From positions 62,001 through 126,000 of the forward strand of contig JALWDJ010000030.1 of the NCBI GenBank assembly GCA_027014605.1: a stretch of DNA of 64,000 nucleotides. Reading direction: 5' to 3'. The stretch comes from Campylobacteraceae bacterium. Lineage in GTDB: Bacteria > Campylobacterota > Campylobacteria > Campylobacterales > Sulfurovaceae. Made by a program: the position numbers and the translations under genes. The notes beneath the pieces are model-generated. The model was not told the DNA's origin. It was given only the letters and a program-made list of their open reading frames with translations, and did no database searches. This document shows positions 1 through 64,000 of the stretch, piece by piece; positions within the stretch are counted from its first letter, which is position 1, and every line of letters starts with the position of its first letter.

Positions 1-800
1 GAATAGAGTCAGGTCAAGCCCCTGCATGTATGCACTCATGTGTAGGTAGAATTAGATACCTTGGAACACTTCTTTATGATGCAGATAAGATAGAAGAGGT
101 AGCTTCTTCAGAAGAGAAAGATTTAATTGCCAATCAGATGGATATATATTTAGACCCAAATGACCCAGAGGTAATAAAAGCTGCAAAAGCAAATGGTATA
201 GCAGACTCAACAATCAAAGCTGCTCAAAAGTCACCAATCTATAAATTTGTAAAAGAGTGGAAAATTGCCCTTCCTTTACATGCAGAGTTTAGAACAGTAC
301 CAAACCTATTCTATGTACCACCATTGTTACCAGTTATGGCTTCTGTTACACAAAATAACAAAAGTGATGGAAGTGAGCTAAACCCTATTAGTAAACATTG
401 GAGTGATGAGTGGTTATATGATACAAGTATAGATGAGATTTTTGGTACAATCGAACAAGCAAGATTCCCTATTAAATATATGGCAAACCTATTTAGTGTA
501 GGTGATACAGAGCTAATGACAGAGAAGCTTAAAAAACTTATGGCTATTAGAATCTACAGAAGATATAAAACTGTAGGAGATATATCTAAAGAGAAATCTG
601 ATAGAGCTTTAGCAGAAGTTAATCTAAGTGAAGAGGATGCAGAGGGATTATATCGCCTTACATCCTTAGCTAAATTTGATGAAAGATTTGTTATTCCTGC
701 TGCTCATAGAGAACAGGCTATTGAAATGGCAGAATCAACAGCAGATGTTAAAGGTAGTGCGGGAATGGGCTTTAGAGAAACACCAGTAAGAGGTTTATAA
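1..800 (+). CDS. narH: Respiratory nitrate reductase beta subunit, C-terminal part (5' end outside window)
   Basis: This is the iron-sulfur electron-transfer subunit of membrane-bound nitrate reductase, passing electrons from the NarI hemes to NarG on the cytoplasmic face. The reading frame is open from the first bases of the window, so the gene is cut on the left; about 265 residues remain of a family usually near 500. The first visible residues contain a Cys-rich stretch (ACMHSCVGRIRYLG) that matches the last cluster region of NarH and is followed by the family's LLYDAD motif. The protein ends GFRETPVRGL. The stop codon overlaps the narJ start (TAATG), indicating translational coupling. narG should lie just left of the window. 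The partners narJ and narI confirm the assignment over other CISM-family beta subunits. Confidence 0.93.
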   Translation, partial: IESGQAPACMHSCVGRIRYLGTLLYDADKIEEVASSEEKDLIANQMDIYLDPNDPEVIKAAKANGIADSTIKAAQKSPIYKFVKEWKIALPLHAEFRTVPNLFYVPPLLPVMASVTQNNKSDGSELNPISKHWSDEWLYDTSIDEIFGTIEQARFPIKYMANLFSVGDTELMTEKLKKLMAIRIYRRYKTVGDISKEKSDRALAEVNLSEEDAEGLYRLTSLAKFDERFVIPAAHREQAIEMAESTADVKGSAGMGFRETPVRGL

Positions 801-1516
801 TGAAGCACTATATAGCAATATCAAAACTATTTGACTATCCTGATGATAACTATTTGGAAAATATAGATAGAGCCTCTAAGGCTCTATTAGCTAATTATCC
901 ATCAGCATCTATAGAGTTACGGGAGCTAAAAAATCTTTTACCAACAGATATATATAAGCTTCAAGAGTTATATACTAAATCATTTGAAGTTCAAGCAGTA
1001 ACTTCATTAGAGGTTGGTTATGTACTCTATGGAGATGATTATACTAGAGGTAGGATTTTAGCAAATCTCAGTGCTGAACATAGAGCAGTTGATAATGATT
1101 GTGGTGGAGAGTTACCAGACCATTTAGCTAATCTTTTAAGACTTATACCAAAAATAGAAAGTCAAGAGCTTTTAGATGATTTAGTAAAACTGCTAATAGC
1201 ACCTGGGGTAGAAAATATGATGAAAGAGTATAGTCCATCAAGTATGATACAAAAAGATAGGCTATATAAAAAACAGTATAAAACATTAATAGTACCAGAA
1301 ACTCCATTAGGCGTATTTCTGCATCTATTTAAAGCACTATATATTTTATTAGATAGTGATTTTGAACTCATAAAAGAGAATAAACCATTTGAAGATACTA
1401 GTTTCTTTGGTTTTTTAAAGAGTGAATTAGAGGTAGAAGAGGGCAAAAAAAGTTCAAATAGTTGTAGTGCTACATTTAATACATGTGGTATTCCTACAAC
1501 TAGTTGTGGAATATAA
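800..1516 (+). CDS. narJ: Nitrate reductase assembly chaperone NarJ
   Basis: NarJ/TorD-family cytoplasmic chaperone that holds apo-NarG during molybdenum cofactor insertion and membrane docking. The sequence has the TorD-like helical pattern, including an RG-containing segment followed by ELPDHLANLLRL near residues 88-115, which corresponds to the conserved ELPDxLPxxLEF region. It is 238 aa, normal for the family, and sits between narH (start overlaps the narH stop) and narI (17 nt gap). An odd feature is the C-terminal tail after about residue 215, rich in Ser, Thr and Cys with four cysteines in the last 17 residues (CSATFNTCGIPTTSCGI). I do not know that tail from characterised NarJ proteins; it could be a lineage-specific metal or partner-binding tail. 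Confidence 0.9.
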   Translation: MKHYIAISKLFDYPDDNYLENIDRASKALLANYPSASIELRELKNLLPTDIYKLQELYTKSFEVQAVTSLEVGYVLYGDDYTRGRILANLSAEHRAVDNDCGGELPDHLANLLRLIPKIESQELLDDLVKLLIAPGVENMMKEYSPSSMIQKDRLYKKQYKTLIVPETPLGVFLHLFKALYILLDSDFELIKENKPFEDTSFFGFLKSELEVEEGKKSSNSCSATFNTCGIPTTSCGI

Positions 1517-1533
1517 AATAAAAAAGGAAAGAT

Positions 1534-2247
1534 ATGAATTTATTATTATTTGGGGCATTACCATACATGGCTTTAGCTCTATTTATAGCTGGAACGATTT
1601 ATAGATATAAAACAGGATTTAAATACTCATCTCTATCATCACAACTACTAGAGACAGATAGATTATTTTCTGCATCTTTAGCATTTCATATAGGGATTAT
1701 TACAATCTTTTTAGGACATTTAGTTGGATTTCTAGCTCCATCTCTATTTATACCAATAGGTGGCTCATCACTTGTAATTATTGAGATAATTGGTATAATG
1801 TTTGGAGTATTAGCTCTTATAGGAATGGTACTACTTTTTTATAGAAGAGTAACAAATGATAGAGTAAAAACAGTAACAAATAAAATGGATATAGTTATAG
1901 AGATACTGTTAATGATACAATTTGTAATTGGTATATTTATTGCTATAGATATGCATTGGGGTTCACAATGGTATCTCTCAAACATGGTTCCGTATTTACA
2001 CTCAATTTTTTTATTTCAACCTGATATTTCAGGAATATCTGTAATGAAACCATTGGCACAAGTGCATGTAGTTATTGCATTTTTAATTATTGGGCTTATT
2101 CCATTTACAAGATTAGTTCACTTCCTAGTTGCACCATTCCATTATATCTTAAGACCATTCCAAGTGGTAAGATGGTATTGGAATCCAAAAACAATTAATG
2201 ATATAAATAGACAATGGCAAGATGTAAAAAGACCAAAAAATAACTAA
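1534..2247 (+). CDS. narI: Respiratory nitrate reductase gamma subunit (diheme cytochrome b)
   Basis: Membrane anchor that oxidises quinol on the periplasmic side and passes electrons through two b hemes to NarH. It is 237 aa with about five membrane segments. Likely heme ligands are visible: H52 and H62 in FHIGIITIFLGHLVG, and H178 and H196 in the last two helices. The spacings (10 and 18 residues) equal those of the E. coli NarI ligands H56/H66 and H187/H205. A Shine-Dalgarno-like AAAGGAAAG precedes the ATG. Together with narH and narJ it shows a complete nar operon tail. Many Campylobacterota use periplasmic Nap instead, so this is a notable presence. Confidence 0.93.
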   Translation: MNLLLFGALPYMALALFIAGTIYRYKTGFKYSSLSSQLLETDRLFSASLAFHIGIITIFLGHLVGFLAPSLFIPIGGSSLVIIEIIGIMFGVLALIGMVLLFYRRVTNDRVKTVTNKMDIVIEILLMIQFVIGIFIAIDMHWGSQWYLSNMVPYLHSIFLFQPDISGISVMKPLAQVHVVIAFLIIGLIPFTRLVHFLVAPFHYILRPFQVVRWYWNPKTINDINRQWQDVKRPKNN

Positions 2248-2257
2248 AAGGAGACTT

Positions 2258-2884
2258 ATGAATACAAGAGCAGAGATAGAAAAGATAGAGATAGGAGAAA
2301 ATTCGGCTTCTCCATTCTCTCCACCAGATGCATACTCAGCTTCCCAGAAGGAGGAGGAGATACCTTATAAAGATATGCATCCATTACTTCAGGGATTAAT
2401 AGATGAACATAAAACCTATTCGGAAAAATTAGAAGAGTTTGAAGAGACTATACAGTTAATAGAGAATGGTAAGATAGATAGAGATATAGATAGGAGATTA
2501 AGGGATTTTTTTGCTTATTTAGATGAAGAGATAATTCCACATAATAGAGATGAAGAGAAAGCTCTTTTTCCACAGATTAGTGAAAAGATGAACCAACAAG
2601 GTAAACACTCAAAAGGAGATGAGAACTTTAATGTAATAGATGTACTAGAAGATGAACATGTAAAAACAATTCAACTATCTGCTGTTACTTTTAATATGTT
2701 CGCTCTATTTGCAAGAATACCTGATGAGAGAAGCCGTCTTATGATTTTAGATGTAGCTATAAATCAGGCTAGAGAACTTATTGAACTTTTAAAACTGCAT
2801 ATCTATAGAGAAGATACTATAATATTTTCTTATGCACATAAAAACTTCTCATTTGAGGAGTTATCTGAAATTCAAAATAGTTAA
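2258..2884 (+). CDS. Hemerythrin (HHE) domain protein
   Basis: Probable cytoplasmic di-iron protein; family members bind oxygen or nitric oxide or repair iron centres. The 208-aa protein has an unstructured N-terminal ~40 residues rich in Ser/Pro/Glu, then a four-helix HHE domain with its ligand motifs in order: LIDEHKTY, PHNRDEEKALFP, LEDEHVKTI and LHIYREDTIIF. It starts 10 nt after narI with an AAAGGAG ribosome site, so it is almost certainly in the nar operon. A role in coping with nitric oxide made during nitrate respiration is an inference from this position. It could equally be an assembly or repair factor for Nar iron-sulfur clusters. Confidence 0.85.
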   Translation: MNTRAEIEKIEIGENSASPFSPPDAYSASQKEEEIPYKDMHPLLQGLIDEHKTYSEKLEEFEETIQLIENGKIDRDIDRRLRDFFAYLDEEIIPHNRDEEKALFPQISEKMNQQGKHSKGDENFNVIDVLEDEHVKTIQLSAVTFNMFALFARIPDERSRLMILDVAINQARELIELLKLHIYREDTIIFSYAHKNFSFEELSEIQNS

Positions 2885-2928
2885 AAAAATAAAATAATAT
2901 TTCCCTTTAAGGGGATAAGGAAATAATA

Positions 2929-3489
2929 ATGTTTATAAATCCTAAAGAAAATCTACAACAAAATAGCAATCTCATTTTACAGACTACCATTCCAAGACCT
3001 ATCGCATGGATAGTAACCCAAGATGAAAATAGTCTAATTAATATTGCCCCTTATAGTCTATTTACTCCTCTATCATTTAATCCACCTACTATTATTATCT
3101 CTTTTAGAGCAAAAGAGGATGGTTCTATTAAGGATACCTTACGCAATATTCAACAAAATAGAAAATGTACTATATGTATGGTACAAAGAGATGATGTGGA
3201 TATAATGTATCAAACCTCACAAGAGTTACCTAGTAATCAGAGTGAAGCCAAAGAGTTTAATATAGAGACACATACGATTGTAGAGAAGTATCCACCTATT
3301 ATTAACTCTTCACCTATTGCATATTTTTGTGAATTTTTTCAAGAGATAATATTGGAAGAGAAGGGAACTATACCTTTAATTTTAAATATAAAAAGAGTGT
3401 TTATAGATGATAAACTTATTAAAAATAGAGAAAGCTTAAGTATTGATTTTAATTCAGTTGGACATATTATGGGGAATAGATATAGATAG
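2929..3489 (+). CDS. Flavin reductase family protein (FMN-binding split barrel)
   Basis: 186-aa protein of the flavin reductase-like / DIM6-NTAB family, which binds FMN in a split beta-barrel and reduces flavin with NAD(P)H. Diagnostic features are TIPRPIAWIVTQDENSLINIAPYS near residues 23-46, followed by FxPPTIIISF and a C-terminal SVGHIMGNRY. It lies 44 nt after the hemerythrin gene with an AAGG ribosome site, so it may be the last gene of the nar transcript. The physiological acceptor is unknown. It converges on the glycosyltransferase at 3500 with only 10 nt between the stops and no room for a separate terminator. Confidence 0.8.
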   Translation: MFINPKENLQQNSNLILQTTIPRPIAWIVTQDENSLINIAPYSLFTPLSFNPPTIIISFRAKEDGSIKDTLRNIQQNRKCTICMVQRDDVDIMYQTSQELPSNQSEAKEFNIETHTIVEKYPPIINSSPIAYFCEFFQEIILEEKGTIPLILNIKRVFIDDKLIKNRESLSIDFNSVGHIMGNRYR

Positions 3490-3499
3490 AGATTTATAT

Positions 3500-4441
3500 T
3501 TAAAAAATCTCTTTGTCTATAATATATCTAGGTCTTCTTTTGCTCTGTTGAAATATTCTACCAATATATTCTCCAATAATTCCAATACTCATCACTTGGA
3601 TGCCTCCCATAAAATAGATTGAAATCATAAGTGATGACCATCCCTTTATAGTAGTTCCTAAAAATAGTTTTTCAAACATAATCCATAGTATTATAAAAAA
3701 AGAGAGTGTGAATATAAAAAATCCAATTACTGTAATAATCCTAAGAGGAACAACAGAAAAAGAGGCAATTCCATCAAGAGCAAAAAATAGCATTTTGCTA
3801 AGTGGATATTTACTCTCTCCTGCAAATCTTTCACCCCTTGTATAATATACACTACATGAACGAAATCCAATTAGTGGAATAACTCCTCTAATAAATAGAT
3901 TAATCTCTTTAAATTGAGCTAGAGCATTTAGAGCTTTTTTACTTAAAAGCCTATAATCTGCATGGTTAGATACACTCTCTATTCCCATAAAACTTTGAAA
4001 TTTATAGAATATCTCTGCTGTTGCTCTTTTAAATTTTGTATCTTTGCTTCTATCTTTTCTAACACCATAAACAATCTCATAACCATCTTTATACTTCTTT
4101 ACAAACTCTCTAATGACTAAAATATCATCTTGTAAGTCAGCGTCCATTGAGATTAGTGCATCTGCACTATCTTTTAGTTGCATAAGCCCAGCTATTAGTG
4201 CATTTTGGTGTCCAAAATTTCTTGATAGTTTTATCCCTTTAAATAGAGAGCTATTTTTTGCAAACTCTTCAATAATCTCCCAAGTCCTATCTCTACTCCC
4301 ATCATCAACAAAACAGACAAAACTATCTTTTGAGATACTATTATCTTCTATCATACTATTTAATAGAGTCTCAATATGTCTCTTAGTCTCATATAAAACA
4401 GCTTCTTCATTATAACATGGTATTACAATACCTAATTTCAT
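3500..4441 (-). CDS. Family 2 glycosyltransferase, GtrB/DPM1-like, with C-terminal membrane segments
   Basis: Probably transfers a sugar from a nucleotide donor to undecaprenyl phosphate at the inner membrane. The GT-A domain starts with VIPCYNEE and carries the DXD-type metal site in SMDADLQDD near residue 100. Two hydrophobic helices follow (about residues 230-260 and 270-292), the arrangement of GtrB and Dpm1-like enzymes. Length 313 aa is normal. It is separated by 4 nt from rnhA upstream, so it is in the ribE-rnhA-GT transcript. The GT39-like protein at 5645, which would use a polyprenyl-linked sugar, is transcribed divergently from the same region; a pairing of the two is plausible but inferred. 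Confidence 0.85.
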   Translation of the reverse strand: MKLGIVIPCYNEEAVLYETKRHIETLLNSMIEDNSISKDSFVCFVDDGSRDRTWEIIEEFAKNSSLFKGIKLSRNFGHQNALIAGLMQLKDSADALISMDADLQDDILVIREFVKKYKDGYEIVYGVRKDRSKDTKFKRATAEIFYKFQSFMGIESVSNHADYRLLSKKALNALAQFKEINLFIRGVIPLIGFRSCSVYYTRGERFAGESKYPLSKMLFFALDGIASFSVVPLRIITVIGFFIFTLSFFIILWIMFEKLFLGTTIKGWSSLMISIYFMGGIQVMSIGIIGEYIGRIFQQSKRRPRYIIDKEIF

Positions 4442-4445
4442 TGAT

Positions 4446-4958
4446 TTACCTTTTTAATTTTAATATGTTATTAATATTATTATATTCATATCTATAAAAA
4501 TCATAAGTTTTATACTCTATAGCAACTCCTGCCATTCTATCTGCCAATTCATTTCCTTCTATATCTGAATGACCTTTTACATACTCTATGATTACTCTAT
4601 CTTTTATCTTATTATATAACTTATGAGACTTTTTAATAATTTCAAGATTTTTAATCTTTCCACTCTTTTTTTCCCAGCCTTTAGATTTCCAATTATATGC
4701 CCATTTAGTAATACAATCTATACTATATTTAGAATCAGCTCTAATTAGACTTTTTTTATATTCAGAAGCAATAAGTAAAGCTCTATATAGAGCATTTAAC
4801 TCTGCACTATTATTTGTTCCTTTTTTAGCATATCTTCCATATATTAAAATTGGATTATCTTCTATGTTATATATAGCTAAACCACTACCAGCTTCACCTG
4901 GATTTCCTTTACATGCTCCGTCACAATATATTATTATATCTTTATCTATTAAATTCAT
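4446..4958 (-). CDS. rnhA: Ribonuclease HI
   Basis: Endonuclease that cuts RNA in RNA-DNA hybrids. The 170-aa protein has the full RNase HI core: D13 in YCDGACKGNPG, E53 in NNSAELNAL, D75 in RADSKYS and D140 in GNELADRMA, plus H130 in KGHSD. These match the DEDD catalytic set and the flexible-loop histidine. The roughly 25-residue Tyr/Asn-rich tail is not part of the core domain. The ATG directly abuts the ribE stop codon with no intervening base, so the two are translationally coupled. Confidence 0.93.
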   Translation of the reverse strand: MNLIDKDIIIYCDGACKGNPGEAGSGLAIYNIEDNPILIYGRYAKKGTNNSAELNALYRALLIASEYKKSLIRADSKYSIDCITKWAYNWKSKGWEKKSGKIKNLEIIKKSHKLYNKIKDRVIIEYVKGHSDIEGNELADRMAGVAIEYKTYDFYRYEYNNINNILKLKR

Positions 4959-5576
4959 TTAGTAGCTCATCTGAATTTTATCAATATCATTCCAATTTAT
5001 AACTCTCTTTTTATTTCTATTTTTTAAGATATGCTCTATATATCTTGCAAATAGGTCTGTTTCAATATTTACTTTTGTTCCTATTTTATAGTTTTTTATA
5101 AGTGTCTCTCTTAAGGTGTGAGGGATTATAGTTAATCTAAAAGAGTTTTCATATACATCATTTATAGTTAAAGATACACCATCAATGGTTATTGAACCTT
5201 TTGGTATAATATATCTTATATATTGTGGCTCCACTGCTATAATAAAGTCTGTTGCATTCTCTTTTGGTATAATTTTTACTACTGTTCCAACGCAATCAAC
5301 ATGTCCTTGAACAATATGCCCCTCAAATCTATCTGTTAACTGCATTGCAGGTTCAATATGTACCTCTCCTGATATTTTAGAGCTATCTATAATAGAGCGA
5401 GTCTCATCAGATAGTTCTAAATCAAATCCATCACTATTTACTCTTATTACAGTAAGACATACTCCATTTATAGCAATAGAGTCCCCTATATTTGCCTTAT
5501 ATTTTGACTCAACAGTCAAGATATTATTTTGATACCTTTTAACTCTTCCAATCTCTCTTATTAGCCCTGTAAACAT
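4959..5576 (-). CDS. ribE: Riboflavin synthase alpha chain
   Basis: Catalyses the dismutation of two 6,7-dimethyl-8-ribityllumazine molecules into riboflavin and the pyrimidine substrate. I place the start at the ATG giving MFTGLIREIGRV, the invariant family start, preceded by a GATGAGG ribosome site with a 5-nt spacer; the frame can be extended 16 residues upstream but that extension is not family-like. The 205-aa protein contains the two lumazine-binding repeats, with DSIAINGVCLTV in the first and GSITIDGVSLTI in the second, and IVQGHVDCVG between them. No FMN riboswitch-like fold was recognised in the short upstream gap. Confidence 0.93.
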   Translation of the reverse strand: MFTGLIREIGRVKRYQNNILTVESKYKANIGDSIAINGVCLTVIRVNSDGFDLELSDETRSIIDSSKISGEVHIEPAMQLTDRFEGHIVQGHVDCVGTVVKIIPKENATDFIIAVEPQYIRYIIPKGSITIDGVSLTINDVYENSFRLTIIPHTLRETLIKNYKIGTKVNIETDLFARYIEHILKNRNKKRVINWNDIDKIQMSY

Positions 5577-5632
5577 ATATACCTCATCTTTATATAATAT
5601 GAGATATTGTATCAAAATTAACAAAAAAGAGA

Positions 5633-5638
5633 TATAAT
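5633..5638 (+). promoter_or_regulatory. Putative -10 element placing the start site at or next to the ATG of the GT39-like gene
   Basis: GATATAAT ends six nucleotides before the ATG at 5645, and there is no Shine-Dalgarno sequence in between. With the usual 6-7 nt from -10 to the first transcribed base, the message would be leaderless or nearly so. The -10 fits the epsilonproteobacterial GnTAnAAT pattern. No good -35 is visible. Confidence 0.5.
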
Positions 5639-5644
5639 TTTGTC

Positions 5645-7357
5645 ATGAAAAAATCTAAAATTTTATTAATTCTGTTTATATTAGGACTTATATATATAAA
5701 AGTTATAACTGTAGATATATCATTTAAAAGAGATAGTAGTTTTATAATCTATTCATATATACCTCAAACTATAAATCTACATATAAAAACAAAATATAAA
5801 ATAAGTAAGTTATGGTGTAATGGTAAAGCTATTGAGATAAACAATAATAAAAAGCATGACTATTTTTATAGAGGTGAAGAGCAGATAACTTTTAATTTAA
5901 ATATGGGAGAGAATAGTTGTAGAGGTGAATATATAGATAAAAATATAAAACAGAAGCCAAATTTTATAGATTTTATAGTGATATTTATATCAATTATTTT
6001 GCCAATTACTCTTCTACTCTTTAATCTACTTATCTATCTTTTAAATAAGATAAATTTAGATTTTAAAGATAATAGACAGGAGATAAATTCATCTTCCAAA
6101 TTAATATTTATAATAATCTCCATAGGGATTTTAATTCGTATATTATACTTTAATAAGTATGGTATTATGCTATTTCAACACGATTGGCAGGGACATATCG
6201 ATTTAATTAAATATTTAGCTCAAAATTATGCTCTCCCATATATGCCAAATAGGGGTTGGGAGTATCCCCAACAGCCACTATACTATATTATCTCTGCTCT
6301 TATATATAAGCTATTTCTATACTTTGGATATAGTAGTAAGGAGGCTCTACACTATGGAGTAGGCTCATTTGCAGTTATCTCATCATCTCTATTTTTAATA
6401 TTTAGTGCAAAACTTTTAAACTATCTAACCTCTAATAGTTGGGTTAAAGTTGTAGCTATGCTATTTTTAGCATTAACTCCATCTTTAGTATATATAAGTG
6501 CAAGGGTAAATAATGATACTCTTGTAATCTCTCTTAGTGTTATATCTATATATCTTATAGTAAAATCATATAAGCAAGATTTTAAAAAAGGATTTTATTC
6601 TGCGCTAACTGCTACAACTCTACTCTTTTTAACAAAACTCTCAACTGCACCTATAGAGTTACTTCTATTTACTTTACTTATTATAACTTATATTAAGACA
6701 AAAGCTATAAAAAAAGAGCTTTTAATATACTCTCTAGTAGGTATCTTTATACTCTCTTGGACACTATGGCATCTATATACTCCTCTAAATGGAGGCTTCT
6801 ATATGGTAAATAGTGCAAAGTTTCCAAAACAGACTATAGAAAATTTAAATAGTGGCTACTTCTCATCTTTTCATATATCTAATCTAATATCACAGGGATA
6901 TAGTTTTGTATTTGGAGATAATAGTGTAAGATATTCACTTCCAACATATCAATATGGTACAATGTTTTTTGGTGAATTTAACTATAGATATTTTTTAAAT
7001 AGAACTCCATATTTATTAGATATTATGAGAGTTATCTTAATATCTGGATTAATATATATAGTTGGACTCTTTAGCTATATAGCTCATCTTAAAAGAGAGA
7101 ATTTATTAAATAGATTGATTTTTGGTGTAGTAGTTATTAACCTTATATTGATTTTAAAGTTTATTATCTCATATCCATCTATATGTAATAGTGATTTTAG
7201 ATATTTTGTAGGCTCATTTACAATAATTGGTTATATCTTTGCACAAGGTTTATATTATCTAAATAGTTATCATAGATATATAAGATATGTAGTTAATGCT
7301 CTTTTATTCCTATTAGTTACAGGGGAGTTAATTTTTTTCTATTCTCTTTATAATTAA
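5645..7357 (+). CDS. Polytopic membrane protein, probable GT39/ArnT-like glycosyltransferase
   Basis: 570 aa with an N-terminal membrane anchor, a short extracytoplasmic domain of about 75 residues (roughly 25-105), then some ten membrane segments. Near residue 178 is HDWQGHIDLIKYLAQNY followed by a WEYPQQPLYYIISALIYKL stretch. An acidic residue in the first periplasmic loop followed by a PPLYY-like motif is the hallmark of the GT-C fold (GT39/GT83), whose members transfer sugar from a polyprenyl phosphate donor to protein or lipid A. Substrate and acceptor cannot be told. It is divergent from ribE (68 nt between the starts) and appears to have a leaderless transcript. A polymerase-type membrane protein is the main alternative. 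Confidence 0.6.
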   Translation: MKKSKILLILFILGLIYIKVITVDISFKRDSSFIIYSYIPQTINLHIKTKYKISKLWCNGKAIEINNNKKHDYFYRGEEQITFNLNMGENSCRGEYIDKNIKQKPNFIDFIVIFISIILPITLLLFNLLIYLLNKINLDFKDNRQEINSSSKLIFIIISIGILIRILYFNKYGIMLFQHDWQGHIDLIKYLAQNYALPYMPNRGWEYPQQPLYYIISALIYKLFLYFGYSSKEALHYGVGSFAVISSSLFLIFSAKLLNYLTSNSWVKVVAMLFLALTPSLVYISARVNNDTLVISLSVISIYLIVKSYKQDFKKGFYSALTATTLLFLTKLSTAPIELLLFTLLIITYIKTKAIKKELLIYSLVGIFILSWTLWHLYTPLNGGFYMVNSAKFPKQTIENLNSGYFSSFHISNLISQGYSFVFGDNSVRYSLPTYQYGTMFFGEFNYRYFLNRTPYLLDIMRVILISGLIYIVGLFSYIAHLKRENLLNRLIFGVVVINLILILKFIISYPSICNSDFRYFVGSFTIIGYIFAQGLYYLNSYHRYIRYVVNALLFLLVTGELIFFYSLYN

Positions 7358-7369
7358 GATATATATTGT

Positions 7370-7375
7370 TACAAT
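7370..7375 (+). promoter_or_regulatory. Putative extended -10 (TGTTACAAT) immediately upstream of the aldolase gene
   Basis: TACAAT ends six nucleotides before the ATG at 7382, again with no ribosome-binding site, predicting a leaderless message. It sits just after the stop of the GT39-like gene, so the aldolase and kinase would be transcribed separately from that gene. TTTATA at 7347-7352 is at 17-nt spacing but is a weak -35 match. Confidence 0.45.
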
Positions 7376-7381
7376 CCATTT

Positions 7382-8515
7382 ATGAAAAGTTTATATAATA
7401 AAAGAGATACAAATAATTTAGATGATTTAGATTTAAGAGTATATACATCAAGACTCTTAGGAGGTGACAATAGCTTAGTTCTACATGGTGGAGGAAATAC
7501 CTCTGTAAAAATAGATGATATACTATATGTTAAAGGAAGTGGTTGGGATTTAGCTACTATCAAAAAGGAGGGCTTTTCTCCAGTTAAGACTATTAAACTA
7601 ATTGAGCTATTAGATTATGAGAGGTTAAGTGATAGTGAGATGGTAAGACTGCAGAGAGAAGCTTTGGTTGATAAAAATGCACCAAATCCATCTGTTGAAG
7701 CTATTTTACATGCTCTAATCCCATATAAGTTTGTTGACCATACTCATGCTGATGCTATGGTGACTATCTCAAACTCAAATCAAGGTGAAGAGATAATATC
7801 TGAGTTATATAGAGATTATCTAATAGTTCCCTATATAATGCCTGGATTTCTACTTGCTAAAACAGTATATAATATGAGTGAAACGATTGATTGGGAGGTT
7901 ATTAAAGGGATTATTTTACATAATCATGGGATTTTTACATTTGCAAATAGTGCAAAAGGGAGCTATGAGAATATGATAAATGCTGTTACTATTGCAGAAG
8001 AGTATATAAAAAAATCAAAAAAGAAAAAAGTTCATAATTTGGAGGAGATTAGAATATTAATTTCAGAAGCTAAGGGGTATGAAGTTGTTATGAGAGTTAA
8101 TGAGAGCAGAGTTGCTAAGGAGTTTGCATCAAAAGAGAGTGAAGATTTATATAGTAGGGGAGTTTTAACTCCAGAACATATTATAAGAACAAAAAGAGTT
8201 CCAATTATTTTTAAATATAACTATAAAGAGGAATTAGAGAGATATATAGATGAGTATATAGAATATTTCAATAGATATAGTGATGGTAGTGAAGTAATGT
8301 TAAATCCTGCTCCTAATTGGGCAGTCTTAAGAGATTTTGGAACTCTTAGTTTTGGAAGAGATGAGAGAGAGGCTAAGATTATTGAGGATATTAATAACCA
8401 TACTATGAGAGCTATGATAGATGCTAAACGATTTGGTGGATATAAGAGTATAAGCCAAGAGGATAGTTTTTTTATGGAATATTGGGAGTTAGAGCAAAAT
8501 AAACTCAAAAAATAG
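7382..8515 (+). CDS. Class II aldolase/adducin family protein (RhaD/YuxG N-terminal half type)
   Basis: Predicted zinc-dependent aldolase of 377 aa. It begins with LLGGDNSLVLHGGGNTSVK, the motif that opens the aldolase half of bifunctional rhamnulose-1-phosphate aldolase/dehydrogenases. Metal ligands of class II sugar-phosphate aldolases are present: VDHTHADAM near residue 119 and LHNHGIFTF near 178. The dehydrogenase half of the bifunctional enzyme is absent; the protein stops soon after the aldolase domain. The next gene on the same strand, about 86 nt downstream, is an AI-2-kinase-like sugar kinase, so a phosphorylate-then-cleave pathway is the natural inference. The substrate is not determined. 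Confidence 0.82.
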   Translation: MKSLYNKRDTNNLDDLDLRVYTSRLLGGDNSLVLHGGGNTSVKIDDILYVKGSGWDLATIKKEGFSPVKTIKLIELLDYERLSDSEMVRLQREALVDKNAPNPSVEAILHALIPYKFVDHTHADAMVTISNSNQGEEIISELYRDYLIVPYIMPGFLLAKTVYNMSETIDWEVIKGIILHNHGIFTFANSAKGSYENMINAVTIAEEYIKKSKKKKVHNLEEIRILISEAKGYEVVMRVNESRVAKEFASKESEDLYSRGVLTPEHIIRTKRVPIIFKYNYKEELERYIDEYIEYFNRYSDGSEVMLNPAPNWAVLRDFGTLSFGRDEREAKIIEDINNHTMRAMIDAKRFGGYKSISQEDSFFMEYWELEQNKLKK

Positions 8516-8601
8516 TTAAAAATCATATTTTTTCTAAAGAGTGTTAATTTTTATTTTTTAATGTAAAGTTAAAATTGATATTATTTCAAGAAAGGAAAAA
8601 T

Positions 8602-10164
8602 ATGAGCTATGTTATGAGCATAGATGCAGGAACAGGTAGTGTAAGAGCTGTTATATTTGATGAAGCAGGAAATCAATGTGGAGTTGGTCAAGAGGAGTGG
8701 GTACACATAGCTGAGGCTTTTGTTGAAGAGTCTATGAGTTTTGATTATACTGCTAATTGGGGTTTAGTCTGTAGATGTATTAAAAAGTCAATGTTAGATG
8801 CTAAGGTAGAGGTTGATGAGATAAAAGCAGTAACAGCCTCTAGTATGAGAGAGGGAATAATTCTTTATGATAAATTTGGTCATGAGATATGGGGAGTTGC
8901 AAATGTTGATGCTAGAGCATTTAAAGAGGTTAAATATCTTAAGGAGAAATTTCCAAATTTAGAAGAGGAGTTTTATAATGAGTCTGGCCAAACTTTTGCT
9001 TTGGGTGCATTACCTAGACTATTATGGCTTAAAAATAATCAACCAGAAATCTATGATAGAGTAGATAAAATATCTATGATTAGTGATTGGATTTTAGCAA
9101 AACTCTCTGGTGTTATAGCAACAGAGCCATCAAATAGTGGAACTACAGGAATATTTAATCTTAAGAGTAGAGATTGGAGTCCTACTCAAGCTAAAAAGAT
9201 AGGTTTAAAAGATAATATATTTCCTAAAATATATGAACCATCTACTATTATTGGAAAAGTTACAAAAAGAGCAAGTATGCAGACAGGATTAAGTGAAGAT
9301 ACTTCTGTTGTAATAGGTGGTGGTGATGTTCAAGTTGGTGCAGTTGGACTTGGTGCTATTAATGAGGGAGATGTAGCTATTTTGGGTGGTAGTTTTTGGC
9401 AACAAATAGTAAATATTAAATCAGATGTAAATCCACCTAGTGATATGAGTATTAGGGTAAATCCACACATAGTAAAAAATTTGTCACAAGCTGAGGGAAT
9501 TACATTTTTTAGTGGGTTAGTTGTTCGTTGGTTTAGAGATGCTTTTTGTGATATAGAGAAGATGGAAGCTAAGAAAAAGGGAGTAGATGTTTACTCTATA
9601 TTAGAAGATAAGGCAAAAGATATTCCTGTTGGCTCTTATGATATAGTTCCTATCTTTAGTGATATTATGAGATATAAAAAGTGGTATCATGCCTCTCCAT
9701 CTTTTATAAATCTAAGTTTAGACCCAAATATCTGTAATCGTACCTCTATGTTTAGAAGCTTAGAGGAGAATGCTTGTATAGTAAGCTCTATTAATTTAGA
9801 GAATATATTTAAATTTTCTAATACTAATAGTGAGACTATTATATTTGCAGGTGGTGCAAGTAAGGGTAAACTATGGTCTCAAATATTAGCTGATGTTACA
9901 GGTAAAAATATAAAAATTCCAATAGTAAAAGAGGCAACAGCATTAGGGGGAGCAATATTAGCAACTGTAGCTATAGGAGTATATGATTCTATAGATGAGA
10001 CTATAAAAAATATGGTAAAATGGGATAGAGAGATTAAACCAAATATGCAAAATCATAAAGAGTATAATAAGATAAAAGAGAGATGGCAGGAGATATATAA
10101 ATCTCAATTAGAGTTGGTAGATAGAGGATTAACTAGACCTATGTGGAAAGCTCCTGCTATTTAA
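8602..10164 (+). CDS. lsrK: FGGY-family kinase most like autoinducer-2 kinase LsrK
   Basis: FGGY carbohydrate kinase of 520 aa. N-terminal MSIDAGTGSVRAVIFDEAGNQ, then SSMREGIILYDKFG and VANVDARAFKE, follow the E. coli LsrK sequence closely (from memory of that protein), more than xylulo- or glycerol kinases. LsrK phosphorylates the quorum signal AI-2 in the cytoplasm. C-terminal ATP-site motifs FAGGASKGKLWSQILADVTG and EATALGGAILA are intact. I start at the ATG with a GAAAGGAAAAAT ribosome site; an upstream TTG at 8575 adds nine unconserved residues. No lsrA/C/D/B transporter, lsrR or lsrF/G genes are in the window, so it may act on another sugar together with the aldolase. Confidence 0.8.
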   Translation: MSYVMSIDAGTGSVRAVIFDEAGNQCGVGQEEWVHIAEAFVEESMSFDYTANWGLVCRCIKKSMLDAKVEVDEIKAVTASSMREGIILYDKFGHEIWGVANVDARAFKEVKYLKEKFPNLEEEFYNESGQTFALGALPRLLWLKNNQPEIYDRVDKISMISDWILAKLSGVIATEPSNSGTTGIFNLKSRDWSPTQAKKIGLKDNIFPKIYEPSTIIGKVTKRASMQTGLSEDTSVVIGGGDVQVGAVGLGAINEGDVAILGGSFWQQIVNIKSDVNPPSDMSIRVNPHIVKNLSQAEGITFFSGLVVRWFRDAFCDIEKMEAKKKGVDVYSILEDKAKDIPVGSYDIVPIFSDIMRYKKWYHASPSFINLSLDPNICNRTSMFRSLEENACIVSSINLENIFKFSNTNSETIIFAGGASKGKLWSQILADVTGKNIKIPIVKEATALGGAILATVAIGVYDSIDETIKNMVKWDREIKPNMQNHKEYNKIKERWQEIYKSQLELVDRGLTRPMWKAPAI

Positions 10165-10186
10165 ACTAAAAGAGAAAAAAATTAGA

Positions 10187-10192
10187 TATAAT
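10187..10192 (+). promoter_or_regulatory. -10 element of the rnpB promoter
   Basis: A perfect TATAAT lies six nucleotides before the predicted 5' end of RNase P RNA, defined by its terminal P1 helix. The -35 region is A-rich and not consensus, as is common in Campylobacterota. Confidence 0.6.
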
Positions 10193-10198
10193 TCGCCT

Positions 10199-10599
10199 AT
10201 AGGTACAACAGGTAGTTGCTGGTAACTTTTGGTTACGAGAGGAAAGTCCGTGCTACAAGTGAGATAGGACTCCACCTAACGGGTGGCCAGAGTAATCTGA
10301 GGGCAAGTGCAACAGAGAGAAGACGACCATCTACTATATTCCCCAAAAGAGTCCCCTCTCTTTTTCTCCCCTATTTCTAATAGTAGTAGGTGGTCAAAGG
10401 TGAAAGGGTGGTGTAAGAGACCACCAGTACTTATGGTAACATAAGTAGCTAGGTAAACCCTGTCCGTAGCAAGAGGCACATGGTAAAAATCTCACAAAGC
10501 CATTTATTTGGTATTGGTGTCTCGCTTGAGCATATTGGTGACAATATGCCTAGATAAATAACTACCCAATGACAGAACACGGCTTATCGTTGTACCTAT
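10199..10599 (+). ncRNA. rnpB: RNase P RNA (M1 RNA), bacterial type A
   Basis: Catalytic RNA that trims tRNA 5' leaders. Recognised by conserved blocks in order: GAGGAAAGTCCGTGCT near 10238, GTGCAACAGAGAG near 10307, GTAAGAGACCACC near 10413, TAAACCCTGTCCGTAGCAAGAG near 10453, and ACAGAACACGGCTTATCG near 10571. The ends pair: TAGGTACAAC at 10200-10209 with GTTGTACCTA at 10589-10598 (helix P1). The segment 10323-10396 folds as a long helix (GACCATCTACTA against TAGTAGTAGGTGGTC) enclosing a C/T-rich loop, corresponding to P12. The 3' end abuts the stop codon of the convergent permease gene, leaving no free terminator. Minus-strand open frames here are meaningless. Confidence 0.95.
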
Positions 10600-11373
10600 T
10601 TAGATTATATCTTTAATAGTTCCTATCATTTTTTTATATAGATAACCTGCTACAACTATGGAGATAACAGATAATATTAAAATAACTATTATAGCTTTTA
10701 GAGATGGAGCTTTTGAGTAGAGGAATATATTTTGATAAGCATTAGAGAAGTAGAAAAATGGATTATATGTAAGTAAAAATGGATATTTTTTCTCTAACAT
10801 CTCCTTTAAATATATAATTGGAGTCATCCAAAACCATAATTGAATTATAATTGGGACTATCTCTTTTAAATCTTTAAAAAATGGTGTAAATAGAGAAAAT
10901 ATTACACCTAAGCCTAATGCAAATATACTCTGAAGTAGCATAAGAGGAATTAACCATAAAAAAGTTATAGTTACTGGTTGATGGACTAAAATTAAAAATC
11001 CAATAGCTAAAAGCATAGAGATAATAAATAGAAATAGTTCAGTTAAGACAATACTTAATTGAAATGTGTACATAGGTATATTTATCTTTTTAATTAGATG
11101 AGCCTTTTCAAAGAAAGAGTTATTTAATCTTATGAGAGTTGTACTAAAAGTTGTCCAAGCAAGAAGAGCTGGAACTAAGTGAATACTATAGGCATAGGAG
11201 TTATCTACAATAGCCAATTTCATCTTCATAAAATCAGAAAATACTACTGTATATATAAATATCATAATCAATGGAGATAATATATACCAAAACTGTCCTA
11301 AACTAGTTCCAACATACTTCTCTCTAAAATCTCGTTTAGCAAAACTAAATGCAAGTAGAATATTCTCTTTCAA
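10600..11373 (-). CDS. ABC-2 type polysaccharide export permease (Wzm/TagG-like)
   Basis: Inner-membrane permease of the family that exports O-antigen, capsule or teichoic acid chains. The 257-aa protein has six predicted membrane helices and the family opening FAKRDFREKYVGTSLGQFWYILSPLIMIFIYTVVF. It begins right at the manC stop with no gap, so it is co-expressed with GDP-mannose synthesis. Such permeases need an ATPase partner (Wzt), normally the adjacent gene. Here the next position holds rnpB, and no ABC ATPase is encoded anywhere in the window. Confidence 0.85.
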   Translation of the reverse strand: MKENILLAFSFAKRDFREKYVGTSLGQFWYILSPLIMIFIYTVVFSDFMKMKLAIVDNSYAYSIHLVPALLAWTTFSTTLIRLNNSFFEKAHLIKKINIPMYTFQLSIVLTELFLFIISMLLAIGFLILVHQPVTITFLWLIPLMLLQSIFALGLGVIFSLFTPFFKDLKEIVPIIIQLWFWMTPIIYLKEMLEKKYPFLLTYNPFFYFSNAYQNIFLYSKAPSLKAIIVILILSVISIVVAGYLYKKMIGTIKDII

Positions 11374-12741
11374 TTAAACCCTTTTAAAATCATCTTCAAC
11401 TCTTACAATATCATCTTCACCTGTATATTCTCCAACCTGTGCTTCAATAAGCACTACAGGAATTTTCCCCTCATTTTCTAATCTATGAATTTCACCCATC
11501 TTAATATAGGTTGACTCATTTGGTCTTACTATAAATCTCTTATCTCCAACTGTAACAGTAGCTGTTCCACTAACTACTATCCAGTGTTCATTTCTATGAA
11601 AATGTTTCTGTAGAGATAATCTCTTATTTGGTTCTACGACAATAGTTTTAATCTTATATCTCTCTCTATCTTCTAGTACAGTATAAGTTCCCCATGGACG
11701 ATGTGTAGTTAGATGAACTTCATGTAAATCTGTCTCTTTTCTAATCTCCTCTACTACCTCTTTTACTTTTTGAGAGCTACCTTTTTTAGATATTAAAAGT
11801 GCATCTGGAGTGTCTATAATAATTAAATCGTCTATATCAATAGTTGAGATATATCTCTCTTTAGAGTAAATTAAATTATTATGACTATTAATAGAGATAT
11901 ATCTATCACTTAGTGTATTTCCATTTTTATCTTTTTCCAATTCACTATAGAGTGCATCAAAACTTCCTAAATCTGACCACTTAATATCTGATGGGACTAC
12001 CTTTACTCTTTTAGATTTCTCCATAACAGCATAATCTATACTATCTTTTGGAATAGTTAACATATCGTTTTTCTCTATGCTTATTGGATTATCTTCATAT
12101 CTACTATTATATGCCTTTTTAGCAAAATTATAAATCTTAGGTGCATATTTATTTAACTCATCTAAAAAAAGACTCACCTTAAAACAGAACATTCCAGAGT
12201 TCCAGTAGTAGTTACCATCTTCTAAATATCTCTTAGCCAACTCTCTATTTGGCTTTTCATAAAAGGCCTCTACAGAATAACCATCTGCTTTAATATATCC
12301 AAAACCTGTCTCTGGTGAGGTTGGAGTAATGCCAAATGTTACAAGATAATTATCTTTTGCTAATTTTCTAGCCTTATCTAAAACTTTTCCATACTCTACC
12401 TCATCTTTTATTAGATGGTCTGAAGGTGTAACTAAGACTATCTCGTCTCTATCTAATGCCATACAAGCTAGTGCTATGGCTGGAGCTGTATCTCTTCCTA
12501 TTGGCTCTAATAGAAACTTAGAGTCTCTTATATTTAGCTCTTCTAACTGATTTATGGCTAAAAAATACTGTTTACTATTTGAGACAATAAAACTACTTTT
12601 ACAAAATTTGGAGTTTCTTTTTATGGTTAATTGAAATAGTGAATAGTTATTAAAAATTTTTACAAACTGCTTTGGCATAAGTGTTCTACTAATTGGCCAA
12701 AGCCTAGTACCATTTCCACCACATAATATTATATTTTGCAT
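11374..12741 (-). CDS. manC: Mannose-1-phosphate guanylyltransferase / mannose-6-phosphate isomerase
   Basis: Bifunctional enzyme making GDP-mannose for polysaccharide synthesis. The N-terminal domain begins with LCGGNGTRLWPISRTLMPKQF, the pyrophosphorylase signature, and has VTPSDHLI and FGYIKADG further on. The C-terminal cupin has the isomerase motifs RPWGTYTVLE, LQKHFHRNEHWIVVSGTATV and YIKMGEIHRLEN. Length 455 aa is typical. It lies 52 nt downstream of the CheY-like gene on the same strand and is immediately followed by the export permease. Co-transcription with the upstream signalling genes is possible. Confidence 0.93.
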   Translation of the reverse strand: MQNIILCGGNGTRLWPISRTLMPKQFVKIFNNYSLFQLTIKRNSKFCKSSFIVSNSKQYFLAINQLEELNIRDSKFLLEPIGRDTAPAIALACMALDRDEIVLVTPSDHLIKDEVEYGKVLDKARKLAKDNYLVTFGITPTSPETGFGYIKADGYSVEAFYEKPNRELAKRYLEDGNYYWNSGMFCFKVSLFLDELNKYAPKIYNFAKKAYNSRYEDNPISIEKNDMLTIPKDSIDYAVMEKSKRVKVVPSDIKWSDLGSFDALYSELEKDKNGNTLSDRYISINSHNNLIYSKERYISTIDIDDLIIIDTPDALLISKKGSSQKVKEVVEEIRKETDLHEVHLTTHRPWGTYTVLEDRERYKIKTIVVEPNKRLSLQKHFHRNEHWIVVSGTATVTVGDKRFIVRPNESTYIKMGEIHRLENEGKIPVVLIEAQVGEYTGEDDIVRVEDDFKRV

Positions 12742-12793
12742 ATTTTATAATTCCTAAATTTTTTTGTGGTAAAAATTATACTTTTAAACTGCT

Positions 12794-13162
12794 TTAGTTT
12801 ATACTATCTCTAATTGCTTTCATTAATTTTTTCTCAGTTATAGGTTTTGTAATAAAACTACTAGCACCTTTTAAGAGTGACTCTTTTTTTCTTGTATCAT
12901 TAGAAGATATTGCAATAATAGGAACTTTTTTAATATTTTTAGTTTTATAAATATCTAGAAATTCTAATCCATTGATTTTTGGCATTTCAATATCTAAAAG
13001 AATAAATTGAATATCATCTTCTTGTTCTATAATATCTAGTCCATCTCTACTATCAACTGACTCTATTGTCTTAACTCTATATAATTTCTTTCTTAAAATT
13101 TCAATTAATAACTTTCTATTAATAAAATCATCATCAATAACTAAAATTTTATATTCAATCAC
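12794..13162 (-). CDS. Single-domain response regulator (CheY-like receiver)
   Basis: 122-aa stand-alone receiver domain without output. Acidic pocket DDD near residues 9-11, phosphoacceptor Asp in FILLDIEMPKINGLEF near residue 59, conserved Ser in IAISSND, and Lys in FITKPITEKKL near 106. Its start overlaps the stop of the hybrid kinase by one base, so it is the natural terminal or shuttle receiver of that phosphorelay. The output target is not visible; it may act by protein-protein contact. Confidence 0.9.
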   Translation of the reverse strand: MIEYKILVIDDDFINRKLLIEILRKKLYRVKTIESVDSRDGLDIIEQEDDIQFILLDIEMPKINGLEFLDIYKTKNIKKVPIIAISSNDTRKKESLLKGASSFITKPITEKKLMKAIRDSIN

Positions 13163-16100
13163 TAAACACCTCTATATTTATTTATAATCTCTTTTAATTT
13201 ATCTATCTTCATAACTCCAACTAAAACCTCTTTAATCTCTTCTTTATTATAATTATCATCTTCTAATTCTCTAAGAGTTAATAGAATTATATTCATATTT
13301 TTATGCTGTTTTTTTATTATATCACTATCTGCTAACTCTTTATCTATCAATAAAATATCATATCTTTTATCTTGAATTTTCTTTTGAAGTGTAGATATAT
13401 TATTTATCATCTCTATTTTATATCCTAAATTAGATAATACCTTTGAGAGTATCTGTCCCTCTAATGGATTTTTTTTAGCAATTAAGATTATTTTATCTTC
13501 TTTTATCTCTTCATCAAATAGAAGATTAATAACTCCATTGTTATTATTAAAGGAGTCTTCTTCTAATATATTATCTCTTCTATTTTGAGTCGGAGAGACT
13601 TCTGTTATATCTACTTGAGTAAGAAATTTTTTTAGTATAAATAGAAGTTCATTATTATCAATAGGTTTTGCTAGATAGTCATCTAATCCATTATTCATAA
13701 ATCTCTCTCTATCTCCTTTTAGAGCATTTGCTGTTAAAGCTACTATTGGAGTATGTTTTAAATTTTCTTCTTTTTCATAATTTAATATCTCATTAGTAGC
13801 TTCAATACCATCCATAACAGGCATCTGTATGTCCATTAAGATGAGGTCATATTTGTTGTTTTTAACTTTATCAAATGCTTCTAAACCATTATTAGCCAAT
13901 TCAACTTCTATACCATATTTAATTAATATCTGTTTAATTAGTTTTTGATTTATAATATTATCTTCAGCTACTAATATTCTTCCGTTAAATTGAATTATAT
14001 TAAATGGTGTAGCAATACTATCTTGAATATTATCTTTTTTAATTTTATTATCCTCTATAATATTATTTTCATCGATATCTATAGCGTTTATGGCATTTAC
14101 TATTTTAGTAGGAGTAACTGGTTTATATATAACTCTATTACTATTTATATTTAGATTTTCTATTTTTTTACGATTTTTAAAACTTGTAACTATTGTAACT
14201 TTATTTTTGTTTAATTTATTTATAGTATGAATGAGTGTATTATCCATACTATCAATATCTAACCATATATTATGAATATTGGGATTACTATTTAATCTTT
14301 TAAGTTCACCACTAGTAGAAAATATTCTATTATCTATTCCATAATATTCAAAATATTTATTGATATATATATCTAATTGTTTTGGAATATTAGAGTTTTG
14401 ATATCTAGCTATAGAGATATTACTGTCTATATATTTACTACTAAGCTCTGTACTATCTAAAACCTCTTCAAGTTCAAGGGTAAAATAGAACTTTGTACCT
14501 TTCTCTTTTTCACTTTCCAACTTAAGTTCACTTCCCATGAGTTCTAAAAATTTTTTAGATATAGTTAAACCTAAACCAGTCCCCCCATATTTTCTAGTAA
14601 TGGAGACATCAGCTTGAGTAAATGCAGAAAATACATTTAACTGTTGCTCTTTTGTCATACCAATACCATTGTCTTGAATACTAAATAGAATTTTTACTCT
14701 ACTATCTATCTCTTCTAGTTTAGTTATTTCAATATTTATCATGCCACCATAATCTGTAAATTTAATGGCATTACTTAAAAGATTTATTAAAATCTCTTTT
14801 ATTTTAACACTATCTCCGATTAATTTTTTATCTAAACTAGGGTCTAAATAGAAGTTAAAATCTATATCTTTTTCAGATGCTTTGACACCATAAGTCTCTA
14901 TTGCATTTTCAAATTCAATAATTGGGTCAAAAACTATAGTCTCTAATTCAATTTTATTACTCTCTATTTTAGATAAGTCTAAAATATTATTAATAATACT
15001 AAGCAGATTTTCTGAACTCTTTTCTATTATTCCTATAAATTCTAACTGTTCACTATTTAAATCAGTACTCTTAAGAAGCTCTGTAAATCCAACTATTCCA
15101 TTTAGAGGGGTTCTTATCTCATGAGACATATTTGCTAGAAATAGTGATTTTGATTCATTTGCCTCAAGTGCTTGAATTTTATCCTGTTTTGCATTTTCTA
15201 TTAGAAGCTCTAAAAAGTGATATGCCTCATTTATTCCATGATTACTATTTAGATTAATACTTTTTATTTTATTAATATTTGGGGTATTAAATCTATCATC
15301 TGTATCTAACTCTTTAACTGTTTTATTTAAAATATCTTCTAAACTTTTAATATTATTAATTATCTCTCTACTTGTTTTAAATCCTAAAAAAGTTAATATG
15401 AGCGAGACTATCCAAAAAAATCCAGCTATTATTAACATAATAATATTTTGATATATAAAATTATTATTTATATTAGATAGTTTACTCTCTATACTATCTT
15501 CTATTTTAGAGAGATATTTTATCTTTTGTGAATGAAGATTAGACCATATGTCAATATCTATATTAAATTTACCATTAGTTAAATTAGATTGTAATTTAGA
15601 GTATATATTTGCTATTTTAGCTTCAATATTTTTATACTCTTGACTGTTTAAAATAGATAATACTCTATCTCTTAAAATATCATCACTAATAGATGCAGGG
15701 TTAAAGATATTTGACTTAATATTTACACTATTGTAAAAGATAATATCTTTTCTTGATAGAGGTACTTTTTTTGTTAAAAAGTAGTTAATAAAATCTCTTT
15801 CTAATGAGCAGTTTTCTCTACTTATATATAGTTGTGAAAGAGGTGTTATTAGAGAACTTATCTGATTATCAAATTTATATTTATTTATTAATAACTGATA
15901 CTTTAGTATTGGTTGGGTTAGGATAGCTATATATTGTTTATAAAAAATTGTTCTAAAATCTATTTTTCTACTATCTACAGCTCTTCTAATTTTTTCAATC
16001 TGTTTAAGATGGTAAAATATATTTTGATTATCATAGTTTACTCTTGAATTATAAAGTGCAGAAAAGTATGAGTTATGATTTATAGAAATCATAGATTTTT

Positions 16101-16380
16101 TAGCACTCTCTATTGCACTATTGGTTATTATCCTCTGTCTTAATAGTCTCTCTTTAATTTTAAGATTATAATTTGAACCAATTAAACGAGCTGTTAAACC
16201 TCTCTCTTTTTCTATTTCATTTAATACTCTATTTAAATATCTATTATTATGTATAATCCCTTTTAATTCATTTGCCTTATAGTATTTATTATAAGATGTA
16301 TATAAAAAGAAACTAGTTGCAATAAAAAGTAGTGTTATAGGTAACATACTTATTAGTTTTAATCTATTTTTCATCTGCAT
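13162..16380 (-). CDS. Hybrid sensor histidine kinase with NIT-type sensor and three receiver-like domains
   Basis: 1072-aa inner-membrane kinase. TM1 is at about 10-29 and TM2 about 313-335, bracketing a ~280-residue periplasmic domain. That domain opens with [21 protein letters not shown], the EKERG signature of the NIT (nitrate- and nitrite-sensing) family. Then come a coiled linker, HisKA with [10 protein letters not shown] (His near 418), and HATPase with [17 protein letters not shown] and [10 protein letters not shown]. Three receiver-like domains follow: a degenerate one (about 670-780), an intact one with [13 protein letters not shown] (Asp near 847), and a degenerate C-terminal one (about 960-1065). 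It sits in a cluster with Hpt, PAS and CheY-like genes. Nitrate sensing is inferred from the domain family and the nar genes 13 kb away. Confidence 0.88.
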
Positions 16381-16393
16381 AGATTTAATTTCC

Positions 16394-17572
16394 TTATTTC
16401 TGTTTTGGCTGTTTCATATACTCTTCCAATGATTTAAAGAGTCCCCAATATTTAATAAATAGTGGTTTTAATTTTGAGTAGTCTGTACAAAACTGTATTT
16501 CTTCTAAAACATCTGCTAACTCATTAATTCTAAGGTTACTTGCAGCTCCTTTTAGTTTATGTCCTAACTCATGGATATTATCCATATCTTTTTGATAATA
16601 TGATGCTAATAGATGGTCTTTGTCATGATGAGCTTGTTCTATAAAATCCTCGACAAATTCTTCTATTAATACAACAGGTAGATTTAACTCATCAGCTGCA
16701 ATTTTAGGATTATAATTTATTGGAAGGGCTGGTGCATCATCTAATACTATTTCATCACTATCTTTAGATTTTTTAGACTCTTTTTTTGTTGATTTTATAT
16801 CTATTTCATCTTCATCTAATGATAAAAAGTCATCATCTAAATCAAGATTTAAATCTAATAAATCTTGATTTTCTGATGATATATTTTTATCTTTTTTATT
16901 CTCATTTTTAAGAAGTTCTGTAAATTTACTATCTAGCTTATCTTCATTTTTATTACTATTTAGATTATCTTCTTCTACTATTTTTGGTATATTTTTATTA
17001 TTCTTAGGCTCTTTTAATGTTAATAGAGCCAATTTTGTATAGTACTCATCAATATAGTATGCTCTCTCCATAGGAGATGATTTTTGAATTTTTAATAGAA
17101 GTACACTAACATGAGGTATTTTTAGAGTTGATGATAGGGTTGCAAGATTTTTAATAGCATTATCATCTCCTGCTAATAATTTTTTCTCATCAATAATAGA
17201 TTGGTCTATAAAACTGTCAAGATAGAGTTTATAATCATCTATGCTTAAACCTATCTCTTTTGAAATTTTATCTACATCAAGATATATAGGTTCATAATTT
17301 AGTTGTAATTTACTAACACTATTTTTTGTAATTATTATATTACTTAATTTTACTATTTTTATATCATCTTTTTGTGCATGAAGTAAAATTTTAGAGTAGT
17401 TTGCTTTAATTGTACTATTATTTAATGATATATATATTTTACTATTTTCAAATTTAATAGTATCTGTAATATTACTCTTTATAACATCTTCAATATTTTT
17501 AAATCCTAAGAGTTCAATAAACTCATCATCTGCCATTAATATTTTTTCTCTACTACTGTATCCATAATACAT
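16394..17572 (-). CDS. Histidine phosphotransfer (Hpt) domain protein with PAS-like N-terminus
   Basis: 392-aa cytoplasmic protein. The C-terminal 85 residues are an Hpt domain with the phosphohistidine motif [21 protein letters not shown]. The N-terminal ~100 residues ([17 protein letters not shown]) resemble a divergent PAS fold, and the middle (about 200-275) is a low-complexity Asp/Glu/Lys/Ser/Asn linker. It lies 13 nt upstream of the hybrid kinase, so it would relay phosphate between that kinase's receiver and the separate CheY-like protein. The PAS call is weak; the Hpt call is firm. Confidence 0.8.
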
Positions 17573-17589
17573 AAATATTTACCTCCACT

Positions 17590-17994
17590 CTACTTTTTAT
17601 GAAATTGAGCATATCTTTCAATCTCCTCTTCTATATCTATTTTTGATGCGGGTTTATGTACTATAATAAAACCTATAAGATTATTATTACTATCATATTT
17701 AGGTCTAATATATATATTACTCCAAAAATACATACCATCTCGCCTAATATTTTTAAGTGTAGTAAACCAACTTTTCATTTTTTTATCAATAGTCCATAAT
17801 TTATTATAGATTGTATCAGGAACATCAGGGTGTCTAAAAATTTTATGATTTTTACCAATAAGCTCCTCTTTTCTAAAACCTACTACTTCAGCAAAACTTG
17901 AATTGGCATAAGTGATAACTCCATTAGTATCAATCTCATATATTAAATTATTTTCAAAAGTATATTCAATATCTAGTGCTATAAGCTGATGCAC
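17590..17994 (-). CDS. Small PAS-domain protein (CetB/Aer-N-like)
   Basis: 134-aa protein that is essentially one PAS domain of the aerotaxis type: GVITYANSSFAEVVGFRKEELIGKNHKIFRHPDVPDTIY, then MKSWFTTLKNIRRDGMYFWSNIYIRP. This resembles CetB/CetC of Campylobacter and the N-terminus of Aer, which bind FAD or heme to sense energy state. The start is GTG, chosen for a strong AAGGAG site 5 nt upstream; in-frame ATG alternatives lie well inside the PAS fold. First gene of the signalling cluster, 17 nt before the Hpt gene. Feeding redox information into the phosphorelay is an inference. Confidence 0.82.
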   Translation of the reverse strand: MHQLIALDIEYTFENNLIYEIDTNGVITYANSSFAEVVGFRKEELIGKNHKIFRHPDVPDTIYNKLWTIDKKMKSWFTTLKNIRRDGMYFWSNIYIRPKYDSNNNLIGFIIVHKPASKIDIEEEIERYAQFHKK

Positions 17995-18149
17995 AGGTCT
18001 CCTTTGTAATGTAGCAATCTATCAAGATAACTTTATTATAAAAATCCTAAATAGCAATTTAATTTAATCTATTTTTAAAACTTAAATATTATTTTAAAGA
18101 CTTTTTTTACAGTATATAATAGTTAGTGTTATCATAGATAAAGCTACGA

Positions 18150-19571
18150 TTATTTTTTAACATTTTCTGTTTTTAGTATTTTAGCAACTTTTTTACTACT
18201 AGCAACTGAAATTTCATCAAAAGTTGCTAAATTTATTGCTTCAAATGTACCAAAATAGTCTAAGAGTCTTTTTATGGTAGCTTTTCCTATACCCTTTTTT
18301 TCCAATATTGAATTTTTCATATCTCTATTTATTTTCTTTTTTCTATGATAATTAATAGCAAAGCGATGTGCTTCATCTCTTAATTTCTGTACCCATTGGA
18401 GTCTTTTATCTCTTGGTTTTAGCTCATAAACTGACTCTTTAGTATAGATTATATCTTTAGTAAAACCTTTTCCTCTGTTTGTTATGGAGTTTATTTTTTC
18501 TTTAGAGATTGCTATAACAGAAAAGTTAAAATTAGTCTCATTTAAAAGAGATAGAGCTAATTTTAAGAGTGTATCCCCACCATCAATAATCCATAAATCA
18601 GGAGGTGGATTTTTATCAAAACTTTTAATTCTACGACTCAAAAGCTCTCCCATTTGAGAGTATTCATCTTTTGATTGAAGCTCATATCTTCTATATGATG
18701 ATTTATCCCACTTTCTGTTATCCCAAACAACCATAGCTCCAACAGTTGCCTCTCCTAATATGTGTGAGTTATCAAAAATCTCAACTCTATATGGTATTTT
18801 ATCCAAAGCTAAAAGTTTATATATTTGAACTTCAATATCTATAGTCTCTTTAGATTTAAGATTTTTAATAGACTCTATTCTATCTTTAATAATACCTGCC
18901 TCTTCAAATCTCTCTTCTAAAGCTAATTTCATCATTCTCTTCTCTAAAGCTCTAATAAGTATATTTTGATTTGATATAGCTCTCTTTGCTTTAGTAATAA
19001 TTTTTCTATATTCACTTTTGCTAATCTTATCCTCACATGGAGCTAAACATCTGCCTATTTCATAAAATAGACAAGCTTTTTTACTAGATATACATGATTT
19101 GTTCTGAACTAATGGGAAAAGTCCATATAGACTATCATATATAGCTTTTGCTCCATTTGGAAATGCCCCATAGTATGTTAGATTTTTATCCTCTTTAAGC
19201 TCTCTTGTAATCTCAAATCTTGGGAAATCTTGACTATTATCTATATAGATATATGGATATGTCTTATCATCTCTAAGTAGAATATTATATTTGGGATTAA
19301 GCTCTTTAATAAGAGAGTTTTCTAAAATAAGTGCTTCACTCTCACTATGAGTTAATATATACTCTAAGCTATTAGCCTCTTTTAACATCTTAATAATTCT
19401 GCTACTTAGATTTGGATTTGGTTTAAAAGGATTAAATCGCCAATAGCTTTTTACTCTCTTTTTTAAATTTTTAGCTTTACCAATATATAAAATATCTCCA
19501 TCTATATTGAGATATTTATATACTCCTGAAGTAGTAGGTAAATTTTCTATTATCTCTAATAGTTTACTCAA
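18150..19571 (-). CDS. uvrC: Excinuclease ABC subunit C, short form
   Basis: Makes the dual incisions of nucleotide excision repair after damage recognition by UvrAB. Visible domains are GIY-YIG (TTSGVYKYLN, ILYIGKAKNLKKRV; about 14-90), a UVR motif (LALEERFEEAGIIKDRI; about 210-230), an RNase H-like endonuclease (VEIFDNSHILGEATVGAMVVW, LWIIDGGD, DEAHRFAINYHR) and an HhH region (KGIGKATIKRLLDYFG). The catalytic Asp and His residues are present. It is 473 aa where UvrC is usually about 600. The missing stretch lies between the UVR motif and the endonuclease domain, where only about 35 residues remain. It starts 10 nt downstream of the KamA-like gene's stop. Confidence 0.88.
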   Translation of the reverse strand: MSKLLEIIENLPTTSGVYKYLNIDGDILYIGKAKNLKKRVKSYWRFNPFKPNPNLSSRIIKMLKEANSLEYILTHSESEALILENSLIKELNPKYNILLRDDKTYPYIYIDNSQDFPRFEITRELKEDKNLTYYGAFPNGAKAIYDSLYGLFPLVQNKSCISSKKACLFYEIGRCLAPCEDKISKSEYRKIITKAKRAISNQNILIRALEKRMMKLALEERFEEAGIIKDRIESIKNLKSKETIDIEVQIYKLLALDKIPYRVEIFDNSHILGEATVGAMVVWDNRKWDKSSYRRYELQSKDEYSQMGELLSRRIKSFDKNPPPDLWIIDGGDTLLKLALSLLNETNFNFSVIAISKEKINSITNRGKGFTKDIIYTKESVYELKPRDKRLQWVQKLRDEAHRFAINYHRKKKINRDMKNSILEKKGIGKATIKRLLDYFGTFEAINLATFDEISVASSKKVAKILKTENVKK

Positions 19572-19581
19572 GTTATCTCTT

Positions 19582-21732
19582 TTATGGTTGAAAATTTGTT
19601 ATTTTATTTGTAACTTTGAATTTAAATGGGGTATATTCATAAAGTAAACTTCGTTTTTCTGTCTCAAACATAGAGTATCCCCATATAGAACTATACTGAT
19701 TAATATCCTCTCCATACTCCTCTATCTGCTTCAGGTAACTTTTAATTGATTTAGATTCAATAATATAAATTTTTCCAAGCTTTTCTATAATTGGGCTATG
19801 TTTTCTTCGAAAATCATGATTAAATTCTAAAATTCTACGACCATCATCTGTAATACCAACAGTTCTAAATGTCATACTTTTCCCAACAGCAGGTAAATTC
19901 ATTACATTTCTATCACTACTTAAAAATGGTACATCAATCTCATTTCTAATTTTTTTAAGATTTTTAATTAAATTATTACTTTTTTTTGATAATTCTATAA
20001 GTCTTTTATCAATCTCATCACTATAATTTCCTAATATCTTCTCCTCTCTTATCTCTTGAACTGTTCGTGCATTATTTGTAAAGTTAGCACTATTTTCTCT
20101 AAATCCCTTAACACTAAATGTATAATATGGCAAAACACCTATGTCATTAAGTGTTTTTCTTAAATGTGATATATGCCCTCTTATTGATACAGCAGGAGTA
20201 AATACATTTTGATTTGTTACAATCCAACCAGATGATAGAATTTTCTCTACACCCTTTTTAACTTCAGGTGTAATCTCCATAGCACTCTCAAAGTGTGTCT
20301 GAATAATAAATTGATTAAATCCTATTTGAGATGCTTTTTCTTTAAAATTTTTTAGAATTTGTATTAAATTATCTGTTATTCGTTGAGGAATAAAGACTAA
20401 AAGACGACTTCCCAAACGGATACGACTCATTAGAGCATATTTTTCTTTACGATATCTATTAGCTTTATATTTTTTCTCTGCCATAATATAAACAGCATCT
20501 AAAATCTCTTTTAGCTGTCTGTCACTATTCATTAGAGCATCCCCACCTGTAATAAGAATGTCACGGAGTTGTGAATCCTTTTCAAAATATTCTAAATATT
20601 TTGGTAATGAACGACTCCACTCTTTTCTTCCATCTAGTGACTCTAAGTCAAAATCAAACTCTCCATTTTGAAATCCATACATTCTCTGACAAGATACACA
20701 AAGTCCTCCACAACTTCGTCCTCGTGTTTTGGGTATAAAAATGGCTACTTCAGGATATCGTCTATGGATAACATTTCCATTAGGGAGTAACCATCCTGCA
20801 CTATTGGGTTCATTAGGTTTAATAATATCTTCTTTTTCCCATGCGACAATATATCCAAATTCATCTATAAGCTCTTGACTAGGGAAAATATAACTTCTAA
20901 TAGGCATATCACTATATTTATATTTTTTTGGAGGATTGACTAAAAGAAGAGATGCATAGTGAGGATTAACAAATAGTGGAATACCTCTCTTTTTAGCACT
21001 CTCTAGGAGTTTGAGTGTCTTTTTATCTAAAGAGTAATCTAACATCTCATTTAAGAGCTTATAATCTCTAAAAGCAAATCGTATATGGAACTTTTCTGTC
21101 TTCCACCACGCTTGAACAGTTTTATATTTCTCTCTAAAGCTCATTCCTCTATCAAAAGTATATTTATATTTTTCTATCTCACCTCTATCTATCTTTTGAA
21201 TAATTTTAGTAATAATTCTATCTCTGTTTTTGGCTCTTAATTCTACAATTTCAGGTTCAATTCCAGAGTGATGTCTATCCATCCATTTAATTATCTCCTC
21301 TTTTGAGGATATTTTCTGTTTAAATGTACCATTTAATTGTCTAAGTAGATATAGCATATCAAGTAGAAAATCACTACTAACACTCTTTTTTTTATTAATT
21401 ACTTGATAAAATGTAGTAATAGGCTCAGATATAATCTCTTCTCCTCTTAGATTATTATCTTTTAAAACTAACCCATCATATTCTATATAGTCAAGTAGTC
21501 TTATTGTTGCATAGTTTTGCCAACTGACTCTATCTATAGCATTCTGGTTTGATATTTCTCTTTTATAATATGCTAGACTATTATTATCTAACTTTTTATA
21601 TAAATATTTTTTTAATTTTGATTTTAACTCTTTTAGAGATTTATTCTTAAAAAACATATTAATGAATTTTTGATTTTCATTAATGATTTGTTCTAATATC
21701 TTATCTGATGTATGATTAATAGTGACTATCAT
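19582..21732 (-). CDS. KamA-family radical SAM protein (lysine 2,3-aminomutase-like), extended
   Basis: 716-aa radical SAM protein. The cluster motif CGGLCVSCQRMYGFQ (CX3CX2C) lies near residue 337 and is followed by DILITGGDALM, the GGDP-like S-adenosylmethionine motif of the KamA family, and an internal IQTHFESAMEITPEVKKGV segment. About 280 residues precede the core and about 200 follow it, roughly double a classical lysine 2,3-aminomutase (about 420 aa). The N-terminal part is helical, without recognised motifs. The substrate is unknown; a beta-amino acid forming reaction is the family expectation. Upstream neighbour on the other strand is the polysaccharide promoter. Confidence 0.75.
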   Translation of the reverse strand: MIVTINHTSDKILEQIINENQKFINMFFKNKSLKELKSKLKKYLYKKLDNNSLAYYKREISNQNAIDRVSWQNYATIRLLDYIEYDGLVLKDNNLRGEEIISEPITTFYQVINKKKSVSSDFLLDMLYLLRQLNGTFKQKISSKEEIIKWMDRHHSGIEPEIVELRAKNRDRIITKIIQKIDRGEIEKYKYTFDRGMSFREKYKTVQAWWKTEKFHIRFAFRDYKLLNEMLDYSLDKKTLKLLESAKKRGIPLFVNPHYASLLLVNPPKKYKYSDMPIRSYIFPSQELIDEFGYIVAWEKEDIIKPNEPNSAGWLLPNGNVIHRRYPEVAIFIPKTRGRSCGGLCVSCQRMYGFQNGEFDFDLESLDGRKEWSRSLPKYLEYFEKDSQLRDILITGGDALMNSDRQLKEILDAVYIMAEKKYKANRYRKEKYALMSRIRLGSRLLVFIPQRITDNLIQILKNFKEKASQIGFNQFIIQTHFESAMEITPEVKKGVEKILSSGWIVTNQNVFTPAVSIRGHISHLRKTLNDIGVLPYYTFSVKGFRENSANFTNNARTVQEIREEKILGNYSDEIDKRLIELSKKSNNLIKNLKKIRNEIDVPFLSSDRNVMNLPAVGKSMTFRTVGITDDGRRILEFNHDFRRKHSPIIEKLGKIYIIESKSIKSYLKQIEEYGEDINQYSSIWGYSMFETEKRSLLYEYTPFKFKVTNKITNFQP

Positions 21733-21799
21733 AAAATAGTAGTATCTCCTTTTTTAAATCGCTAATCTCCTCTATTTTAACATAAAAGTCTTAAATTTA

Positions 21800-21828
21800 T
21801 TGACTTTTACTTTAAAACATAATATAAT
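21800..21828 (+). promoter_or_regulatory. Strong sigma70 promoter of the polysaccharide operon
   Basis: TTGACT at 21800-21805 and a perfect TATAAT at 21823-21828 are separated by 17 nt, the best canonical promoter seen in the window. Transcription would begin near 21835, giving a leader of about 75 nt before the first gene. All twelve genes to 34376 follow on the same strand, with gaps of 21 nt or less or overlaps, so this one promoter could drive the whole 12.5-kb operon. Confidence 0.75.
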
Positions 21829-21909
21829 GATTACCAACAAATAGTATTTATATTTGTGCATTTAAAATAATTTTTGTTAAAATAAGATTAAGAATAATGG
21901 AGAAAAATT

Positions 21910-22632
21910 GTGTCCACTATATATTATAATTCACCAACTCTAGGAAGATTATTACAAAAAATTAATAATACTATAAAAGTAGGAGAGCGTGTTAAAGTAG
22001 TAATAAATGGTATAAATTTTTATTATGGTTATTTTGTTCATCATGGATTTGAAGTGGAACAGTCAATAGAAAAAAAGGGAGAAATCACTGTAGATATTAT
22101 AAAAAAAAGAGATGTTAAATCAGTTAAAGATAGAAATTACTCTTGGTTAATAAAACTACCTCGTACAGGAAAAGATGGTAAGCGAATTTTTGTTTATAAA
22201 TTAAGAACAATGGAGCCATACTCTGAATATATACAAGATTTCGTTATTAAGAAGAATGGTTTAAATAGTGATGGGACAATTAGAAATGATTTTAGGATTA
22301 CAAAAACAGGTAAATTTTTACGAAGATATTGGTTAGATGAACTACCTATGATTATTAATTTTTTAAAGGGTGATTTAAAATTAATAGGTTTTAGACCTTT
22401 AAGTGATACCATGTTAAATCAATATCCAGAGTGGTTTGTTCGCATACGAAATAAGTATAAACCAGGATTAATACCCCCATATTATATAGATAAACCTAAA
22501 AATTTTGATGAGTTAATAAAATCAGAGCTTAGATATATTGAAAAATATAGAAAAAATCATATTTTAACAGATATAGACTATTTTTGTAAATTTATTAAAG
22601 CAATTTTCTTGAAGGGAGTGAGAAGTTCATAA
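21910..22632 (+). CDS. Bacterial sugar transferase family protein without the usual N-terminal membrane helix
   Basis: Family members transfer a sugar phosphate to undecaprenyl phosphate to start a polysaccharide repeat unit. The C-terminal two thirds match: VYKLRTM near residue 95, RITKTGKFLRRYWLDELP with the catalytic Asp-Glu pair at 143-144, FLKGDLKLIGFRPLS near 150-165, and KPGLIPP. The N-terminal ~75 residues are polar and lack the hydrophobic re-entrant helix present in PglC and WbaP. The start is GTG with a GGAGA site upstream. It is the first gene of the operon, 2 nt before the flippase. It could be a genuine initiating transferase with peripheral attachment or a repurposed relative. 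Confidence 0.75.
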   Translation: MSTIYYNSPTLGRLLQKINNTIKVGERVKVVINGINFYYGYFVHHGFEVEQSIEKKGEITVDIIKKRDVKSVKDRNYSWLIKLPRTGKDGKRIFVYKLRTMEPYSEYIQDFVIKKNGLNSDGTIRNDFRITKTGKFLRRYWLDELPMIINFLKGDLKLIGFRPLSDTMLNQYPEWFVRIRNKYKPGLIPPYYIDKPKNFDELIKSELRYIEKYRKNHILTDIDYFCKFIKAIFLKGVRSS

Positions 22633-22633
22633 A

Positions 22634-23944
22634 ATGAGTTTAATAAAAAAGGGTCTTAGTGATAGTAAATATTATCTTATTGCAAATATTGGAAACAAAC
22701 TTTTAGCATTTCTTATTATACCTATACTTACTAAGAGCGTATCAGTTGAGGAGTTTGCTACTTATGACCTTTTTTTAATTATAAGTTCTTTTTTAAATAT
22801 ATTTGTAATTTTAGGTATAGATTCTGGTATAGGGATACTACTAACAGAGTCAAAAAATAGTCATCAACAGTTATCTTTTTTATATGTCTCTACTATTATA
22901 ATAAGTTTTACTGTTATATCTATTATCAGTATAATATTGAATTTAATGTTTTTCTATAGAGATGAACTATTTTTATTAAATAGAGAGATTTGGTTATATA
23001 TCTCTTTTTATGTACTCTTTTATATGATAAGTTATCACACATTCTCATTTCTAAGATGGAGGGAGAAGGCAAAAGAGGCTTCATTTATTTCACTATTTTC
23101 TTATATATTGGGTATGGTATTAGGAGTATTCTCTTTATATTTTAGTGGTGGAATAGAGTCCTATATTCAAGGTTTAGTGATAGGGGTATTTTTAGGTTCT
23201 TTGGTATCCCTTTTTATAGCAAGAGATTATATTTTAGATTTTAAAATTATAGATAATGCAAAAGAGCTATTAAAAGAGCTTTTTATATTATCTCTACCAT
23301 ATGTTCCTAACTCTCTAGGAAATAGTCTGATGCAATTTATAGATAGGTTTGTAATACTTATGCTTTTTGGAAAATATGAGTTGGGACTCTATGCTGTTAT
23401 TATGAAACTTGCAAAAATACCAAAAATAGTAATAGATACACTCTCAGGTGGTTTTTTCCCAATTATGTTTAAAAACTATAAAAGTATAAAAGGTAGAAAG
23501 TTAATTAGAGATTTTTTTCATATTTACTTAATATCTATACCTATCTTCTTTATAATAGTATATTTCATTGATGACTCAATAGTAAAGATATTTGCAGGTA
23601 GTAAATATATAGATGTAGCTTATATGTTACCTATGGCATTAGTTTCAATACTATTTATGGGAGGTACTAAACTTAATGGATTGGGATACTCAATAAAGAG
23701 AAAAACACATCATATTTTATATATTACTTTTCTATCTATAGTTTTAAACTATCTATTTAGTCTATTATTTGGGTATTTAATAGGATTGGAAGGTATTATA
23801 GTTGGAACTTTAATAGCTGGAATAGTTAAAATTTATCTCTATACACTCTATTCAGAGAAATTGTATAGTTTTGGATATAGTTTTAGATTAATTATATCTA
23901 TTAGTCTATTAAGTCTTATATTGGTGCTATCATGCTTATACTAA
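22634..23944 (+). CDS. Polysaccharide flippase (Wzx/MATE-like)
   Basis: 436-aa protein with about twelve membrane helices. It opens KKGLSDSKYYLIANIGNKLLAFLIIPILTKSVSVEEFATYDLF, the typical start of oligosaccharide flippases (GxxxYxxanx...iPxLTrxLspeEfGxY). It would move undecaprenyl-linked repeat units to the periplasmic face. Its last 13 nt overlap the next gene. Its presence together with a Wzc-like protein and a polymerase-like protein suggests a Wzx/Wzy-dependent pathway, distinct from the ABC permease at 10.6 kb. Confidence 0.88.
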   Translation: MSLIKKGLSDSKYYLIANIGNKLLAFLIIPILTKSVSVEEFATYDLFLIISSFLNIFVILGIDSGIGILLTESKNSHQQLSFLYVSTIIISFTVISIISIILNLMFFYRDELFLLNREIWLYISFYVLFYMISYHTFSFLRWREKAKEASFISLFSYILGMVLGVFSLYFSGGIESYIQGLVIGVFLGSLVSLFIARDYILDFKIIDNAKELLKELFILSLPYVPNSLGNSLMQFIDRFVILMLFGKYELGLYAVIMKLAKIPKIVIDTLSGGFFPIMFKNYKSIKGRKLIRDFFHIYLISIPIFFIIVYFIDDSIVKIFAGSKYIDVAYMLPMALVSILFMGGTKLNGLGYSIKRKTHHILYITFLSIVLNYLFSLLFGYLIGLEGIIVGTLIAGIVKIYLYTLYSEKLYSFGYSFRLIISISLLSLILVLSCLY

Positions 23945-25272
23945 TAAATAGAGTATATCTACTTGCAACAATATTTCTATTTTTAATATTTTCTTTAAAA
24001 ATTACGACAGAATTTGTATATGTAAATATTTTTGCTTTTATGAGTTTTATTGTCTATTTTTTAATGTTAAAGCTAAATACATCAATGCCTATAAAGTCAT
24101 ATAGTAATAGAGTAGCAGTAGTTATTATATATACTGCACTTGCCATATTTATGGAGGATTTTATATCCTATTTCTATAATGATAACTATTTTATGTTTAG
24201 TGATACAGATGCAATGTTGTACCATACAAAAGCTGTTAGAATGGTTCAAATGCCCTCTTTAGGAATTGCGATAGATGATTATCTAAAAGATATGGGTACA
24301 GATGATTTAGGTATGGTTTTAGTTCTATATCCACTATATAAACTTGTAGAGTCTAATATTATTTTGAACTTTTTTTATCTATTTGTAAATCTTATTACTG
24401 TATATAGCATATTTAAGATTGCTAATAATTTTATGAGTCAAAAGTATGCTTTTTTATCATCAGTAGCTTATTCACTCTCATCTTTTGTTTTATTTTTTCA
24501 CTCTACGGGACTTAAAGAGAGTTTTATGGTTATGTTAACAATTTTATCATTTGACTTCTATTATAGATTTGTAAATAGTAGAAATATTCTTCATCTAATA
24601 TTGGCTTTAATTTTTATGTCCACTATTATGCTATTTCGAACTGTTATTCCTGTTTTTATTGTGGCATCTGTTGGTTTAGCTGTTCTTATATCAGGAGAAA
24701 CAAAAAAGAGTATAAAAATTATTGCCTTAGTAGTATTTTTAGTTATTTTTGCTGTGGCTGGTAACTCTATTCTTGCAGAGATAGATGATTATACAGCAGG
24801 GGGAATAGATGGGCTTATATATGCAAGAACAATACAAGGGAGTATTATTGGTGGACTTCCATTTACCTATGCTGTAAATGTACTTTCACAAGTTATAGGA
24901 CCAATTCCTACAATAATATCTTATAAGAAAGTTCTAACAATGTTTTACACTTCAGGGCTTATATATAGAGTGCTTATCTCTTTTCCATTCTGGTTGGGGA
25001 TATTCTATATATATAAACAGAGAGTCTATAATTTATATCCACTTACTTTTTTTGTAATCTTTGAGATGTGTGGACTTATATTTTTAATAGATGGTCTTGA
25101 GTTGAGAAAAGCTATGCCACACATACCAATGGTATATATTGTAGCTTTTTGGTTTTTAGATAAGTATGATAGAGGTCTAATTGATATGAAGAGAAAGAAA
25201 GAGTTTCAAATATTCTTCTATATCTCTATGGTGATACTAGTTATACTTATTAGTTATTGGAATTTTAGATAA
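23932..25272 (+). CDS. Polytopic membrane protein, probable polysaccharide polymerase (Wzy-like)
   Basis: 446 aa with about eleven hydrophobic segments and no soluble domain, placed directly after the flippase with a 13-nt overlap. Position and topology are those of a Wzy polymerase. A loop near residue 90-125 reads FSDTDAMLYHTKAVRMVQ, with acidic residues reminiscent of GT-C enzymes, so a membrane glycosyltransferase is possible. Wzy proteins share little sequence, and I see no specific family motif; the call rests mainly on context. Confidence 0.55.
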   Translation: MLILINRVYLLATIFLFLIFSLKITTEFVYVNIFAFMSFIVYFLMLKLNTSMPIKSYSNRVAVVIIYTALAIFMEDFISYFYNDNYFMFSDTDAMLYHTKAVRMVQMPSLGIAIDDYLKDMGTDDLGMVLVLYPLYKLVESNIILNFFYLFVNLITVYSIFKIANNFMSQKYAFLSSVAYSLSSFVLFFHSTGLKESFMVMLTILSFDFYYRFVNSRNILHLILALIFMSTIMLFRTVIPVFIVASVGLAVLISGETKKSIKIIALVVFLVIFAVAGNSILAEIDDYTAGGIDGLIYARTIQGSIIGGLPFTYAVNVLSQVIGPIPTIISYKKVLTMFYTSGLIYRVLISFPFWLGIFYIYKQRVYNLYPLTFFVIFEMCGLIFLIDGLELRKAMPHIPMVYIVAFWFLDKYDRGLIDMKRKKEFQIFFYISMVILVILISYWNFR

Positions 25273-25290
25273 AGGAGATAATAGATAGAG

Positions 25291-26205
25291 ATGCGTGTAC
25301 TATTTATAAGTAGTGGAAATAGTAAGAGTGGGATAAGTCCCATTATAAAAAATCAAGGTGAGTCTTTAAAAAAAGAGGGAATATCAATAAACTATTTTAC
25401 AATTAAAGGTAGAGGTATTAAGGGATATTTAAAATCTATTCCTAAAGTAAGAGCATATCTAAAAGAGAAGCAATATGATATAGTACATGCACACTATTGG
25501 CTATCTGCTATTGTTACATCTTTAGCAGGAGCTAAATCCATAGTTGTATCATTAATGGGAGATGATGTTAAGGCAAAAAGGTGGTTTAGATGGATTATAT
25601 ATATTTTTCATCATATATCATGGTCTCGTACAATTGTAAAATCAAAAGATATGTATCTTTCATTAGGAATTAAAGATGTATATATTGTTCCAAATGGTGT
25701 AGATTTAGATAGATTTAGGTCAATCTCAAAAGATATAGCACTTAAAGAGGTGGGTTGGAGTGATAAAAAGAGACATATTCTATTTACCTCAAATCCAGAT
25801 AGAGTAGAGAAGAACTTTACTCTTGCAAAAAAAGCTTTTGAGTATATAAACGATAATAATTTAGTACTACACTATTTAAAAAATATACCAAATGATAGAG
25901 TTCCTTATTACTATAATGCTTCTGATGTAATTATATTAACAAGTTTTTGGGAAGGTAGCCCAAATGCTATTAAAGAGGCTATGGCGTGTAATGTGCCTAT
26001 AGTATCTACTCCTGTAGGTGATGTAGATGAGGTTCTATCAAATACTAAAGGGTGTTATATCTCCACTTTTGACTATAGAGATTTTGCTTCAGATATTAAA
26101 AGAGCTTTAGAGTTTGGCAAAAAAACAGATGGGAGAGAGGCTATAAAGCATCTCAAATCAGAGATAATCGCAAAAAAAATTATAGATATATATAAAGGAA
26201 TATAA
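25291..26205 (+). CDS. Family 4 glycosyltransferase
   Basis: Retaining GT-B glycosyltransferase of 304 aa, predicted cytoplasmic and adding a sugar to the lipid-linked repeat unit. N-terminal FISSGNSKSGISPIIKNQGESL, then YDIVHAHYWLSA, VPNGVDLDRFR and the donor-site motif SFWEGSPNAIKEAMACNVPIVSTPVGDVDEVL near residue 220. It is shorter than typical GT4 (about 370) because loops are trimmed, not because of truncation: both Rossmann halves are present. The stop overlaps the next ATG (TAATG). Confidence 0.88.
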   Translation: MRVLFISSGNSKSGISPIIKNQGESLKKEGISINYFTIKGRGIKGYLKSIPKVRAYLKEKQYDIVHAHYWLSAIVTSLAGAKSIVVSLMGDDVKAKRWFRWIIYIFHHISWSRTIVKSKDMYLSLGIKDVYIVPNGVDLDRFRSISKDIALKEVGWSDKKRHILFTSNPDRVEKNFTLAKKAFEYINDNNLVLHYLKNIPNDRVPYYYNASDVIILTSFWEGSPNAIKEAMACNVPIVSTPVGDVDEVLSNTKGCYISTFDYRDFASDIKRALEFGKKTDGREAIKHLKSEIIAKKIIDIYKGI

Positions 26206-28043
26206 TGTGTGGAATTGTAGGTAATATAGCTTTAGATAATAGAGTTATAGATGAGTATACTATTTTGAAGATGATGAAAAAAATAGAGCATAGAGGTCCT
26301 GATGATAGTGGGTTATTTATAGAAGATAGCGTAGGTTTAGGTTTTGTCCGTTTAAGTATTATTGATATATCTACAGCTGGACATCAACCTATGATAAGTA
26401 GTAATAACCGTTTTATACTTATCTTTAATGGAGAGGTATATAACTATATAGAGTTAAGAGAGAAGCTTAAGAAAAGAGGATATCACTTTAGGAGTGATAG
26501 TGATACAGAGGTTGTATTAAATGCCTATCAAGAGTGGGGTGAAGAGTGTTTAGATAGATTTAATGGTATGTGGGCATTTGTTATATATGATAGAGATAGG
26601 AAAGAGATTTTTGGTGCAAGAGATAGGTTTGGTATTAAGCCATTCTACTACTATAGAGATAGTAATAATTTTCTATTTGCATCAGAGATAAAAGCTCTAA
26701 GAGAGGTGATTGATAGTAGAAATCTATCTATTAATGAACAGGCTATATTTGATTATCTTCTATTTAATAGAACAGATTATGGAGATAGAACATTTTATAG
26801 TGAGATTTATAAAGTTCCACATGGACACTACTTTAAGATAAACTCTAAAAAAGAGTTTAAACTACATAAATGGTATGATTTAAGTAGTAACTGTAATAGA
26901 GGTAATATAGATAGTAAAGAGTACTATGAACTCTTAACCTCATCTATAAAACTTAGAATGAGAAGTGATGTACCTGTTGGGGTATGTCTTAGTGGAGGAT
27001 TAGACTCATCTACTATTATATCTACTATATCAAAAAGACTTAATATTAAAGATATAAATAGCTTCTCTGCTATATATGGAAAGGGGGAAAAGGGTGATGA
27101 GAGTAAATTTATAGATGAGATGAGTCTATTTTTAAAAAATATGCATTATACTACACCAACAGCTAAATCTCTATTTAATGATATAAAAGATATGGTTGAG
27201 TTACTTGATGAGCCTGTACCAACTACAAGTATATATGCACAATATAAGGTAATGGAGTTGGCAAAAAAGTATGTAACTGTTACACTAGATGGGCAGGGAG
27301 CAGATGAGCAGTTAGCAGGATATCCATACTTTTATGGCTTCTATTTTAAAGAGCTTCTTACAACTCTATCACTAAGAACCCTATTTATAGAGATGCTATA
27401 CTATATAAAACTACATAAATCTCTCTATGCGATAAAGACTCTTATATTTTTTCTATTACCAAATAGATTAAAGCTTAATCTTAAAGGGAAAAATATCTCA
27501 TATATACAGAGTGATTTTTTTAAAAATCATAATGGGAAAAATACTCTTACAGATGAGCTATATAGTGCTAAATCTCTAAGAGAGTCTCTTATTAGACATT
27601 TTGAATATAAGCTTGAACATCTATTAAAGTGGGAGGATTTAAACTCTATGAGATTTTCAATAGAGTCTCGTGTTCCATTCTTAGACTATAGAGTTGTAGA
27701 GCAGACACTCTCATTAACCAATGATAATTACATTAGAAAAGGAGTAACAAAATATATATTAAGAGAGAGTGTGAAATCGATTGTTCCTGAAAAGATTAGA
27801 ACAAGGTATGATAAGGTTGGTTTCTCAACACCAGAAGCAGACTGGTTTAGAGAGAGTTTTTTTAGAGATATGATATTTAATATTTTAGAAAATCCAGCTA
27901 AAAATTTTAAAAAGTATATAGATACCAATAAGGCAAAATCACTATATGCTCAACACTTAAACCATAAAGGAGACTACTCAAGAGATATTTGGAAATGGAT
28001 AAATCTCAATTTATGGTTAGAGAATAATAAGGATATTTTATGA
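26205..28043 (+). CDS. asnB: Asparagine synthase (glutamine-hydrolysing) family protein
   Basis: 612-aa glutamine-dependent amidotransferase. Cys2 in MCGIVGNIAL is the glutaminase nucleophile; RGPDD, FNGEVYNY and the ATP-pyrophosphatase loop VCLSGGLDSSTI near residue 263 are intact, as are SIESRVPFLDYRVVE and DGQGADEQLAGY. In polysaccharide operons such enzymes often amidate uronic acid or similar carboxyl groups rather than making free asparagine. Given the neighbouring ATP-grasp gene, amide decoration of the polysaccharide is a reasonable inference, but a housekeeping AsnB cannot be excluded. Confidence 0.88.
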   Translation: MCGIVGNIALDNRVIDEYTILKMMKKIEHRGPDDSGLFIEDSVGLGFVRLSIIDISTAGHQPMISSNNRFILIFNGEVYNYIELREKLKKRGYHFRSDSDTEVVLNAYQEWGEECLDRFNGMWAFVIYDRDRKEIFGARDRFGIKPFYYYRDSNNFLFASEIKALREVIDSRNLSINEQAIFDYLLFNRTDYGDRTFYSEIYKVPHGHYFKINSKKEFKLHKWYDLSSNCNRGNIDSKEYYELLTSSIKLRMRSDVPVGVCLSGGLDSSTIISTISKRLNIKDINSFSAIYGKGEKGDESKFIDEMSLFLKNMHYTTPTAKSLFNDIKDMVELLDEPVPTTSIYAQYKVMELAKKYVTVTLDGQGADEQLAGYPYFYGFYFKELLTTLSLRTLFIEMLYYIKLHKSLYAIKTLIFFLLPNRLKLNLKGKNISYIQSDFFKNHNGKNTLTDELYSAKSLRESLIRHFEYKLEHLLKWEDLNSMRFSIESRVPFLDYRVVEQTLSLTNDNYIRKGVTKYILRESVKSIVPEKIRTRYDKVGFSTPEADWFRESFFRDMIFNILENPAKNFKKYIDTNKAKSLYAQHLNHKGDYSRDIWKWINLNLWLENNKDIL

Positions 28044-29179
28044 AAAAGGTAGGCGTAGTTGTATTGGGTGGACATATTCAGGGTCTAAATATAATTAGAG
28101 TATATGGTAAAAATGGTATTCCAACTATTCTATTAGATAGTACTCGATTTAATCTTGGAAAACATTCAAAATATTGTAATAAATTCTATAGATGTAAAAA
28201 TGAAGGTATATTAAAAAAGCTTTTAGAGTTTGGAGAAAGAGGAGAGTATAGAGGGTGGTTAATAGTACCAACAAATGATTTTCAGGTTAAGATATTAAGT
28301 AAAAATAGAGATAAATTAAATAGATATTTTGTTGTCTCTTCGGATAGATGGTCTGTAATTAAAAAGTGTTATAATAAGATAGAAACCTATAAGATAGCAC
28401 AATTAATATCAGTTCCATTTCCAGATACTATTTTCCCCAAAGATATAAATGAGTTAATTGGTAATAATAGTATTAAATATCCTTGTATTATAAAACCTGC
28501 TGTTATGCATATATTTTATAGTAAATTTAAAAAAAAGGTATTTCTATGTAGAGATAAAAAGGAGCTTATATCAAATTATATATTAGCAACAAAGGTAATT
28601 CCAAAATCAGAAATAATGGTTCAAGATATAATCCCAGGGAGTAGTTACAATGAATACTCTAGTTACTTTTTCTATAGAGATGGGAAAGTGTTTAACTATA
28701 TGGCTATTAGAAGAAAGAGGCAACACCCTGCAGACTTTGGAAATGCAGCAACATTTATAGAGAGTGTGGAGATAGAAGAGCTAAGATTACAGAGTGAAAA
28801 ACTCTTAAAGGCAATAGGTTATAGTGGTATCTGTGAAGTCGAGTTTAAATATGATAGTAGAGATAAAAAGTATAAACTTTTAGAGATTAATCCACGAACT
28901 TGGAAATCTCATATTATTGCTGAAAAAGCAGGAGTTCCTTTTTTAATGTCACTCTATAACAAGATGATTTATAACAGAGATTTAATCACTACAACATATC
29001 AACAGAGTTATGCAAAACATATATTACTTGATACCATTATGATTATTCTAAATAGAGAGTATAGAGCAGATAGATTTTATAATAGAGAGAAGACTAAATA
29101 TTATGTATGGGATAGAGATGATATTTTACCTGCACTGTTCGAGTTAATATATTTCCCAATTAATATATTAAAAAGGTAA
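28040..29179 (+). CDS. ATP-grasp superfamily protein (carboxylate-amine ligase type)
   Basis: 379-aa predicted ligase. N-terminal VVVLGGHIQGLNIIRVYGKNGIPTILLD is a pre-ATP-grasp Rossmann-like domain. CIIKPAV near residue 153, VQDIIPGSS near 202 and EVEFKYDSRDKKYKLLEINPRTW near 275-295 are the ATP-grasp lysine, lid and metal-binding motifs. Such proteins join a carboxylate to an amine using ATP and could add an amino acid to a sugar in this pathway. It overlaps the asparagine-synthase-like gene by 4 nt. The substrate is unknown. Confidence 0.85.
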   Translation: MKKVGVVVLGGHIQGLNIIRVYGKNGIPTILLDSTRFNLGKHSKYCNKFYRCKNEGILKKLLEFGERGEYRGWLIVPTNDFQVKILSKNRDKLNRYFVVSSDRWSVIKKCYNKIETYKIAQLISVPFPDTIFPKDINELIGNNSIKYPCIIKPAVMHIFYSKFKKKVFLCRDKKELISNYILATKVIPKSEIMVQDIIPGSSYNEYSSYFFYRDGKVFNYMAIRRKRQHPADFGNAATFIESVEIEELRLQSEKLLKAIGYSGICEVEFKYDSRDKKYKLLEINPRTWKSHIIAEKAGVPFLMSLYNKMIYNRDLITTTYQQSYAKHILLDTIMIILNREYRADRFYNREKTKYYVWDRDDILPALFELIYFPINILKR

Positions 29180-29183
29180 AGAT

Positions 29184-29783
29184 ATGGGTAAGATAATTAT
29201 ACGCTTTTTTAGAAATACACTATTTAATATAAATATAGTATATCCTTTTGTACGACTCTATATATCTCTTATAGAGCCACAGATAAAAAGGGCTTATGGT
29301 ATTTATTCTATAAATAGAATTAAAAATCGTGGTGTTGGGTGTGTAATATATGGAAGAGTTTATATACAAAATCCAGACAATTTAATTTTAGGAGATTATG
29401 TTCATATTGGGAGTGGAGCATTTTTTCATGCTCTTGGAGGTATTAAAATTGGAGATAATACATATATAAGTCGTAATCTACTTATATATTCAGAAAATCA
29501 TAATATGAACTCCTCTTCATTTATACCATATGATAATAGTTATATATATAAACCAGTGACAATTGGTAACTCTGTATGGATAGGTATGAATGTGACTATT
29601 GCTCCAGGGGTAACTATTGGAGATGGAGCAATTATCGGTATGGGTACAACAGTATCAGAGGATGTTCCAGCAGGAGCTATTGTTGTTGGGGCTAAACAGA
29701 GAATAGTCAAATATAGAGATATGAATATTTTTAGGGATTTACTCAAAAGAGAGAGATATTTAGGAAAATATTTTCCATATTAG
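29184..29783 (+). CDS. Left-handed beta-helix acyltransferase
   Basis: 199-aa acyltransferase of the maltose/xenobiotic acetyltransferase group. Hexapeptide repeats run from about residue 68 to 172 (LILGDYVHIGSGAFF, IKIGDNTYISRN, VTIGNSVWIGMNVTIAPGVTIGDGAIIGMGTTVSEDVPAGAIVVG). The likely catalytic His is in SENHNM near residue 108. It probably O-acetylates a sugar of the repeat unit, using acetyl-CoA. Tightly spaced, 4 nt after the ATP-grasp gene. Confidence 0.88.
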   Translation: MGKIIIRFFRNTLFNINIVYPFVRLYISLIEPQIKRAYGIYSINRIKNRGVGCVIYGRVYIQNPDNLILGDYVHIGSGAFFHALGGIKIGDNTYISRNLLIYSENHNMNSSSFIPYDNSYIYKPVTIGNSVWIGMNVTIAPGVTIGDGAIIGMGTTVSEDVPAGAIVVGAKQRIVKYRDMNIFRDLLKRERYLGKYFPY

Positions 29784-29804
29784 CATTTAAAAGGAGAAAA
29801 TAGA

Positions 29805-30743
29805 GTGATTTCTTTTATTGTAATAGGTATGAATGAGGCAAAAACTGTAGGCTTAACTATAAAAAGTATACTTTTATACACCTCATATAATAAGATTGAT
29901 AATTATGAGATAATCTATGTGGACTCTCGTTCTACCGATAATAGTATAGATATTGTTAAAGAGTTTAAAGAGGTTAAGATTTTTGAAATCACTGGAGAGA
30001 TAAATGCAGCTATTGCTAGGAATATAGGGGCAATTGAAGCAAAAGGGGATATATTTATTTTTTTAGATGCTGATATGGAAATAGATAGAGAGTTTCATAG
30101 TGTAGCTTTTAATAATAATAATAGACTAATCTATCCATTTATATCGGGACAGTTAAAAAATATCTTTTATAATGAGAATTGGTTAAAAGTAGAGGAGACT
30201 CTCCATTTTCCAAATCTAAAAAAAGATACATTCTATCCTGAAACAGGAGGTTTTTTTATAATAAAAAAAGATTTATGGTTTTTGGTAGATGGAATGAGAA
30301 CGAAATATAGACGCTCACAAGATATTGATTTTGGACTTAGATTGGCAAATATAGGGGTACTTCTTCTTAGAAAAAAAGAGTTATTTGTTATACATCACAC
30401 TGTAAGCTATCTTGATAAGAGAAGAGTATGGAAGATGTTATTTGATGGTTCTCTACTCTATCAAACAAGTGTAATGATACGAGACCATATATTTAATCGA
30501 TATATGTATAGAAGATTATTTAGAACAAGTTATACACTTATAATTCTCTCTATATCTCTTTTAGGTTCTATTTTCTCTCCCTATGCTCTATTAATACACC
30601 CCACTATTATAGGAGCAAAAGTTTTAATAATTAAAAAAGGAAAACTATTTGTATATTACTATTTAAGAGATATATTCTCATTTTTAGGTTTATTTTTATT
30701 TTTTCCAAAAGAGAAAAAGCTTATTTATAAATTAATAAAATAA
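29805..30743 (+). CDS. Family 2 glycosyltransferase
   Basis: 312-aa inverting GT-A transferase, starting at GTG with an AAAGGAG site 9 nt upstream. Motifs are FIVIGMNEAKTVG, IYVDSRSTDNSIDI, and the DXD in FIFLDADMEID near residue 88. The C-terminal ~60 residues carry two hydrophobic segments, so it is likely attached to the inner membrane. It belongs to the operon's set of two soluble transferases, giving a small repeat unit unless membrane proteins also transfer sugars. Confidence 0.87.
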   Translation: MISFIVIGMNEAKTVGLTIKSILLYTSYNKIDNYEIIYVDSRSTDNSIDIVKEFKEVKIFEITGEINAAIARNIGAIEAKGDIFIFLDADMEIDREFHSVAFNNNNRLIYPFISGQLKNIFYNENWLKVEETLHFPNLKKDTFYPETGGFFIIKKDLWFLVDGMRTKYRRSQDIDFGLRLANIGVLLLRKKELFVIHHTVSYLDKRRVWKMLFDGSLLYQTSVMIRDHIFNRYMYRRLFRTSYTLIILSISLLGSIFSPYALLIHPTIIGAKVLIIKKGKLFVYYYLRDIFSFLGLFLFFPKEKKLIYKLIK

Positions 30744-30764
30744 ATTATATAAGGAGATATTAAT

Positions 30765-31634
30765 ATGAGAATAGTAATTCTAACCCACTCAAAAGAGAGA
30801 CATTTCTATCTATGTAATCAGATAATAGAGAATACAGGCTCTGTTGTTGGAGTTATTACAGGAGCAAAGGTTATTAATAGAAGTAGATATGAGAAGTTTA
30901 AAAATAGGCTAAAAAATTTTAGGTTCTATATAAAAAATAGATTAATAAATAGTCTATTTATAAAATATGGGAAGAGTTTATTAAAAGAGAAAGAGTTAGC
31001 TGAAGAGAAGTTTTTTGGAGGCTCAAAAAAACACTTTTATAAAAATCATAAAGAGTTATTAATTGGAAGTGTAACTCCTAAATATAGGTCAATTAATGAT
31101 GAATATTATATCTCTCTAATAAGGGAGAAGAAACCAGATATTATTGTAGTTATGGGGACATGTTTAATAGGTAGAGAGATAATCTCCTCTGCAAAATTTG
31201 TAATAAATATGCACACAGGACTATCTCCATATTATAGAGGGGGAAATACAAATCTATGGCCATTTATAGAGAATGATTTTGGATATTTTGGTGTAACTAT
31301 ACATCTTATGTCGCTAGGAATTGACTCTGGTAGGATTATCTTTACTAAGCGTCCTAAAATTGAGAAGATTGATAACTATGGAACTATTAATAGTAAATCT
31401 ATTGTTTTAGGTGTTAAGTTAATGGTTAAGGCTATTGAGTATATTGAAGATAATAGATTAAGCTCTATAGAGCAGTGGGAGGAAGGAAAACTATTTTTTG
31501 ATAGAGATTGGAATAGTTATCTTGCCTATAGATATTTAAAAAATAGAGATAGATTTCTATCGACCTATTGTGAACTTCAAAAAGAGAATAGATTACCAAA
31601 ACTAAAATTAATTGAGAATGGAGCTGTATTATGA
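30765..31634 (+). CDS. Formyltransferase family protein (sugar N-formyltransferase-like)
   Basis: 289-aa protein with the formyl transferase core. FVINMHTGLSPYYRGGNTNLWPF near residue 145 provides the Asn and His of the catalytic N-H-D triad, and IHLMSLGIDSGRIIF near 177 provides the Asp. Family members move a formyl group from 10-formyl-tetrahydrofolate to an amine. Here the amine is likely on a sugar, because the housekeeping Fmt has an extra C-terminal domain absent here and the gene sits among glycan genes. It is followed, with a 4-nt overlap, by a deacetylase that could expose such an amine. Confidence 0.83.
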   Translation: MRIVILTHSKERHFYLCNQIIENTGSVVGVITGAKVINRSRYEKFKNRLKNFRFYIKNRLINSLFIKYGKSLLKEKELAEEKFFGGSKKHFYKNHKELLIGSVTPKYRSINDEYYISLIREKKPDIIVVMGTCLIGREIISSAKFVINMHTGLSPYYRGGNTNLWPFIENDFGYFGVTIHLMSLGIDSGRIIFTKRPKIEKIDNYGTINSKSIVLGVKLMVKAIEYIEDNRLSSIEQWEEGKLFFDRDWNSYLAYRYLKNRDRFLSTYCELQKENRLPKLKLIENGAVL

Positions 31635-32554
31635 TTGAGTTATTAAATAGGGTTCAACCATACTTCTCTTCACATATTTTATTATATCATTCTACTTTCA
31701 GTAGAGTTCCAGATAATCTCAAAAAGGGGTTACATAATGTTACTCCTGAGAATATATATAAACAATTATCATGGCTAAAAAGATATTTTGATATTGTAGA
31801 GCTTGATGAGCTTTTTACCCAAAATGATATATTGGGTAAAGTAGCTATTACATTTGATGATGCATATCTATCTGTTTTTAAAGAAGCTATTCCTGTATTA
31901 GCGACGCTAGGTGTTCCATCTACAATATTTATAAATGGAGCTTCATTAGAAGGAAAAGTTTTTTGGAGAGATAAGATTAGATTTCTAATAAATAACTCAT
32001 TAGTAGAAGATTTTCTAGAAAAAAATATTTCTCTATCCCGTGCATATAATTTAACAGCTCAGAATTTCTACAAAATGAGTAAAAGCCAAAGAGTTAATAG
32101 TGAAATAATTGATGCTTTACTCGATAATTATCTAAAAAAGAGTGGAGTATCTTTAGAGAATTTTTGTGTAGATAATATAAAATATATTAAAAATAATTCT
32201 TTAGTTTTATATGGAAACCATACATATAATCACTATCTATTATCTTCTCTAAATAGAGAGCAACAGGAAGAGGAGATAGTTAAAAATCATCAATTATTAA
32301 AAAGATGTGATGTTAGATTATCTAAGGTATTTTCTATCCCTTTTGGTGGAGATAGAGATTTTAATTCAATAACTATTGAACTTCTAAAGAAATATAACTA
32401 TATAGGTTTTTTATATTCTAAAAATGGTATTAATACAAAAAATGGCAAAAATATAGATAAAAACTTAATATCAAAAGATAGATATATGGTAAGTTCTGAT
32501 TTTAAATCATTTCAAAAACAGATTTTTAAATTGGGAATAAAAGGTTTAATATGA
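31631..32554 (+). CDS. Polysaccharide deacetylase (NodB-like, CE4)
   Basis: 307-aa metal-dependent N-deacetylase. Motif 1 is VAITFDDAYLS near residue 74 and motif 2 is YGNHTYNHYLLSSL near 196, supplying the Asp and two His metal ligands. No signal peptide is evident, so it may act on a cytoplasmic sugar precursor, unlike periplasmic PgaB-type enzymes. Neighbouring formyltransferase and this deacetylase together could produce an N-formyl amino sugar. It overlaps the next gene by 4 nt. Confidence 0.83.
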   Translation: MIELLNRVQPYFSSHILLYHSTFSRVPDNLKKGLHNVTPENIYKQLSWLKRYFDIVELDELFTQNDILGKVAITFDDAYLSVFKEAIPVLATLGVPSTIFINGASLEGKVFWRDKIRFLINNSLVEDFLEKNISLSRAYNLTAQNFYKMSKSQRVNSEIIDALLDNYLKKSGVSLENFCVDNIKYIKNNSLVLYGNHTYNHYLLSSLNREQQEEEIVKNHQLLKRCDVRLSKVFSIPFGGDRDFNSITIELLKKYNYIGFLYSKNGINTKNGKNIDKNLISKDRYMVSSDFKSFQKQIFKLGIKGLI

Positions 32555-33612
32555 AAAAGATACTATTTGATGTTGGACACCCTGCACAGGTTCATAATTT
32601 TAAAAATATCTATTGGGATTTAGAAAAAAAGGGGTGGGAAGGGTTATTTGTTACTAAAGATAAAGAGATTTGTGTTGAGTTATTAGAGAGATATAATCTT
32701 CCATTTATAGTTTTAAGTAGAAATAGAAAAGGATTATTAAAAAAGATACTCTTTTTAGTTAAAGATATTGTTAAATTTTATTCTATTTTAAATCAATTTA
32801 AACCAGATATTGTCTTAAATAGAATGTCAATACATGCAACATTAGTATCTAAAATTTTAAGAGTTCGACAAATATCTATGGCAGATACTGAAAATTCTCT
32901 AAATCTTAGCTTTTTAACAGATACAATACTTACAGCCACCTCTTTTGAAAAGAGTTTTGGAGATAAACATCTAAGATATAGAGGAAATATAGAGCTTTTT
33001 TATCTTCACCCAAATAGATTTAGAGCTGATGATAGTATATATGAACTACTTAATATAAAAAAAGATAAGAGATATGCAATTATTAGATTTGTATCTTGGG
33101 ATGCTCATCATGATATAGGTCAAAAGGGTTTCTTATATCAACAGAAGATTGAATTAGTAAAAAAACTATCTGAAAATATAGAGGTTTTTATCTCTTCAGA
33201 GGTGGAGCTTCCATTTGAATTAGAAAAATATCGAATAACAATTCCTATAGATAGAATACATGATGCTCTATATTTTGCATCATTATATGTTGGTGAAGGG
33301 GCTACTATGGCATCAGAATCTGCTATGTTGGGTACACCTGCAATATATGTAAACTCACTAAATGATGCAGGAATATTTAAGGAGTTAGAAGAGGAGGGAC
33401 TCTTCTATATTATTACAGATGGAGTAGAGGCTACCTTTAAGGCAGTAGATATTATTGATAATAGCTCTAAAGAAGATTATATAGAAAAGAGAGATAATTA
33501 TATTAAAAAAAAGATAGATGTAACAGCTTTTTTAGTTTGGTTTATTGAGAACTACCCAAAAAGTGTAAAGATTATAAGAGAAAATCCAGATTATCAATTA
33601 AGGTTTCAATAA
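32551..33612 (+). CDS. DUF354 family protein (predicted GT-B glycosyltransferase)
   Basis: 353 aa. The start KKILFDVGHPAQVHNFKNIYWDLEKKGW is the signature of DUF354, a family with a GT-B-like fold found in polysaccharide loci of bacteria and archaea. SLYVGEGATMASESAMLGTPAIYVN near residue 250 corresponds to the donor-binding region of UDP-GlcNAc 2-epimerase/GT-B relatives. No biochemical function is established to my knowledge. Overlaps both neighbours by 1-4 nt. Confidence 0.8.
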   Translation: MKKILFDVGHPAQVHNFKNIYWDLEKKGWEGLFVTKDKEICVELLERYNLPFIVLSRNRKGLLKKILFLVKDIVKFYSILNQFKPDIVLNRMSIHATLVSKILRVRQISMADTENSLNLSFLTDTILTATSFEKSFGDKHLRYRGNIELFYLHPNRFRADDSIYELLNIKKDKRYAIIRFVSWDAHHDIGQKGFLYQQKIELVKKLSENIEVFISSEVELPFELEKYRITIPIDRIHDALYFASLYVGEGATMASESAMLGTPAIYVNSLNDAGIFKELEEEGLFYIITDGVEATFKAVDIIDNSSKEDYIEKRDNYIKKKIDVTAFLVWFIENYPKSVKIIRENPDYQLRFQ

Positions 33613-34376
33613 TGAGAGATTTTACACATAAAATATATAGAGACTTTTTAATTTCTTTAAAGAAGGAAAATTTTCAATTTATAACTGTTGAAGAGTATTT
33701 TAGTTTAAAATATGATAAAAATAGAGCATTTATTATAATTCGTCATGATGTTGATAGAAGACCCAAGAGTTCATTGAAAATGGCAAAGATAGAAAATAGT
33801 ATGGGTATAAAGGCTACATACTATTTTAGAACCATTTCAAGGACTCTAAAACCTGATATTATTAGAGAGATAGCAACTTTAGGACATGAGATAGGTTATC
33901 ATTATGAGTCTTTAGCAGAGACTAATGGGAATTATGAAAAGGCTATTAGAGATTTTGCTAGAAATCTATCTAAATTAAGAGAGATATATCCTATAAAAAG
34001 TATCTCTATGCATGGTAGACCAACATCAAAGTGGGATAGTCGTCTGCTATGGAAACGCTATAATTATAGAGATTATGGAATTTTATCTGAACCATATCTT
34101 GATATAGATTTTAAAAAGGTTTTATATATTACAGATGCAGGGAGAGAGTGGAATAATGATTTAATCAATAGAAGAGATAGAGTAAATAGTAGTTTTAATT
34201 TTGGATTTAAACATACAGAGGAGATTATCTTAAATATTGATAGAGGAGTTCTACCTAATAAGATAATGGTAAATATCCACCCTGAACACTGGTCAGAAAA
34301 TAATATAGAGTGGTATAGAGTTCTACTTATAAGAAAAATCAAGAATTTCGTAAAAAGACAACTCCTAAATTTGTAA
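33612..34376 (+). CDS. Second polysaccharide deacetylase-like protein
   Basis: 254 aa with IIIRHDVDRRPKSSLKMAKIE near residue 43, ATYYFR near 70, LGHEIGYHYESL near 95 and SISMHGRP near 131. The HDVD motif and GYH motif define a divergent group of the NodB-fold family that recurs in glycan operons. It is the last gene of the operon and overlaps the convergent Wzc-like gene by 38 nt at the 3' ends. Whether it is catalytic is unproven; the metal-binding Asp and His residues are present. Confidence 0.78.
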   Translation: MRDFTHKIYRDFLISLKKENFQFITVEEYFSLKYDKNRAFIIIRHDVDRRPKSSLKMAKIENSMGIKATYYFRTISRTLKPDIIREIATLGHEIGYHYESLAETNGNYEKAIRDFARNLSKLREIYPIKSISMHGRPTSKWDSRLLWKRYNYRDYGILSEPYLDIDFKKVLYITDAGREWNNDLINRRDRVNSSFNFGFKHTEEIILNIDRGVLPNKIMVNIHPEHWSENNIEWYRVLLIRKIKNFVKRQLLNL

Positions 34377-36549
34377 TACTATTCTGCTCTTTTATATAAT
34401 TGAGGTTAGCTATAGATGCTCTTTCACTATAGCCCTCTTGAAAGATAATTAAATTAATATCACTAAGTTTCATAATCTTTTTAATATCAGTTACAACTCC
34501 AAATGGTATTGTATTTATTATTATATAATCATAATTTCTTGTTTGAAGTTCCTTAATTAATATAGGTAATTTTTGGGATATAAACTGTTTTGATATTTTA
34601 TCTATACTTTTATCTATTGAGATAATATCTAAATTTTCATATTTAGTTGGATATATTGTCTCATCAATATTATTATTATTTACTAGTATAGAGTGTAATA
34701 TATTATTTTTATCTAAATCGATAATAACTGTTTTATATTCAACTTCTGCAAATGAGACAGCTAAATTTAAGGTTACTAACTCTCTATCTTTAATATTAAT
34801 AATTGAACTTAATAATATTATTTTAGGTTTATTATCTAATAGTTGTAGATTTGTACGAAGCAGATTGTAGTTTTCAAAGGAGTTATTTTTTTTATTTTTT
34901 AGGGTAGTAACTGCACCGTATATAGGAATATCTGTTCTAATATCTATATCTTTTATAGTTAGTATTTTACTATTATAGAGATAATATATAATGATCCAAA
35001 GTAGTCCTATGAGTATTCCAAGAAAAATAGATGAGCCTAAAATCATTCCACTTTTGCTTTTTGTAGGGGTAAAATCACTATAAGCTTTTTCTATAATTTT
35101 ATATTTAGACATATTTGCAACTTTTAAAATTTTATTTTCTGCTTGTTTTTCTAGTAAAAAATTATATAGTTTAGAGCTAACTTCATAATCTCTTTGTATA
35201 TTAATAATTTTTCTCTCTTTAATTGGAAGGATTTTTAGTTTTCTTTCATAGGATTTTTTTCTATTTTCAAGATTTCTTTCCTTTTCAAGTATATTTTTTT
35301 GAAGTTTTTTAATATTTGAGATAATTTTATTTTTAATAATCATAATTTGACTATTAATCTCTTTAACCATTGGATGTTTAGGAGTAAACTCCATAAGAAG
35401 TTTATCTCTTTTTAGTTGTGCATCATCAAGTAGTTGCGTAAGTTTTAAAGTTGCTTTATCATCAAGTTCTATAAGAGATGGTGCTATAGAGTTAAAAGTT
35501 TGATTTTTTGTTATGAAATCTACAAGATTATTAATAATATTAACTTTGAGTTGATTTTCAGATATTAAAAAATCAATACGACTTAACTTTTTAATAAATG
35601 TAGATGCTTGTAGTGAAGGTTGAATTGCTCTATTTGATATGCGATAGTTTTCTAATCTCTTCTCTGATTTTTTTAACTCTTTTTTCATTCGTTGAAGTTC
35701 ATTTTTAATAAAACTTAAAACCATACTACTCTGTTCACGATTTTCAGATAAACTATCATCAATAAAGCTTTTTGTTAAAGCTTGAACATAATTTATGGCT
35801 CGTATTGGAACTCTATCTTTATAATATATTTTAATATAGGGTACATTTTCATTAGTTTGAATAATATCTAAATTATTACTTATGATATTATTATATATAT
35901 ATCTATTTTCACCATTTAGTACTATATCAATTGGTTTAGTAAAATTAAAAAGTTTGACAACTCTAAGTGTAAAAAATTCATTTTCTATCTTTTCATTATA
36001 TCTAAAAGGCTGTTTCCCCTTTATTTTTAGTAGAGGCTTATCAAAAAGCGTATTCATTAATTTATTTTTTAATGAGTGAACAAAGTCAATATAATATCCA
36101 TCTCTATTTGGAGTAATTCTTAATTTTGCACCAAGAATTTTTTTATCTTTAATCTCTATATCTTTTATGTCTATAGGTATTTTTTTATAAATTTCTATAC
36201 TTTTATAGTGGATATTTTTATAGTACTGTACTTGAAAATTTTTTTTAGTTAAATTTAATGCTTTATTATTTATATAAAATGTTTTTAAAAAGGATATATC
36301 TTCATCAATATTTGTTTTTAGTTTCAAATTTGGGTCTAAAATTAAATTTGTACTGATATTATCTCCATCTTGTTCAACTTTTACAATAGAGTATGCACTA
36401 TAAAAAGGTTTTTGATTATGAACTATAAATAGTGCAATAGAGATAGATACTATAGTTGTAATAATAATTTTCCATTTATGCTTCTTTATAATTGAAAAAA
36501 TCTCTTTAATATGAAACTCATCTCCATTATCTATCTTATCTAATTTCAC
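34339..36549 (-). CDS. Wzc-like chain-length protein with a degenerate tyrosine-kinase domain
   Basis: 736-aa inner-membrane co-polymerase. It has a Wzz domain with TM1 near residues 28-46, a long coiled-coil periplasmic region (about 250-430, including PKHPMVKEINSQ), TM2 near 503-523 and a C-terminal cytoplasmic ATPase-like domain. That domain keeps the fold (LLRTNLQLL, LNLAVSFAEVEYKTVIIDLDKN) but Walker A is SSIINIKDRELVTLNLA instead of a GxGKST loop. The Walker B DTPP region is INTIPF, and there is no terminal tyrosine cluster. I infer an inactive pseudokinase that still sets chain length. It is transcribed towards the polysaccharide operon. Confidence 0.82.
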   Translation of the reverse strand: MKLDKIDNGDEFHIKEIFSIIKKHKWKIIITTIVSISIALFIVHNQKPFYSAYSIVKVEQDGDNISTNLILDPNLKLKTNIDEDISFLKTFYINNKALNLTKKNFQVQYYKNIHYKSIEIYKKIPIDIKDIEIKDKKILGAKLRITPNRDGYYIDFVHSLKNKLMNTLFDKPLLKIKGKQPFRYNEKIENEFFTLRVVKLFNFTKPIDIVLNGENRYIYNNIISNNLDIIQTNENVPYIKIYYKDRVPIRAINYVQALTKSFIDDSLSENREQSSMVLSFIKNELQRMKKELKKSEKRLENYRISNRAIQPSLQASTFIKKLSRIDFLISENQLKVNIINNLVDFITKNQTFNSIAPSLIELDDKATLKLTQLLDDAQLKRDKLLMEFTPKHPMVKEINSQIMIIKNKIISNIKKLQKNILEKERNLENRKKSYERKLKILPIKERKIINIQRDYEVSSKLYNFLLEKQAENKILKVANMSKYKIIEKAYSDFTPTKSKSGMILGSSIFLGILIGLLWIIIYYLYNSKILTIKDIDIRTDIPIYGAVTTLKNKKNNSFENYNLLRTNLQLLDNKPKIILLSSIINIKDRELVTLNLAVSFAEVEYKTVIIDLDKNNILHSILVNNNNIDETIYPTKYENLDIISIDKSIDKISKQFISQKLPILIKELQTRNYDYIIINTIPFGVVTDIKKIMKLSDINLIIFQEGYSERASIANLNYIKEQNSITNLGVVFLRNS

Positions 36550-36684
36550 AAATACTCCTGATTAATTATTAATATTAATAAATATATTATATTATATTAT
36601 ATTTTGTTGTAAAATAGGATTAAAATATATCTATTTTATATAAATTTTTTAATAAATATCAATTTATCTTTAATCTTTATAGTC

Positions 36685-36709
36685 TATAATATCGTTTAAT
36701 ATTATTAAA
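36685..36709 (+). promoter_or_regulatory. Putative promoter -10 with overlapping palindrome before the second hemerythrin gene
   Basis: TATAAT at 36685-36690 is followed by the palindrome TTTAATA-T-TATTAAA at 36695-36709, which would cover the transcription start. This is the right place for a repressor site, but the sequence is pure AT in an AT-rich genome, so chance is possible. The site does not match the TTAAC-N4-GTTAA type reported for NssR. Confidence 0.35.
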
Positions 36710-36725
36710 TTTTAGGATATATCGA

Positions 36726-37166
36726 ATGATTATTACTAACTATATGAGAAGTGAACATAGAGCTTGTGATGAACTATTTGCTGATGCTGAAAAGTCTGTT
36801 ATAGATGGGGATTTTACAAAGGCAGAGGAACAGTTTTTGCTATTTGCTAATGAGACACTTAAACATTTTAAAAAAGAGGAAGATGAACTATTTGTAGTAT
36901 TTGAGTCGATTACAGGTAATAGTGAAGGACCTACTAGAGTTATGTGTTTTGAACATGAACAGGTGCGTGGGGTTATAGGTAAAATGGCAGAGGCTATAGA
37001 AAATAGAGATAAAGATAGCTATTTATCATTAGCAGAATCTATAATGATACTCTTGCAACAGCACAATATGAAAGAGGAGCAGATGTTGTATGCTATGTGT
37101 GATAGGGTAATTTCTCAAGATAAAAAAGAGGAGACCCTGAAAAATATGGATAAGATAGAGCTTTGA
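36726..37166 (+). CDS. Hemerythrin domain protein
   Basis: 146-aa single-domain HHE protein, predicted cytoplasmic di-iron protein. Ligand motifs are MRSEHRACDELF near residue 7, LKHFKKEEDELFVVFE near 49, CFEHEQVRGVIGKM near 76 and LQQHNMKEEQMLYAMCD near 112. It overlaps the next gene by 4 nt. Association with DUF2249 and a polytopic protein is a gene set often tied to nitric oxide or low-oxygen respiration, so oxygen or nitric oxide binding is the likely role. Distinct from the longer hemerythrin after narI. Confidence 0.87.
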   Translation: MIITNYMRSEHRACDELFADAEKSVIDGDFTKAEEQFLLFANETLKHFKKEEDELFVVFESITGNSEGPTRVMCFEHEQVRGVIGKMAEAIENRDKDSYLSLAESIMILLQQHNMKEEQMLYAMCDRVISQDKKEETLKNMDKIEL

Positions 37167-37411
37167 AAAAGATATTACTAGATGCAAGAGAGATGGAACA
37201 CCCAATTCCACTACAACTCTCATTAAGTTATCTACAGAGTATGGGGAGTGGAGAGTTTTTATATATGATACATAGAAAAAACCCTATACCTCTTATTGAG
37301 ATAGCAAAAGAGAAAAAATATAGTTATCTAGTAAAAAATCATAATGATACATGGCACATATTAATCTCTAAAGAGAGTGGTATAGATTTGGAGGATTTAG
37401 TAGATGTTTAG
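37163..37411 (+). CDS. DUF2249 domain protein
   Basis: 82-aa protein beginning at a TTG that overlaps the hemerythrin stop (TTGA). The motif LDAREMEHPIPLQLSLSYL near residues 5-23 and the terminal TWHILISKE are characteristic of DUF2249/SirA-like small proteins (a TusA-related fold). The TusA cysteine is replaced by Glu-Met-Glu at this position. Often encoded beside hemerythrins and NO-related genes; the function is not established. It overlaps the next gene by 8 nt. Confidence 0.78.
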   Translation: MKKILLDAREMEHPIPLQLSLSYLQSMGSGEFLYMIHRKNPIPLIEIAKEKKYSYLVKNHNDTWHILISKESGIDLEDLVDV

Positions 37412-38657
37412 TCAAGGTGGACTCTCATTAGAACAAGCACCTCCAATATCTGTTGTTTTAAGGTTTTTTATTACAGGTAGTATATTTGGAGTTTTACTTT
37501 CTCTTTTTATACTCTTTAATAGTTTTTATCAACTACCTCTATTTAGTTCTCATATAATTTTAGTACATCTTTTAGGATTGGGTGTAATGGCTTCATTTAT
37601 GTTTGGAGCAATGTTTCAGATGTTACCTGTAATTGCAGGGGTTGTTATTAAGATTCCAACTAAAAAAGCTTTAATTGCTCATATTCTATTATCTGTTGGT
37701 ATATTGCTACAGATTACTGCATTTTCAACTTCCAACTCATATCTATATCTTTTTGCCTCTATTATCTTAGGTGGTGGACTTCTACACACCTCTACACTAA
37801 TGTTTAAAGAGCTAATTAAGATAAAAGACCACTCAAGTTCATCAAAGGGTATGTTATTTGCTATATCTAGTTTTATTATAACCATACTTCTAGGTATAGT
37901 TATGCTATTAACTCTTGGTGGATATTTAGATATGCCATATTTATTAGAACTAAGAGAGATACACTACTCATTTGCTATATTTGGTTGGGTAACTCTGCTA
38001 ATTATTGCTATATCTTTTCAAGTTATAGAGATGTTTTTTGTAACACCTAAATATCCTAATATAATGACAAAATATCTAATTATCACTCTATTTATGCTTT
38101 TAGTTATAAAAAGTATTCTTATCTTTCGTAGTATAGACACTATTCTAATAGATATAGTTTTCTCATCTCTACTTATAATTTATGCAGGAGTAACACTCCA
38201 TAGATTATATAGAAGAAGACGACCAACTGTAGATGGGAGTGTATGGTTTTGGAGATTTGGTATGGGACTACTAATTGTAAGTCTATCTAGCTTTTTTATA
38301 GATGACCTAAGAGCTATAACCTATATATCATTTATAGGTTTTGCTCTAAGTATAGTATTTGCTATGGTATATAAGATAGTTCCATTTTTAGTATGGTTTC
38401 ATTTATCTAACCAAGGATATATGGAAGCTCCTATGATGCATGATGTTATACATCCTAAAAGAGTAAAGATACATTTTTTTGTACATCTTGCTCTATTTAC
38501 TCTTTTAATTATAAATAGTTTTTTTAATTTTTTAATTGTATATATAATATCTAATATAGTTTTAACTCTATCTTTTAGCTGGATACTATATCATATTGTT
38601 ATGGCAAATAGGAAATATTACCATATTCAGAGGAGTTTTACGCCCATAAAATGGTAA
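37404..38657 (+). CDS. Polytopic membrane protein of the hemerythrin-DUF2249 operon
   Basis: 417 aa with about twelve membrane helices and conserved-looking histidines inside or at the ends of helices (SSHIILVHLLGLG near 48-60, REIHYSFAIFGW near 190, VWFHLSNQ near 332, MMHDVIHP). The glycine-rich second helix (GVMASFMFGAMFQMLP) recalls NnrS and heme-copper oxidase subunit I-like proteins, so heme binding is conceivable. I cannot assign it to a named family with confidence. It overlaps the DUF2249 gene by 8 nt, so the three are one operon, probably for nitric oxide or redox stress. Confidence 0.6.
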   Translation: MFSQGGLSLEQAPPISVVLRFFITGSIFGVLLSLFILFNSFYQLPLFSSHIILVHLLGLGVMASFMFGAMFQMLPVIAGVVIKIPTKKALIAHILLSVGILLQITAFSTSNSYLYLFASIILGGGLLHTSTLMFKELIKIKDHSSSSKGMLFAISSFIITILLGIVMLLTLGGYLDMPYLLELREIHYSFAIFGWVTLLIIAISFQVIEMFFVTPKYPNIMTKYLIITLFMLLVIKSILIFRSIDTILIDIVFSSLLIIYAGVTLHRLYRRRRPTVDGSVWFWRFGMGLLIVSLSSFFIDDLRAITYISFIGFALSIVFAMVYKIVPFLVWFHLSNQGYMEAPMMHDVIHPKRVKIHFFVHLALFTLLIINSFFNFLIVYIISNIVLTLSFSWILYHIVMANRKYYHIQRSFTPIKW

Positions 38658-38726
38658 AATCTAATCTTTTTTAGAAAAAATATATTTCTACATTTTTATT
38701 ACACATTTTTATTTTATAATATTCTC

Positions 38727-38838
38727 ATATATGAAAATATAGTGTGTGTATGAGGTTTAGGCGTAGCCTTTCAACAAGATTTAAAAAAGTTGTGTTGTAT
38801 GGATTATTACTTAGTTAGACTATTAACTAAGTAATAAT
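38727..38838 (+). ncRNA. Possible structured small RNA or leader with long hairpin
   Basis: The 253-nt gap between the membrane protein and pepD contains TATAAT at 38715-38720. It is followed by a small stem (AGGC-GTA-GCCT, around 38757-38768), a CAACAA...TTGTGTTG pairing around 38772-38798, and a perfect 15-bp stem (38803-38817 with 38824-38838, loop GACTAT). This is more ordered than the surrounding AT-rich DNA. It resembles no RNA family I recognise. It could be a small RNA, a pepD leader or the terminator of the upstream operon. Confidence 0.35.
38803..38838. repeat. Perfect 15-bp inverted repeat
   Basis: ATTATTACTTAGTTA and its exact reverse complement flank a six-base loop. The stem is nearly all A/T and is not immediately followed by a T-run (the nearest, CTATTTTTT, begins about ten bases on), so it is a weak candidate intrinsic terminator. 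It could also be an operator. It lies about 145 nt after the upstream stop and 72 nt before pepD. Confidence 0.8.
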
Positions 38839-38910
38839 TAATTCTCTATTTTTTCAAATTTCTCTGAAATTTTATTTAAATTCTATATAATTCTTTAAAA
38901 AAGAGATATT

Positions 38911-40197
38911 ATGGTAGAAAAAATTATAGAATATTTTATTCAGATAACAAAAATTCCACACTGTAGTAGAGAGAGTCAAAAGCTATTAGAGTTTTTAAAA
39001 GAGTTTGCAATAGATAGAGGTTATAGTGTAGAGATAGATGATGCTCAAAATCTACTTGTAAAAAGAGGAAATCCAAAACTTGTTCTTCAAGCTCACTATG
39101 ATATGGTATGTATGGGAAAAGCTCCTGATATAGAGACATATATTAAAGATGGGTGGTTATATGCTAAAGAGTCATCATTGGGTGCTGATAATGGGATTGC
39201 TATTGCTATGATGATGTATCTTATAGATATGCAAAAAGAGTTAGAGTTTCTATTTACAGCTGATGAGGAGATTGGTCTAATTGGTGCTTCCCATTTAAAT
39301 TTAAAATTAAATAGTAGATATTTGTTAAATATTGATTTTGAAGATGCAGGAGAGGTGTGTATCGGTTGTGCTGGTGGAGCTGATATTGTAGCCTCTAAGA
39401 GAGTAGAGAAATCTGCTCCATTTAAATATAACTATAGAGTAAGTGTGACGGGGTTACAGGGCGGACACTCTGGAATTGATATAGATAAAAATATTCCTAA
39501 TGCTATTAAGATTTTGGCAGAATTTTTAAAAGATAGAGATATTAAGATAGGCTCATTTAGTGGAGGTGAGAGAAGAAATTCAATTCCAACCAGTGCTATA
39601 GCTACTATTAGCTCTTTATATACCTTAGAGAGTAGTAATAGCTTAGTTAAGGTAGAGCCAATAGATAATTTAGATGAGGTTTATGATAGTATAGATTTCA
39701 TAGATTTATTAAATGAGTTTAAACACGGAATAGACTCTTTTAATAGTGATTTAAATATACCAGATAGGAGTATAAATCTTGCTATAGTTAACTTTAATCG
39801 TGGAGATATATCTATAGAGAGTAGTGTTAGGGCTATGTCTAAAGATGGGTTAAGTATTATATGTAATAAAAATATAGGACTATTTAAAAAATATGAATTT
39901 AGCGTAAGAGAAGAGTATAAATATCCTGCATGGAAACCTGAAATTAATGAGTTTACAGAAAATGTATATAGTAGTATGGAGAGAGTTTTTGGCATAGCTA
40001 AATATAGTGCAATACATGCTGGACTTGAGTGTGGAGTATTGTCTAAAAAATATCCAAATATTAAATTTGCATCAATTGGTCCTACAATAAAGTATCCTCA
40101 CTCTATTAATGAGAAAGTGGAGTTAAAATCTATAGAGAATATATTTAATGTAATATTAGATTTGCTAAATAAATCTATTCTAAAATCTCTATTTTAG
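38911..40197 (+). CDS. pepD: Aminoacyl-histidine dipeptidase (M20/PepD family)
   Basis: 428-aa cytosolic zinc dipeptidase. Metal-site motifs are VLQAHYDMVCMG near residue 53, SLGADNGIAIAMMMYL near 88 and FTADEEIGLIGASHL near 113, then GLQGGHSGIDI near 180 in the dimerisation domain and IHAGLECGVLSK near 370. These follow PepD (Xaa-His dipeptidase) rather than PepT. A GAGATATT site precedes the ATG. Its 3' end overlaps the convergent lipoprotein gene by 23 nt. Confidence 0.9.
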   Translation: MVEKIIEYFIQITKIPHCSRESQKLLEFLKEFAIDRGYSVEIDDAQNLLVKRGNPKLVLQAHYDMVCMGKAPDIETYIKDGWLYAKESSLGADNGIAIAMMMYLIDMQKELEFLFTADEEIGLIGASHLNLKLNSRYLLNIDFEDAGEVCIGCAGGADIVASKRVEKSAPFKYNYRVSVTGLQGGHSGIDIDKNIPNAIKILAEFLKDRDIKIGSFSGGERRNSIPTSAIATISSLYTLESSNSLVKVEPIDNLDEVYDSIDFIDLLNEFKHGIDSFNSDLNIPDRSINLAIVNFNRGDISIESSVRAMSKDGLSIICNKNIGLFKKYEFSVREEYKYPAWKPEINEFTENVYSSMERVFGIAKYSAIHAGLECGVLSKKYPNIKFASIGPTIKYPHSINEKVELKSIENIFNVILDLLNKSILKSLF

Positions 40198-41755
40198 GTC
40201 TTTTATCTTCGGGGATTATCTCAAACATATCTTTACTACTATTAACCTCATCAGGTTCTTTAATTCTTACAATAGTAAGATTATTTAACATATCATTATA
40301 GCTACTATTATGTATCTCTCCTTGTGCTTTCCCCTCAAATATAGTAAATGTTCCTAGAGTGACTTCAAAAATATCTATTAGAGAAAAGCCTGTAATATCT
40401 GTATATGGAGGAAGAAGGAGAAATGAACCATCTGTTAGATTTATATCTGTAATTTTAAGTTGATAGAATTGAAGATTATCTCTTATATTATTTATCTCTT
40501 TACTATTATTATTTTCTATAATTGTACTATTATCTTCACTACTACTATTATTTTCATTACAACTACTCTTATTACATATTACCTCTGTGGTACTTGTAAT
40601 GTTATCTTCTGAGTTTGGATTTATTAGGTTTCCTGAAAATAGTATTAGAGAGTTATTATCTGTAATTTCTCCTGTTGATGAAAAACTACTAATATTTGTA
40701 TCGTTTCCTTCTGATATCTCTTCAATGCTATTTGTTTGAATTTGAATAGTAGAGTTATCATCATCTTTATTTGCTAAAGTTAAGCTCATATTCTCTTTAT
40801 GTCCCTCTTGAGCTACTCTATTATATACATGCATAGTCTCTTTTCCACTCTCATCGGTTAAATAATAGATAGATATATCTATAGTTTTATTTTTATCTCT
40901 ATAGAAGTATGTTGTTGTAACATCTTTGCTATAATCATTCCATTTAAATATTTGAAACTCCTCTAAAGTTCTATTTATATCATTTTTATTTTTAACTGTA
41001 ATATTATTATCACTCTCATTATTCTCTTTATAGAAACTTCTTAAGATATCATCATTTGATGCCATATCTAATTTTAACTCATAATTATTTCCCTCATCAA
41101 CATAATCTTTTCTAAAAGCTAATTCTCCTAGAGATACTCTACTATTAGTATATTCATCAAGTGTAAAATTACCATCATCTATAATAGTATCTATTTTAGA
41201 GATAGTTTTATTATCAAGCACGACAGATAATATTTTAGGTTCAAATGTACAAGATAACATACCTTCACATCTATTCAAAACTTGTGGCATAACCTTTTCT
41301 AATAGAACTAGATTTATCTGTGCAATTTTTACAATATCCTCTATTTGAGATATATTTTTTTTAAGCTGTTCATATCCAATCTCATTTACTATTTTAGTTT
41401 GATTATTTTCTAATGAACTGTTACTATCTATAGTTTGATTATTATCTAGTGAGTTGTTACTATCTGTAGTTTGATTATCTTCACTGCTACTATTAGTATC
41501 ACTGTCTGGTTTTAGAATATTTGGAAACTCCATACTAATAGTTTGAGGCAATATACTATTTTCCTCTTCAGCATCTCTAACGCTACTATTTAATGAGCCA
41601 TCTGCTATTAAATTATTATTATCTGTAGTTGAGTTTAAATCTGTATCTATAGTACTATTTGCTAGTGTAGTATCTTTTTTAGAACTACTTCCCATCATTC
41701 CACAACCACCACTAAAAATAATAATAAAAATTAATAAAATTATATTTTTTACCAT
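40175..41755 (-). CDS. Asn/Ser/Asp-rich lipoprotein of unknown function
   Basis: 526-aa predicted lipoprotein: a hydrophobic signal (VKNIILLIFIIIF) ends in the lipobox SGGC at about residues 15-18. Much of the chain is low-complexity (N, S, D, T, E), including the repeated unit TIDSN-SL-NNQ near residues 86-120 and a second N/S/E-rich stretch near 400-425. The ordered part between about 130 and 330 contains two cysteines (NRCEGMLSCTFEP). I do not recognise a domain. A cell-envelope protein exposed in the periplasm or on the surface is likely. No operon partner. Confidence 0.7.
   Translation of the reverse strand: MVKNIILLIFIIIFSGGCGMMGSSSKKDTTLANSTIDTDLNSTTDNNNLIADGSLNSSVRDAEEENSILPQTISMEFPNILKPDSDTNSSSEDNQTTDSNNSLDNNQTIDSNSSLENNQTKIVNEIGYEQLKKNISQIEDIVKIAQINLVLLEKVMPQVLNRCEGMLSCTFEPKILSVVLDNKTISKIDTIIDDGNFTLDEYTNSRVSLGELAFRKDYVDEGNNYELKLDMASNDDILRSFYKENNESDNNITVKNKNDINRTLEEFQIFKWNDYSKDVTTTYFYRDKNKTIDISIYYLTDESGKETMHVYNRVAQEGHKENMSLTLANKDDDNSTIQIQTNSIEEISEGNDTNISSFSSTGEITDNNSLILFSGNLINPNSEDNITSTTEVICNKSSCNENNSSSEDNSTIIENNNSKEINNIRDNLQFYQLKITDINLTDGSFLLLPPYTDITGFSLIDIFEVTLGTFTIFEGKAQGEIHNSSYNDMLNNLTIVRIKEPDEVNSSKDMFEIIPEDKRPKIEILE
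41395..41500. repeat. 36-bp tandem repeat inside the lipoprotein gene
   Basis: TAGTTTGATTAT recurs at 41395, 41431 and 41467 with a 36-nt period, encoding twelve-residue Asn/Ser/Asp-rich units. Because the period is a multiple of three, copy-number change would alter length without breaking the frame. Confidence 0.75.
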
Positions 41756-41887
41756 GAAAAAATCCCATTCTGTTTTACTAATAATAGCATATAAAATTAA
41801 GTGTAAGGTTAGTCAAATATTTTATATACTACTATAGTAGAAGTAGGTAATAATGAAAAAGTGTAGAAAAAGTGTAGAGGGTGAGAG

Positions 41888-42562
41888 ATGTTAAAAAGAA
41901 GTAAATATACTCTTTTATATGTTGAAGATGAAGATTTTATTAGAAGAATTGCAATATCTTATCTTCGTCCATATTTTGCTAAAATTTATGAAGCAAGTGA
42001 TGGAGTAGAGGCATTAGAGATATATAAAGAGGGTAAAATAGATATGATAATGACTGATATAGAGATGCCAAATATGGACGGTTTAACTCTATGTAGAGAG
42101 ATTAGAAAAGATGATAAAAAGACGCCAATTATTATTACAACAGCATATACAAATACAGAGTATCTGCTTGAAGCTGTTACTCTAAATTTAATTAAGTATC
42201 TTGTAAAACCTATGGAAGAGGAGTCTATGTTTGATGCTATAAGATTATGCTTTGAGCAGATAGAGACACAAAATCCAAATATTATAGACCTCTCAAAAGA
42301 GCATAAATTAGATACATTTAATCATACTCTAATTAGAGGTGATGAGGTTATAAAATTAACAGATTCTCAATATAAATTTTTAGATATTCTCTTAAAAAAT
42401 CGAGGAAGAATAGTCTCATATTCAGAGATAGAAAATTTTGTATGGTTTGATAAAATTATGAGTAGTGATGCACTTCGTAGTTTAGTCCGTGATGTTAGAA
42501 AACTTATAGGTAAAGAGAAGATAGAAAATATCTCTAAGTGTGGATATAGGATACATCTCTAA
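41888..42562 (+). CDS. OmpR/PhoB-family response regulator
   Basis: 224-aa transcription regulator. Receiver: YVEDEDF near residues 14-20, phosphoacceptor Asp in MIMTDIEMPNMDG near 58, Thr in IIITTAYTN and Lys in LVKPMEEES near 109. A winged-helix DNA-binding domain follows (about 135-224), with LTDSQYKFLDILLKNRGRIVSYSEIENFVW and ALRSLVRDVRKLIG. It overlaps the histidine kinase gene by one base. A typical epsilonproteobacterial two-component pair; the targets are unknown. Confidence 0.92.
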   Translation: MLKRSKYTLLYVEDEDFIRRIAISYLRPYFAKIYEASDGVEALEIYKEGKIDMIMTDIEMPNMDGLTLCREIRKDDKKTPIIITTAYTNTEYLLEAVTLNLIKYLVKPMEEESMFDAIRLCFEQIETQNPNIIDLSKEHKLDTFNHTLIRGDEVIKLTDSQYKFLDILLKNRGRIVSYSEIENFVWFDKIMSSDALRSLVRDVRKLIGKEKIENISKCGYRIHL

Positions 42563-43986
42563 TGGATAAGATACTGAAGATAAAAATAGCTTCTATTATT
42601 ATATATTTAGGTATAGTTATAATATTTTTTTATGATGAACATTTCTTTATTGCAACTAAGCCTGTTTATATATATAGTGATGTAGAGTTTTTTATTGCTA
42701 TTCTCTCTCTTGGGGTTATTTTGTCTTCTGCTGTATATAATTTAGCATTCTATTTTTATATTAGAAATTTGCAATATTTATATTATGCTTTAGCACAACT
42801 TGCAATAATATCTCTCTTGATACAGATAGAAAATCTATTTATATATCCTTTTAGCGAGTTTTATAACTTTAAACGAGATATATTTATATTTGATATTTCT
42901 CAAATATTAGTTGTACTCTTCTCAACACTATTTATTCAGCAATTCTTAACTTTATATAAAATAAAAAATTTAAATAAGATTATTAATTCTATAATATATC
43001 TCTCTATCTTTGATTTAATATATACTCTAATATTTTCTCATGCAATATTAACTAAATTTATACCTAGTTTTATATGGATTTTACTTGTTTTATCTGAAGC
43101 ACAAAGACTTAGTAAAACTAAAGATATACCATTTTATTTAATATTAATTGGATGGTATTCTCTACTTGTTGTATCTATTGGAGAGTATTTTATAGATATG
43201 TTTAATATAGATTTTAAAACATTTCCATTTTTACATATTGCTTTTGCAATAGAATCTATGTTTCTATCTTTTGCTATATCATATAAGTTTAAGCTTATTG
43301 AAAATAGTCAAAAGTTACAACAAAGTATGTTACTTCAACAATCAAGATTAGCCTCAATGGGTGAGATGATAGCAATAATTGCTCATCAGTGGAGACAGCC
43401 ACTAAATTTTTTATCTTTTGCATTTATGCACATTAAAAGGAGTTGTAATGGTGACAAGGATGCACTCTTAACTATTAAAGAGGCAAATGAGCAACTTCAA
43501 TATATGTCTAAAACTATAGAAAATTTTAGAAATTTCTATAATCCATCTAAAAAGAGAGAAGATTTTGATATTCAAAAAGCGTTAGAAGATACTATAAAAA
43601 TTATATCTCCAACTCTAAATAAGATAGATATTAATTTAGATGTTAAAGATAATTTTACATGTTATGCAAATAGAAATGAGTTTCAGCAGGTTATTTTAAA
43701 TATTATTAATAATGCCAGAGATATTTTAATTCAAAGAGAGGTAAAAGAGCCTAATATAGAGATAGTTATAGATAAAAATATCATATCTATTAAAGATAAT
43801 GGTGGAGGTATAAAAAAAGAGTATCTCAATAGTATATTTGAGCCATATTTTACCACTAAGAAAAATAGTGATGGAATTGGATTATATATTGCAAAGACTA
43901 TTATAGAAAAAGAGATGAGAGGTAAATTAGATGTTAAAGTAGATGGAGATAGCACAATTTTTGTAATTAGATTAAACCAAATTTAG
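42562..43986 (+). CDS. Sensor histidine kinase with multi-helix membrane sensor
   Basis: 474-aa inner-membrane kinase. An N-terminal anchor and seven or eight helices to about residue 240 resemble the 7TMR-DISM type without the extracellular domain. Then come the H-box LASMGEMIAIIAHQWRQPLNFL (His near 274), the N-box VILNIINNARDIL near 378, DNGGGI near 412 and GIGLYIAKTIIE near 437. The AHQWRQPL form of the H-box is common in Campylobacterota. Partner of the OmpR-type regulator just upstream. The signal is not evident; a membrane-borne or lipid-soluble cue is possible. Confidence 0.9.
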   Translation: MDKILKIKIASIIIYLGIVIIFFYDEHFFIATKPVYIYSDVEFFIAILSLGVILSSAVYNLAFYFYIRNLQYLYYALAQLAIISLLIQIENLFIYPFSEFYNFKRDIFIFDISQILVVLFSTLFIQQFLTLYKIKNLNKIINSIIYLSIFDLIYTLIFSHAILTKFIPSFIWILLVLSEAQRLSKTKDIPFYLILIGWYSLLVVSIGEYFIDMFNIDFKTFPFLHIAFAIESMFLSFAISYKFKLIENSQKLQQSMLLQQSRLASMGEMIAIIAHQWRQPLNFLSFAFMHIKRSCNGDKDALLTIKEANEQLQYMSKTIENFRNFYNPSKKREDFDIQKALEDTIKIISPTLNKIDINLDVKDNFTCYANRNEFQQVILNIINNARDILIQREVKEPNIEIVIDKNIISIKDNGGGIKKEYLNSIFEPYFTTKKNSDGIGLYIAKTIIEKEMRGKLDVKVDGDSTIFVIRLNQI

Positions 43987-44021
43987 ATAGAATACTACTG
44001 AAATCAATTTAAAGGTTAGAG

Positions 44022-44492
44022 ATGAAAATAGTAGTAATTCAAGGTCCAAATCTAAATATGTTAGGTCATAGAGAGCAGAATATTTATGGTCCAATGAAAT
44101 TAGAAGAGATACATATACAGATGAAAAATTTTGCAGAACAAAATGGTATGGAGATAGAGTTTTTTCAGAGTAATTTAGAAGGAGAGATTGTTGATAAGAT
44201 ACAGGAGTGTTTAGGTGATGCCGATGGAATTATTATAAATCCAGCAGCATATACACATACATCTATTGCGATTAGAGATGCAATCTCTGCTGTACAAATT
44301 CCAACAGTTGAAGTTCATCTATCAAATATATATGCTAGAGAGGATTTTAGACATAAATCACTTACAGCACCAGTATGTACGGGACAGGTTTCAGGTTTTG
44401 GGCCTTTTGGTTACCATATGGCAATGGTTGCAATTACTCAAATTATGAGTGAGATAAAAGCTATGAGAGATGCGCAACAGGCACAAAATTAG
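44022..44492 (+). CDS. aroQ: Type II 3-dehydroquinate dehydratase
   Basis: Dehydrates 3-dehydroquinate to 3-dehydroshikimate in the shikimate pathway. The 156-aa protein has [18 protein letters not shown] (with catalytic Tyr and Arg), [18 protein letters not shown], and [32 protein letters not shown] containing the general acid His. Length and motifs are complete. Followed after 3 nt by pepP, likely co-translated since pepP lacks its own strong ribosome site. Confidence 0.95.
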
Positions 44493-44495
44493 TAG

Positions 44496-45521
44496 ATGAA
44501 TAACTATATAGTAAAAGATGAGAATGCTATATATTATGAAGCTAACTATAGCTCTGATAATGCACTCTTTTTAAAACTTGGAAGTGAGTGTTTTATATTG
44601 ACAGATAGTAGATATGAGATAGAGGCTAAAGAGTCTGTAAAAAATGGAGTTTCCGTTTTAATAACAAAAAATCTATATAAATTAGCGAACTCTCTTATTA
44701 AAAATTCTAAAATTAAAAAGATAATATATGATCCAAAAGAGTGGAGTATTTTTTCATTTAGAGAATTGTCAAATAATCTTAATATAAATTTTAAAGAGAG
44801 AGTTGATTTATCTCATAAAAAAAGAATTATTAAAAAAGAGTATGAGTTAGAGTTATTATCTATTTCAGCAAAATTAGGAGTAGAGGCTTTTGATAGATTA
44901 GCTAATAAAATTAATAAGTTTGGTTTTAAAAAAGATGAGTATAGTCTAACTTATATAGCAAAAGAAGCACTATCTAAAAAGGGAAAATATGAGTTATCAT
45001 TTGAGCCAATTGTAGCAATTAATCAAAATTCAGCAAAACCTCATGCTATGCCAACATCTAAAAAGTTAAAAAAATCTAATTTACTTCTAGTTGATGCAGG
45101 ACTTAAGTATAAAAGATATTGTTCAGATAGAACAAGAACTATTTTTGCAAAAAAAGATTTTTCTTTTTCTATAAACCAAAAGTTTAAATCAAAAAAGATA
45201 CAAAAGATATATGATACTGTTTTGAAAGCTCATGATGTAGCAATAGTAAAAGCTAGAAGTGGAATGAAAGCAAAAAAAATAGACTCTTTTGCTAGAGATA
45301 TTATTTCAAAAGCAGGATTTGGAGACTATTTTATCCACTCTACAGGTCATGGTGTAGGATTAGATATTCATGAGATGCCATATATTAATTCAAAGTCAGA
45401 TACTATTATTGAAGATGGAATGGTATATACCATAGAACCAGGCATCTATATACCCAATGAGTTTGGAGTTAGGATTGAAGATATGGTTGCTATGATTAAT
45501 GGTAGAGCTATTATTTTATAA
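44496..45521 (+). CDS. pepP: M24 family Xaa-Pro peptidase
   Basis: 341-aa metallopeptidase with a creatinase-like N-terminal domain (about 1-110) and a pita-bread catalytic domain. Metal ligands are visible: DAGLKYKRYCSDRTRT (two Asp), HSTGHGVGLDIHEMPYI (His) and MVYTIEPGIYIP, then GVRIEDMVA (two Glu). It removes amino acids N-terminal to proline. The gene name is tentative between pepP and pepQ types. The ATG follows the aroQ stop by 3 nt. Confidence 0.88.
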   Translation: MNNYIVKDENAIYYEANYSSDNALFLKLGSECFILTDSRYEIEAKESVKNGVSVLITKNLYKLANSLIKNSKIKKIIYDPKEWSIFSFRELSNNLNINFKERVDLSHKKRIIKKEYELELLSISAKLGVEAFDRLANKINKFGFKKDEYSLTYIAKEALSKKGKYELSFEPIVAINQNSAKPHAMPTSKKLKKSNLLLVDAGLKYKRYCSDRTRTIFAKKDFSFSINQKFKSKKIQKIYDTVLKAHDVAIVKARSGMKAKKIDSFARDIISKAGFGDYFIHSTGHGVGLDIHEMPYINSKSDTIIEDGMVYTIEPGIYIPNEFGVRIEDMVAMINGRAIIL

Positions 45522-45526
45522 TTAAT

Positions 45527-45643
45527 TTAGCTCGTACTTATTTGATAATTTATAGGTGTAGTCTCTATACTATTATCTTTTTTACTAAATAATAAAAAGT
45601 ATAAAGCTATAATTATGCCAATTATTAATATTATCTCATACAT
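45527..45643 (-). CDS. Possible 38-aa single-helix membrane protein
   Basis: A short frame starting ATG with an AAAGGA site 6 nt upstream encodes a hydrophobic helix (YEIILIIGIIIALYFLLF) followed by a positively charged then polar tail ending TTPINYQISTS. The combination of ribosome site, membrane helix and positive-inside charge is what a real small membrane protein looks like, but the AT-rich composition makes hydrophobic short frames common. It converges on pepP. No family recognised. Confidence 0.4.
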   Translation of the reverse strand: MYEIILIIGIIIALYFLLFSKKDNSIETTPINYQISTS

Positions 45644-45902
45644 TATTAATCCTTTTTTTGTCTCTATTATACATAAATTATTGTTTTTTACAAATAAAGT
45701 TTATTTTTTAATATATATGTATCAAATTTATTTTAATTAATATCTATATAGTTATATTTTGTTGTAAAAAAAATGTATATATAGCCGTTTGTAAACTTTT
45801 TTATTACTTTTTGAAGAATAGATAAAATTACACAATAAATATACATATTTTATATACTATTTCATCCAATTTATTTTTTGCTTTCATAAGGGGGTATTTT
45901 TT
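45644..45902. other. AT-rich intergenic stretch, likely divergent promoters
   Basis: Between the putative 38-aa gene and the small lipoprotein gene lie about 260 nt of A/T-rich DNA with several weak TATAAT-like hexamers on both strands. No RNA gene or convincing repeat is visible. The last bases, AAGGGGG, are the ribosome site of the lipoprotein gene. Confidence 0.5.
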
Positions 45903-46127
45903 ATGTGTAAAATATTAACTATTATTGGAATAGGACTATTTTTATGTGGTTGTGTAGAGAGCGAGCCTAAACCAGAAAATATTAACTCTTCATCAGATAA
46001 TTTAGATAATAATAAATCATCTAAATCATCTCTAGTTAGAAAAAAGTACTATTCAGGTTGTAAATTACTTGCTAGTGGATATTTGGTCTGTCCTAAATTT
46101 AGAGTTACTGAAAATAGTACAAAATAA
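45903..46127 (+). CDS. Small lipoprotein
   Basis: 74-aa protein with signal CKILTIIGIGLFLCGC, ending in the lipobox LCGC (lipidated Cys near residue 17). A Ser/Asn/Asp-rich linker follows, then KKYYSGCKLLASGYLVCPKF, whose two cysteines could form a disulfide. The ribosome site AAGGGGG is strong. No known domain; probably anchored in the inner or outer membrane facing the periplasm. Confidence 0.65.
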   Translation: MCKILTIIGIGLFLCGCVESEPKPENINSSSDNLDNNKSSKSSLVRKKYYSGCKLLASGYLVCPKFRVTENSTK

Positions 46128-46523
46128 ACATTTTATGATATCTATACCCATATATTATATGATAATTATGATCTAGTAACCCTGAATAATAAATCAATAT
46201 ACATTTTAATTATTAAAATAATATAGTTTTATATATTAAATTTATTATTGTTGAACAATATAAGTCTTAGAATATCTAAGAGAGTTCTTATGAGTATTAA
46301 CATACAAAAATGTTTTCATAGCATAGTTTTAAGTTCACAAATACCATAAAATGGTAAAACTTACCTCTTTTTAAGAGTAAAGATTGTACTGCTCTTTTGT
46401 TTCTAATTGTTGATATTCGTGATATTATATTGATAATTAGCTTAAATGCTAATTAATTAGAATTTAAATTTCTAGCAATATTTATATAATATTATCAATT
46501 CTCACTAAAATTGAGATAAAGAT
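46128..46523. other. Intergenic region with palindrome and small hairpins
   Basis: About 395 nt without a gene, between the small lipoprotein and the convergent dus gene. It holds a palindrome TATTGTT-G-AACAATA (46246-46260), a short hairpin CTTAG-AATAT-CTAAG just after it, CCAT-AAA-ATGG around 46347, and ATTAGC-TTAAAT-GCTAAT around 46440. These may be chance in AT-rich DNA or parts of a small RNA and a terminator. No coding potential was seen. Confidence 0.45.
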
Positions 46524-47480
46524 TTAAGATGATAGAAAAAACTCCTCTATTATATCTCTCATCTCTTTAGGATTTTCTACTCTATTTACTAAATTTCTAA
46601 ATTTAGATGCACCAATATAACCAGCTTTGGAGTATGTATGTAGATGTTTTCTAAATATAATAGCTCCATACTCTCCATAGTGGGCTATCATCTGGTCAAA
46701 ATGTTCTAGTATAACTTTTTGAATTAGTTCTGGAGTAGGGGAGGGGGAGTTACTATTTCCATAAATATAATCTTTTATAGTCTGAAATATCCAAGGTTTT
46801 CCAATAGCACCACGACCAATCATAACTCCATTGGCTTTTGTATATTCTAGTACCCATTTTGCCTTTTGTGGAGTTGTTATATCTCCATTTGCAATTACAG
46901 GGATAGATATGGACTCTTTTATCTCTCTTATAGCATCATAATCTACACTAGCTTTATATTTTCCTGCTCTTGTTCTTCCATGAACTACTATAAAATCAGC
47001 TCCATTATCTTCGCAAACTTTTGCTATTTCTATATGATTTTTACTATTAAATCCAAGACGCATCTTTACAGATAGAAGCTCTTTATTTGAGTACTCTTTT
47101 ATGGTTCTTATTGTTTTTGCCATAGTTGGTAAATCAGTAAGAAGAGAACTTCCTTGTAGGTTATTAACTATTTTAGGAGCAGGGCAACCACAATTTAAAT
47201 CTATTATATTAATGTCATTCCTTTTATTTAGAAATTTAACAGCTCTTTTGATTACATCTTGATTTGAACCTGCAATCTGAACTGAGTATGGATTTTCTAT
47301 TGGACTCTTTTCTAACATTTTTATAGTTTTTTTATTTCTATAAACTAGAGCATTGGAGCTTATCATCTCACTTACAGTTAAATCTGCTCCAAATTTTTTA
47401 ACTACACTTCTAAATGGTAAGTCTGTAAAACCTGCTAGAGGGGCTAGAGCAAATATAGGTTTAGTAAAATCAAGAGTCAT
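46524..47480 (-). CDS. dus: tRNA-dihydrouridine synthase (DusB type)
   Basis: 318-aa FMN enzyme reducing uridine in tRNA. LAPLAGFTDLPFRSVVKKFGADLTVSEM at the start, LNCGCPAPKIVNNLQGSSLL near residue 92 with the catalytic Cys, VSVKMRLGF-type LSVKMRLGFN, FIVVHGRTR and VIANGDITTPQKA, then GVMIGRGAIGKPWIF near 222. All are complete. The start overlaps the preceding membrane-protein gene by 11 nt. Last gene of the conserved accD-to-dus block shared with Campylobacter. Confidence 0.93.
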   Translation of the reverse strand: MTLDFTKPIFALAPLAGFTDLPFRSVVKKFGADLTVSEMISSNALVYRNKKTIKMLEKSPIENPYSVQIAGSNQDVIKRAVKFLNKRNDINIIDLNCGCPAPKIVNNLQGSSLLTDLPTMAKTIRTIKEYSNKELLSVKMRLGFNSKNHIEIAKVCEDNGADFIVVHGRTRAGKYKASVDYDAIREIKESISIPVIANGDITTPQKAKWVLEYTKANGVMIGRGAIGKPWIFQTIKDYIYGNSNSPSPTPELIQKVILEHFDQMIAHYGEYGAIIFRKHLHTYSKAGYIGASKFRNLVNRVENPKEMRDIIEEFFLSS

Positions 47481-48513
47481 TACATATATGTTTAATATTT
47501 ATTAAATCTTTTATTTTATATTTATTATATGTCTTTTTAAGGTCATATAAGGCTCTAAAACGCATAAATTCATCTGCATCATGTTCATCAAGATACTCTC
47601 CTGCTTTATCAATCATTTCATATTCAAATAACAAATATATATATGCCGTTTCTGCTTTTGTATATTCAGCTTGATATTTTTTAAATAGATTTAAATTCTC
47701 ATCTGGTGATAGCTGTTTTTTTGTAATATTGGCAATAAGTAGAAAATCACTACATTTTAATTCATTATGTAAATCTTGAATAAATTCATCAAGAATAGTA
47801 GTAGTAAGTCCTAAATCATTGTCTCTATTGACTCTATTAATTAGTCGAATAAAACTCTCTCTTGTAAATATTTTGCTATATTTTTTTGCTTTTGGAAAAT
47901 CTTGAGTTTTAGCAAATATCTTAAGTGCTTTTTCAAAAACACTTTTACTATATTTATCTTTGTTATCTAAAACCTCTTCAGCAAATTTTTTATCTTTAGA
48001 TAGACAGTTTAATTGATTTCTAATAACTAATGGATTTGATGGAGAGAGTATATTTGATAATTTTTTCTCTTTAAAATCAACACACTCACCCTTATCAATC
48101 TCAGTAATGATATTTAATGCACTCTGAAGTTTATCAGATATTCCATCTACTGTACCATTTACTTTAATATTTGAGACTTGCAAAATTGATGCTGTCTCTC
48201 TTAGTTTTTCTAAATTGAATTTATGTGGTTTAGGCTCATTTAAAATAGACCAATAGAGTGCATTATTTAATGTATCACTATCTCTCTCCCACTTTTTAAA
48301 TTTAAAAAAGTTTTTTGCTCCATAAAACATCATATGAAATAGAGATGCAACCATTAATATAAACATAGGGATTATTACCCAAACTGCTATTGGCATAACA
48401 ATATCTACTCCACTTAAGTTATAACTAAAATCATTTGGATTGATACTGTAAATATAAGCTCCAATAGCTGACATTAAAACTATTGAAGCTAATATATATA
48501 GACCTAAACGCAT
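47470..48513 (-). CDS. Conserved membrane-anchored protein of the dksA-dus cluster
   Basis: 347 aa. Two helices at about 5-25 and 40-64 anchor the protein; the remaining ~280 residues form a cytoplasmic helical region with TPR-like or coiled features (KKFAEEVLDNKDKYSKSVFEKALKIF). It occupies the position of the Campylobacter jejuni gene between dksA and dus (Cj0124c), so it is conserved by synteny though uncharacterised. 9 nt after dksA, 11-nt overlap with dus. Confidence 0.7.
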   Translation of the reverse strand: MRLGLYILASIVLMSAIGAYIYSINPNDFSYNLSGVDIVMPIAVWVIIPMFILMVASLFHMMFYGAKNFFKFKKWERDSDTLNNALYWSILNEPKPHKFNLEKLRETASILQVSNIKVNGTVDGISDKLQSALNIITEIDKGECVDFKEKKLSNILSPSNPLVIRNQLNCLSKDKKFAEEVLDNKDKYSKSVFEKALKIFAKTQDFPKAKKYSKIFTRESFIRLINRVNRDNDLGLTTTILDEFIQDLHNELKCSDFLLIANITKKQLSPDENLNLFKKYQAEYTKAETAYIYLLFEYEMIDKAGEYLDEHDADEFMRFRALYDLKKTYNKYKIKDLINIKHICNDS

Positions 48514-48522
48514 AAATTCTCC

Positions 48523-48882
48523 TTACTGTTTTTGTTCTTTTTCTATAACTTCTCTACAGGTAATGCAGTATCTAGCGAAGATTTTGACTTTGAGTCTCTC
48601 TATATTTATCTCCTCTTCACACATCTCACATATCCCATAAAGATTATCTTTTATTTTATCTAAAGCTAGTTCAATTTCTGCTAATTCTTGTGCTTGTTGA
48701 TTTAAAATTGCATTATCAACGGCTCTCCCGAGTGAAGTTGAGGCAAAATCTGCCTCATCTTTTAAATCATTATGGCTCATACTATCCATTTCACTAGAGG
48801 TAATATGTAAATTTTTTCTTATTCTATCTCTTTTTGCCTCTAAAGCACTCTTAAAAAATTTTATCTGTTCACTGTTTAGCAT
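48523..48882 (-). CDS. dksA: DksA/TraR-type C4 zinc-finger transcription factor
   Basis: 119-aa RNA polymerase secondary-channel regulator acting with ppGpp. An N-terminal coiled coil with MSHNDLKDEADFAS near residue 33 (acidic tip) and a C-terminal zinc finger CEMCEEEI...YCITCREVIE with four cysteines. Shorter than E. coli DksA (151) but typical for Campylobacterota. Co-directional with rlmH, 13 nt away. Confidence 0.9.
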   Translation of the reverse strand: MLNSEQIKFFKSALEAKRDRIRKNLHITSSEMDSMSHNDLKDEADFASTSLGRAVDNAILNQQAQELAEIELALDKIKDNLYGICEMCEEEINIERLKVKIFARYCITCREVIEKEQKQ

Positions 48883-48895
48883 TATATTCTCCTAA

Positions 48896-49357
48896 TTATT
48901 TATGATAGGGGTGGTTATTTAAAATAGTTAATCCTCTAAATATCTGTTCCATTAAAACCACCTTTGTCAGTTTGTGTGACATTGTAATTTTACCAAAAGA
49001 TATGCTCTTATTACATTTACGCAAAAAAGCCTCCTCAAAGCCGAAAGCTCCACCAATAAAGAGATTTACAACTCTTTTATCCTTAAGTAACTCTGAAAAT
49101 TTATAGCTATCTACCTCTTGGCTATTTGGATTTAAAGCTATGCTATAACCTTTTGATAGATATCTACTGAGTGTGATAGTATAAGATTTTTGTGAAGCAT
49201 GTGTGGAAATATTATGGGCTTTTACTATATCTTTTGTAAATATTTCAAAAATCTCTATTTTAGCAAAAGGCTTGGATATTTTTTTATAATGTTCTATAAG
49301 TGGAGAATATAACCTATCTTTTGATTTCTTATCAATAATATATATATTAATCTTCAT
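48896..49357 (-). CDS. rlmH: 23S rRNA (pseudouridine1915-N3)-methyltransferase
   Basis: 153-aa SPOUT methyltransferase that methylates pseudouridine 1915 in helix 69. VNLFIGGAFGFEEAFLRKCNKSISFGKITMSHKLTKVVLMEQIFRGLTILNNHPYHK-type C-terminus contains the knot with the GGAxG SAM loop (about 101-106) and the invariant terminal NHPYHK. It overlaps the thiE-like gene by 11 nt. Confidence 0.94.
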   Translation of the reverse strand: MKINIYIIDKKSKDRLYSPLIEHYKKISKPFAKIEIFEIFTKDIVKAHNISTHASQKSYTITLSRYLSKGYSIALNPNSQEVDSYKFSELLKDKRVVNLFIGGAFGFEEAFLRKCNKSISFGKITMSHKLTKVVLMEQIFRGLTILNNHPYHK

Positions 49358-49910
49358 ATAAGTTAGAGCCTACAACCTTATATTTAATCTCTTTAGGAAA
49401 TATATCACTCATTTTGACTCCACCAATAATAGCAACAGGGTGTTTTGAGAGTTTTACTAGAGTAAAAATATCTTTTCCTAAAATCTCTGTATTTTTTTTT
49501 GTTGAAGTTGCTCTATACGCACCAAGACCAATATAGTCTAAATCAAGGCTATTAGCCTCTACTATCTCTTTTTTATTATGTGTTGAGAGACCTAAAATTT
49601 TTTTACCTATCTTTTTTCTAATGATATATACTGCCTCTTTTAAATTATTACTAAATTCTCTTATATCGTCTTGTCCAATATGAAGTCCATCAGCATAATC
49701 AATAAGAGATATTGTATCATTAACTATAAGTTTGCCACTAAAAAAATATCTTCTTATAACTTTTAAATCTTCTATTTTCTCTTCTAATGAACCAAACTTA
49801 TTTCTATATTGTGCTATGGGAATATTTAATTTTTCAATTTTTTTTGAAATAGATTTTAGAGATATATCTTTTTTTGAAAGAGCATCTCTATCTAACAGAG
49901 CATATATCAT
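49347..49910 (-). CDS. Thiamine phosphate synthase/TenI-like TIM-barrel protein
   Basis: 187-aa protein of the ThiE/TenI fold. IAQYRNKFGS near residue 33, KLIVNDTISLIDYADGLHIGQDD near 58-80, GLSTHNKKEIVEANSLDLDYIGLGAYRATSTKK near 107-138 and AIIGGVKMSDI near 159 match ThiE motif order (phosphate-binding and HxGQxD). It is somewhat shorter than ThiE (about 210), and catalytic competence is not certain; a TenI-like role is possible. It is inserted between rlmH and accD, which are neighbours in Campylobacter. Confidence 0.75.
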   Translation of the reverse strand: MIYALLDRDALSKKDISLKSISKKIEKLNIPIAQYRNKFGSLEEKIEDLKVIRRYFFSGKLIVNDTISLIDYADGLHIGQDDIREFSNNLKEAVYIIRKKIGKKILGLSTHNKKEIVEANSLDLDYIGLGAYRATSTKKNTEILGKDIFTLVKLSKHPVAIIGGVKMSDIFPKEIKYKVVGSNLYED

Positions 49911-49916
49911 CTAGGA

Positions 49917-50834
49917 TTAACTCTCATACTCTTTATTTTCTATATTTTTCTCTTTCTCTACCTTTTTAGGAGTTGGTGGAGTAATTTTAGGATTATCTTC
50001 TAAAAATAGTTTTAAAAGTCCAGCTATTGTATCTTTCATCTCGTTTCTATCTACAATCATATCTATTAAACCATGTTCTAATAAAAATTCAGAACGTTGA
50101 AATCCCTCTGGTAAATCAACTCCAACTGTCTGTTTAATAACTCTTTGTCCTGCAAAACCGACTAAGGCTCCTGGCTCTGCCATAATAATATCTCCTAGCA
50201 TTGCAAAAGATGCACTAACACCACCCATAGTTGGGTCTGTTAAGACAGATATAAAAGGTAGCCCTTCAAGATGAAGTCTATTTAATGCAGCTGATGTTTT
50301 ACTCATCTGAAGTAGAGAGAATGTACTCTCTTGCATTCTAGCACCACCACTAGCAGATACTATTATAAATCCACACTTTTTTTTAATAGCTCTATTTACA
50401 CCTCTTACTATCTTCTCTCCCTCAACAGAGCCTAAGCTCCCACCCATAAATGAAAAATCAAATATAATTACTTCAGCCTCAATTCCATTAATTGTACAAC
50501 TTCCAGCTACTACAGATGAAGTTTTACCTGTTTTTGATTTTGCCTCTTCTAATCTTTTTTTATAACTTTTTTTATCAATAAATTTTAAAGGGTCAACGGG
50601 TGCTAGAGATTTATCATGTTCTATAAAACTACCTTTATCACATAGGTATGTCTCTCTCTTTGTTGCATTAATTCTAAAGTGATGATTACATTTAGGACAG
50701 ACATTACACTTAGCTTCAACCTCTTTATAATACATTAGAGCTAAACACTTAGGACACTTTATCCAATTACTCTGTTCATTTTCAGTACTATTTTTACTAC
50801 CTATCATACTAGAAAAAAGGTTTGCAAAATTCAT
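49917..50834 (-). CDS. accD: Acetyl-CoA carboxylase carboxyltransferase subunit beta
   Basis: Beta chain of the carboxyltransferase making malonyl-CoA for fatty acid synthesis. An N-terminal zinc ribbon (WIKCPKC, CNVCPKC) is followed by the crotonase-fold core with FDFSFMGGSLGSVEGEKIVRG, SASGGARMQEST and DPTMGGVSASFAMLGD. I use the ATG giving MNFANLF, with GGAG 9 nt upstream; an ATG five codons earlier overlaps that ribosome site. About 305 aa, normal. First gene of the conserved block. Confidence 0.94.
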   Translation of the reverse strand: MNFANLFSSMIGSKNSTENEQSNWIKCPKCLALMYYKEVEAKCNVCPKCNHHFRINATKRETYLCDKGSFIEHDKSLAPVDPLKFIDKKSYKKRLEEAKSKTGKTSSVVAGSCTINGIEAEVIIFDFSFMGGSLGSVEGEKIVRGVNRAIKKKCGFIIVSASGGARMQESTFSLLQMSKTSAALNRLHLEGLPFISVLTDPTMGGVSASFAMLGDIIMAEPGALVGFAGQRVIKQTVGVDLPEGFQRSEFLLEHGLIDMIVDRNEMKDTIAGLLKLFLEDNPKITPPTPKKVEKEKNIENKEYES

Positions 50835-50956
50835 TTTTATATGCTCCATTTCTTTTACTTAGCGAAATAATACCATATTCGTTATCAATAGTGACTAAGT
50901 TATTAATTGATATTTTTATTAATTAATGTATAACTTTTAGATTTACTAAAATATTG

Positions 50957-51430
50957 TTATTTTTTAGTATAGTGATTTTTAAATTTATTAATATTAAAGA
51001 GAGATTGTTTAATTTTTGCTAAATTATATATAGCTCTTTGATGACCTGCTTTAGCAGCTTGTTTAAACCAATATCTAGCAAGATGAATATCTTTTTTTAC
51101 ACCTCTTCCTTGAAGAAAACTAACTCCCATATAGTATTTAGCTTCTACATTTCCACCTAAAGCTGATTTGTGAAACCAATAGAAAGCTTTTCTCTCATCT
51201 CTTTTAACCTCTTTTCCTATGGCATAAATTTTAGCTAAATCTAACTCTGCTTTTATATTTCCTTTTTTAGCATCTTTTATTATAAAAAATAGTTTTTTAG
51301 AACTATTTTTAACATTTTTTAGAGATGATTTAAGTCTTACTTTACGAGCATGAGTATATAAATCTGTTGTTTTAGCATTTAAACTTAGTGATGTAGTTAA
51401 AAGTAAAATTGTAATTATTAGAGTTTTCAT
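50957..51430 (-). CDS. Exported Sel1-repeat protein
   Basis: 157 aa with a signal peptide (about 1-19, KTLIITILLLTTSLSLNA) and three Sel1-like repeats: AELDLAKIYAIGKEVKRDERKAFYWFHKSA, EAKYYMGVSFLQGRGVKKDIHLARYWFKQAA and a partial RAIYNLAKIK. Such alpha-solenoids mediate protein contacts in the periplasm. No partner suggested by neighbours; it is monocistronic and divergent from the gene at 51608. Confidence 0.8.
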   Translation of the reverse strand: MKTLIITILLLTTSLSLNAKTTDLYTHARKVRLKSSLKNVKNSSKKLFFIIKDAKKGNIKAELDLAKIYAIGKEVKRDERKAFYWFHKSALGGNVEAKYYMGVSFLQGRGVKKDIHLARYWFKQAAKAGHQRAIYNLAKIKQSLFNINKFKNHYTKK

Positions 51431-51607
51431 TTTATATCCTTTTTATTTTCTTAAACATATTATATAACAAAATAGATTATTTAAAACTTATATATATTAA
51501 AAAAATAACAAAAAAATTTTTTAATATTATAAATAAAGCATAAATATATTTTATTCCCCTATTAATGTAGACTATAATATAATTATGAAAGATTTAATTT
51601 AAGGGGT

Positions 51608-52084
51608 ATGGGAGTGAATTTATTAAGAAAATTAAAATCTAAATTGAATATATCTTTTAGATTAAGAGAAAATGCAATTATAGATAAGATAGAAGAGAGA
51701 GAAATAAATAAATTAGTAAAGATTATTAATGACTCTTTAGAGGTAGATTATAATTTATATGTGGCTAATATATATAGACAAAAAGATTATAGTGTTTGGG
51801 AGTATAACAATAGTGAATATATAAATTTAATTATTAAAAAATCTGATAATATTATATTTATTCAGTGTAGAGATGATAATAGACATATAGATATATATGA
51901 TATTAATATGTTTAAAAATGAGGTAGATAAATTTATTAGAAAAAATCAAATTTTTCAAAACTATAATATTAAATTAAAATATGCTATTTCATCTTTTCTT
52001 TTTAAAGAGAGTGCCTATAGATATATTAAAAATAATTTGAAGTGGATTGAATATGATATTATTAAAATTAATTACTATTTATAA
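51608..52084 (+). CDS. Hypothetical protein with weak restriction-endonuclease-like pattern
   Basis: 158 aa, basic and Ile/Lys/Asn-rich. Near residues 77-110 is EYINLIIKKSDNIIFIQCRDDNRHIDIYDINMFKNEV. This has the spacing of the Mrr-type nuclease core (D/E-x-strand, then hQCK), with Arg where Lys is usual, so it could be a degenerate nuclease fold. The start is uncertain: the ATG is only one base from AAGGGG, whereas a GTG two codons later (51614) has better spacing. It precedes tamA by 23 nt. No function assigned. Confidence 0.5.
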   Translation: MGVNLLRKLKSKLNISFRLRENAIIDKIEEREINKLVKIINDSLEVDYNLYVANIYRQKDYSVWEYNNSEYINLIIKKSDNIIFIQCRDDNRHIDIYDINMFKNEVDKFIRKNQIFQNYNIKLKYAISSFLFKESAYRYIKNNLKWIEYDIIKINYYL

Positions 52085-52095
52085 ATACTTTTGGA

Positions 52096-52101
52096 TAAAA
52101 T
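52096..52101 (+). promoter_or_regulatory. Putative -10 element directly before tamA
   Basis: GATAAAAT ends six nucleotides before the tamA ATG, with no Shine-Dalgarno sequence between. It has the same geometry as the elements before the genes at 5645 and 7382, again suggesting a leaderless message. No -35 is recognisable. Confidence 0.35.
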
Positions 52102-52107
52102 ATATCT

Positions 52108-53814
52108 ATGAAAAGATATTTATTGATTTTAATACTATTTACACTTTTTTTAAATAGTAAAACATTTAATGAGATAGAGTTTAAGGGTGATGTTGATTTA
52201 ATAGCAGGTGAGTTTGATAGAGAGACACTCCTTAAAATATGTCATATTGAATATCCTCCAATATATAAAATCTGGAAAAAAAATCCAACTTTTGAGAGTA
52301 AACAAATAGATGAATTTGTCCATAGAGTAGAGGAGTATGCAAAAAGTATTGGATATTATAGAGTAAAAGTATTTTCAAAAACCAAAAAAAATAAGATTAT
52401 AATATATATAAGAAAAGGAAAACCTATAAAAATTAAATCTGTAAATATTACGCAAGGTTTTGAGAGATTTGCTCTCTTTAAGGTAGGAGATAGATTTCGT
52501 ACTAGTAATTTTACAGAGACAAAAAAGAGGATTACTAGATATTTAGAGGAAAATGGCTATCCTACCTATAAAATGAATGCTAAGGCTATAGTTGACCTTG
52601 ATTTATATAGAGTTGATATTACTATAGATGTAGATAGAGGAAAAGAGAGATATTTTGGTAAATTAGATATAAATAATAGCTCAAAAATAGATAATGATTT
52701 GATTAAAAAACAGATAACATATAAAGAAGATGATTTATATAATGTATTAAAATTAGAAGATAGTTATGATAATATTTATAAATTAGGAGTATTTGATAAG
52801 ATAATTATGAAGCCTGATTTTAATGTAACTACTCAAAAAATACCTATAAAACTTGAATTAGAAGAGGGAGATACTAAAGAACTCTCTTCACATTTAGGTT
52901 ATGATACTTATGAGGGGTTTAGGGGAGGAGCTGAATATATTGACCATGATTTTTTTGGAAATTTAAGAGAGTTAAGATTAGGTGGAAAAATTACACAAAA
53001 AGGGTATAAGATACATACAGGTTTTTATGACCCAAAGATTCTTTTACCTTTTTTAGATAGATTTTTAGGAAAATTCAATTTTAGAAATGAGTTAAGCTAT
53101 CAAAATTGGAGATATGATGGGTATAGTGAGGGATTAATGGTAGAGAAAGTTACTCTTGGAAAAGAGCTTTTTAATTTAGATCACTATTTTGGATTTCAGA
53201 TTGAAAATAATAAGGTTAAATCTGATAATGGTGCATTGCTTAGTGGTAGCTATCTTATCAATTCACTTTTTTATAAATTAGTTATAGATAAGAGAGATTC
53301 TAAAATGGATGCTAAAAATGGATATTATACCTCTTTATATCTAGAAAAGGCAATGAGGGAGTTAGCTTCAGAGATTGATTATCTAAAAGTATTAGCAGAA
53401 GCTAGATATATAAAAAAGTATGACCCCATGGTTTATGCTTTTAAAATAAGATTTGGTTGGTTGAGTCAAGATACACCTATTTTTAAACATTTCTTTGCAG
53501 GTGGTTCTATGAGTAATAGAGGATATGAGTATAGAGATTTAGGTCCACATTTTGATGGTGATCCAATCGGTGGTGTTGGATTAATTGATACATCTTTAGA
53601 GGCAAGAAAATATTTAACTGAAAAATTTGCTATTGTTACATTTTTAGATGCTTCTACAATATCTGAAGATATAGATAAATATAATGCTCATTGGTATAGA
53701 AGCTATGGTTTTGGTCTTCGTTATTTATCTATTATTGGACCTTTAAGATTTGATATTGGATTTAAAGATAGATATGAGTTTGCAATACACCTTGGTATAG
53801 GACAGGTATTTTGA
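52108..53814 (+). CDS. tamA: BamA/TamA-family outer membrane assembly protein
   Basis: 568-aa Omp85-family protein with a signal peptide (about 1-18), three POTRA-like segments (about 20-260) and a C-terminal 16-strand barrel domain. Barrel hallmarks are FFAGGSMSNRGYEYRDLGP near residue 465 (the RGY/Y loop-6 motif), GGVGLIDTSLEARKYL and the terminal DIGFKDRYEFAIHLGIGQVF ending in Phe. Too short for BamA (about 740-800), and paired directly with tamB, so TamA is the best call. Its stop overlaps the tamB TTG start. Confidence 0.88.
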   Translation: MKRYLLILILFTLFLNSKTFNEIEFKGDVDLIAGEFDRETLLKICHIEYPPIYKIWKKNPTFESKQIDEFVHRVEEYAKSIGYYRVKVFSKTKKNKIIIYIRKGKPIKIKSVNITQGFERFALFKVGDRFRTSNFTETKKRITRYLEENGYPTYKMNAKAIVDLDLYRVDITIDVDRGKERYFGKLDINNSSKIDNDLIKKQITYKEDDLYNVLKLEDSYDNIYKLGVFDKIIMKPDFNVTTQKIPIKLELEEGDTKELSSHLGYDTYEGFRGGAEYIDHDFFGNLRELRLGGKITQKGYKIHTGFYDPKILLPFLDRFLGKFNFRNELSYQNWRYDGYSEGLMVEKVTLGKELFNLDHYFGFQIENNKVKSDNGALLSGSYLINSLFYKLVIDKRDSKMDAKNGYYTSLYLEKAMRELASEIDYLKVLAEARYIKKYDPMVYAFKIRFGWLSQDTPIFKHFFAGGSMSNRGYEYRDLGPHFDGDPIGGVGLIDTSLEARKYLTEKFAIVTFLDASTISEDIDKYNAHWYRSYGFGLRYLSIIGPLRFDIGFKDRYEFAIHLGIGQVF

Positions 53815-56800
53815 GACATATTGATTTATATATATATTATATTATAAGATATATTATACTTTCTTTTATATCTATTGCACTATTAGTAGGTTTTATTATT
53901 GAAAAACCTATTTATATTCTCAATTTAGCATCAAAACCATTAAGTGAATATGGAATTAAATATAAGAGTATTGAGGGAAGTTTAATATCGGGGTTTAAAT
54001 TGCAAGAAATTAACTACCAAGACAATATAATAGCTAATAGTGCAGAGTTAAAAATTGATTGGGATAGTTTAAAAGATAGAAAACTATTAATAGATAATTT
54101 AACTCTAAATAGAGTTCATATTAAAAAAGATTATCTAAAGTCTATAATAGAGAGTAATAGTAGGAGTGACAATAGTAATAGCTCTCTACCATTTGATAGG
54201 ATTTTTATTAAAAAAGCACATATAGATATAGAGGATATTATATATGATAATTATAAGATAAATAGTGCTAGTTTAGATATTAAAAATTTTAGAACAGATA
54301 TAAAGAACGAGTATATAGGAGATATTAAATTTAAATTAGATAGTAATATCACAAATTTTAATATAAAAGCTAATATTACTAAAAATAATAACTTTAAACT
54401 TAGGGGGAATATTGAGCCAAAGAGAAGATTTTTAGAACCTTTCTTAAAAGAGAAAAATATAACTTTAAAGAAAATACCTAAACTTTATATAGATACAAAT
54501 GGAGATTTAAAAAGATTAAAATATTATATCTCAGTTAATAGATTAGCTCTAAACTATTTAAAATATAAGGTAGATAGTAAAAAACTTATATTTAATGGTA
54601 ACTACAATATAGAAAAAAGAGATATATCTATAGATATAGATACTATATTAGATACCAATCTAGCAAAACTCAAATTAAAAGGTAGTAGTAGTTTTAATTT
54701 AGATGATATTAATAAGAGTCTAAGATTTAGAGTTAAATCAAATATTAAGACTAATAATCTATCTATTGTAAAACCATATAATATTAATGGAGATATTAAT
54801 TTAAATGTCTCTGGAGATATAAAAAAATTAAAATATAGTCTATTTACTAATAGGCTTAAAATAAGAGATAATAAATATAGAGTAGAGAGTAGAAAATTAA
54901 TAGTAAATGGTAGCTATAATATAGTAAAAAAAGATGTAAATATTAAAAATATGGATACTATATTAAATAGTAATTTAGCAAATTTAAAACTAAAAGGTAG
55001 TAGTAGTTTTAATTTAGATGATATTAATAAAAGTCTAAAGTTTAGAGTAAAATCAAATATTAAAGCCCATAATTTATCTATTGTAAAACTTTATAATATT
55101 AGTGGAGATTTTAATCTAAATAGCTCTGGAAATATGAAAAAGTTAAAATATAATCTTTTAACTAGAGGTCTTAAAATAAAAAATAAAAAATATAGAGTAG
55201 ATACTAAAAGATTAATAGTGAATGGTATATATAGCATACTAAAAAAAGATGTGAATATTACAAAAATGGATACTATTTTAAATAGTAATATAGCAAGAGT
55301 AAAACTAAAAGGAGATACTCATTTTAATTTAAAAGATATTAATAATACTTTAGGGTTTCATATAAAATCTAATATTACCCCTAAAAAAGAGTTTATAGAT
55401 GAATATATAAAAGATAAAAATATTACAATTAAAAGAGTCGCAACCATAAATTTAAATGCTAATGGTACTTTAAAAAAGGTAGATTTTAAGATAAATCTTA
55501 AAGATTTAAGAGCAAATAGAGAAGATATAGATTTCAAATTATCATCTCTTTTTCTAAATGGATATAGTAGAGTTTTAAATGGAGATACTAAAGTAAATAT
55601 AAAGAGTAGATTTTTATCAAATGTTGCAAATGGAGTTATAAAAGATAGATTGCAGTTAAATTTTAAAGATATAAATGGAACTTTACATAGTAAAGGAGAT
55701 ATTAAGTTACTATTTAAACCTAAATTTATAAATAGATTTATAAAAGATAAAAATATTACAGATACTACTATATTAAATAATCCACCAAATGCAGATATAA
55801 ATATAGATATTAATAGAGACAGAATTAATGGAGCAATTAATATTATAAGTAGTTCTAAAAATATGAAATTTTCAATAATAAGTAAATTTAATGGAGATTA
55901 TACTAATCCTAAATTAATAAGAAGTAATAGTAAGATTATTATTAAAAAATTTAATGCTTTTGGAGTAAATCTAAATCCACTTATACCTATCTATCTAACT
56001 GTAGTTAACAGTAAAAAGGGAGCTTTTGCTAAAATAGATTCTAAAAGAGTTAAATTAAATATAACAACTAGAGATTATGATAATATCAGATTTAATATAG
56101 ATACTAGAAAGTTGTATCTATATAGGATAGTAAAACTTCCAGATGAGTTACACCATAAGTTTATAGAGTTACATCTAAAAGGAGATATGAGAGTATCAAA
56201 AAAATATTTTAATATTAATGGTGATATATATTCCAATAAAAAATTTAAAGCTAAAATCAGTGCGAAAAATAGTTTTAAAGGGTTAAAAGCCTATCTAAAT
56301 ACATCTCATATAAAATTAAATAGCTATGGAAATATAGATAAAAAAGATATAAAATTAAATATTCAAATAGATTCAATATTAGAATTACAAAAAGAGATAG
56401 GAAAATTATATCCATTAAATATTGCAAAAGTTGATGGTTCACTCGATATTAAATCTAAATTAAGAGGTAAAAAAGTATGGTTAAATATTACCTCTCCAAA
56501 AATTGAGTTTGATGGATTTAATATAGAAGATATTGATATAGATGGAGATTATAAAAAAGATGTAATCACTCTAAATAGATTAAATTTACAAACTACAGGA
56601 TTTAAAGATAAGAAATTTAATAAAAAAATAGGACTAAATAGAAAAGGTAAAATATATTTAGGAGAAAAAAGAGATATTTTAATAGATATGCTTCCTAATA
56701 TACTTATTATAGCAAAAGGAGGTAAAAAGTCTCTTCGTGGAAAACTTTTTATAAAAAATCTACCAATTGGACACCCTGATTATGGGACTATGTTTTTAAA

Positions 56801-57683
56801 TACAAATATAACCTACAAAGAGAATGGTAATAAAAAAAGTATTACAGGAAATATATACTCAAAAAAGATGAAGCTTTTTTATGAAGCAAAATTTTTAGAT
56901 ATAGCATATGACCCTGATGTAATAGTTGTAACTAAGAAAAGTAAAAAGATAAAAAAGAGGTTAGATGATAACTCATTTTTAAATGATACATATATTAATA
57001 TTAAACTAAAAGCACCAAAAGCAGAGTATAAGACTCCAGATATTGACCTTAATTTTGATGTTAATTTAAATATTAATAAGGCTTTTGGGGAACCTATATC
57101 CCTTCTTGGTAGGATTGAAGATATAAATGGACACTATGATCAAGTACCTAAAAGATTTAAAATTGTAAACTCTACAATCCTATTTAAAGGTGGGGAGAAG
57201 ATAAATCCTCTATTAGATATAAAAGTAGAGTATGAGTTACCACAAGTAATGATATATATAGATATAGGTGGAGATGCATCTCGTCCTAAGATAGAGTTTA
57301 GTTCAGAACCACCGATGCCTAAAAAAGATATTATGTCATATCTATTATTAGGCGTATCAACTGCAAAACTTACAAATGGAGAGGGGTCTATAGGAAGAGA
57401 GGCAGAGCTATTTATTTTAAATCAAGCAGCAAGAGATTTTGCTTATGATTTTAATTTAGATAGATTATTTATAAAAGATGATGGAACAGGGGATGGTTAT
57501 ATTATTGAGGCAGGGAAAAAGATAACTAAACATAATATGTTGATTATTGAGAGTTCAAAAGAGGGAAATAGTTATATTTTAGAACATGAGTTTGATAAAA
57601 GTGTAAAATTAAGGGTAGGACAACATCAAAAAGAACACCCTTCAGAGAGCATAGATATATTTTATCGGAAGAGATTTAAATAG
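53811..57683 (+). CDS. tamB: Translocation and assembly module protein TamB (AsmA-like, DUF490)
   Basis: 1290-aa inner-membrane-anchored periplasmic bridge working with TamA in envelope assembly or lipid transport. It has an N-terminal helix (about 12-32), a very long beta-rich repetitive body, and the C-terminal DUF490 domain: NFDVNLNINKAFGEPISLLGRIEDINGHYDQV, FKGGEKINPLLDIKVEYELP, GDASRPKIEFSSEPPMPKKDIMSYLLLGVS and a final beta tail. The start TTG overlaps the tamA stop (TTGA). Body residues about 234-547 contain three near-identical copies of a 104-105-residue unit. Composition is extremely rich in I, K, N and D. Confidence 0.88.
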   Translation: MRHIDLYIYYIIRYIILSFISIALLVGFIIEKPIYILNLASKPLSEYGIKYKSIEGSLISGFKLQEINYQDNIIANSAELKIDWDSLKDRKLLIDNLTLNRVHIKKDYLKSIIESNSRSDNSNSSLPFDRIFIKKAHIDIEDIIYDNYKINSASLDIKNFRTDIKNEYIGDIKFKLDSNITNFNIKANITKNNNFKLRGNIEPKRRFLEPFLKEKNITLKKIPKLYIDTNGDLKRLKYYISVNRLALNYLKYKVDSKKLIFNGNYNIEKRDISIDIDTILDTNLAKLKLKGSSSFNLDDINKSLRFRVKSNIKTNNLSIVKPYNINGDINLNVSGDIKKLKYSLFTNRLKIRDNKYRVESRKLIVNGSYNIVKKDVNIKNMDTILNSNLANLKLKGSSSFNLDDINKSLKFRVKSNIKAHNLSIVKLYNISGDFNLNSSGNMKKLKYNLLTRGLKIKNKKYRVDTKRLIVNGIYSILKKDVNITKMDTILNSNIARVKLKGDTHFNLKDINNTLGFHIKSNITPKKEFIDEYIKDKNITIKRVATINLNANGTLKKVDFKINLKDLRANREDIDFKLSSLFLNGYSRVLNGDTKVNIKSRFLSNVANGVIKDRLQLNFKDINGTLHSKGDIKLLFKPKFINRFIKDKNITDTTILNNPPNADINIDINRDRINGAINIISSSKNMKFSIISKFNGDYTNPKLIRSNSKIIIKKFNAFGVNLNPLIPIYLTVVNSKKGAFAKIDSKRVKLNITTRDYDNIRFNIDTRKLYLYRIVKLPDELHHKFIELHLKGDMRVSKKYFNINGDIYSNKKFKAKISAKNSFKGLKAYLNTSHIKLNSYGNIDKKDIKLNIQIDSILELQKEIGKLYPLNIAKVDGSLDIKSKLRGKKVWLNITSPKIEFDGFNIEDIDIDGDYKKDVITLNRLNLQTTGFKDKKFNKKIGLNRKGKIYLGEKRDILIDMLPNILIIAKGGKKSLRGKLFIKNLPIGHPDYGTMFLNTNITYKENGNKKSITGNIYSKKMKLFYEAKFLDIAYDPDVIVVTKKSKKIKKRLDDNSFLNDTYINIKLKAPKAEYKTPDIDLNFDVNLNINKAFGEPISLLGRIEDINGHYDQVPKRFKIVNSTILFKGGEKINPLLDIKVEYELPQVMIYIDIGGDASRPKIEFSSEPPMPKKDIMSYLLLGVSTAKLTNGEGSIGREAELFILNQAARDFAYDFNLDRLFIKDDGTGDGYIIEAGKKITKHNMLIIESSKEGNSYILEHEFDKSVKLRVGQHQKEHPSESIDIFYRKRFK
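54510..55448 (+). repeat. Three tandem ~315-bp units inside tamB
   Basis: Units begin at about 54510, 54822 and 55137 (periods 312 and 315 nt). Each encodes K-K/R-LKY...KLIVNG-Y-I...DTIL-N/D-SNLA-LKLKG...FNLDDINKSL-FRVKSNI. Units one and two are nearly identical at the nucleotide level over about 80 bases (from 54671 and 54986), showing a recent duplication; unit three is more diverged. Confidence 0.85.
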
Positions 57684-57778
57684 TAAGTATTTATTGAAAT
57701 AACAATTAAAATTTATTCTTATTTAAAAACTATTATGTTATTATTGTGTTAATATATTTAAACATAAAGGTAATTGTT

Positions 57779-58402
57779 ATGACAGATGAAAATTCAACTA
57801 AAGAACAAAAGTCTGCTATTGCTGAAAAAAATATTAATATTAAAATGATATTAGGTATAATACTTATTATTCTAATTAGTGTTGGAACTTATCTCTATCT
57901 ATCAAAATATAAATTATTTTCTATTCATTTTACATCAAATCGTAATTTTATTTTTAAAACAGCTCGAAATAGAGAGTTTCATATAGAAGCATCTAAAAAT
58001 AGAATATTAATTGAGGAATTAAAGGGTAAAATAGTTTTCTTGAAGGTTTTTAGTTGGAGTTGTCACTATTGTCAAAGAGAGATACCAGAATTGATTAAAT
58101 TAAAAAATAAATTTAATAATGCTTTTGATACTTTAGCTATTGAATCTCAACACCATTCAGATAGAGAAAATTTAGATTTTATTGAAAAATATCATGTTAA
58201 TTATAATATTATTAATGGGGATAAACAGTCTGCATTTTTAGACTATTTAAAGAAGGAGTATAAGTGGAATGGTGTTATACCATTAACAGTTGTAATTGAT
58301 GCTAAGGGTAGAGTTTTAGCATTTGAAGTTGGATATAAATCTTATAGTTTAACAACTCTTCTTAGAACAACACTAAAACAGCTTACTACCGTAGCTCAAT
58401 AA
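57779..58402 (+). CDS. Membrane-anchored thioredoxin-like protein (TlpA/ResA type)
   Basis: 207 aa. One helix (about 24-42, MILGIILIILISVGTYLYL) anchors a periplasmic thioredoxin domain with redox motif SWSCHYCQREIPELIKLK near residue 90 and a cis-Pro in GVIPLTVVIDAKG near 163. The start at 57779 has AAAGG 8 nt upstream; a longer reading from 57746 lacks a site. CHYC differs from the usual CxPC by Tyr before the second Cys, which should raise reducing power. It heads a co-directional group (LysM, rhodanese-like, PilJ), 27 nt before the next gene. Confidence 0.83.
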   Translation: MTDENSTKEQKSAIAEKNINIKMILGIILIILISVGTYLYLSKYKLFSIHFTSNRNFIFKTARNREFHIEASKNRILIEELKGKIVFLKVFSWSCHYCQREIPELIKLKNKFNNAFDTLAIESQHHSDRENLDFIEKYHVNYNIINGDKQSAFLDYLKKEYKWNGVIPLTVVIDAKGRVLAFEVGYKSYSLTTLLRTTLKQLTTVAQ

Positions 58403-58429
58403 AGTCATAAAGGAGAAAGGAGATTAAAA

Positions 58430-59308
58430 ATGAGAAAAGAGATATACTATATATCTTTAATATCTATTTCTATATTTTTTATAGGTTGTGGAGATAATGA
58501 TAAAACAGTTGCTATTAATAATATAGAAAAGAGTATTAATAAAAAATCTACAACAGTTGGTTGTGGGAAAAATGGAAATAATAGTTCAAATGGAGAGTGC
58601 AATCAAAATAGAGACTCTGCGGAGTTTATTTTAAATGTTTTAGCTAAAGATAAAGAGCTTAAAGATAATAATAGATATGTTGATGGAGGTATAGAAAGAA
58701 ACTCTTTATTGGATAATACTACAAAAGAGATACATAAAAAGAGTAAATTAAAAGAGGGTTTAATAGAATTAGTTGATAAAGTTGATAATTCAAAAGATGT
58801 GAAGAAAAAAAAATTAGAGGATTTTATTAATAGTATTGATGAGGTAGAGACAAATGATAATGTGGAGGATTTTAAAAAAATTTCTGTAATAAAAGAGGAA
58901 CTTAATAATTTAGTAGAGTTGGGTAGTAGAGATTTAAAATCAAAAGATATTAAAAAAGAGTTAGAGAGTTTAATAAAAGATGTAACAGAGTCTAAAAAGA
59001 GTTTGATTGATACACAAAAGAGTCTTATTGAATTGGTTAAAAGTGCTGAGAAGAAAAATACTATATCTGCTAAAAAATTTGCAAGTGCAATTATTAAAGA
59101 TGTAAAGAATAAAAAAATTGCTATTGTAGAAGAGAATGATAAATATTTTGTTATAAAAGTACAAAAAGGAGATAATTTATCTATTTTAGCAAAAAGATAC
59201 TATAACGATAAGAAAAAATATAGATTAATATATGAGGCAAATAGAGATAAGATAAATTCAAACTATGAGATATTTCCAAATACTAAATTAATAATACCAA
59301 AAATTTAA
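58430..59308 (+). CDS. LysM-domain lipoprotein
   Basis: 292-aa predicted lipoprotein: signal IYYISLISISIFFIGC with lipobox FIGC (Cys near residue 20). A Lys/Asp/Glu/Asn-rich helical middle (about 90-225) of coiled-coil character is followed by one C-terminal LysM domain: YFVIKVQKGDNLSILAKRYYNDKKKYRLIYEANRDKI...FPNTKLIIPKI. LysM binds peptidoglycan, so the protein likely tethers a membrane to the wall or positions partners in the periplasm. A second Cys pair (VGCGKNGNNSSNGECNQ) lies near residues 43-60. GGAG sites precede it and the next gene, 15 nt away. Confidence 0.82.
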   Translation: MRKEIYYISLISISIFFIGCGDNDKTVAINNIEKSINKKSTTVGCGKNGNNSSNGECNQNRDSAEFILNVLAKDKELKDNNRYVDGGIERNSLLDNTTKEIHKKSKLKEGLIELVDKVDNSKDVKKKKLEDFINSIDEVETNDNVEDFKKISVIKEELNNLVELGSRDLKSKDIKKELESLIKDVTESKKSLIDTQKSLIELVKSAEKKNTISAKKFASAIIKDVKNKKIAIVEENDKYFVIKVQKGDNLSILAKRYYNDKKKYRLIYEANRDKINSNYEIFPNTKLIIPKI

Positions 59309-59323
59309 ACAAGGAGAGTATAA

Positions 59324-59932
59324 ATGAAAAAAAAGATTAATTTGGGTTTACTACTATTAAGTAGTACTTTAATAGCTGGAGATGTTAATATTACAAAAAA
59401 TTTAAAATCTATAACTATTAAAGATGGTGATAAAAAGATTAAAATAGAGAGAATACAAGATACAAAACATAGATTAACTTCAAGTTTTACAAAAACAAGT
59501 AGAGAGTGTCCTCCATATTGTGTTCAACCCATGAATATAGGTAAGGTTAAAACTATTGGAGAGCTTGAGTTATTAAAATATATTAAGCAGATGCAAGATG
59601 AAGATAGTAATATGCTATTGATTGATGCGAGGACTAGAGATTGGTATGCAGGTGGAAGTATTCCTGGGTCTATTAATCTTCCTTTTACAATGTTAAAAAA
59701 GAATAGTAGATATTTGCCAAAAATTCTTAAACTATTAGGTGCTGAAAAGATTGGTACTAAATGGGATTTTAGTAGAGTTCCTGAAATGATTATATATAGT
59801 AATGGTATTTGGGATGCACAAGCAACAGAGGCTATTAAATCTCTTATTTCACTTGGTTGTCCTGAAGACAAAATTCTATACTATCGTGGAGGTATGCAGA
59901 ATTGGTATATACTTGGGTTAACAACTAAATAG
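59324..59932 (+). CDS. Exported rhodanese-like protein lacking the active-site cysteine
   Basis: 202 aa with a signal peptide (about 1-19) and a rhodanese fold: LLIDARTRDWYAGGSIPGSINLPF near residue 103, then EMIIYSNGIWDAQATEAIKSLISLG near 149 and ILYYRGGMQNWYILGL at the end. In active rhodaneses the loop after the IxxY strand starts with the catalytic Cys; here it is Ser (YSNG), so sulfur transfer by the usual route is unlikely. A separate CPPYC pair lies near residues 62-66, before the domain. Sits between the LysM lipoprotein and the PilJ protein. Confidence 0.82.
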   Translation: MKKKINLGLLLLSSTLIAGDVNITKNLKSITIKDGDKKIKIERIQDTKHRLTSSFTKTSRECPPYCVQPMNIGKVKTIGELELLKYIKQMQDEDSNMLLIDARTRDWYAGGSIPGSINLPFTMLKKNSRYLPKILKLLGAEKIGTKWDFSRVPEMIIYSNGIWDAQATEAIKSLISLGCPEDKILYYRGGMQNWYILGLTTK

Positions 59933-59950
59933 AGAGATAGGGGGTAGAAT

Positions 59951-60859
59951 ATGTTAGTAAAAAAAATATCTATTTTACTTATATTAGGAGTTAGTTTTAA
60001 TTATGCAAAAAACTCTCTAATAAGTGGATTAACTAGTATTGTAGAGGAAGTAGAGGCTAAAAAAGCAGAAACTAAAAAAGTTTTAAATTATGCTTTTAAA
60101 CAGAGAATGAGAACTCAATGGATAGCAAGAGATGCACTATTAATCTCTATTGGATTTAATAGTGATTATTATCAAAAAGAGATATTGGAAAATGCTAATA
60201 ATTTTAATGAAAATTTAAATAAATTAATGAATAGTAAAAAGGATATAGATAAAGCTATAAGAGATAATAAAGATTTTGCTCAAAAGATAAAAGATATAAA
60301 TATCACATGGATAACATTTTATGATAATGTAAAAAAACTCTCTAAAAATCCTAAAGATAGAAAATCTTTGGAGTATATTGGAAAAAATAATATTAATCTT
60401 TTAAATGAAATTGAATATATTATTACCCATTTTATGAAATCTTGTCAGAGTAGTGATAAGTTGGAAGCTTCTATGGCACATATAAAAACTATGCTATATA
60501 CACAAGTTGGAAAACCTAGAATGTATATCAATAAGATAGTAAAAGATAGACTCTTAATAAGAGAAAATATTAATAAAAAAGATGCAGAAAAAGATTTAGA
60601 TAACAGCATAAAAGCTATGGATAAGTTAATGAAAGCGCTAAAAGATGGAGATAAAGATTTAGAGCTTGATGGTACTGAAGACAGAGCTATTTTAGAGAAA
60701 CTTTCTATTAGTCAAAATATATGGGATAGAGTAAAATCTTTGGTATTAAAGAAAAAATTAACAGATAAAGAGTTAGAAAGTATGATTAAAGATAATGAGG
60801 AGTTTATTAAAGCACAAGGTGAGGTTGTAAAGCTTACAAGAACATCAAATGATAATTAG
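59951..60859 (+). CDS. Exported protein with two PilJ-type sensor units
   Basis: 302 aa with a signal peptide (about 1-19) and otherwise helical. Two PilJ/NarX-type units are visible: FKQRMRTQWIARDALLI at residues 49-65 and QVGKPRMYINKIVKDRLLI at about 185-203, the latter followed by KLMKALKDGDKDLELDG. In NarX and PilJ these helices form the ligand-binding periplasmic bundle. Here there is no transmembrane segment after it and no kinase or chemotaxis output. 18 nt after the rhodanese-like gene; an intrinsic-terminator-like hairpin follows. It may be a periplasmic ligand-binding accessory. Confidence 0.8.
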   Translation: MLVKKISILLILGVSFNYAKNSLISGLTSIVEEVEAKKAETKKVLNYAFKQRMRTQWIARDALLISIGFNSDYYQKEILENANNFNENLNKLMNSKKDIDKAIRDNKDFAQKIKDINITWITFYDNVKKLSKNPKDRKSLEYIGKNNINLLNEIEYIITHFMKSCQSSDKLEASMAHIKTMLYTQVGKPRMYINKIVKDRLLIRENINKKDAEKDLDNSIKAMDKLMKALKDGDKDLELDGTEDRAILEKLSISQNIWDRVKSLVLKKKLTDKELESMIKDNEEFIKAQGEVVKLTRTSNDN

Positions 60860-60884
60860 AAGAGAGTAAAATTTTCTCTCTTTT
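60860..60884 (+). terminator. Candidate intrinsic terminator after the PilJ gene
   Basis: AAGAGAG at 60860-60866 pairs exactly with CTCTCTT at 60876-60882 around a nine-base A/T loop, and the stem runs into TTTT. It starts directly after the stop codon, so it would end the thioredoxin-LysM-rhodanese-PilJ transcript. Confidence 0.65.
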
Positions 60885-60932
60885 ATAATTCATTTCAGGG
60901 CTTTTTTTCAGAAATTATGATATATTTTTTAA

Positions 60933-61739
60933 ATGGTATTAAAAATAAAGACTATTTTAAAAGATTATTATATTTTTATAAGGGATTTTGTTAAAGCTTT
61001 TTTTGATGATAAACTAAGCTATTACTCTGCAAGTTTAAGTTTTTATACTCTATTCTCTATAGTACCACTTTTAATAATTATATTATCTATTTTAACACAT
61101 CTGCCTATATTTGATAGTATTTATAAAAATATAGAGGCTATTATTTTTGCTAATCTTATGCCTACTAATTCAAAAGAGATACTAACCTATATAAATAGCT
61201 TTGTTAAAAACTCTGGGAAATTGGGTATTGTTGGTGTTATATATATTTTATTTACATCTATGATGTTTTTTAAAAACTATGACTATATTGTTAATGATAT
61301 ATTTGAGTCTAAACCAAGAGGTTTTTGGTCATCGTTATCTATATATTGGACGCTTATTACATTAACACCTATTATGTTAGTTTTATCTTTTTATCTATCT
61401 ATGCAGATGCAATTGCTTTTAAATAAGAATAGTTTAACATCATGGATAGAGATTATTACAATATTACCGTTTACTATTATATGGCTAATATTTTTTATTA
61501 CATATAAAATCTCTGCAAATAGAGAGGTATCCAATAGTTCAGCACTAATAAGCTCCTTTATAACATCTTTAGTTTGGTATTTAGCAAAGATTGGATTTAT
61601 CTTTTATGTTATTCATAATAAGACATACTTAAGCATATATGGAAGTCTTAGTATTTTACTCTTTTTCTTTTTATGGATATATATATCATGGGGTATTTTT
61701 CTATATGGATTAAAATTTTGTTATATATTAATTAGATAG
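60933..61739 (+). CDS. YihY/BrkB family inner-membrane protein
   Basis: 268 aa with about six membrane helices. SYYSASLSFYTLFSIVPLLIIILSI near residues 28-52 is the family signature (xAaaLaYytlLSLvPll), and the C-terminal ISIYGSLSILLFFFLWIYISWGIFLYGLKF segment also matches. Once called ribonuclease BN, this family is now viewed as membrane proteins of uncertain role, perhaps in lipid transport. The ATG has no clear ribosome site. Confidence 0.83.
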   Translation: MVLKIKTILKDYYIFIRDFVKAFFDDKLSYYSASLSFYTLFSIVPLLIIILSILTHLPIFDSIYKNIEAIIFANLMPTNSKEILTYINSFVKNSGKLGIVGVIYILFTSMMFFKNYDYIVNDIFESKPRGFWSSLSIYWTLITLTPIMLVLSFYLSMQMQLLLNKNSLTSWIEIITILPFTIIWLIFFITYKISANREVSNSSALISSFITSLVWYLAKIGFIFYVIHNKTYLSIYGSLSILLFFFLWIYISWGIFLYGLKFCYILIR

Positions 61740-61771
61740 AGATGATGAGATTAATGAGATAAAATAATATA

Positions 61772-61859
61772 TGGCAGAGAGGAAGGGATTCGAACCCTCG
61801 ATGAGTTTCCCCATACACGAGTTCCAGTCGTGCTCCTTCGACCACTCGGACACCTCTCT
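61772..61859 (-). tRNA. tRNA-Ser (anticodon GGA)
   Basis: Read on the minus strand it is 88 nt including an encoded CCA. The acceptor AGAGAGG pairs with CCTCTCT, the D arm is present, the anticodon arm is CACGA-CTGGAAC-TCGTG with anticodon GGA (reads UCC/UCU), the variable arm is long as expected for serine, and the T arm has GGTTCGAATCC. Discriminator base is G, as for serine tRNAs. Confidence 0.96.
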
Positions 61860-61872
61860 ATATTTGAGTAAA

Positions 61873-61878
61873 ATTATA
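61873..61878 (-). promoter_or_regulatory. -10 element for tRNA-Ser
   Basis: On the minus strand TATAAT lies 13 nt before the mature tRNA 5' end, predicting a short leader removed by RNase P. It is preceded by AT-rich DNA without a clear -35. Confidence 0.45.
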
Positions 61879-61920
61879 TCAAAATATAATAAATTTAATC
61901 TTTTTTAAGCTATATTAAGA

Positions 61921-61926
61921 TATTAT
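61921..61926 (+). promoter_or_regulatory. -10 element for SRP RNA
   Basis: TATTAT ends six nucleotides before the predicted 5' end of the SRP RNA at about 61933, the same spacing seen at rnpB. Confidence 0.4.
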
Positions 61927-61932
61927 TCTTTT

Positions 61933-62036
61933 GCCTCTTTTAGACCTATGCAATAGCATTGGTGGACAACGGGTCAGGATGGGGACATAGCAGCCCACCC
62001 ACCTTTGCTGTGTGCCGTAGGTATCTGGAAGAGGTT
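61933..62036 (+). ncRNA. ffs: Signal recognition particle RNA (4.5S-type)
   Basis: RNA scaffold that binds Ffh for co-translational targeting. The conserved domain IV tip is visible: GGGTCAGG, then a three-base stem ATG/CAT closing a GGGA tetraloop, then AGCAGCCC; this matches the universal GGUCAGG...AGCAGCC internal loop. The ends pair as a long rod: CCTCTTTTAGACCTA near 61934 with TAGGTATCTGGAAGAGG near 62018. Length about 100 nt fits the small bacterial type. Ends are approximate. The open frame passing through this RNA is not a real N-terminal extension of the next gene. Confidence 0.9.
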
Positions 62037-62147
62037 TTAGTTTCTCAAATTATAATTTCTCTTTTTAAGATAAAATTTACCTTTTTAAATACTATAAAAT
62101 TTACATTATTGTATAATGTAATATTCTACATTAAGGAGAAAATTAAT

Positions 62148-63820
62148 ATGAGACAATCTTTAGCACTTTTAATTACCCTATTAATATTATTTACCTCTTT
62201 ACTATTTGGATTATCAGATAGAGAGTTAGCTATATCTATTAATTTATCTGGAAAACAGAGAATGCTTACTCAAAAGATGACAAAAGAGGCACTTCTTATT
62301 CGTTCAAATATAGATAAAAAAGTTAATATAGATAGATTAAAAGAGAGTAGCAGACTGTTTAACAAGACATTAAAAGGCTTAATAGATGGTGATAAATCAC
62401 TAAAATTAGTATCTATAGAAGATAATAATATACAAAAAGAGCTTAAAAAGATTGAAAAATTATGGAAACCTTTTCATAGTGAAATAGAGAATGTAATATT
62501 TAATAGAGCAACAGATAATACTTATAAACTATTAGAAAAAAATAATATTCCTCTTTTAAATGAGATGAATATAGCTGTTAATATGTATACATTAGAGAAG
62601 AGAGGAGAAAATAAATTTAAATTGGCAAATGATATTAATCTTGCTGGAAAACAGAGAATGTTAACTCAAAAGATGGCTAAAGATTTACTTTTTATAAAAA
62701 ATGGTTTTAAAAAGGAATATTATATATCAGATTTTAAAAAATCTCAAAAACTTTTTACTAAGATACTTAATGGTCTATTTAATGGGGATAAAAAGTTAAA
62801 CTTAGAAGGTACGAAGATATTACAAATTGTAAAGCAGTTAAGAGTTGTTGATAAACTATGGATTAATCTCCAACCTATATTAAAAAAATCACTTAATGGA
62901 AAAGATATTAAAAGTGCTATAGATGGACTAGATAATATATTAATTGAGATGAATAGGGCTGTTTTATTATATACTAAAGCATTTAATCGCCAAAAGCAGA
63001 GATTAGAACTCTCATATATTATAAATAGTTTTATTAATAAAAATAATCAGTTAAAAAGACTTGTTAATCTATCTGGAAAACAGAGAATGTTAATTCAGAG
63101 AATGGCAAAATTATCTCTTCTAATTTCATCTAATATTGATAAAAAAGAGAACATTAAAAGGCTTATTAAATTTTCATCTCTATATAATCAGACTCTAAAA
63201 GCTTTTAGAGATGGAGATAGAGAGTTAAATTGTATTCCTCTTAAGAGTAAATTGATAGATGAACAAATTGCTGTTATAGAAAAAAAATGGAAACCTTTTT
63301 ATAAAAATATTAAAAATATTATTAATCAAAAAGATGGGAGAGGTAAATCACTTAGATTTATTATAGATAATAATGAAGAGCTTTTAGAAGTATCTAATGA
63401 GTTGGTAAAGAGATATGAAAAATCAAATAGGTCTCAAAATTATCTTGATAAAACAAGACTTAGAATTGTAAATGTAGCAGGTAGAGAGAGAATGTTAACT
63501 CAAAAAATGACAAAAGAGAAACTTCTTATATTAAATGGTGATAATAAATATAAATCCAAACTACAAAAGACAATAAAACTTTTTAATGACTCTTTAAATG
63601 TTTTAATTAGTGGTGATAGTAATCAAACTATAGTAAAACCTACAAATAAAAAAATTAGAGAGCAGTTAGCAAAAGTATTATCTATTTGGATGAAATTAAA
63701 ACCTCTCTATCTAAAGGATAATTTATCATCTAAAGAGATGAATATTATTATTAAAAAGAACCCAGTTTTATTATATGAGATGAATAAAATGGTTAAAATG
63801 TCAGAGGTTGAAGTTGAATA

Positions 63821-63824
<4 letters not shown>
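62148..63824 (+). CDS. Protein of four tandem PilJ-type sensor units
   Basis: 558 aa. I start at the ATG with AAGGAG nine bases upstream, giving an N-terminal membrane or signal helix (about 4-21). The rest is four repeats, each opening with a variant of NLSGKQRMLTQKMTKEALLI at about residues 32, 164, 307 and 442, and carrying a LxxLxxGD element about 35-40 residues on. These correspond to the NarX/PilJ periplasmic ligand-binding bundle. No HAMP, kinase, cyclase or chemotaxis domain follows; the chain ends after the fourth unit. It is probably exported or periplasmically anchored. A hairpin after the stop separates it from proB. Confidence 0.82.

Positions 63825-64000
<176 letters not shown>

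Follow-up and report, generated by a model that had tools for sequence, protein, structure and literature searches.

A Wzc-type polysaccharide co-polymerase with a degenerate BY-kinase domain in a Sulfurovum-like genome, and the series of losses among its relatives

Polysaccharide co-polymerases of the PCP-2 family are thought to act through the phosphorylation-driven cycling of an octamer. For Wzc, the available account describes the unphosphorylated octamer as the stable state, the tail of one protomer entering the active site of its neighbour and phosphorylation leading to disassembly (PMC11986026). Co-polymerases with kinase-like domains of another kind have also been reported. PssP2 of Rhizobium leguminosarum, which is linked to polymer chain length, is described as a fused co-polymerase whose kinase-like domain has no Walker A, A' or B motif and no tyrosine cluster (PMC4182512). 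EcpK/EpsV of Myxococcus xanthus and HfsB/HfsA of Caulobacter combine a BY-kinase fold devoid of Walker motifs and tyrosine tail with a proposed contact-based action; the same article proposes contact-driven assembly for such pseudokinases and cites fused examples, the PCP-2/pseudokinase variants SMc01795, BCETI_6000729, Mlr8439 and VV1_2305 of Cuthbertson et al. (PMC12004946). As related in these sources, fused pseudokinase co-polymerases are already described in print. We found no published report among the open-access papers searched linking Sulfurovum with Wzc, or BY-kinases with Epsilonproteobacteria.

The gene considered here lies within a window (the whole stretch of DNA analysed, 64,000 nucleotides) on the minus strand, which a previous sequence-only reading had left unstated, and encodes a 736-residue product from a GTG start at 36549. 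Its features, and the cluster that it faces, are as follows.

34339..36549, minus strand: Wzc-type polysaccharide co-polymerase (736 aa, GTG start) carrying a BY-pseudokinase domain
36555..36559, minus strand: Shine-Dalgarno-like AGGAG, 5 bases upstream of the GTG, as read from the sequence
36343..36522, minus strand: Wzz domain, residues 10-69 (PF02706; 37.2 bits, Pfam cut-off 25.5)
34987..35217, minus strand: GNVR domain, residues 445-521 (PF13807; 41.7 bits, Pfam cut-off 27.7)
34342..34932, minus strand: BY-pseudokinase domain, residues 540-736, from the TIGR01007 score and the AlphaFold2 model against 3la6
34777..34797, minus strand: degenerate Walker A, residues 585-591, NIKDREL (canonical relatives xGEGK(S/T)T; Lys replaced by Arg589)
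34702..34728, minus strand: Walker A' region, residues 608-616, VIIDLDKNN (D613 kept, RKP lost)
34498..34524, minus strand: Walker B region, residues 676-684, IIINTIPFG (Asp replaced by Asn679)
21910..34376, plus strand: Wzx/Wzy-type polysaccharide cluster, convergent with the co-polymerase gene

With Wzz and GNVR both scoring above their cut-offs, the Wzc-like identity and normal Wzz part claimed from the sequence alone are upheld. Moreover, a PDB sequence search with the protein returned E. coli Wzc and BY-kinase domains, and its C-terminal kinase part reached 66.8 bits against TIGR01007, under the cut-off of 108. In the AlphaFold2 model, helices 25-44 and 500-526, whose placement in the membrane is predicted from model and homology, flank a large periplasmic domain, and a kinase fold (residues 526-736) is fused C-terminally, which is the layout of PCP-2a proteins; co-polymerase and pseudokinase thus share a single reading frame, unlike the two separate proteins of EcpK/EpsV. 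The claim that length is kept stands only in part: the protein counts 736 aa against about 775-790 aa in its nearest kinase-type relatives, from which it also differs by an in-frame deletion after Walker A' and by having no tail.

The neighbouring cluster encodes a sugar-1-P transferase, a flippase, a multi-pass membrane protein (23932-25272, a candidate Wzy), glycosyltransferases, AsnB-like and ATP-grasp proteins, an acetyltransferase, a formyltransferase-like protein and deacetylases. The final gene of the cluster and the co-polymerase gene share 38 bases at the 3' end of the latter. From this position, a role of the co-polymerase in the length or export of the adjoining polymer is predicted. 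Elsewhere in the window, 61959-63824 encodes a 621 aa protein in which a LSGKQRMLTQKM-like unit recurs, apparently as several tandem sensor-type repeats, and 12794-16380 a large hybrid histidine kinase adjoining a single-domain response regulator, as named from sequence only.

Motif columns were read from a kinase-domain alignment in which 41 tyrosine-tailed homologues served as reference. The Walker A residues E/G/K/T of these homologues are K587/D588/R589/L591 in the window protein, the Walker B Asp, found in 41/41 of them, is N679, and zero residues follow the last strand where the tyrosine tail should be, so that the announced losses of the GKS/T loop, of the Walker B aspartate (INTIPF) and of the tyrosine cluster are all confirmed. 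Among the hallmarks of active BY-kinases (Walker A GxGK(S/T), Walker A' Asp, Walker B Asp and tyrosine cluster), the second Asp of Walker A' (D613) is the one retained. EX2RX2R, the oligomerisation motif, is E-N-R in the window protein, the first Arg being replaced by N562, and full E-R-R in 39/41 tyrosine-tailed homologues. Overall, 25 of the 51 positions conserved in at least 85% of these homologues are kept. With neither P-loop Lys nor Walker B Asp nor tyrosine tail, the domain, judged by its residues, cannot be a canonical autokinase, and it would neither bind ATP nor sustain a phosphorylation cycle.

Regarding the fold, the model, built on 52 sequences, has a mean pLDDT of 81.3 and a pTM of 0.55. 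Its residues 526-736 match the Wzc kinase domain 3la6 with a Z of 24.5 (rmsd 2.4 Å over 208 residues) and CapAB 3bfv with a Z of 23.6, and Wzc entries rank first when the whole chain is compared. The modelling thus supports retention of the BY-kinase fold despite the motif losses, as the sequence-only reading had proposed, and the protein combines, as PssP2-like proteins do, a fused kinase fold with the loss of Walker A, Walker B and the Tyr tail.

A structural pseudokinase is the best reading of the domain, supported by the three motif losses, the modelled fold, an ortholog with the same losses and purifying selection. The most likely mechanism, to which we give, largely by analogy, a probability of about 60%, is that of a phosphorylation-independent co-polymerase whose pseudokinase domain would act as an assembly scaffold. 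The gene product is an inner-membrane co-polymerase of Wzc build (PCP-2a), probably serving the adjoining Wzx/Wzy-type cluster, and, because its domain cannot be a canonical autokinase, it very probably works without a phospho-tyrosine cycle. By analogy with EcpK/HfsB, the pseudokinase domain may form a cytoplasmic platform that holds protomers together under the membrane, and contacts, instead of phosphorylation, may govern assembly and disassembly. Indeed, a dead protein without a tail can use neither tail insertion nor the phosphorylation step, so that other contacts would have to set stability.

The syntenic ortholog in genome G006, truncated by a contig start and flanked by deacetylase and DUF354 genes as in the window, is 81% identical over residues 48-736 of the window protein and shows identical losses in Walker A, in Walker B and at the tail. 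For this pair, dN/dS is 0.14 overall, 0.09 in the periplasmic part and 0.28 in the kinase domain (95% bootstrap 0.18-0.46). The domain of a second dead pair (L048/L019) has a value of 0.26, compared with 0.04, 0.13, 0.06 and 0.11 in four tyrosine-tailed pairs. The pseudokinase domain is under purifying selection, yet weaker than in its kinase-type relatives. Values of 0.24 and 0.13 were obtained for two tail-less pairs whose motifs are mostly intact; relaxation therefore accompanies tail loss too and not dead motifs alone. The two dead pairs have kinase-to-periplasmic divergence ratios of 1.69 and 2.05, compared with a median of 0.72 (maximum 1.15) in 39 tyrosine-tailed pairs and a median of 0.95 in 49 tail-less pairs, dead ones included, the pairs in both sets sharing rows and being non-independent.

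The homologue search covered 60 genomes, 34 of them from the genus (own genome included), and gave 115 matches; 89 rows entered a quick tree with some long rows and SH-aLRT values as its only support, and 25 further frames from loci fetched later were read apart from it. The clade that holds the window protein has eight rows (SH-aLRT 100), and 16 kinase-type rows group next to it (support 93). The P-loop is gone in the window protein, L102, L048, L019 and L028, reads GEGSNI in L018 and is intact (GEGKST) in L079, and all seven domain-bearing rows lack the tail and carry Asn in Walker B, as does the contig-edge fragment L116. The eighth member, L033 (G013), stops just past the second membrane helix; the kinase domain, being absent there, is dispensable in this protein. 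A convergent sugar transferase gene lies 7 bases beyond the stop, and no kinase remnant was found downstream in three frames.

Among the 87 domain-bearing tree rows, 41 are tyrosine-tailed (at least 3 Tyr), 43 have fewer than 3 and 3, cut or gapped, were set aside. None of the 41 tyrosine-tailed rows shows a motif loss, each having kept K(S/T) and the Walker B Asp, and 11/43 rows with fewer than 3 tail tyrosines have lost the Walker A Lys-Ser/Thr, the Walker B Asp or both. All 11 motif-loss rows of the tree being tail-less and the tailed rows keeping both motifs, the tyrosine tail was apparently lost before the other motifs. The series of relatives further suggests that the tail went first in the lineage, then the Walker B Asp and then the P-loop. 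The fewest changes on the tree are 7 for the tail, 2 for Walker B and 4 for the P-loop, counts that do not separate gain from loss. A tyrosine-rich end together with visible motif loss occurs in 0/25 of the later frames, many of which are contig-cut or domain-less.

Two other groups emerged from this survey. A 15-row Wzc-like clade (L056, L057, L059, L061-L065, L067, L068, L070, L073, L074, L077 and L105) has intact Walker A and B and a 20-34 residue C-terminal tail free of tyrosine, and its members may be ATPases lacking the usual phosphorylation substrate. Kinase-less co-polymerases of about 525-531 aa (L127, L128, L129, L130 and L138) were also seen, four of them adjoining a Wza-like gene and L138 being directly followed by a sugar transferase gene. 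No kinase gene was seen beside the 509-531 aa co-polymerases (L127-L131 and L138) in the stretches fetched, as judged only from reading frames and, in two of them, from a look for the GK(S/T)T motif.

The main rival to the scaffold reading is that the protein functions through its periplasmic and membrane parts and that the dead domain is disappearing, kept only so that its folding stays harmless. A domain dN/dS 2 to 6 times that of the four kinase-type pairs, the clean loss of the whole domain in the sister lineage of L033 and the retention of less than half of the kinase-type conserved positions fit such a vestige, and the domain's job may indeed be minor, since its evolution outpaces that of the domain in kinase-type relatives and one relative has discarded it completely; the N562 substitution, which breaks EX2RX2R, also weighs against a scaffold. 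However, the domain dN/dS is far under 1 throughout its bootstrap interval, two species have an open frame, the model shows an undisturbed fold and the other seven clade rows have kept the domain. We consider a vestige unlikely, though the most serious of the alternatives.

The scaffold reading has also to be weighed against the rest of the host genome (G000, a Sulfurovum-like Campylobacterota; 1.98 Mb in 97 contigs, a fragmentation that also counts against it, and 99.99% complete as listed). This genome encodes five Wzc-like proteins, none of which (0/5) has a tyrosine tail: the window protein (C30); C21, likewise dead (REEDKDL, Asn in Walker B); C20 (QREAKTN) and C91 (PKQGKSV), both with the Walker B Asp; and C43 (L047), whose NREGKTV provides a GKT P-loop and which keeps the Walker B Asp and E-R-R. 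The window protein could therefore be the dead partner in a mixed complex with a protein such as C43 that has a working ATP site. This is improbable: the C43 paralogue is also tail-less, adjoins its own Wza gene and is distant on the tree, and the authors of the EcpK article argue, in the account available, that such pseudokinases are independent of active BY-kinases (PMC12004946).

A stand-alone Wzd/CapB-type kinase, a check proposed by the sequence-only reading, was not found in the 97-contig assembly with two BY-kinase profiles; the other TIGR01007 matches are four Wzc-like proteins, MinD (L006) and two Mrp-type proteins (L007, L008), and two further TIGR03018 matches are weak. Scanning the genome for a tyrosine tail with a TAY-GGN pattern gave 8 matches versus 9 in a reversed control, and no kinase-like reading frame of at least 80 aa lies at the match on C56. 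Regarding phosphatases, CpsB has no match in the genome and its only LMW-PTP is, as named from its sequence, of the arsenate-reductase type and adjoins an ArsR-like regulator. Wzb-like high-scoring LMW-PTPs occur in only 6/34 genus genomes and are missing from genomes with tyrosine-tailed kinases too, and a missing phosphatase was hence rejected as evidence. Four Poly_export (Wza-type) matches were found in the genome and 0 inside the window. One of the four, a Wza-like gene on C41 (L122:7470-8282), has no co-polymerase adjoining it in the stretch read, and its product could partner the window protein or the other Wza-less co-polymerases of this genome.

That the domain is a sensor binding nucleotide in some other way, as D613 and the retained Rossmann-like core might suggest, is very improbable, the P-loop glycines, Lys and Ser/Thr being all substituted in both species. 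A sequence error hiding a Walker A motif, which the sequence-only reading had named among its possible refutations, or a decayed gene is ruled out by the 81% identical syntenic ortholog with every one of the losses, by the open frame with a good ribosome site, in-frame changes only and the dN/dS of 0.14, nothing except the odd motifs speaking for it.

Beyond the phosphorylation-independent scaffold proposed for the window protein, the Sulfurovum-like lineage may have given up phospho-tyrosine control of its co-polymerases genome-wide, the genus keeping every stage of the loss (full kinase, tail-less enzyme, dead fold and no domain) and the tail going first; we advance this tentatively, with slightly more doubt than confidence. 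If true, the octamer cycle thought essential for PCP-2 proteins would be replaceable, repeatedly, by phosphorylation-free control. What is new here is a stepwise loss series inside one genus, together with a genome where the search for co-polymerases with a tyrosine tail found none. Moreover, these close relatives range from live and tail-less kinases to dead folds and proteins devoid of the domain, a ready basis for asking which part is needed for polymer length and export.

Compared with known systems, the window protein shares its domain order and fold with E. coli Wzc (PCP-2a; 7nhr, 3la6), which in contrast has Walker A and B motifs and a tyrosine tail, phosphorylation driving octamer disassembly according to the account available (PMC11986026). 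It resembles EcpK and HfsB, as they are described, by a BY-kinase fold in which Walker motifs and tyrosine tail are absent, but the pseudokinase is a separate protein there and fused to the co-polymerase here (PMC12004946). SMc01795, BCETI_6000729, Mlr8439 and VV1_2305, likened by description, have the same one-chain layout and belong to other bacterial groups (PMC12004946). PssP2, also compared by description, is similarly a fused co-polymerase whose kinase-like domain is reportedly devoid of the Walker A, A' and B motifs and of the tyrosine cluster; it differs in being an alphaproteobacterial protein of 586 aa, with a periplasmic domain far shorter than that of PssP (PMC4182512).

Follow-up and report, generated by a model that had tools for sequence, protein, structure and literature searches.

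The window, by which we mean the whole 64,000-nt stretch of DNA analysed here (G000:C30:62001-126000, in a genome of 1.98 Mb in 97 contigs), carries four closely spaced genes on its forward strand at positions 57779-60859. The first (57779..58402) encodes a membrane-anchored, TlpA/ResA-like thioredoxin with an N-terminal transmembrane helix and a CHYC pair at Cys95/Cys98; its start is the ATG at 57779, and a GTG at 57746 is a possible alternative. It is followed by a gene for a LysM lipoprotein (58430..59308) with the lipobox FIGC (Cys20) and a LysM domain at residues 243-290 (Pfam, 31.6 bits; cut-off 20.9), and by a gene for an exported, rhodanese-like pseudoenzyme (59324..59932; Pfam Rhodanese, 48.3 bits, above cut-off) that has CPPYC at residues 62-66 and Ser159 at the catalytic position. 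The fourth gene (59951..60859) encodes an exported PilJ-only protein composed of two PilJ units (PF13675, 47.1 bits; cut-off 26.6), with QRM in one (Arg52) and PRM in the other (Arg190). Intergenic gaps in this series are 27, 15 and 18 nt, and good Shine-Dalgarno sequences precede the LysM, rhodanese and PilJ genes. Open reading frame coordinates and Pfam matches agree with the four genes, their order and the 15-27 nt spacing proposed in a first-pass annotation of this DNA. That annotation also counted four exported proteins, which needs amending for the thioredoxin, since its N-terminal membrane anchor means that it is not free, and noted correctly that the small PilJ protein lacks an output domain, PilJ units being the only domains detected.

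The thioredoxin has both the AhpC/TSA-thioredoxin superfamily fold (Pfam AhpC-TSA, 41.2 bits, above cut-off) and a CXXC motif. It resembles the TlpA/ResA oxidoreductases in these features and in its membrane anchor, but it scores far under the NCBIfam equivalog cut-offs for ResA (43.8 bits against 170) and TlpA (35.2 bits against 230), and its operon partner is a pseudo-rhodanese.

A 10-bp hairpin (60857..60885, forward strand) closes the unit. The fold is stable (-10.5 kcal/mol, z -3.1, with 1 of 200 shuffles equally good), and to that extent its description as terminator-like holds, but the U tract is weak, the tail being just TTTTA, and a terminator scan placed no site at these positions. 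A promoter scan returned fewer sites in the window than in shuffled sequence, the AT-rich DNA making such a scan uninformative. Downstream on the same strand are a BrkB/YihY-family membrane protein (60933..61739) and, after a gap of ~400 nt, a second PilJ-only protein with four units (62148..63824; PF13675, 190.2 bits, same cut-off), for which a TTG at 61959 offers an alternative, longer start. This four-unit protein, unmentioned in the first-pass annotation, is the main partner of the module in relatives. The BrkB/YihY gene, which lies between the two PilJ genes, is probably not a module member because it does not adjoin the unit in the related locus L041.

The order thioredoxin-LysM-rhodanese-PilJ is kept in three further genomes, L039/L097 (one and the same record), L040 and L041, whose rhodaneses are 85 %, 70 % and 66 % identical to the window copy. 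The L097 locus has the same flanks as the window, TamA/TamB and BrkB/PilJ. The upstream flank is absent from L040 and L041, the downstream flank of L041 differs as well, and the L040 sequence stops inside the PilJ gene. With its order intact between differing flanks, the four-gene unit therefore holds together amid changing surroundings. A narrow, single-sequence rhodanese search of genome contigs returned three close loci only; beyond the phylum, the analysis covered plasmid records and this one search.

A wider version of the gene set recurs across the order. Among 150 genomes surveyed, 17 have a module-type (CPPxC-type) rhodanese, defined as a tblastn match above about 150 bits, and 16 of these 17 also encode the full four-unit PilJ protein (called at > 400 bits), compared with 0 of the 133 others (Fisher p about 1e-20, uncorrected for phylogeny). 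The two genes are neighbours in 15 of the 16 genomes; in the exception, G011, they fall on separate short contigs. Nearly every one of these loci encodes a LysM protein, and many contain two rhodaneses, one with the catalytic cysteine and one without. Common arrangements are rhodA-PilJ×4-rhodB-LysM, rhodA-PilJ×4-LysM-rhodB and rhod-LysM-PilJ×4, distributed over five family-level groups (f1, f6, f11, f18, f22). A search of plasmid records found no four-unit PilJ protein. Given the order conserved elsewhere and the distribution over the 150 genomes, the association exceeds chance. The first-pass annotation had named the lack of a conserved neighbourhood as grounds for giving up its reading, and both the four-gene unit and the wider rhodanese-PilJ-LysM set turn out to be conserved. 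It had also matched the genes to no described system, and our literature search agreed: among the papers that it turned up, none connects rhodanese to PilJ domains or to LysM in these organisms. The gene set is thus real and recurring, and apparently undescribed.

The rhodanese had been labelled Cys-less, which is true of the catalytic position only, because Cys62 and Cys66 (the CX3C pair of CPPYC) and Cys179 remain. Active relatives carry FCNGxWC; the window copy has Ser159 where they have the catalytic cysteine and Asp164 where relatives have the second cysteine of the family. Serine also occupies the catalytic position in L097, L040 and L041, and among the five rhodanese copies of the window's genome the two nearest paralogues have Gly or Asp there. 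The rhodanese fold is retained, as judged from the Pfam match and from matches of PDB rhodaneses to an AlphaFold model (pLDDT 80), in which the rhodanese domain carries an additional N-terminal beta hairpin. The window copy therefore resembles periplasmic single-domain rhodaneses (PspE and Sox-associated proteins) in fold and export, but differs from them in Ser159, the extra hairpin and CPPYC, and in having PilJ and LysM proteins as partners.

A maximum-likelihood tree separates three well-supported groups: clade A (15 rows, support 99/99), clade B (18 rows, 98/93) and the window clade (8 rows, 100/99), with Sox and orphan rhodaneses falling outside all three. In the majority of paired loci, Asp or Ser stands in for the catalytic cysteine of the first rhodanese, which has also lost CPPxC except in two loci, and the second combines FCNGxWC or FCNGxWD with CPPFC; the paired proteins mostly split accordingly, with Cys in clade B and Asp or Ser in clade A at that position. 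The window clade is entirely non-catalytic by residue state (Ser, Gly, Asp) and retains CPPYC or CPPFC, so that the predicted loss of catalysis is fixed in this clade. Plasmids of Salipiger and Hoeflea encode stand-alone homologues that have FCNGxWCGQS together with CPDFC or CPPFC, and a Thioclava homologue has the active-site cysteine and lacks CPPxC. These sequences suggest that the window form derives from a catalytic ancestor. The presence of CPPxC in catalytically intact, stand-alone homologues indicates that this motif was not invented to replace the lost catalytic cysteine. These alphaproteobacterial plasmid homologues adjoin other genes and are therefore uninformative about the module.

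Support for the proposal that the thioredoxin could reduce CPPYC is circumstantial. In the window's genome, a membrane-anchored thioredoxin of this family, also with CXXC, is encoded next to two of the three rhodaneses of the non-catalytic clade, as it is in L040 and L041, but none lies beside the third or, apart from one distant gene, beside the active-type copies.

Most PilJ units contain a motif of AGKQRMLTQ type that matches McpN, the nitrate chemoreceptor of Pseudomonas aeruginosa, where nitrate is held by two hydrogen bonds from R61 and is also contacted by G58 and M62 (PMC6381276). The G-x-x-R-M of the PilJ units supplies the equivalents of G58, R61 and M62. The arginine equivalent to R61 is present in 4/4 units of the large and 2/2 units of the small window PilJ protein; the G58 equivalent is replaced in the first unit of the small one. 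One unit of the small PilJ model superimposes on the McpN ligand-binding domain (6gcv) with TM 0.82 at 1.6 A, and the match holds per unit only, a fold search with the whole-chain model giving no match below E 0.001. The McpN domain (PDB 6GCV) thus shares PF13675, the G-x-x-R-M arginine and the four-helix bundle with the window proteins, but the latter consist of two or four tandem units behind a signal peptide, and neither has the transmembrane or cytoplasmic signalling (MCP) domain of a chemoreceptor. P. aeruginosa PilJ (PDB 7ZJR, 8WDF; profile match E 7e-19) also has two tandem PilJ units, but it serves the Chp/type IV pilus pathway as a chemoreceptor, whereas the set described here comes without receptor, CheA-type or pilus genes. 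A role in type IV pilus function or Chp chemotaxis was rejected on the grounds that no receptor or pilus genes were recognised at module loci. Ligand sensing, as first proposed for the four-gene assembly, is plausible for PilJ units that retain the nitrate-binding arginine of McpN.

Relatives of the window unit provide a connection to cell-wall machinery. Most genomes of the order encode a short bactofilin directly next to an M23 endopeptidase, an arrangement like that of csd1 and ccmA in Helicobacter pylori, whose reading frames overlap (PMC9507126). In two related families (f6 and f18) the module itself is flanked by a longer bactofilin on one side and an M23 peptidase on the other (G138, G127, G115, G042, G095 and G119), a setting that resembles the csd1-ccmA cell-shape locus, and it adjoins a bactofilin in G069 and G131. 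In all, a bactofilin is directly adjacent at 7 or 8 loci and an M23 peptidase lies downstream at 6. The LysM protein at bactofilin-adjacent loci is bitopic, and its cytoplasmic end carries the motif [VI]E[EQH][DE][FY]xxY in 7/7 such loci with a readable LysM gene and in 0/8 others, a motif defined after the sequences were seen and carried by related proteins. In H. pylori, Csd5 spans the membrane, binding the wall outside and bactofilin inside (PMC9507126). The set in these relatives is likewise flanked by bactofilin and M23 genes and includes a bitopic wall-binding protein, and the c2-cluster relatives have the architecture of a Csd5-type linker with LysM in place of SH3; PilJ and rhodanese have no counterpart in the Csd5-CcmA-Csd1 complex. 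The window version differs further in that its LysM protein is a lipoprotein that lacks a cytoplasmic tail and all of its components are extracytoplasmic. In the window's genome no bactofilin lies near the set, and a search for Csd1-like M23 peptidases gave no match at 1e-30.

Three paralogous loci in the window's genome have other surroundings. On C69, a rhod-LysM-rhod series follows Tol-Pal-type genes; on C94, a rhodanese is grouped with a PBP-like protein, an SLT_2 transglycosylase and a divergent LysM protein; and on C29, a GGDEF/EAL protein, a thioredoxin and a pseudo-rhodanese form an operon. These loci are consistent with an envelope theme and also with signalling.

Taken together, the observations partly support the original interpretation of the four genes, and the reading that we favour, tentatively and as possible rather than probable, is a peptidoglycan-tethered assembly that acts on wall machinery, its PilJ rods sensing a small anion and its rhodanese repurposed as a binding or redox partner. 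The window's LysM lipoprotein would anchor the complex to the wall, and the presence of the LysM domain agrees with the wall tethering proposed earlier. The two- and four-unit PilJ proteins would form periplasmic helical-bundle rods and may bind a small, nitrate- or nitrite-like anion through the conserved arginine motif. The rhodanese would no longer move sulfur and would instead bind a partner protein or a ligand, with its CPPYC pair held in one redox state by the CHYC thioredoxin that is anchored in the membrane and encoded in the same unit. We infer that the assembly would most likely act by controlling cell-wall or cell-shape machinery locally, since two related families place the set between bactofilin and M23 genes with a bitopic LysM protein, which, like Csd5, could have access to either side of the membrane. 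As a counterweight, synteny with envelope genes is generally common.

The strongest rival is somewhat unlikely in our estimation: the PilJ-only proteins and the pseudo-rhodanese would be periplasmic adaptors that present a ligand to a receptor encoded elsewhere, such as a GGDEF/EAL protein or a histidine kinase with a NIT domain, and wall tethering would merely position them. PilJ folds do serve as sensor domains in McpN and PilJ. At L143, three genes for two-unit PilJ-only proteins precede a NIT-domain hybrid histidine kinase, and at L144 such genes precede its homologue; on C41 of the window's genome another homologue of this kinase, together with its small partner, adjoins sox genes; and the C29 operon joins its pseudo-rhodanese to a GGDEF/EAL protein. 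However, the window unit and most module loci have no adjoining receptor gene, and the rhodanese is missing from the NIT-kinase loci.

Less probable still is a function in sulfur metabolism, in which the set would store, carry or transfer periplasmic sulfane sulfur during sulfur oxidation, with the PilJ and LysM proteins as scaffolds. A paralogous rhodanese with intact CNGYWC does occur within soxCDXYZA-soxB operons of one family (Arcobacter-type), clade B copies keep both active-site cysteines plus CPPFC, and the alphaproteobacterial stand-alone homologues have both motifs. But SoxB is found in 6/17 genomes with the module and 38/133 others (p 0.58), so the module does not track thiosulfate oxidation, and without this enrichment a Sox link was rejected as the main reading. 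Moreover, the module rhodaneses form a clade apart from the Sox ones, the window copy lacks the catalytic cysteine, as do its two close paralogues, and the window unit lies outside any sox operon. Nitrate respiration was also set aside as a specific partner: NapA occurs in 16/17 genomes with the module and 100/133 others (p 0.12), which makes it compatible and not diagnostic. That these are unrelated envelope genes co-expressed in one operon with no joint function is improbable, for although the order inside the set varies and only part of the loci include the thioredoxin, it is difficult to account, unless the functions are shared, for the 16/17 against 0/133 distribution and for an adjacency that persists in several family groups even though gene order and flanks have changed.

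The wall-tethered, anion-sensing assembly that we favour could be one form of a broader trans-envelope system of the Campylobacterota, an extension that we regard as rather unlikely. Tandem PilJ rods would detect nitrate or an anion like it and would control bactofilin-guided peptidoglycan remodelling by way of a rhodanese/pseudo-rhodanese pair and a LysM linker, the window unit being an offshoot that is wholly extracytoplasmic, coupled to a thioredoxin and non-catalytic in its rhodanese. We found no assigned role for extracytoplasmic pseudo-rhodaneses paired with active ones, or for PilJ units without a receptor. A conserved set that links both to wall anchorage, and in some families to a cell-shape locus of bactofilin and endopeptidase, would offer a test case for whether respiratory anions (nitrate, nitrite and sulfur oxyanions) may feed directly into envelope construction.

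Rhodaneses of the same family as that of the window are also encoded in sox operons (locus L117, 8078-8731; coordinates are those within each locus), and homologues of this protein occur in L118-L120, L122, L123, L125 and L126. The L117-type rhodanese carries the motif CNGYWCGQT and lacks CPPxC, the Cys pair motif of module-type rhodaneses; one family-level group has large sox operons in which the gene order is soxA, one small unassigned gene, rhodanese and soxB. Stand-alone homologues on alphaproteobacterial plasmids (L167, 5971-6561; L168, 5938-6540; L169, 6013-6588) have an intact active-site Cys, and the Thioclava plasmid homologue neighbours DUF302, DoxX and DsrE-family genes.

Next to a second sox cluster, the window's own genome (contig C41; L155, 3536-7342) encodes a hybrid histidine kinase that has a NIT domain, together with a small exported partner of the kinase. 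The same pairing is found in L143 (6869-13316) and likewise L144, where three exported two-unit PilJ-only proteins are encoded upstream of the kinase. A second four-unit PilJ gene directly follows that of a 609-aa DUF7897 protein in the own genome (L046, 1220-4829) and its nearest relative (L139).

On C94 of this genome, a pseudo-rhodanese with Gly at the catalytic position, a PBP-like protein and an SLT_2 transglycosylase are encoded in tandem (L042, 5386-8761), with a bitopic LysM protein gene divergent from the row. Several loci of family-level group f6 have the order LysM gene, DHHA1-like gene, M23 peptidase (DHHA1-like protein at L056, 1100-2032; L047, 4011-4949; L112, 6429-7421), the assignment scoring weakly for one copy (E 0.02).

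Finally, an operon on C29 of the same genome (L044, 4074-7297) encodes a GGDEF/EAL protein with an N-terminal membrane region, a window-type thioredoxin and a pseudo-rhodanese, suggesting a possible cyclic di-GMP output for the same thioredoxin/pseudo-rhodanese pair.
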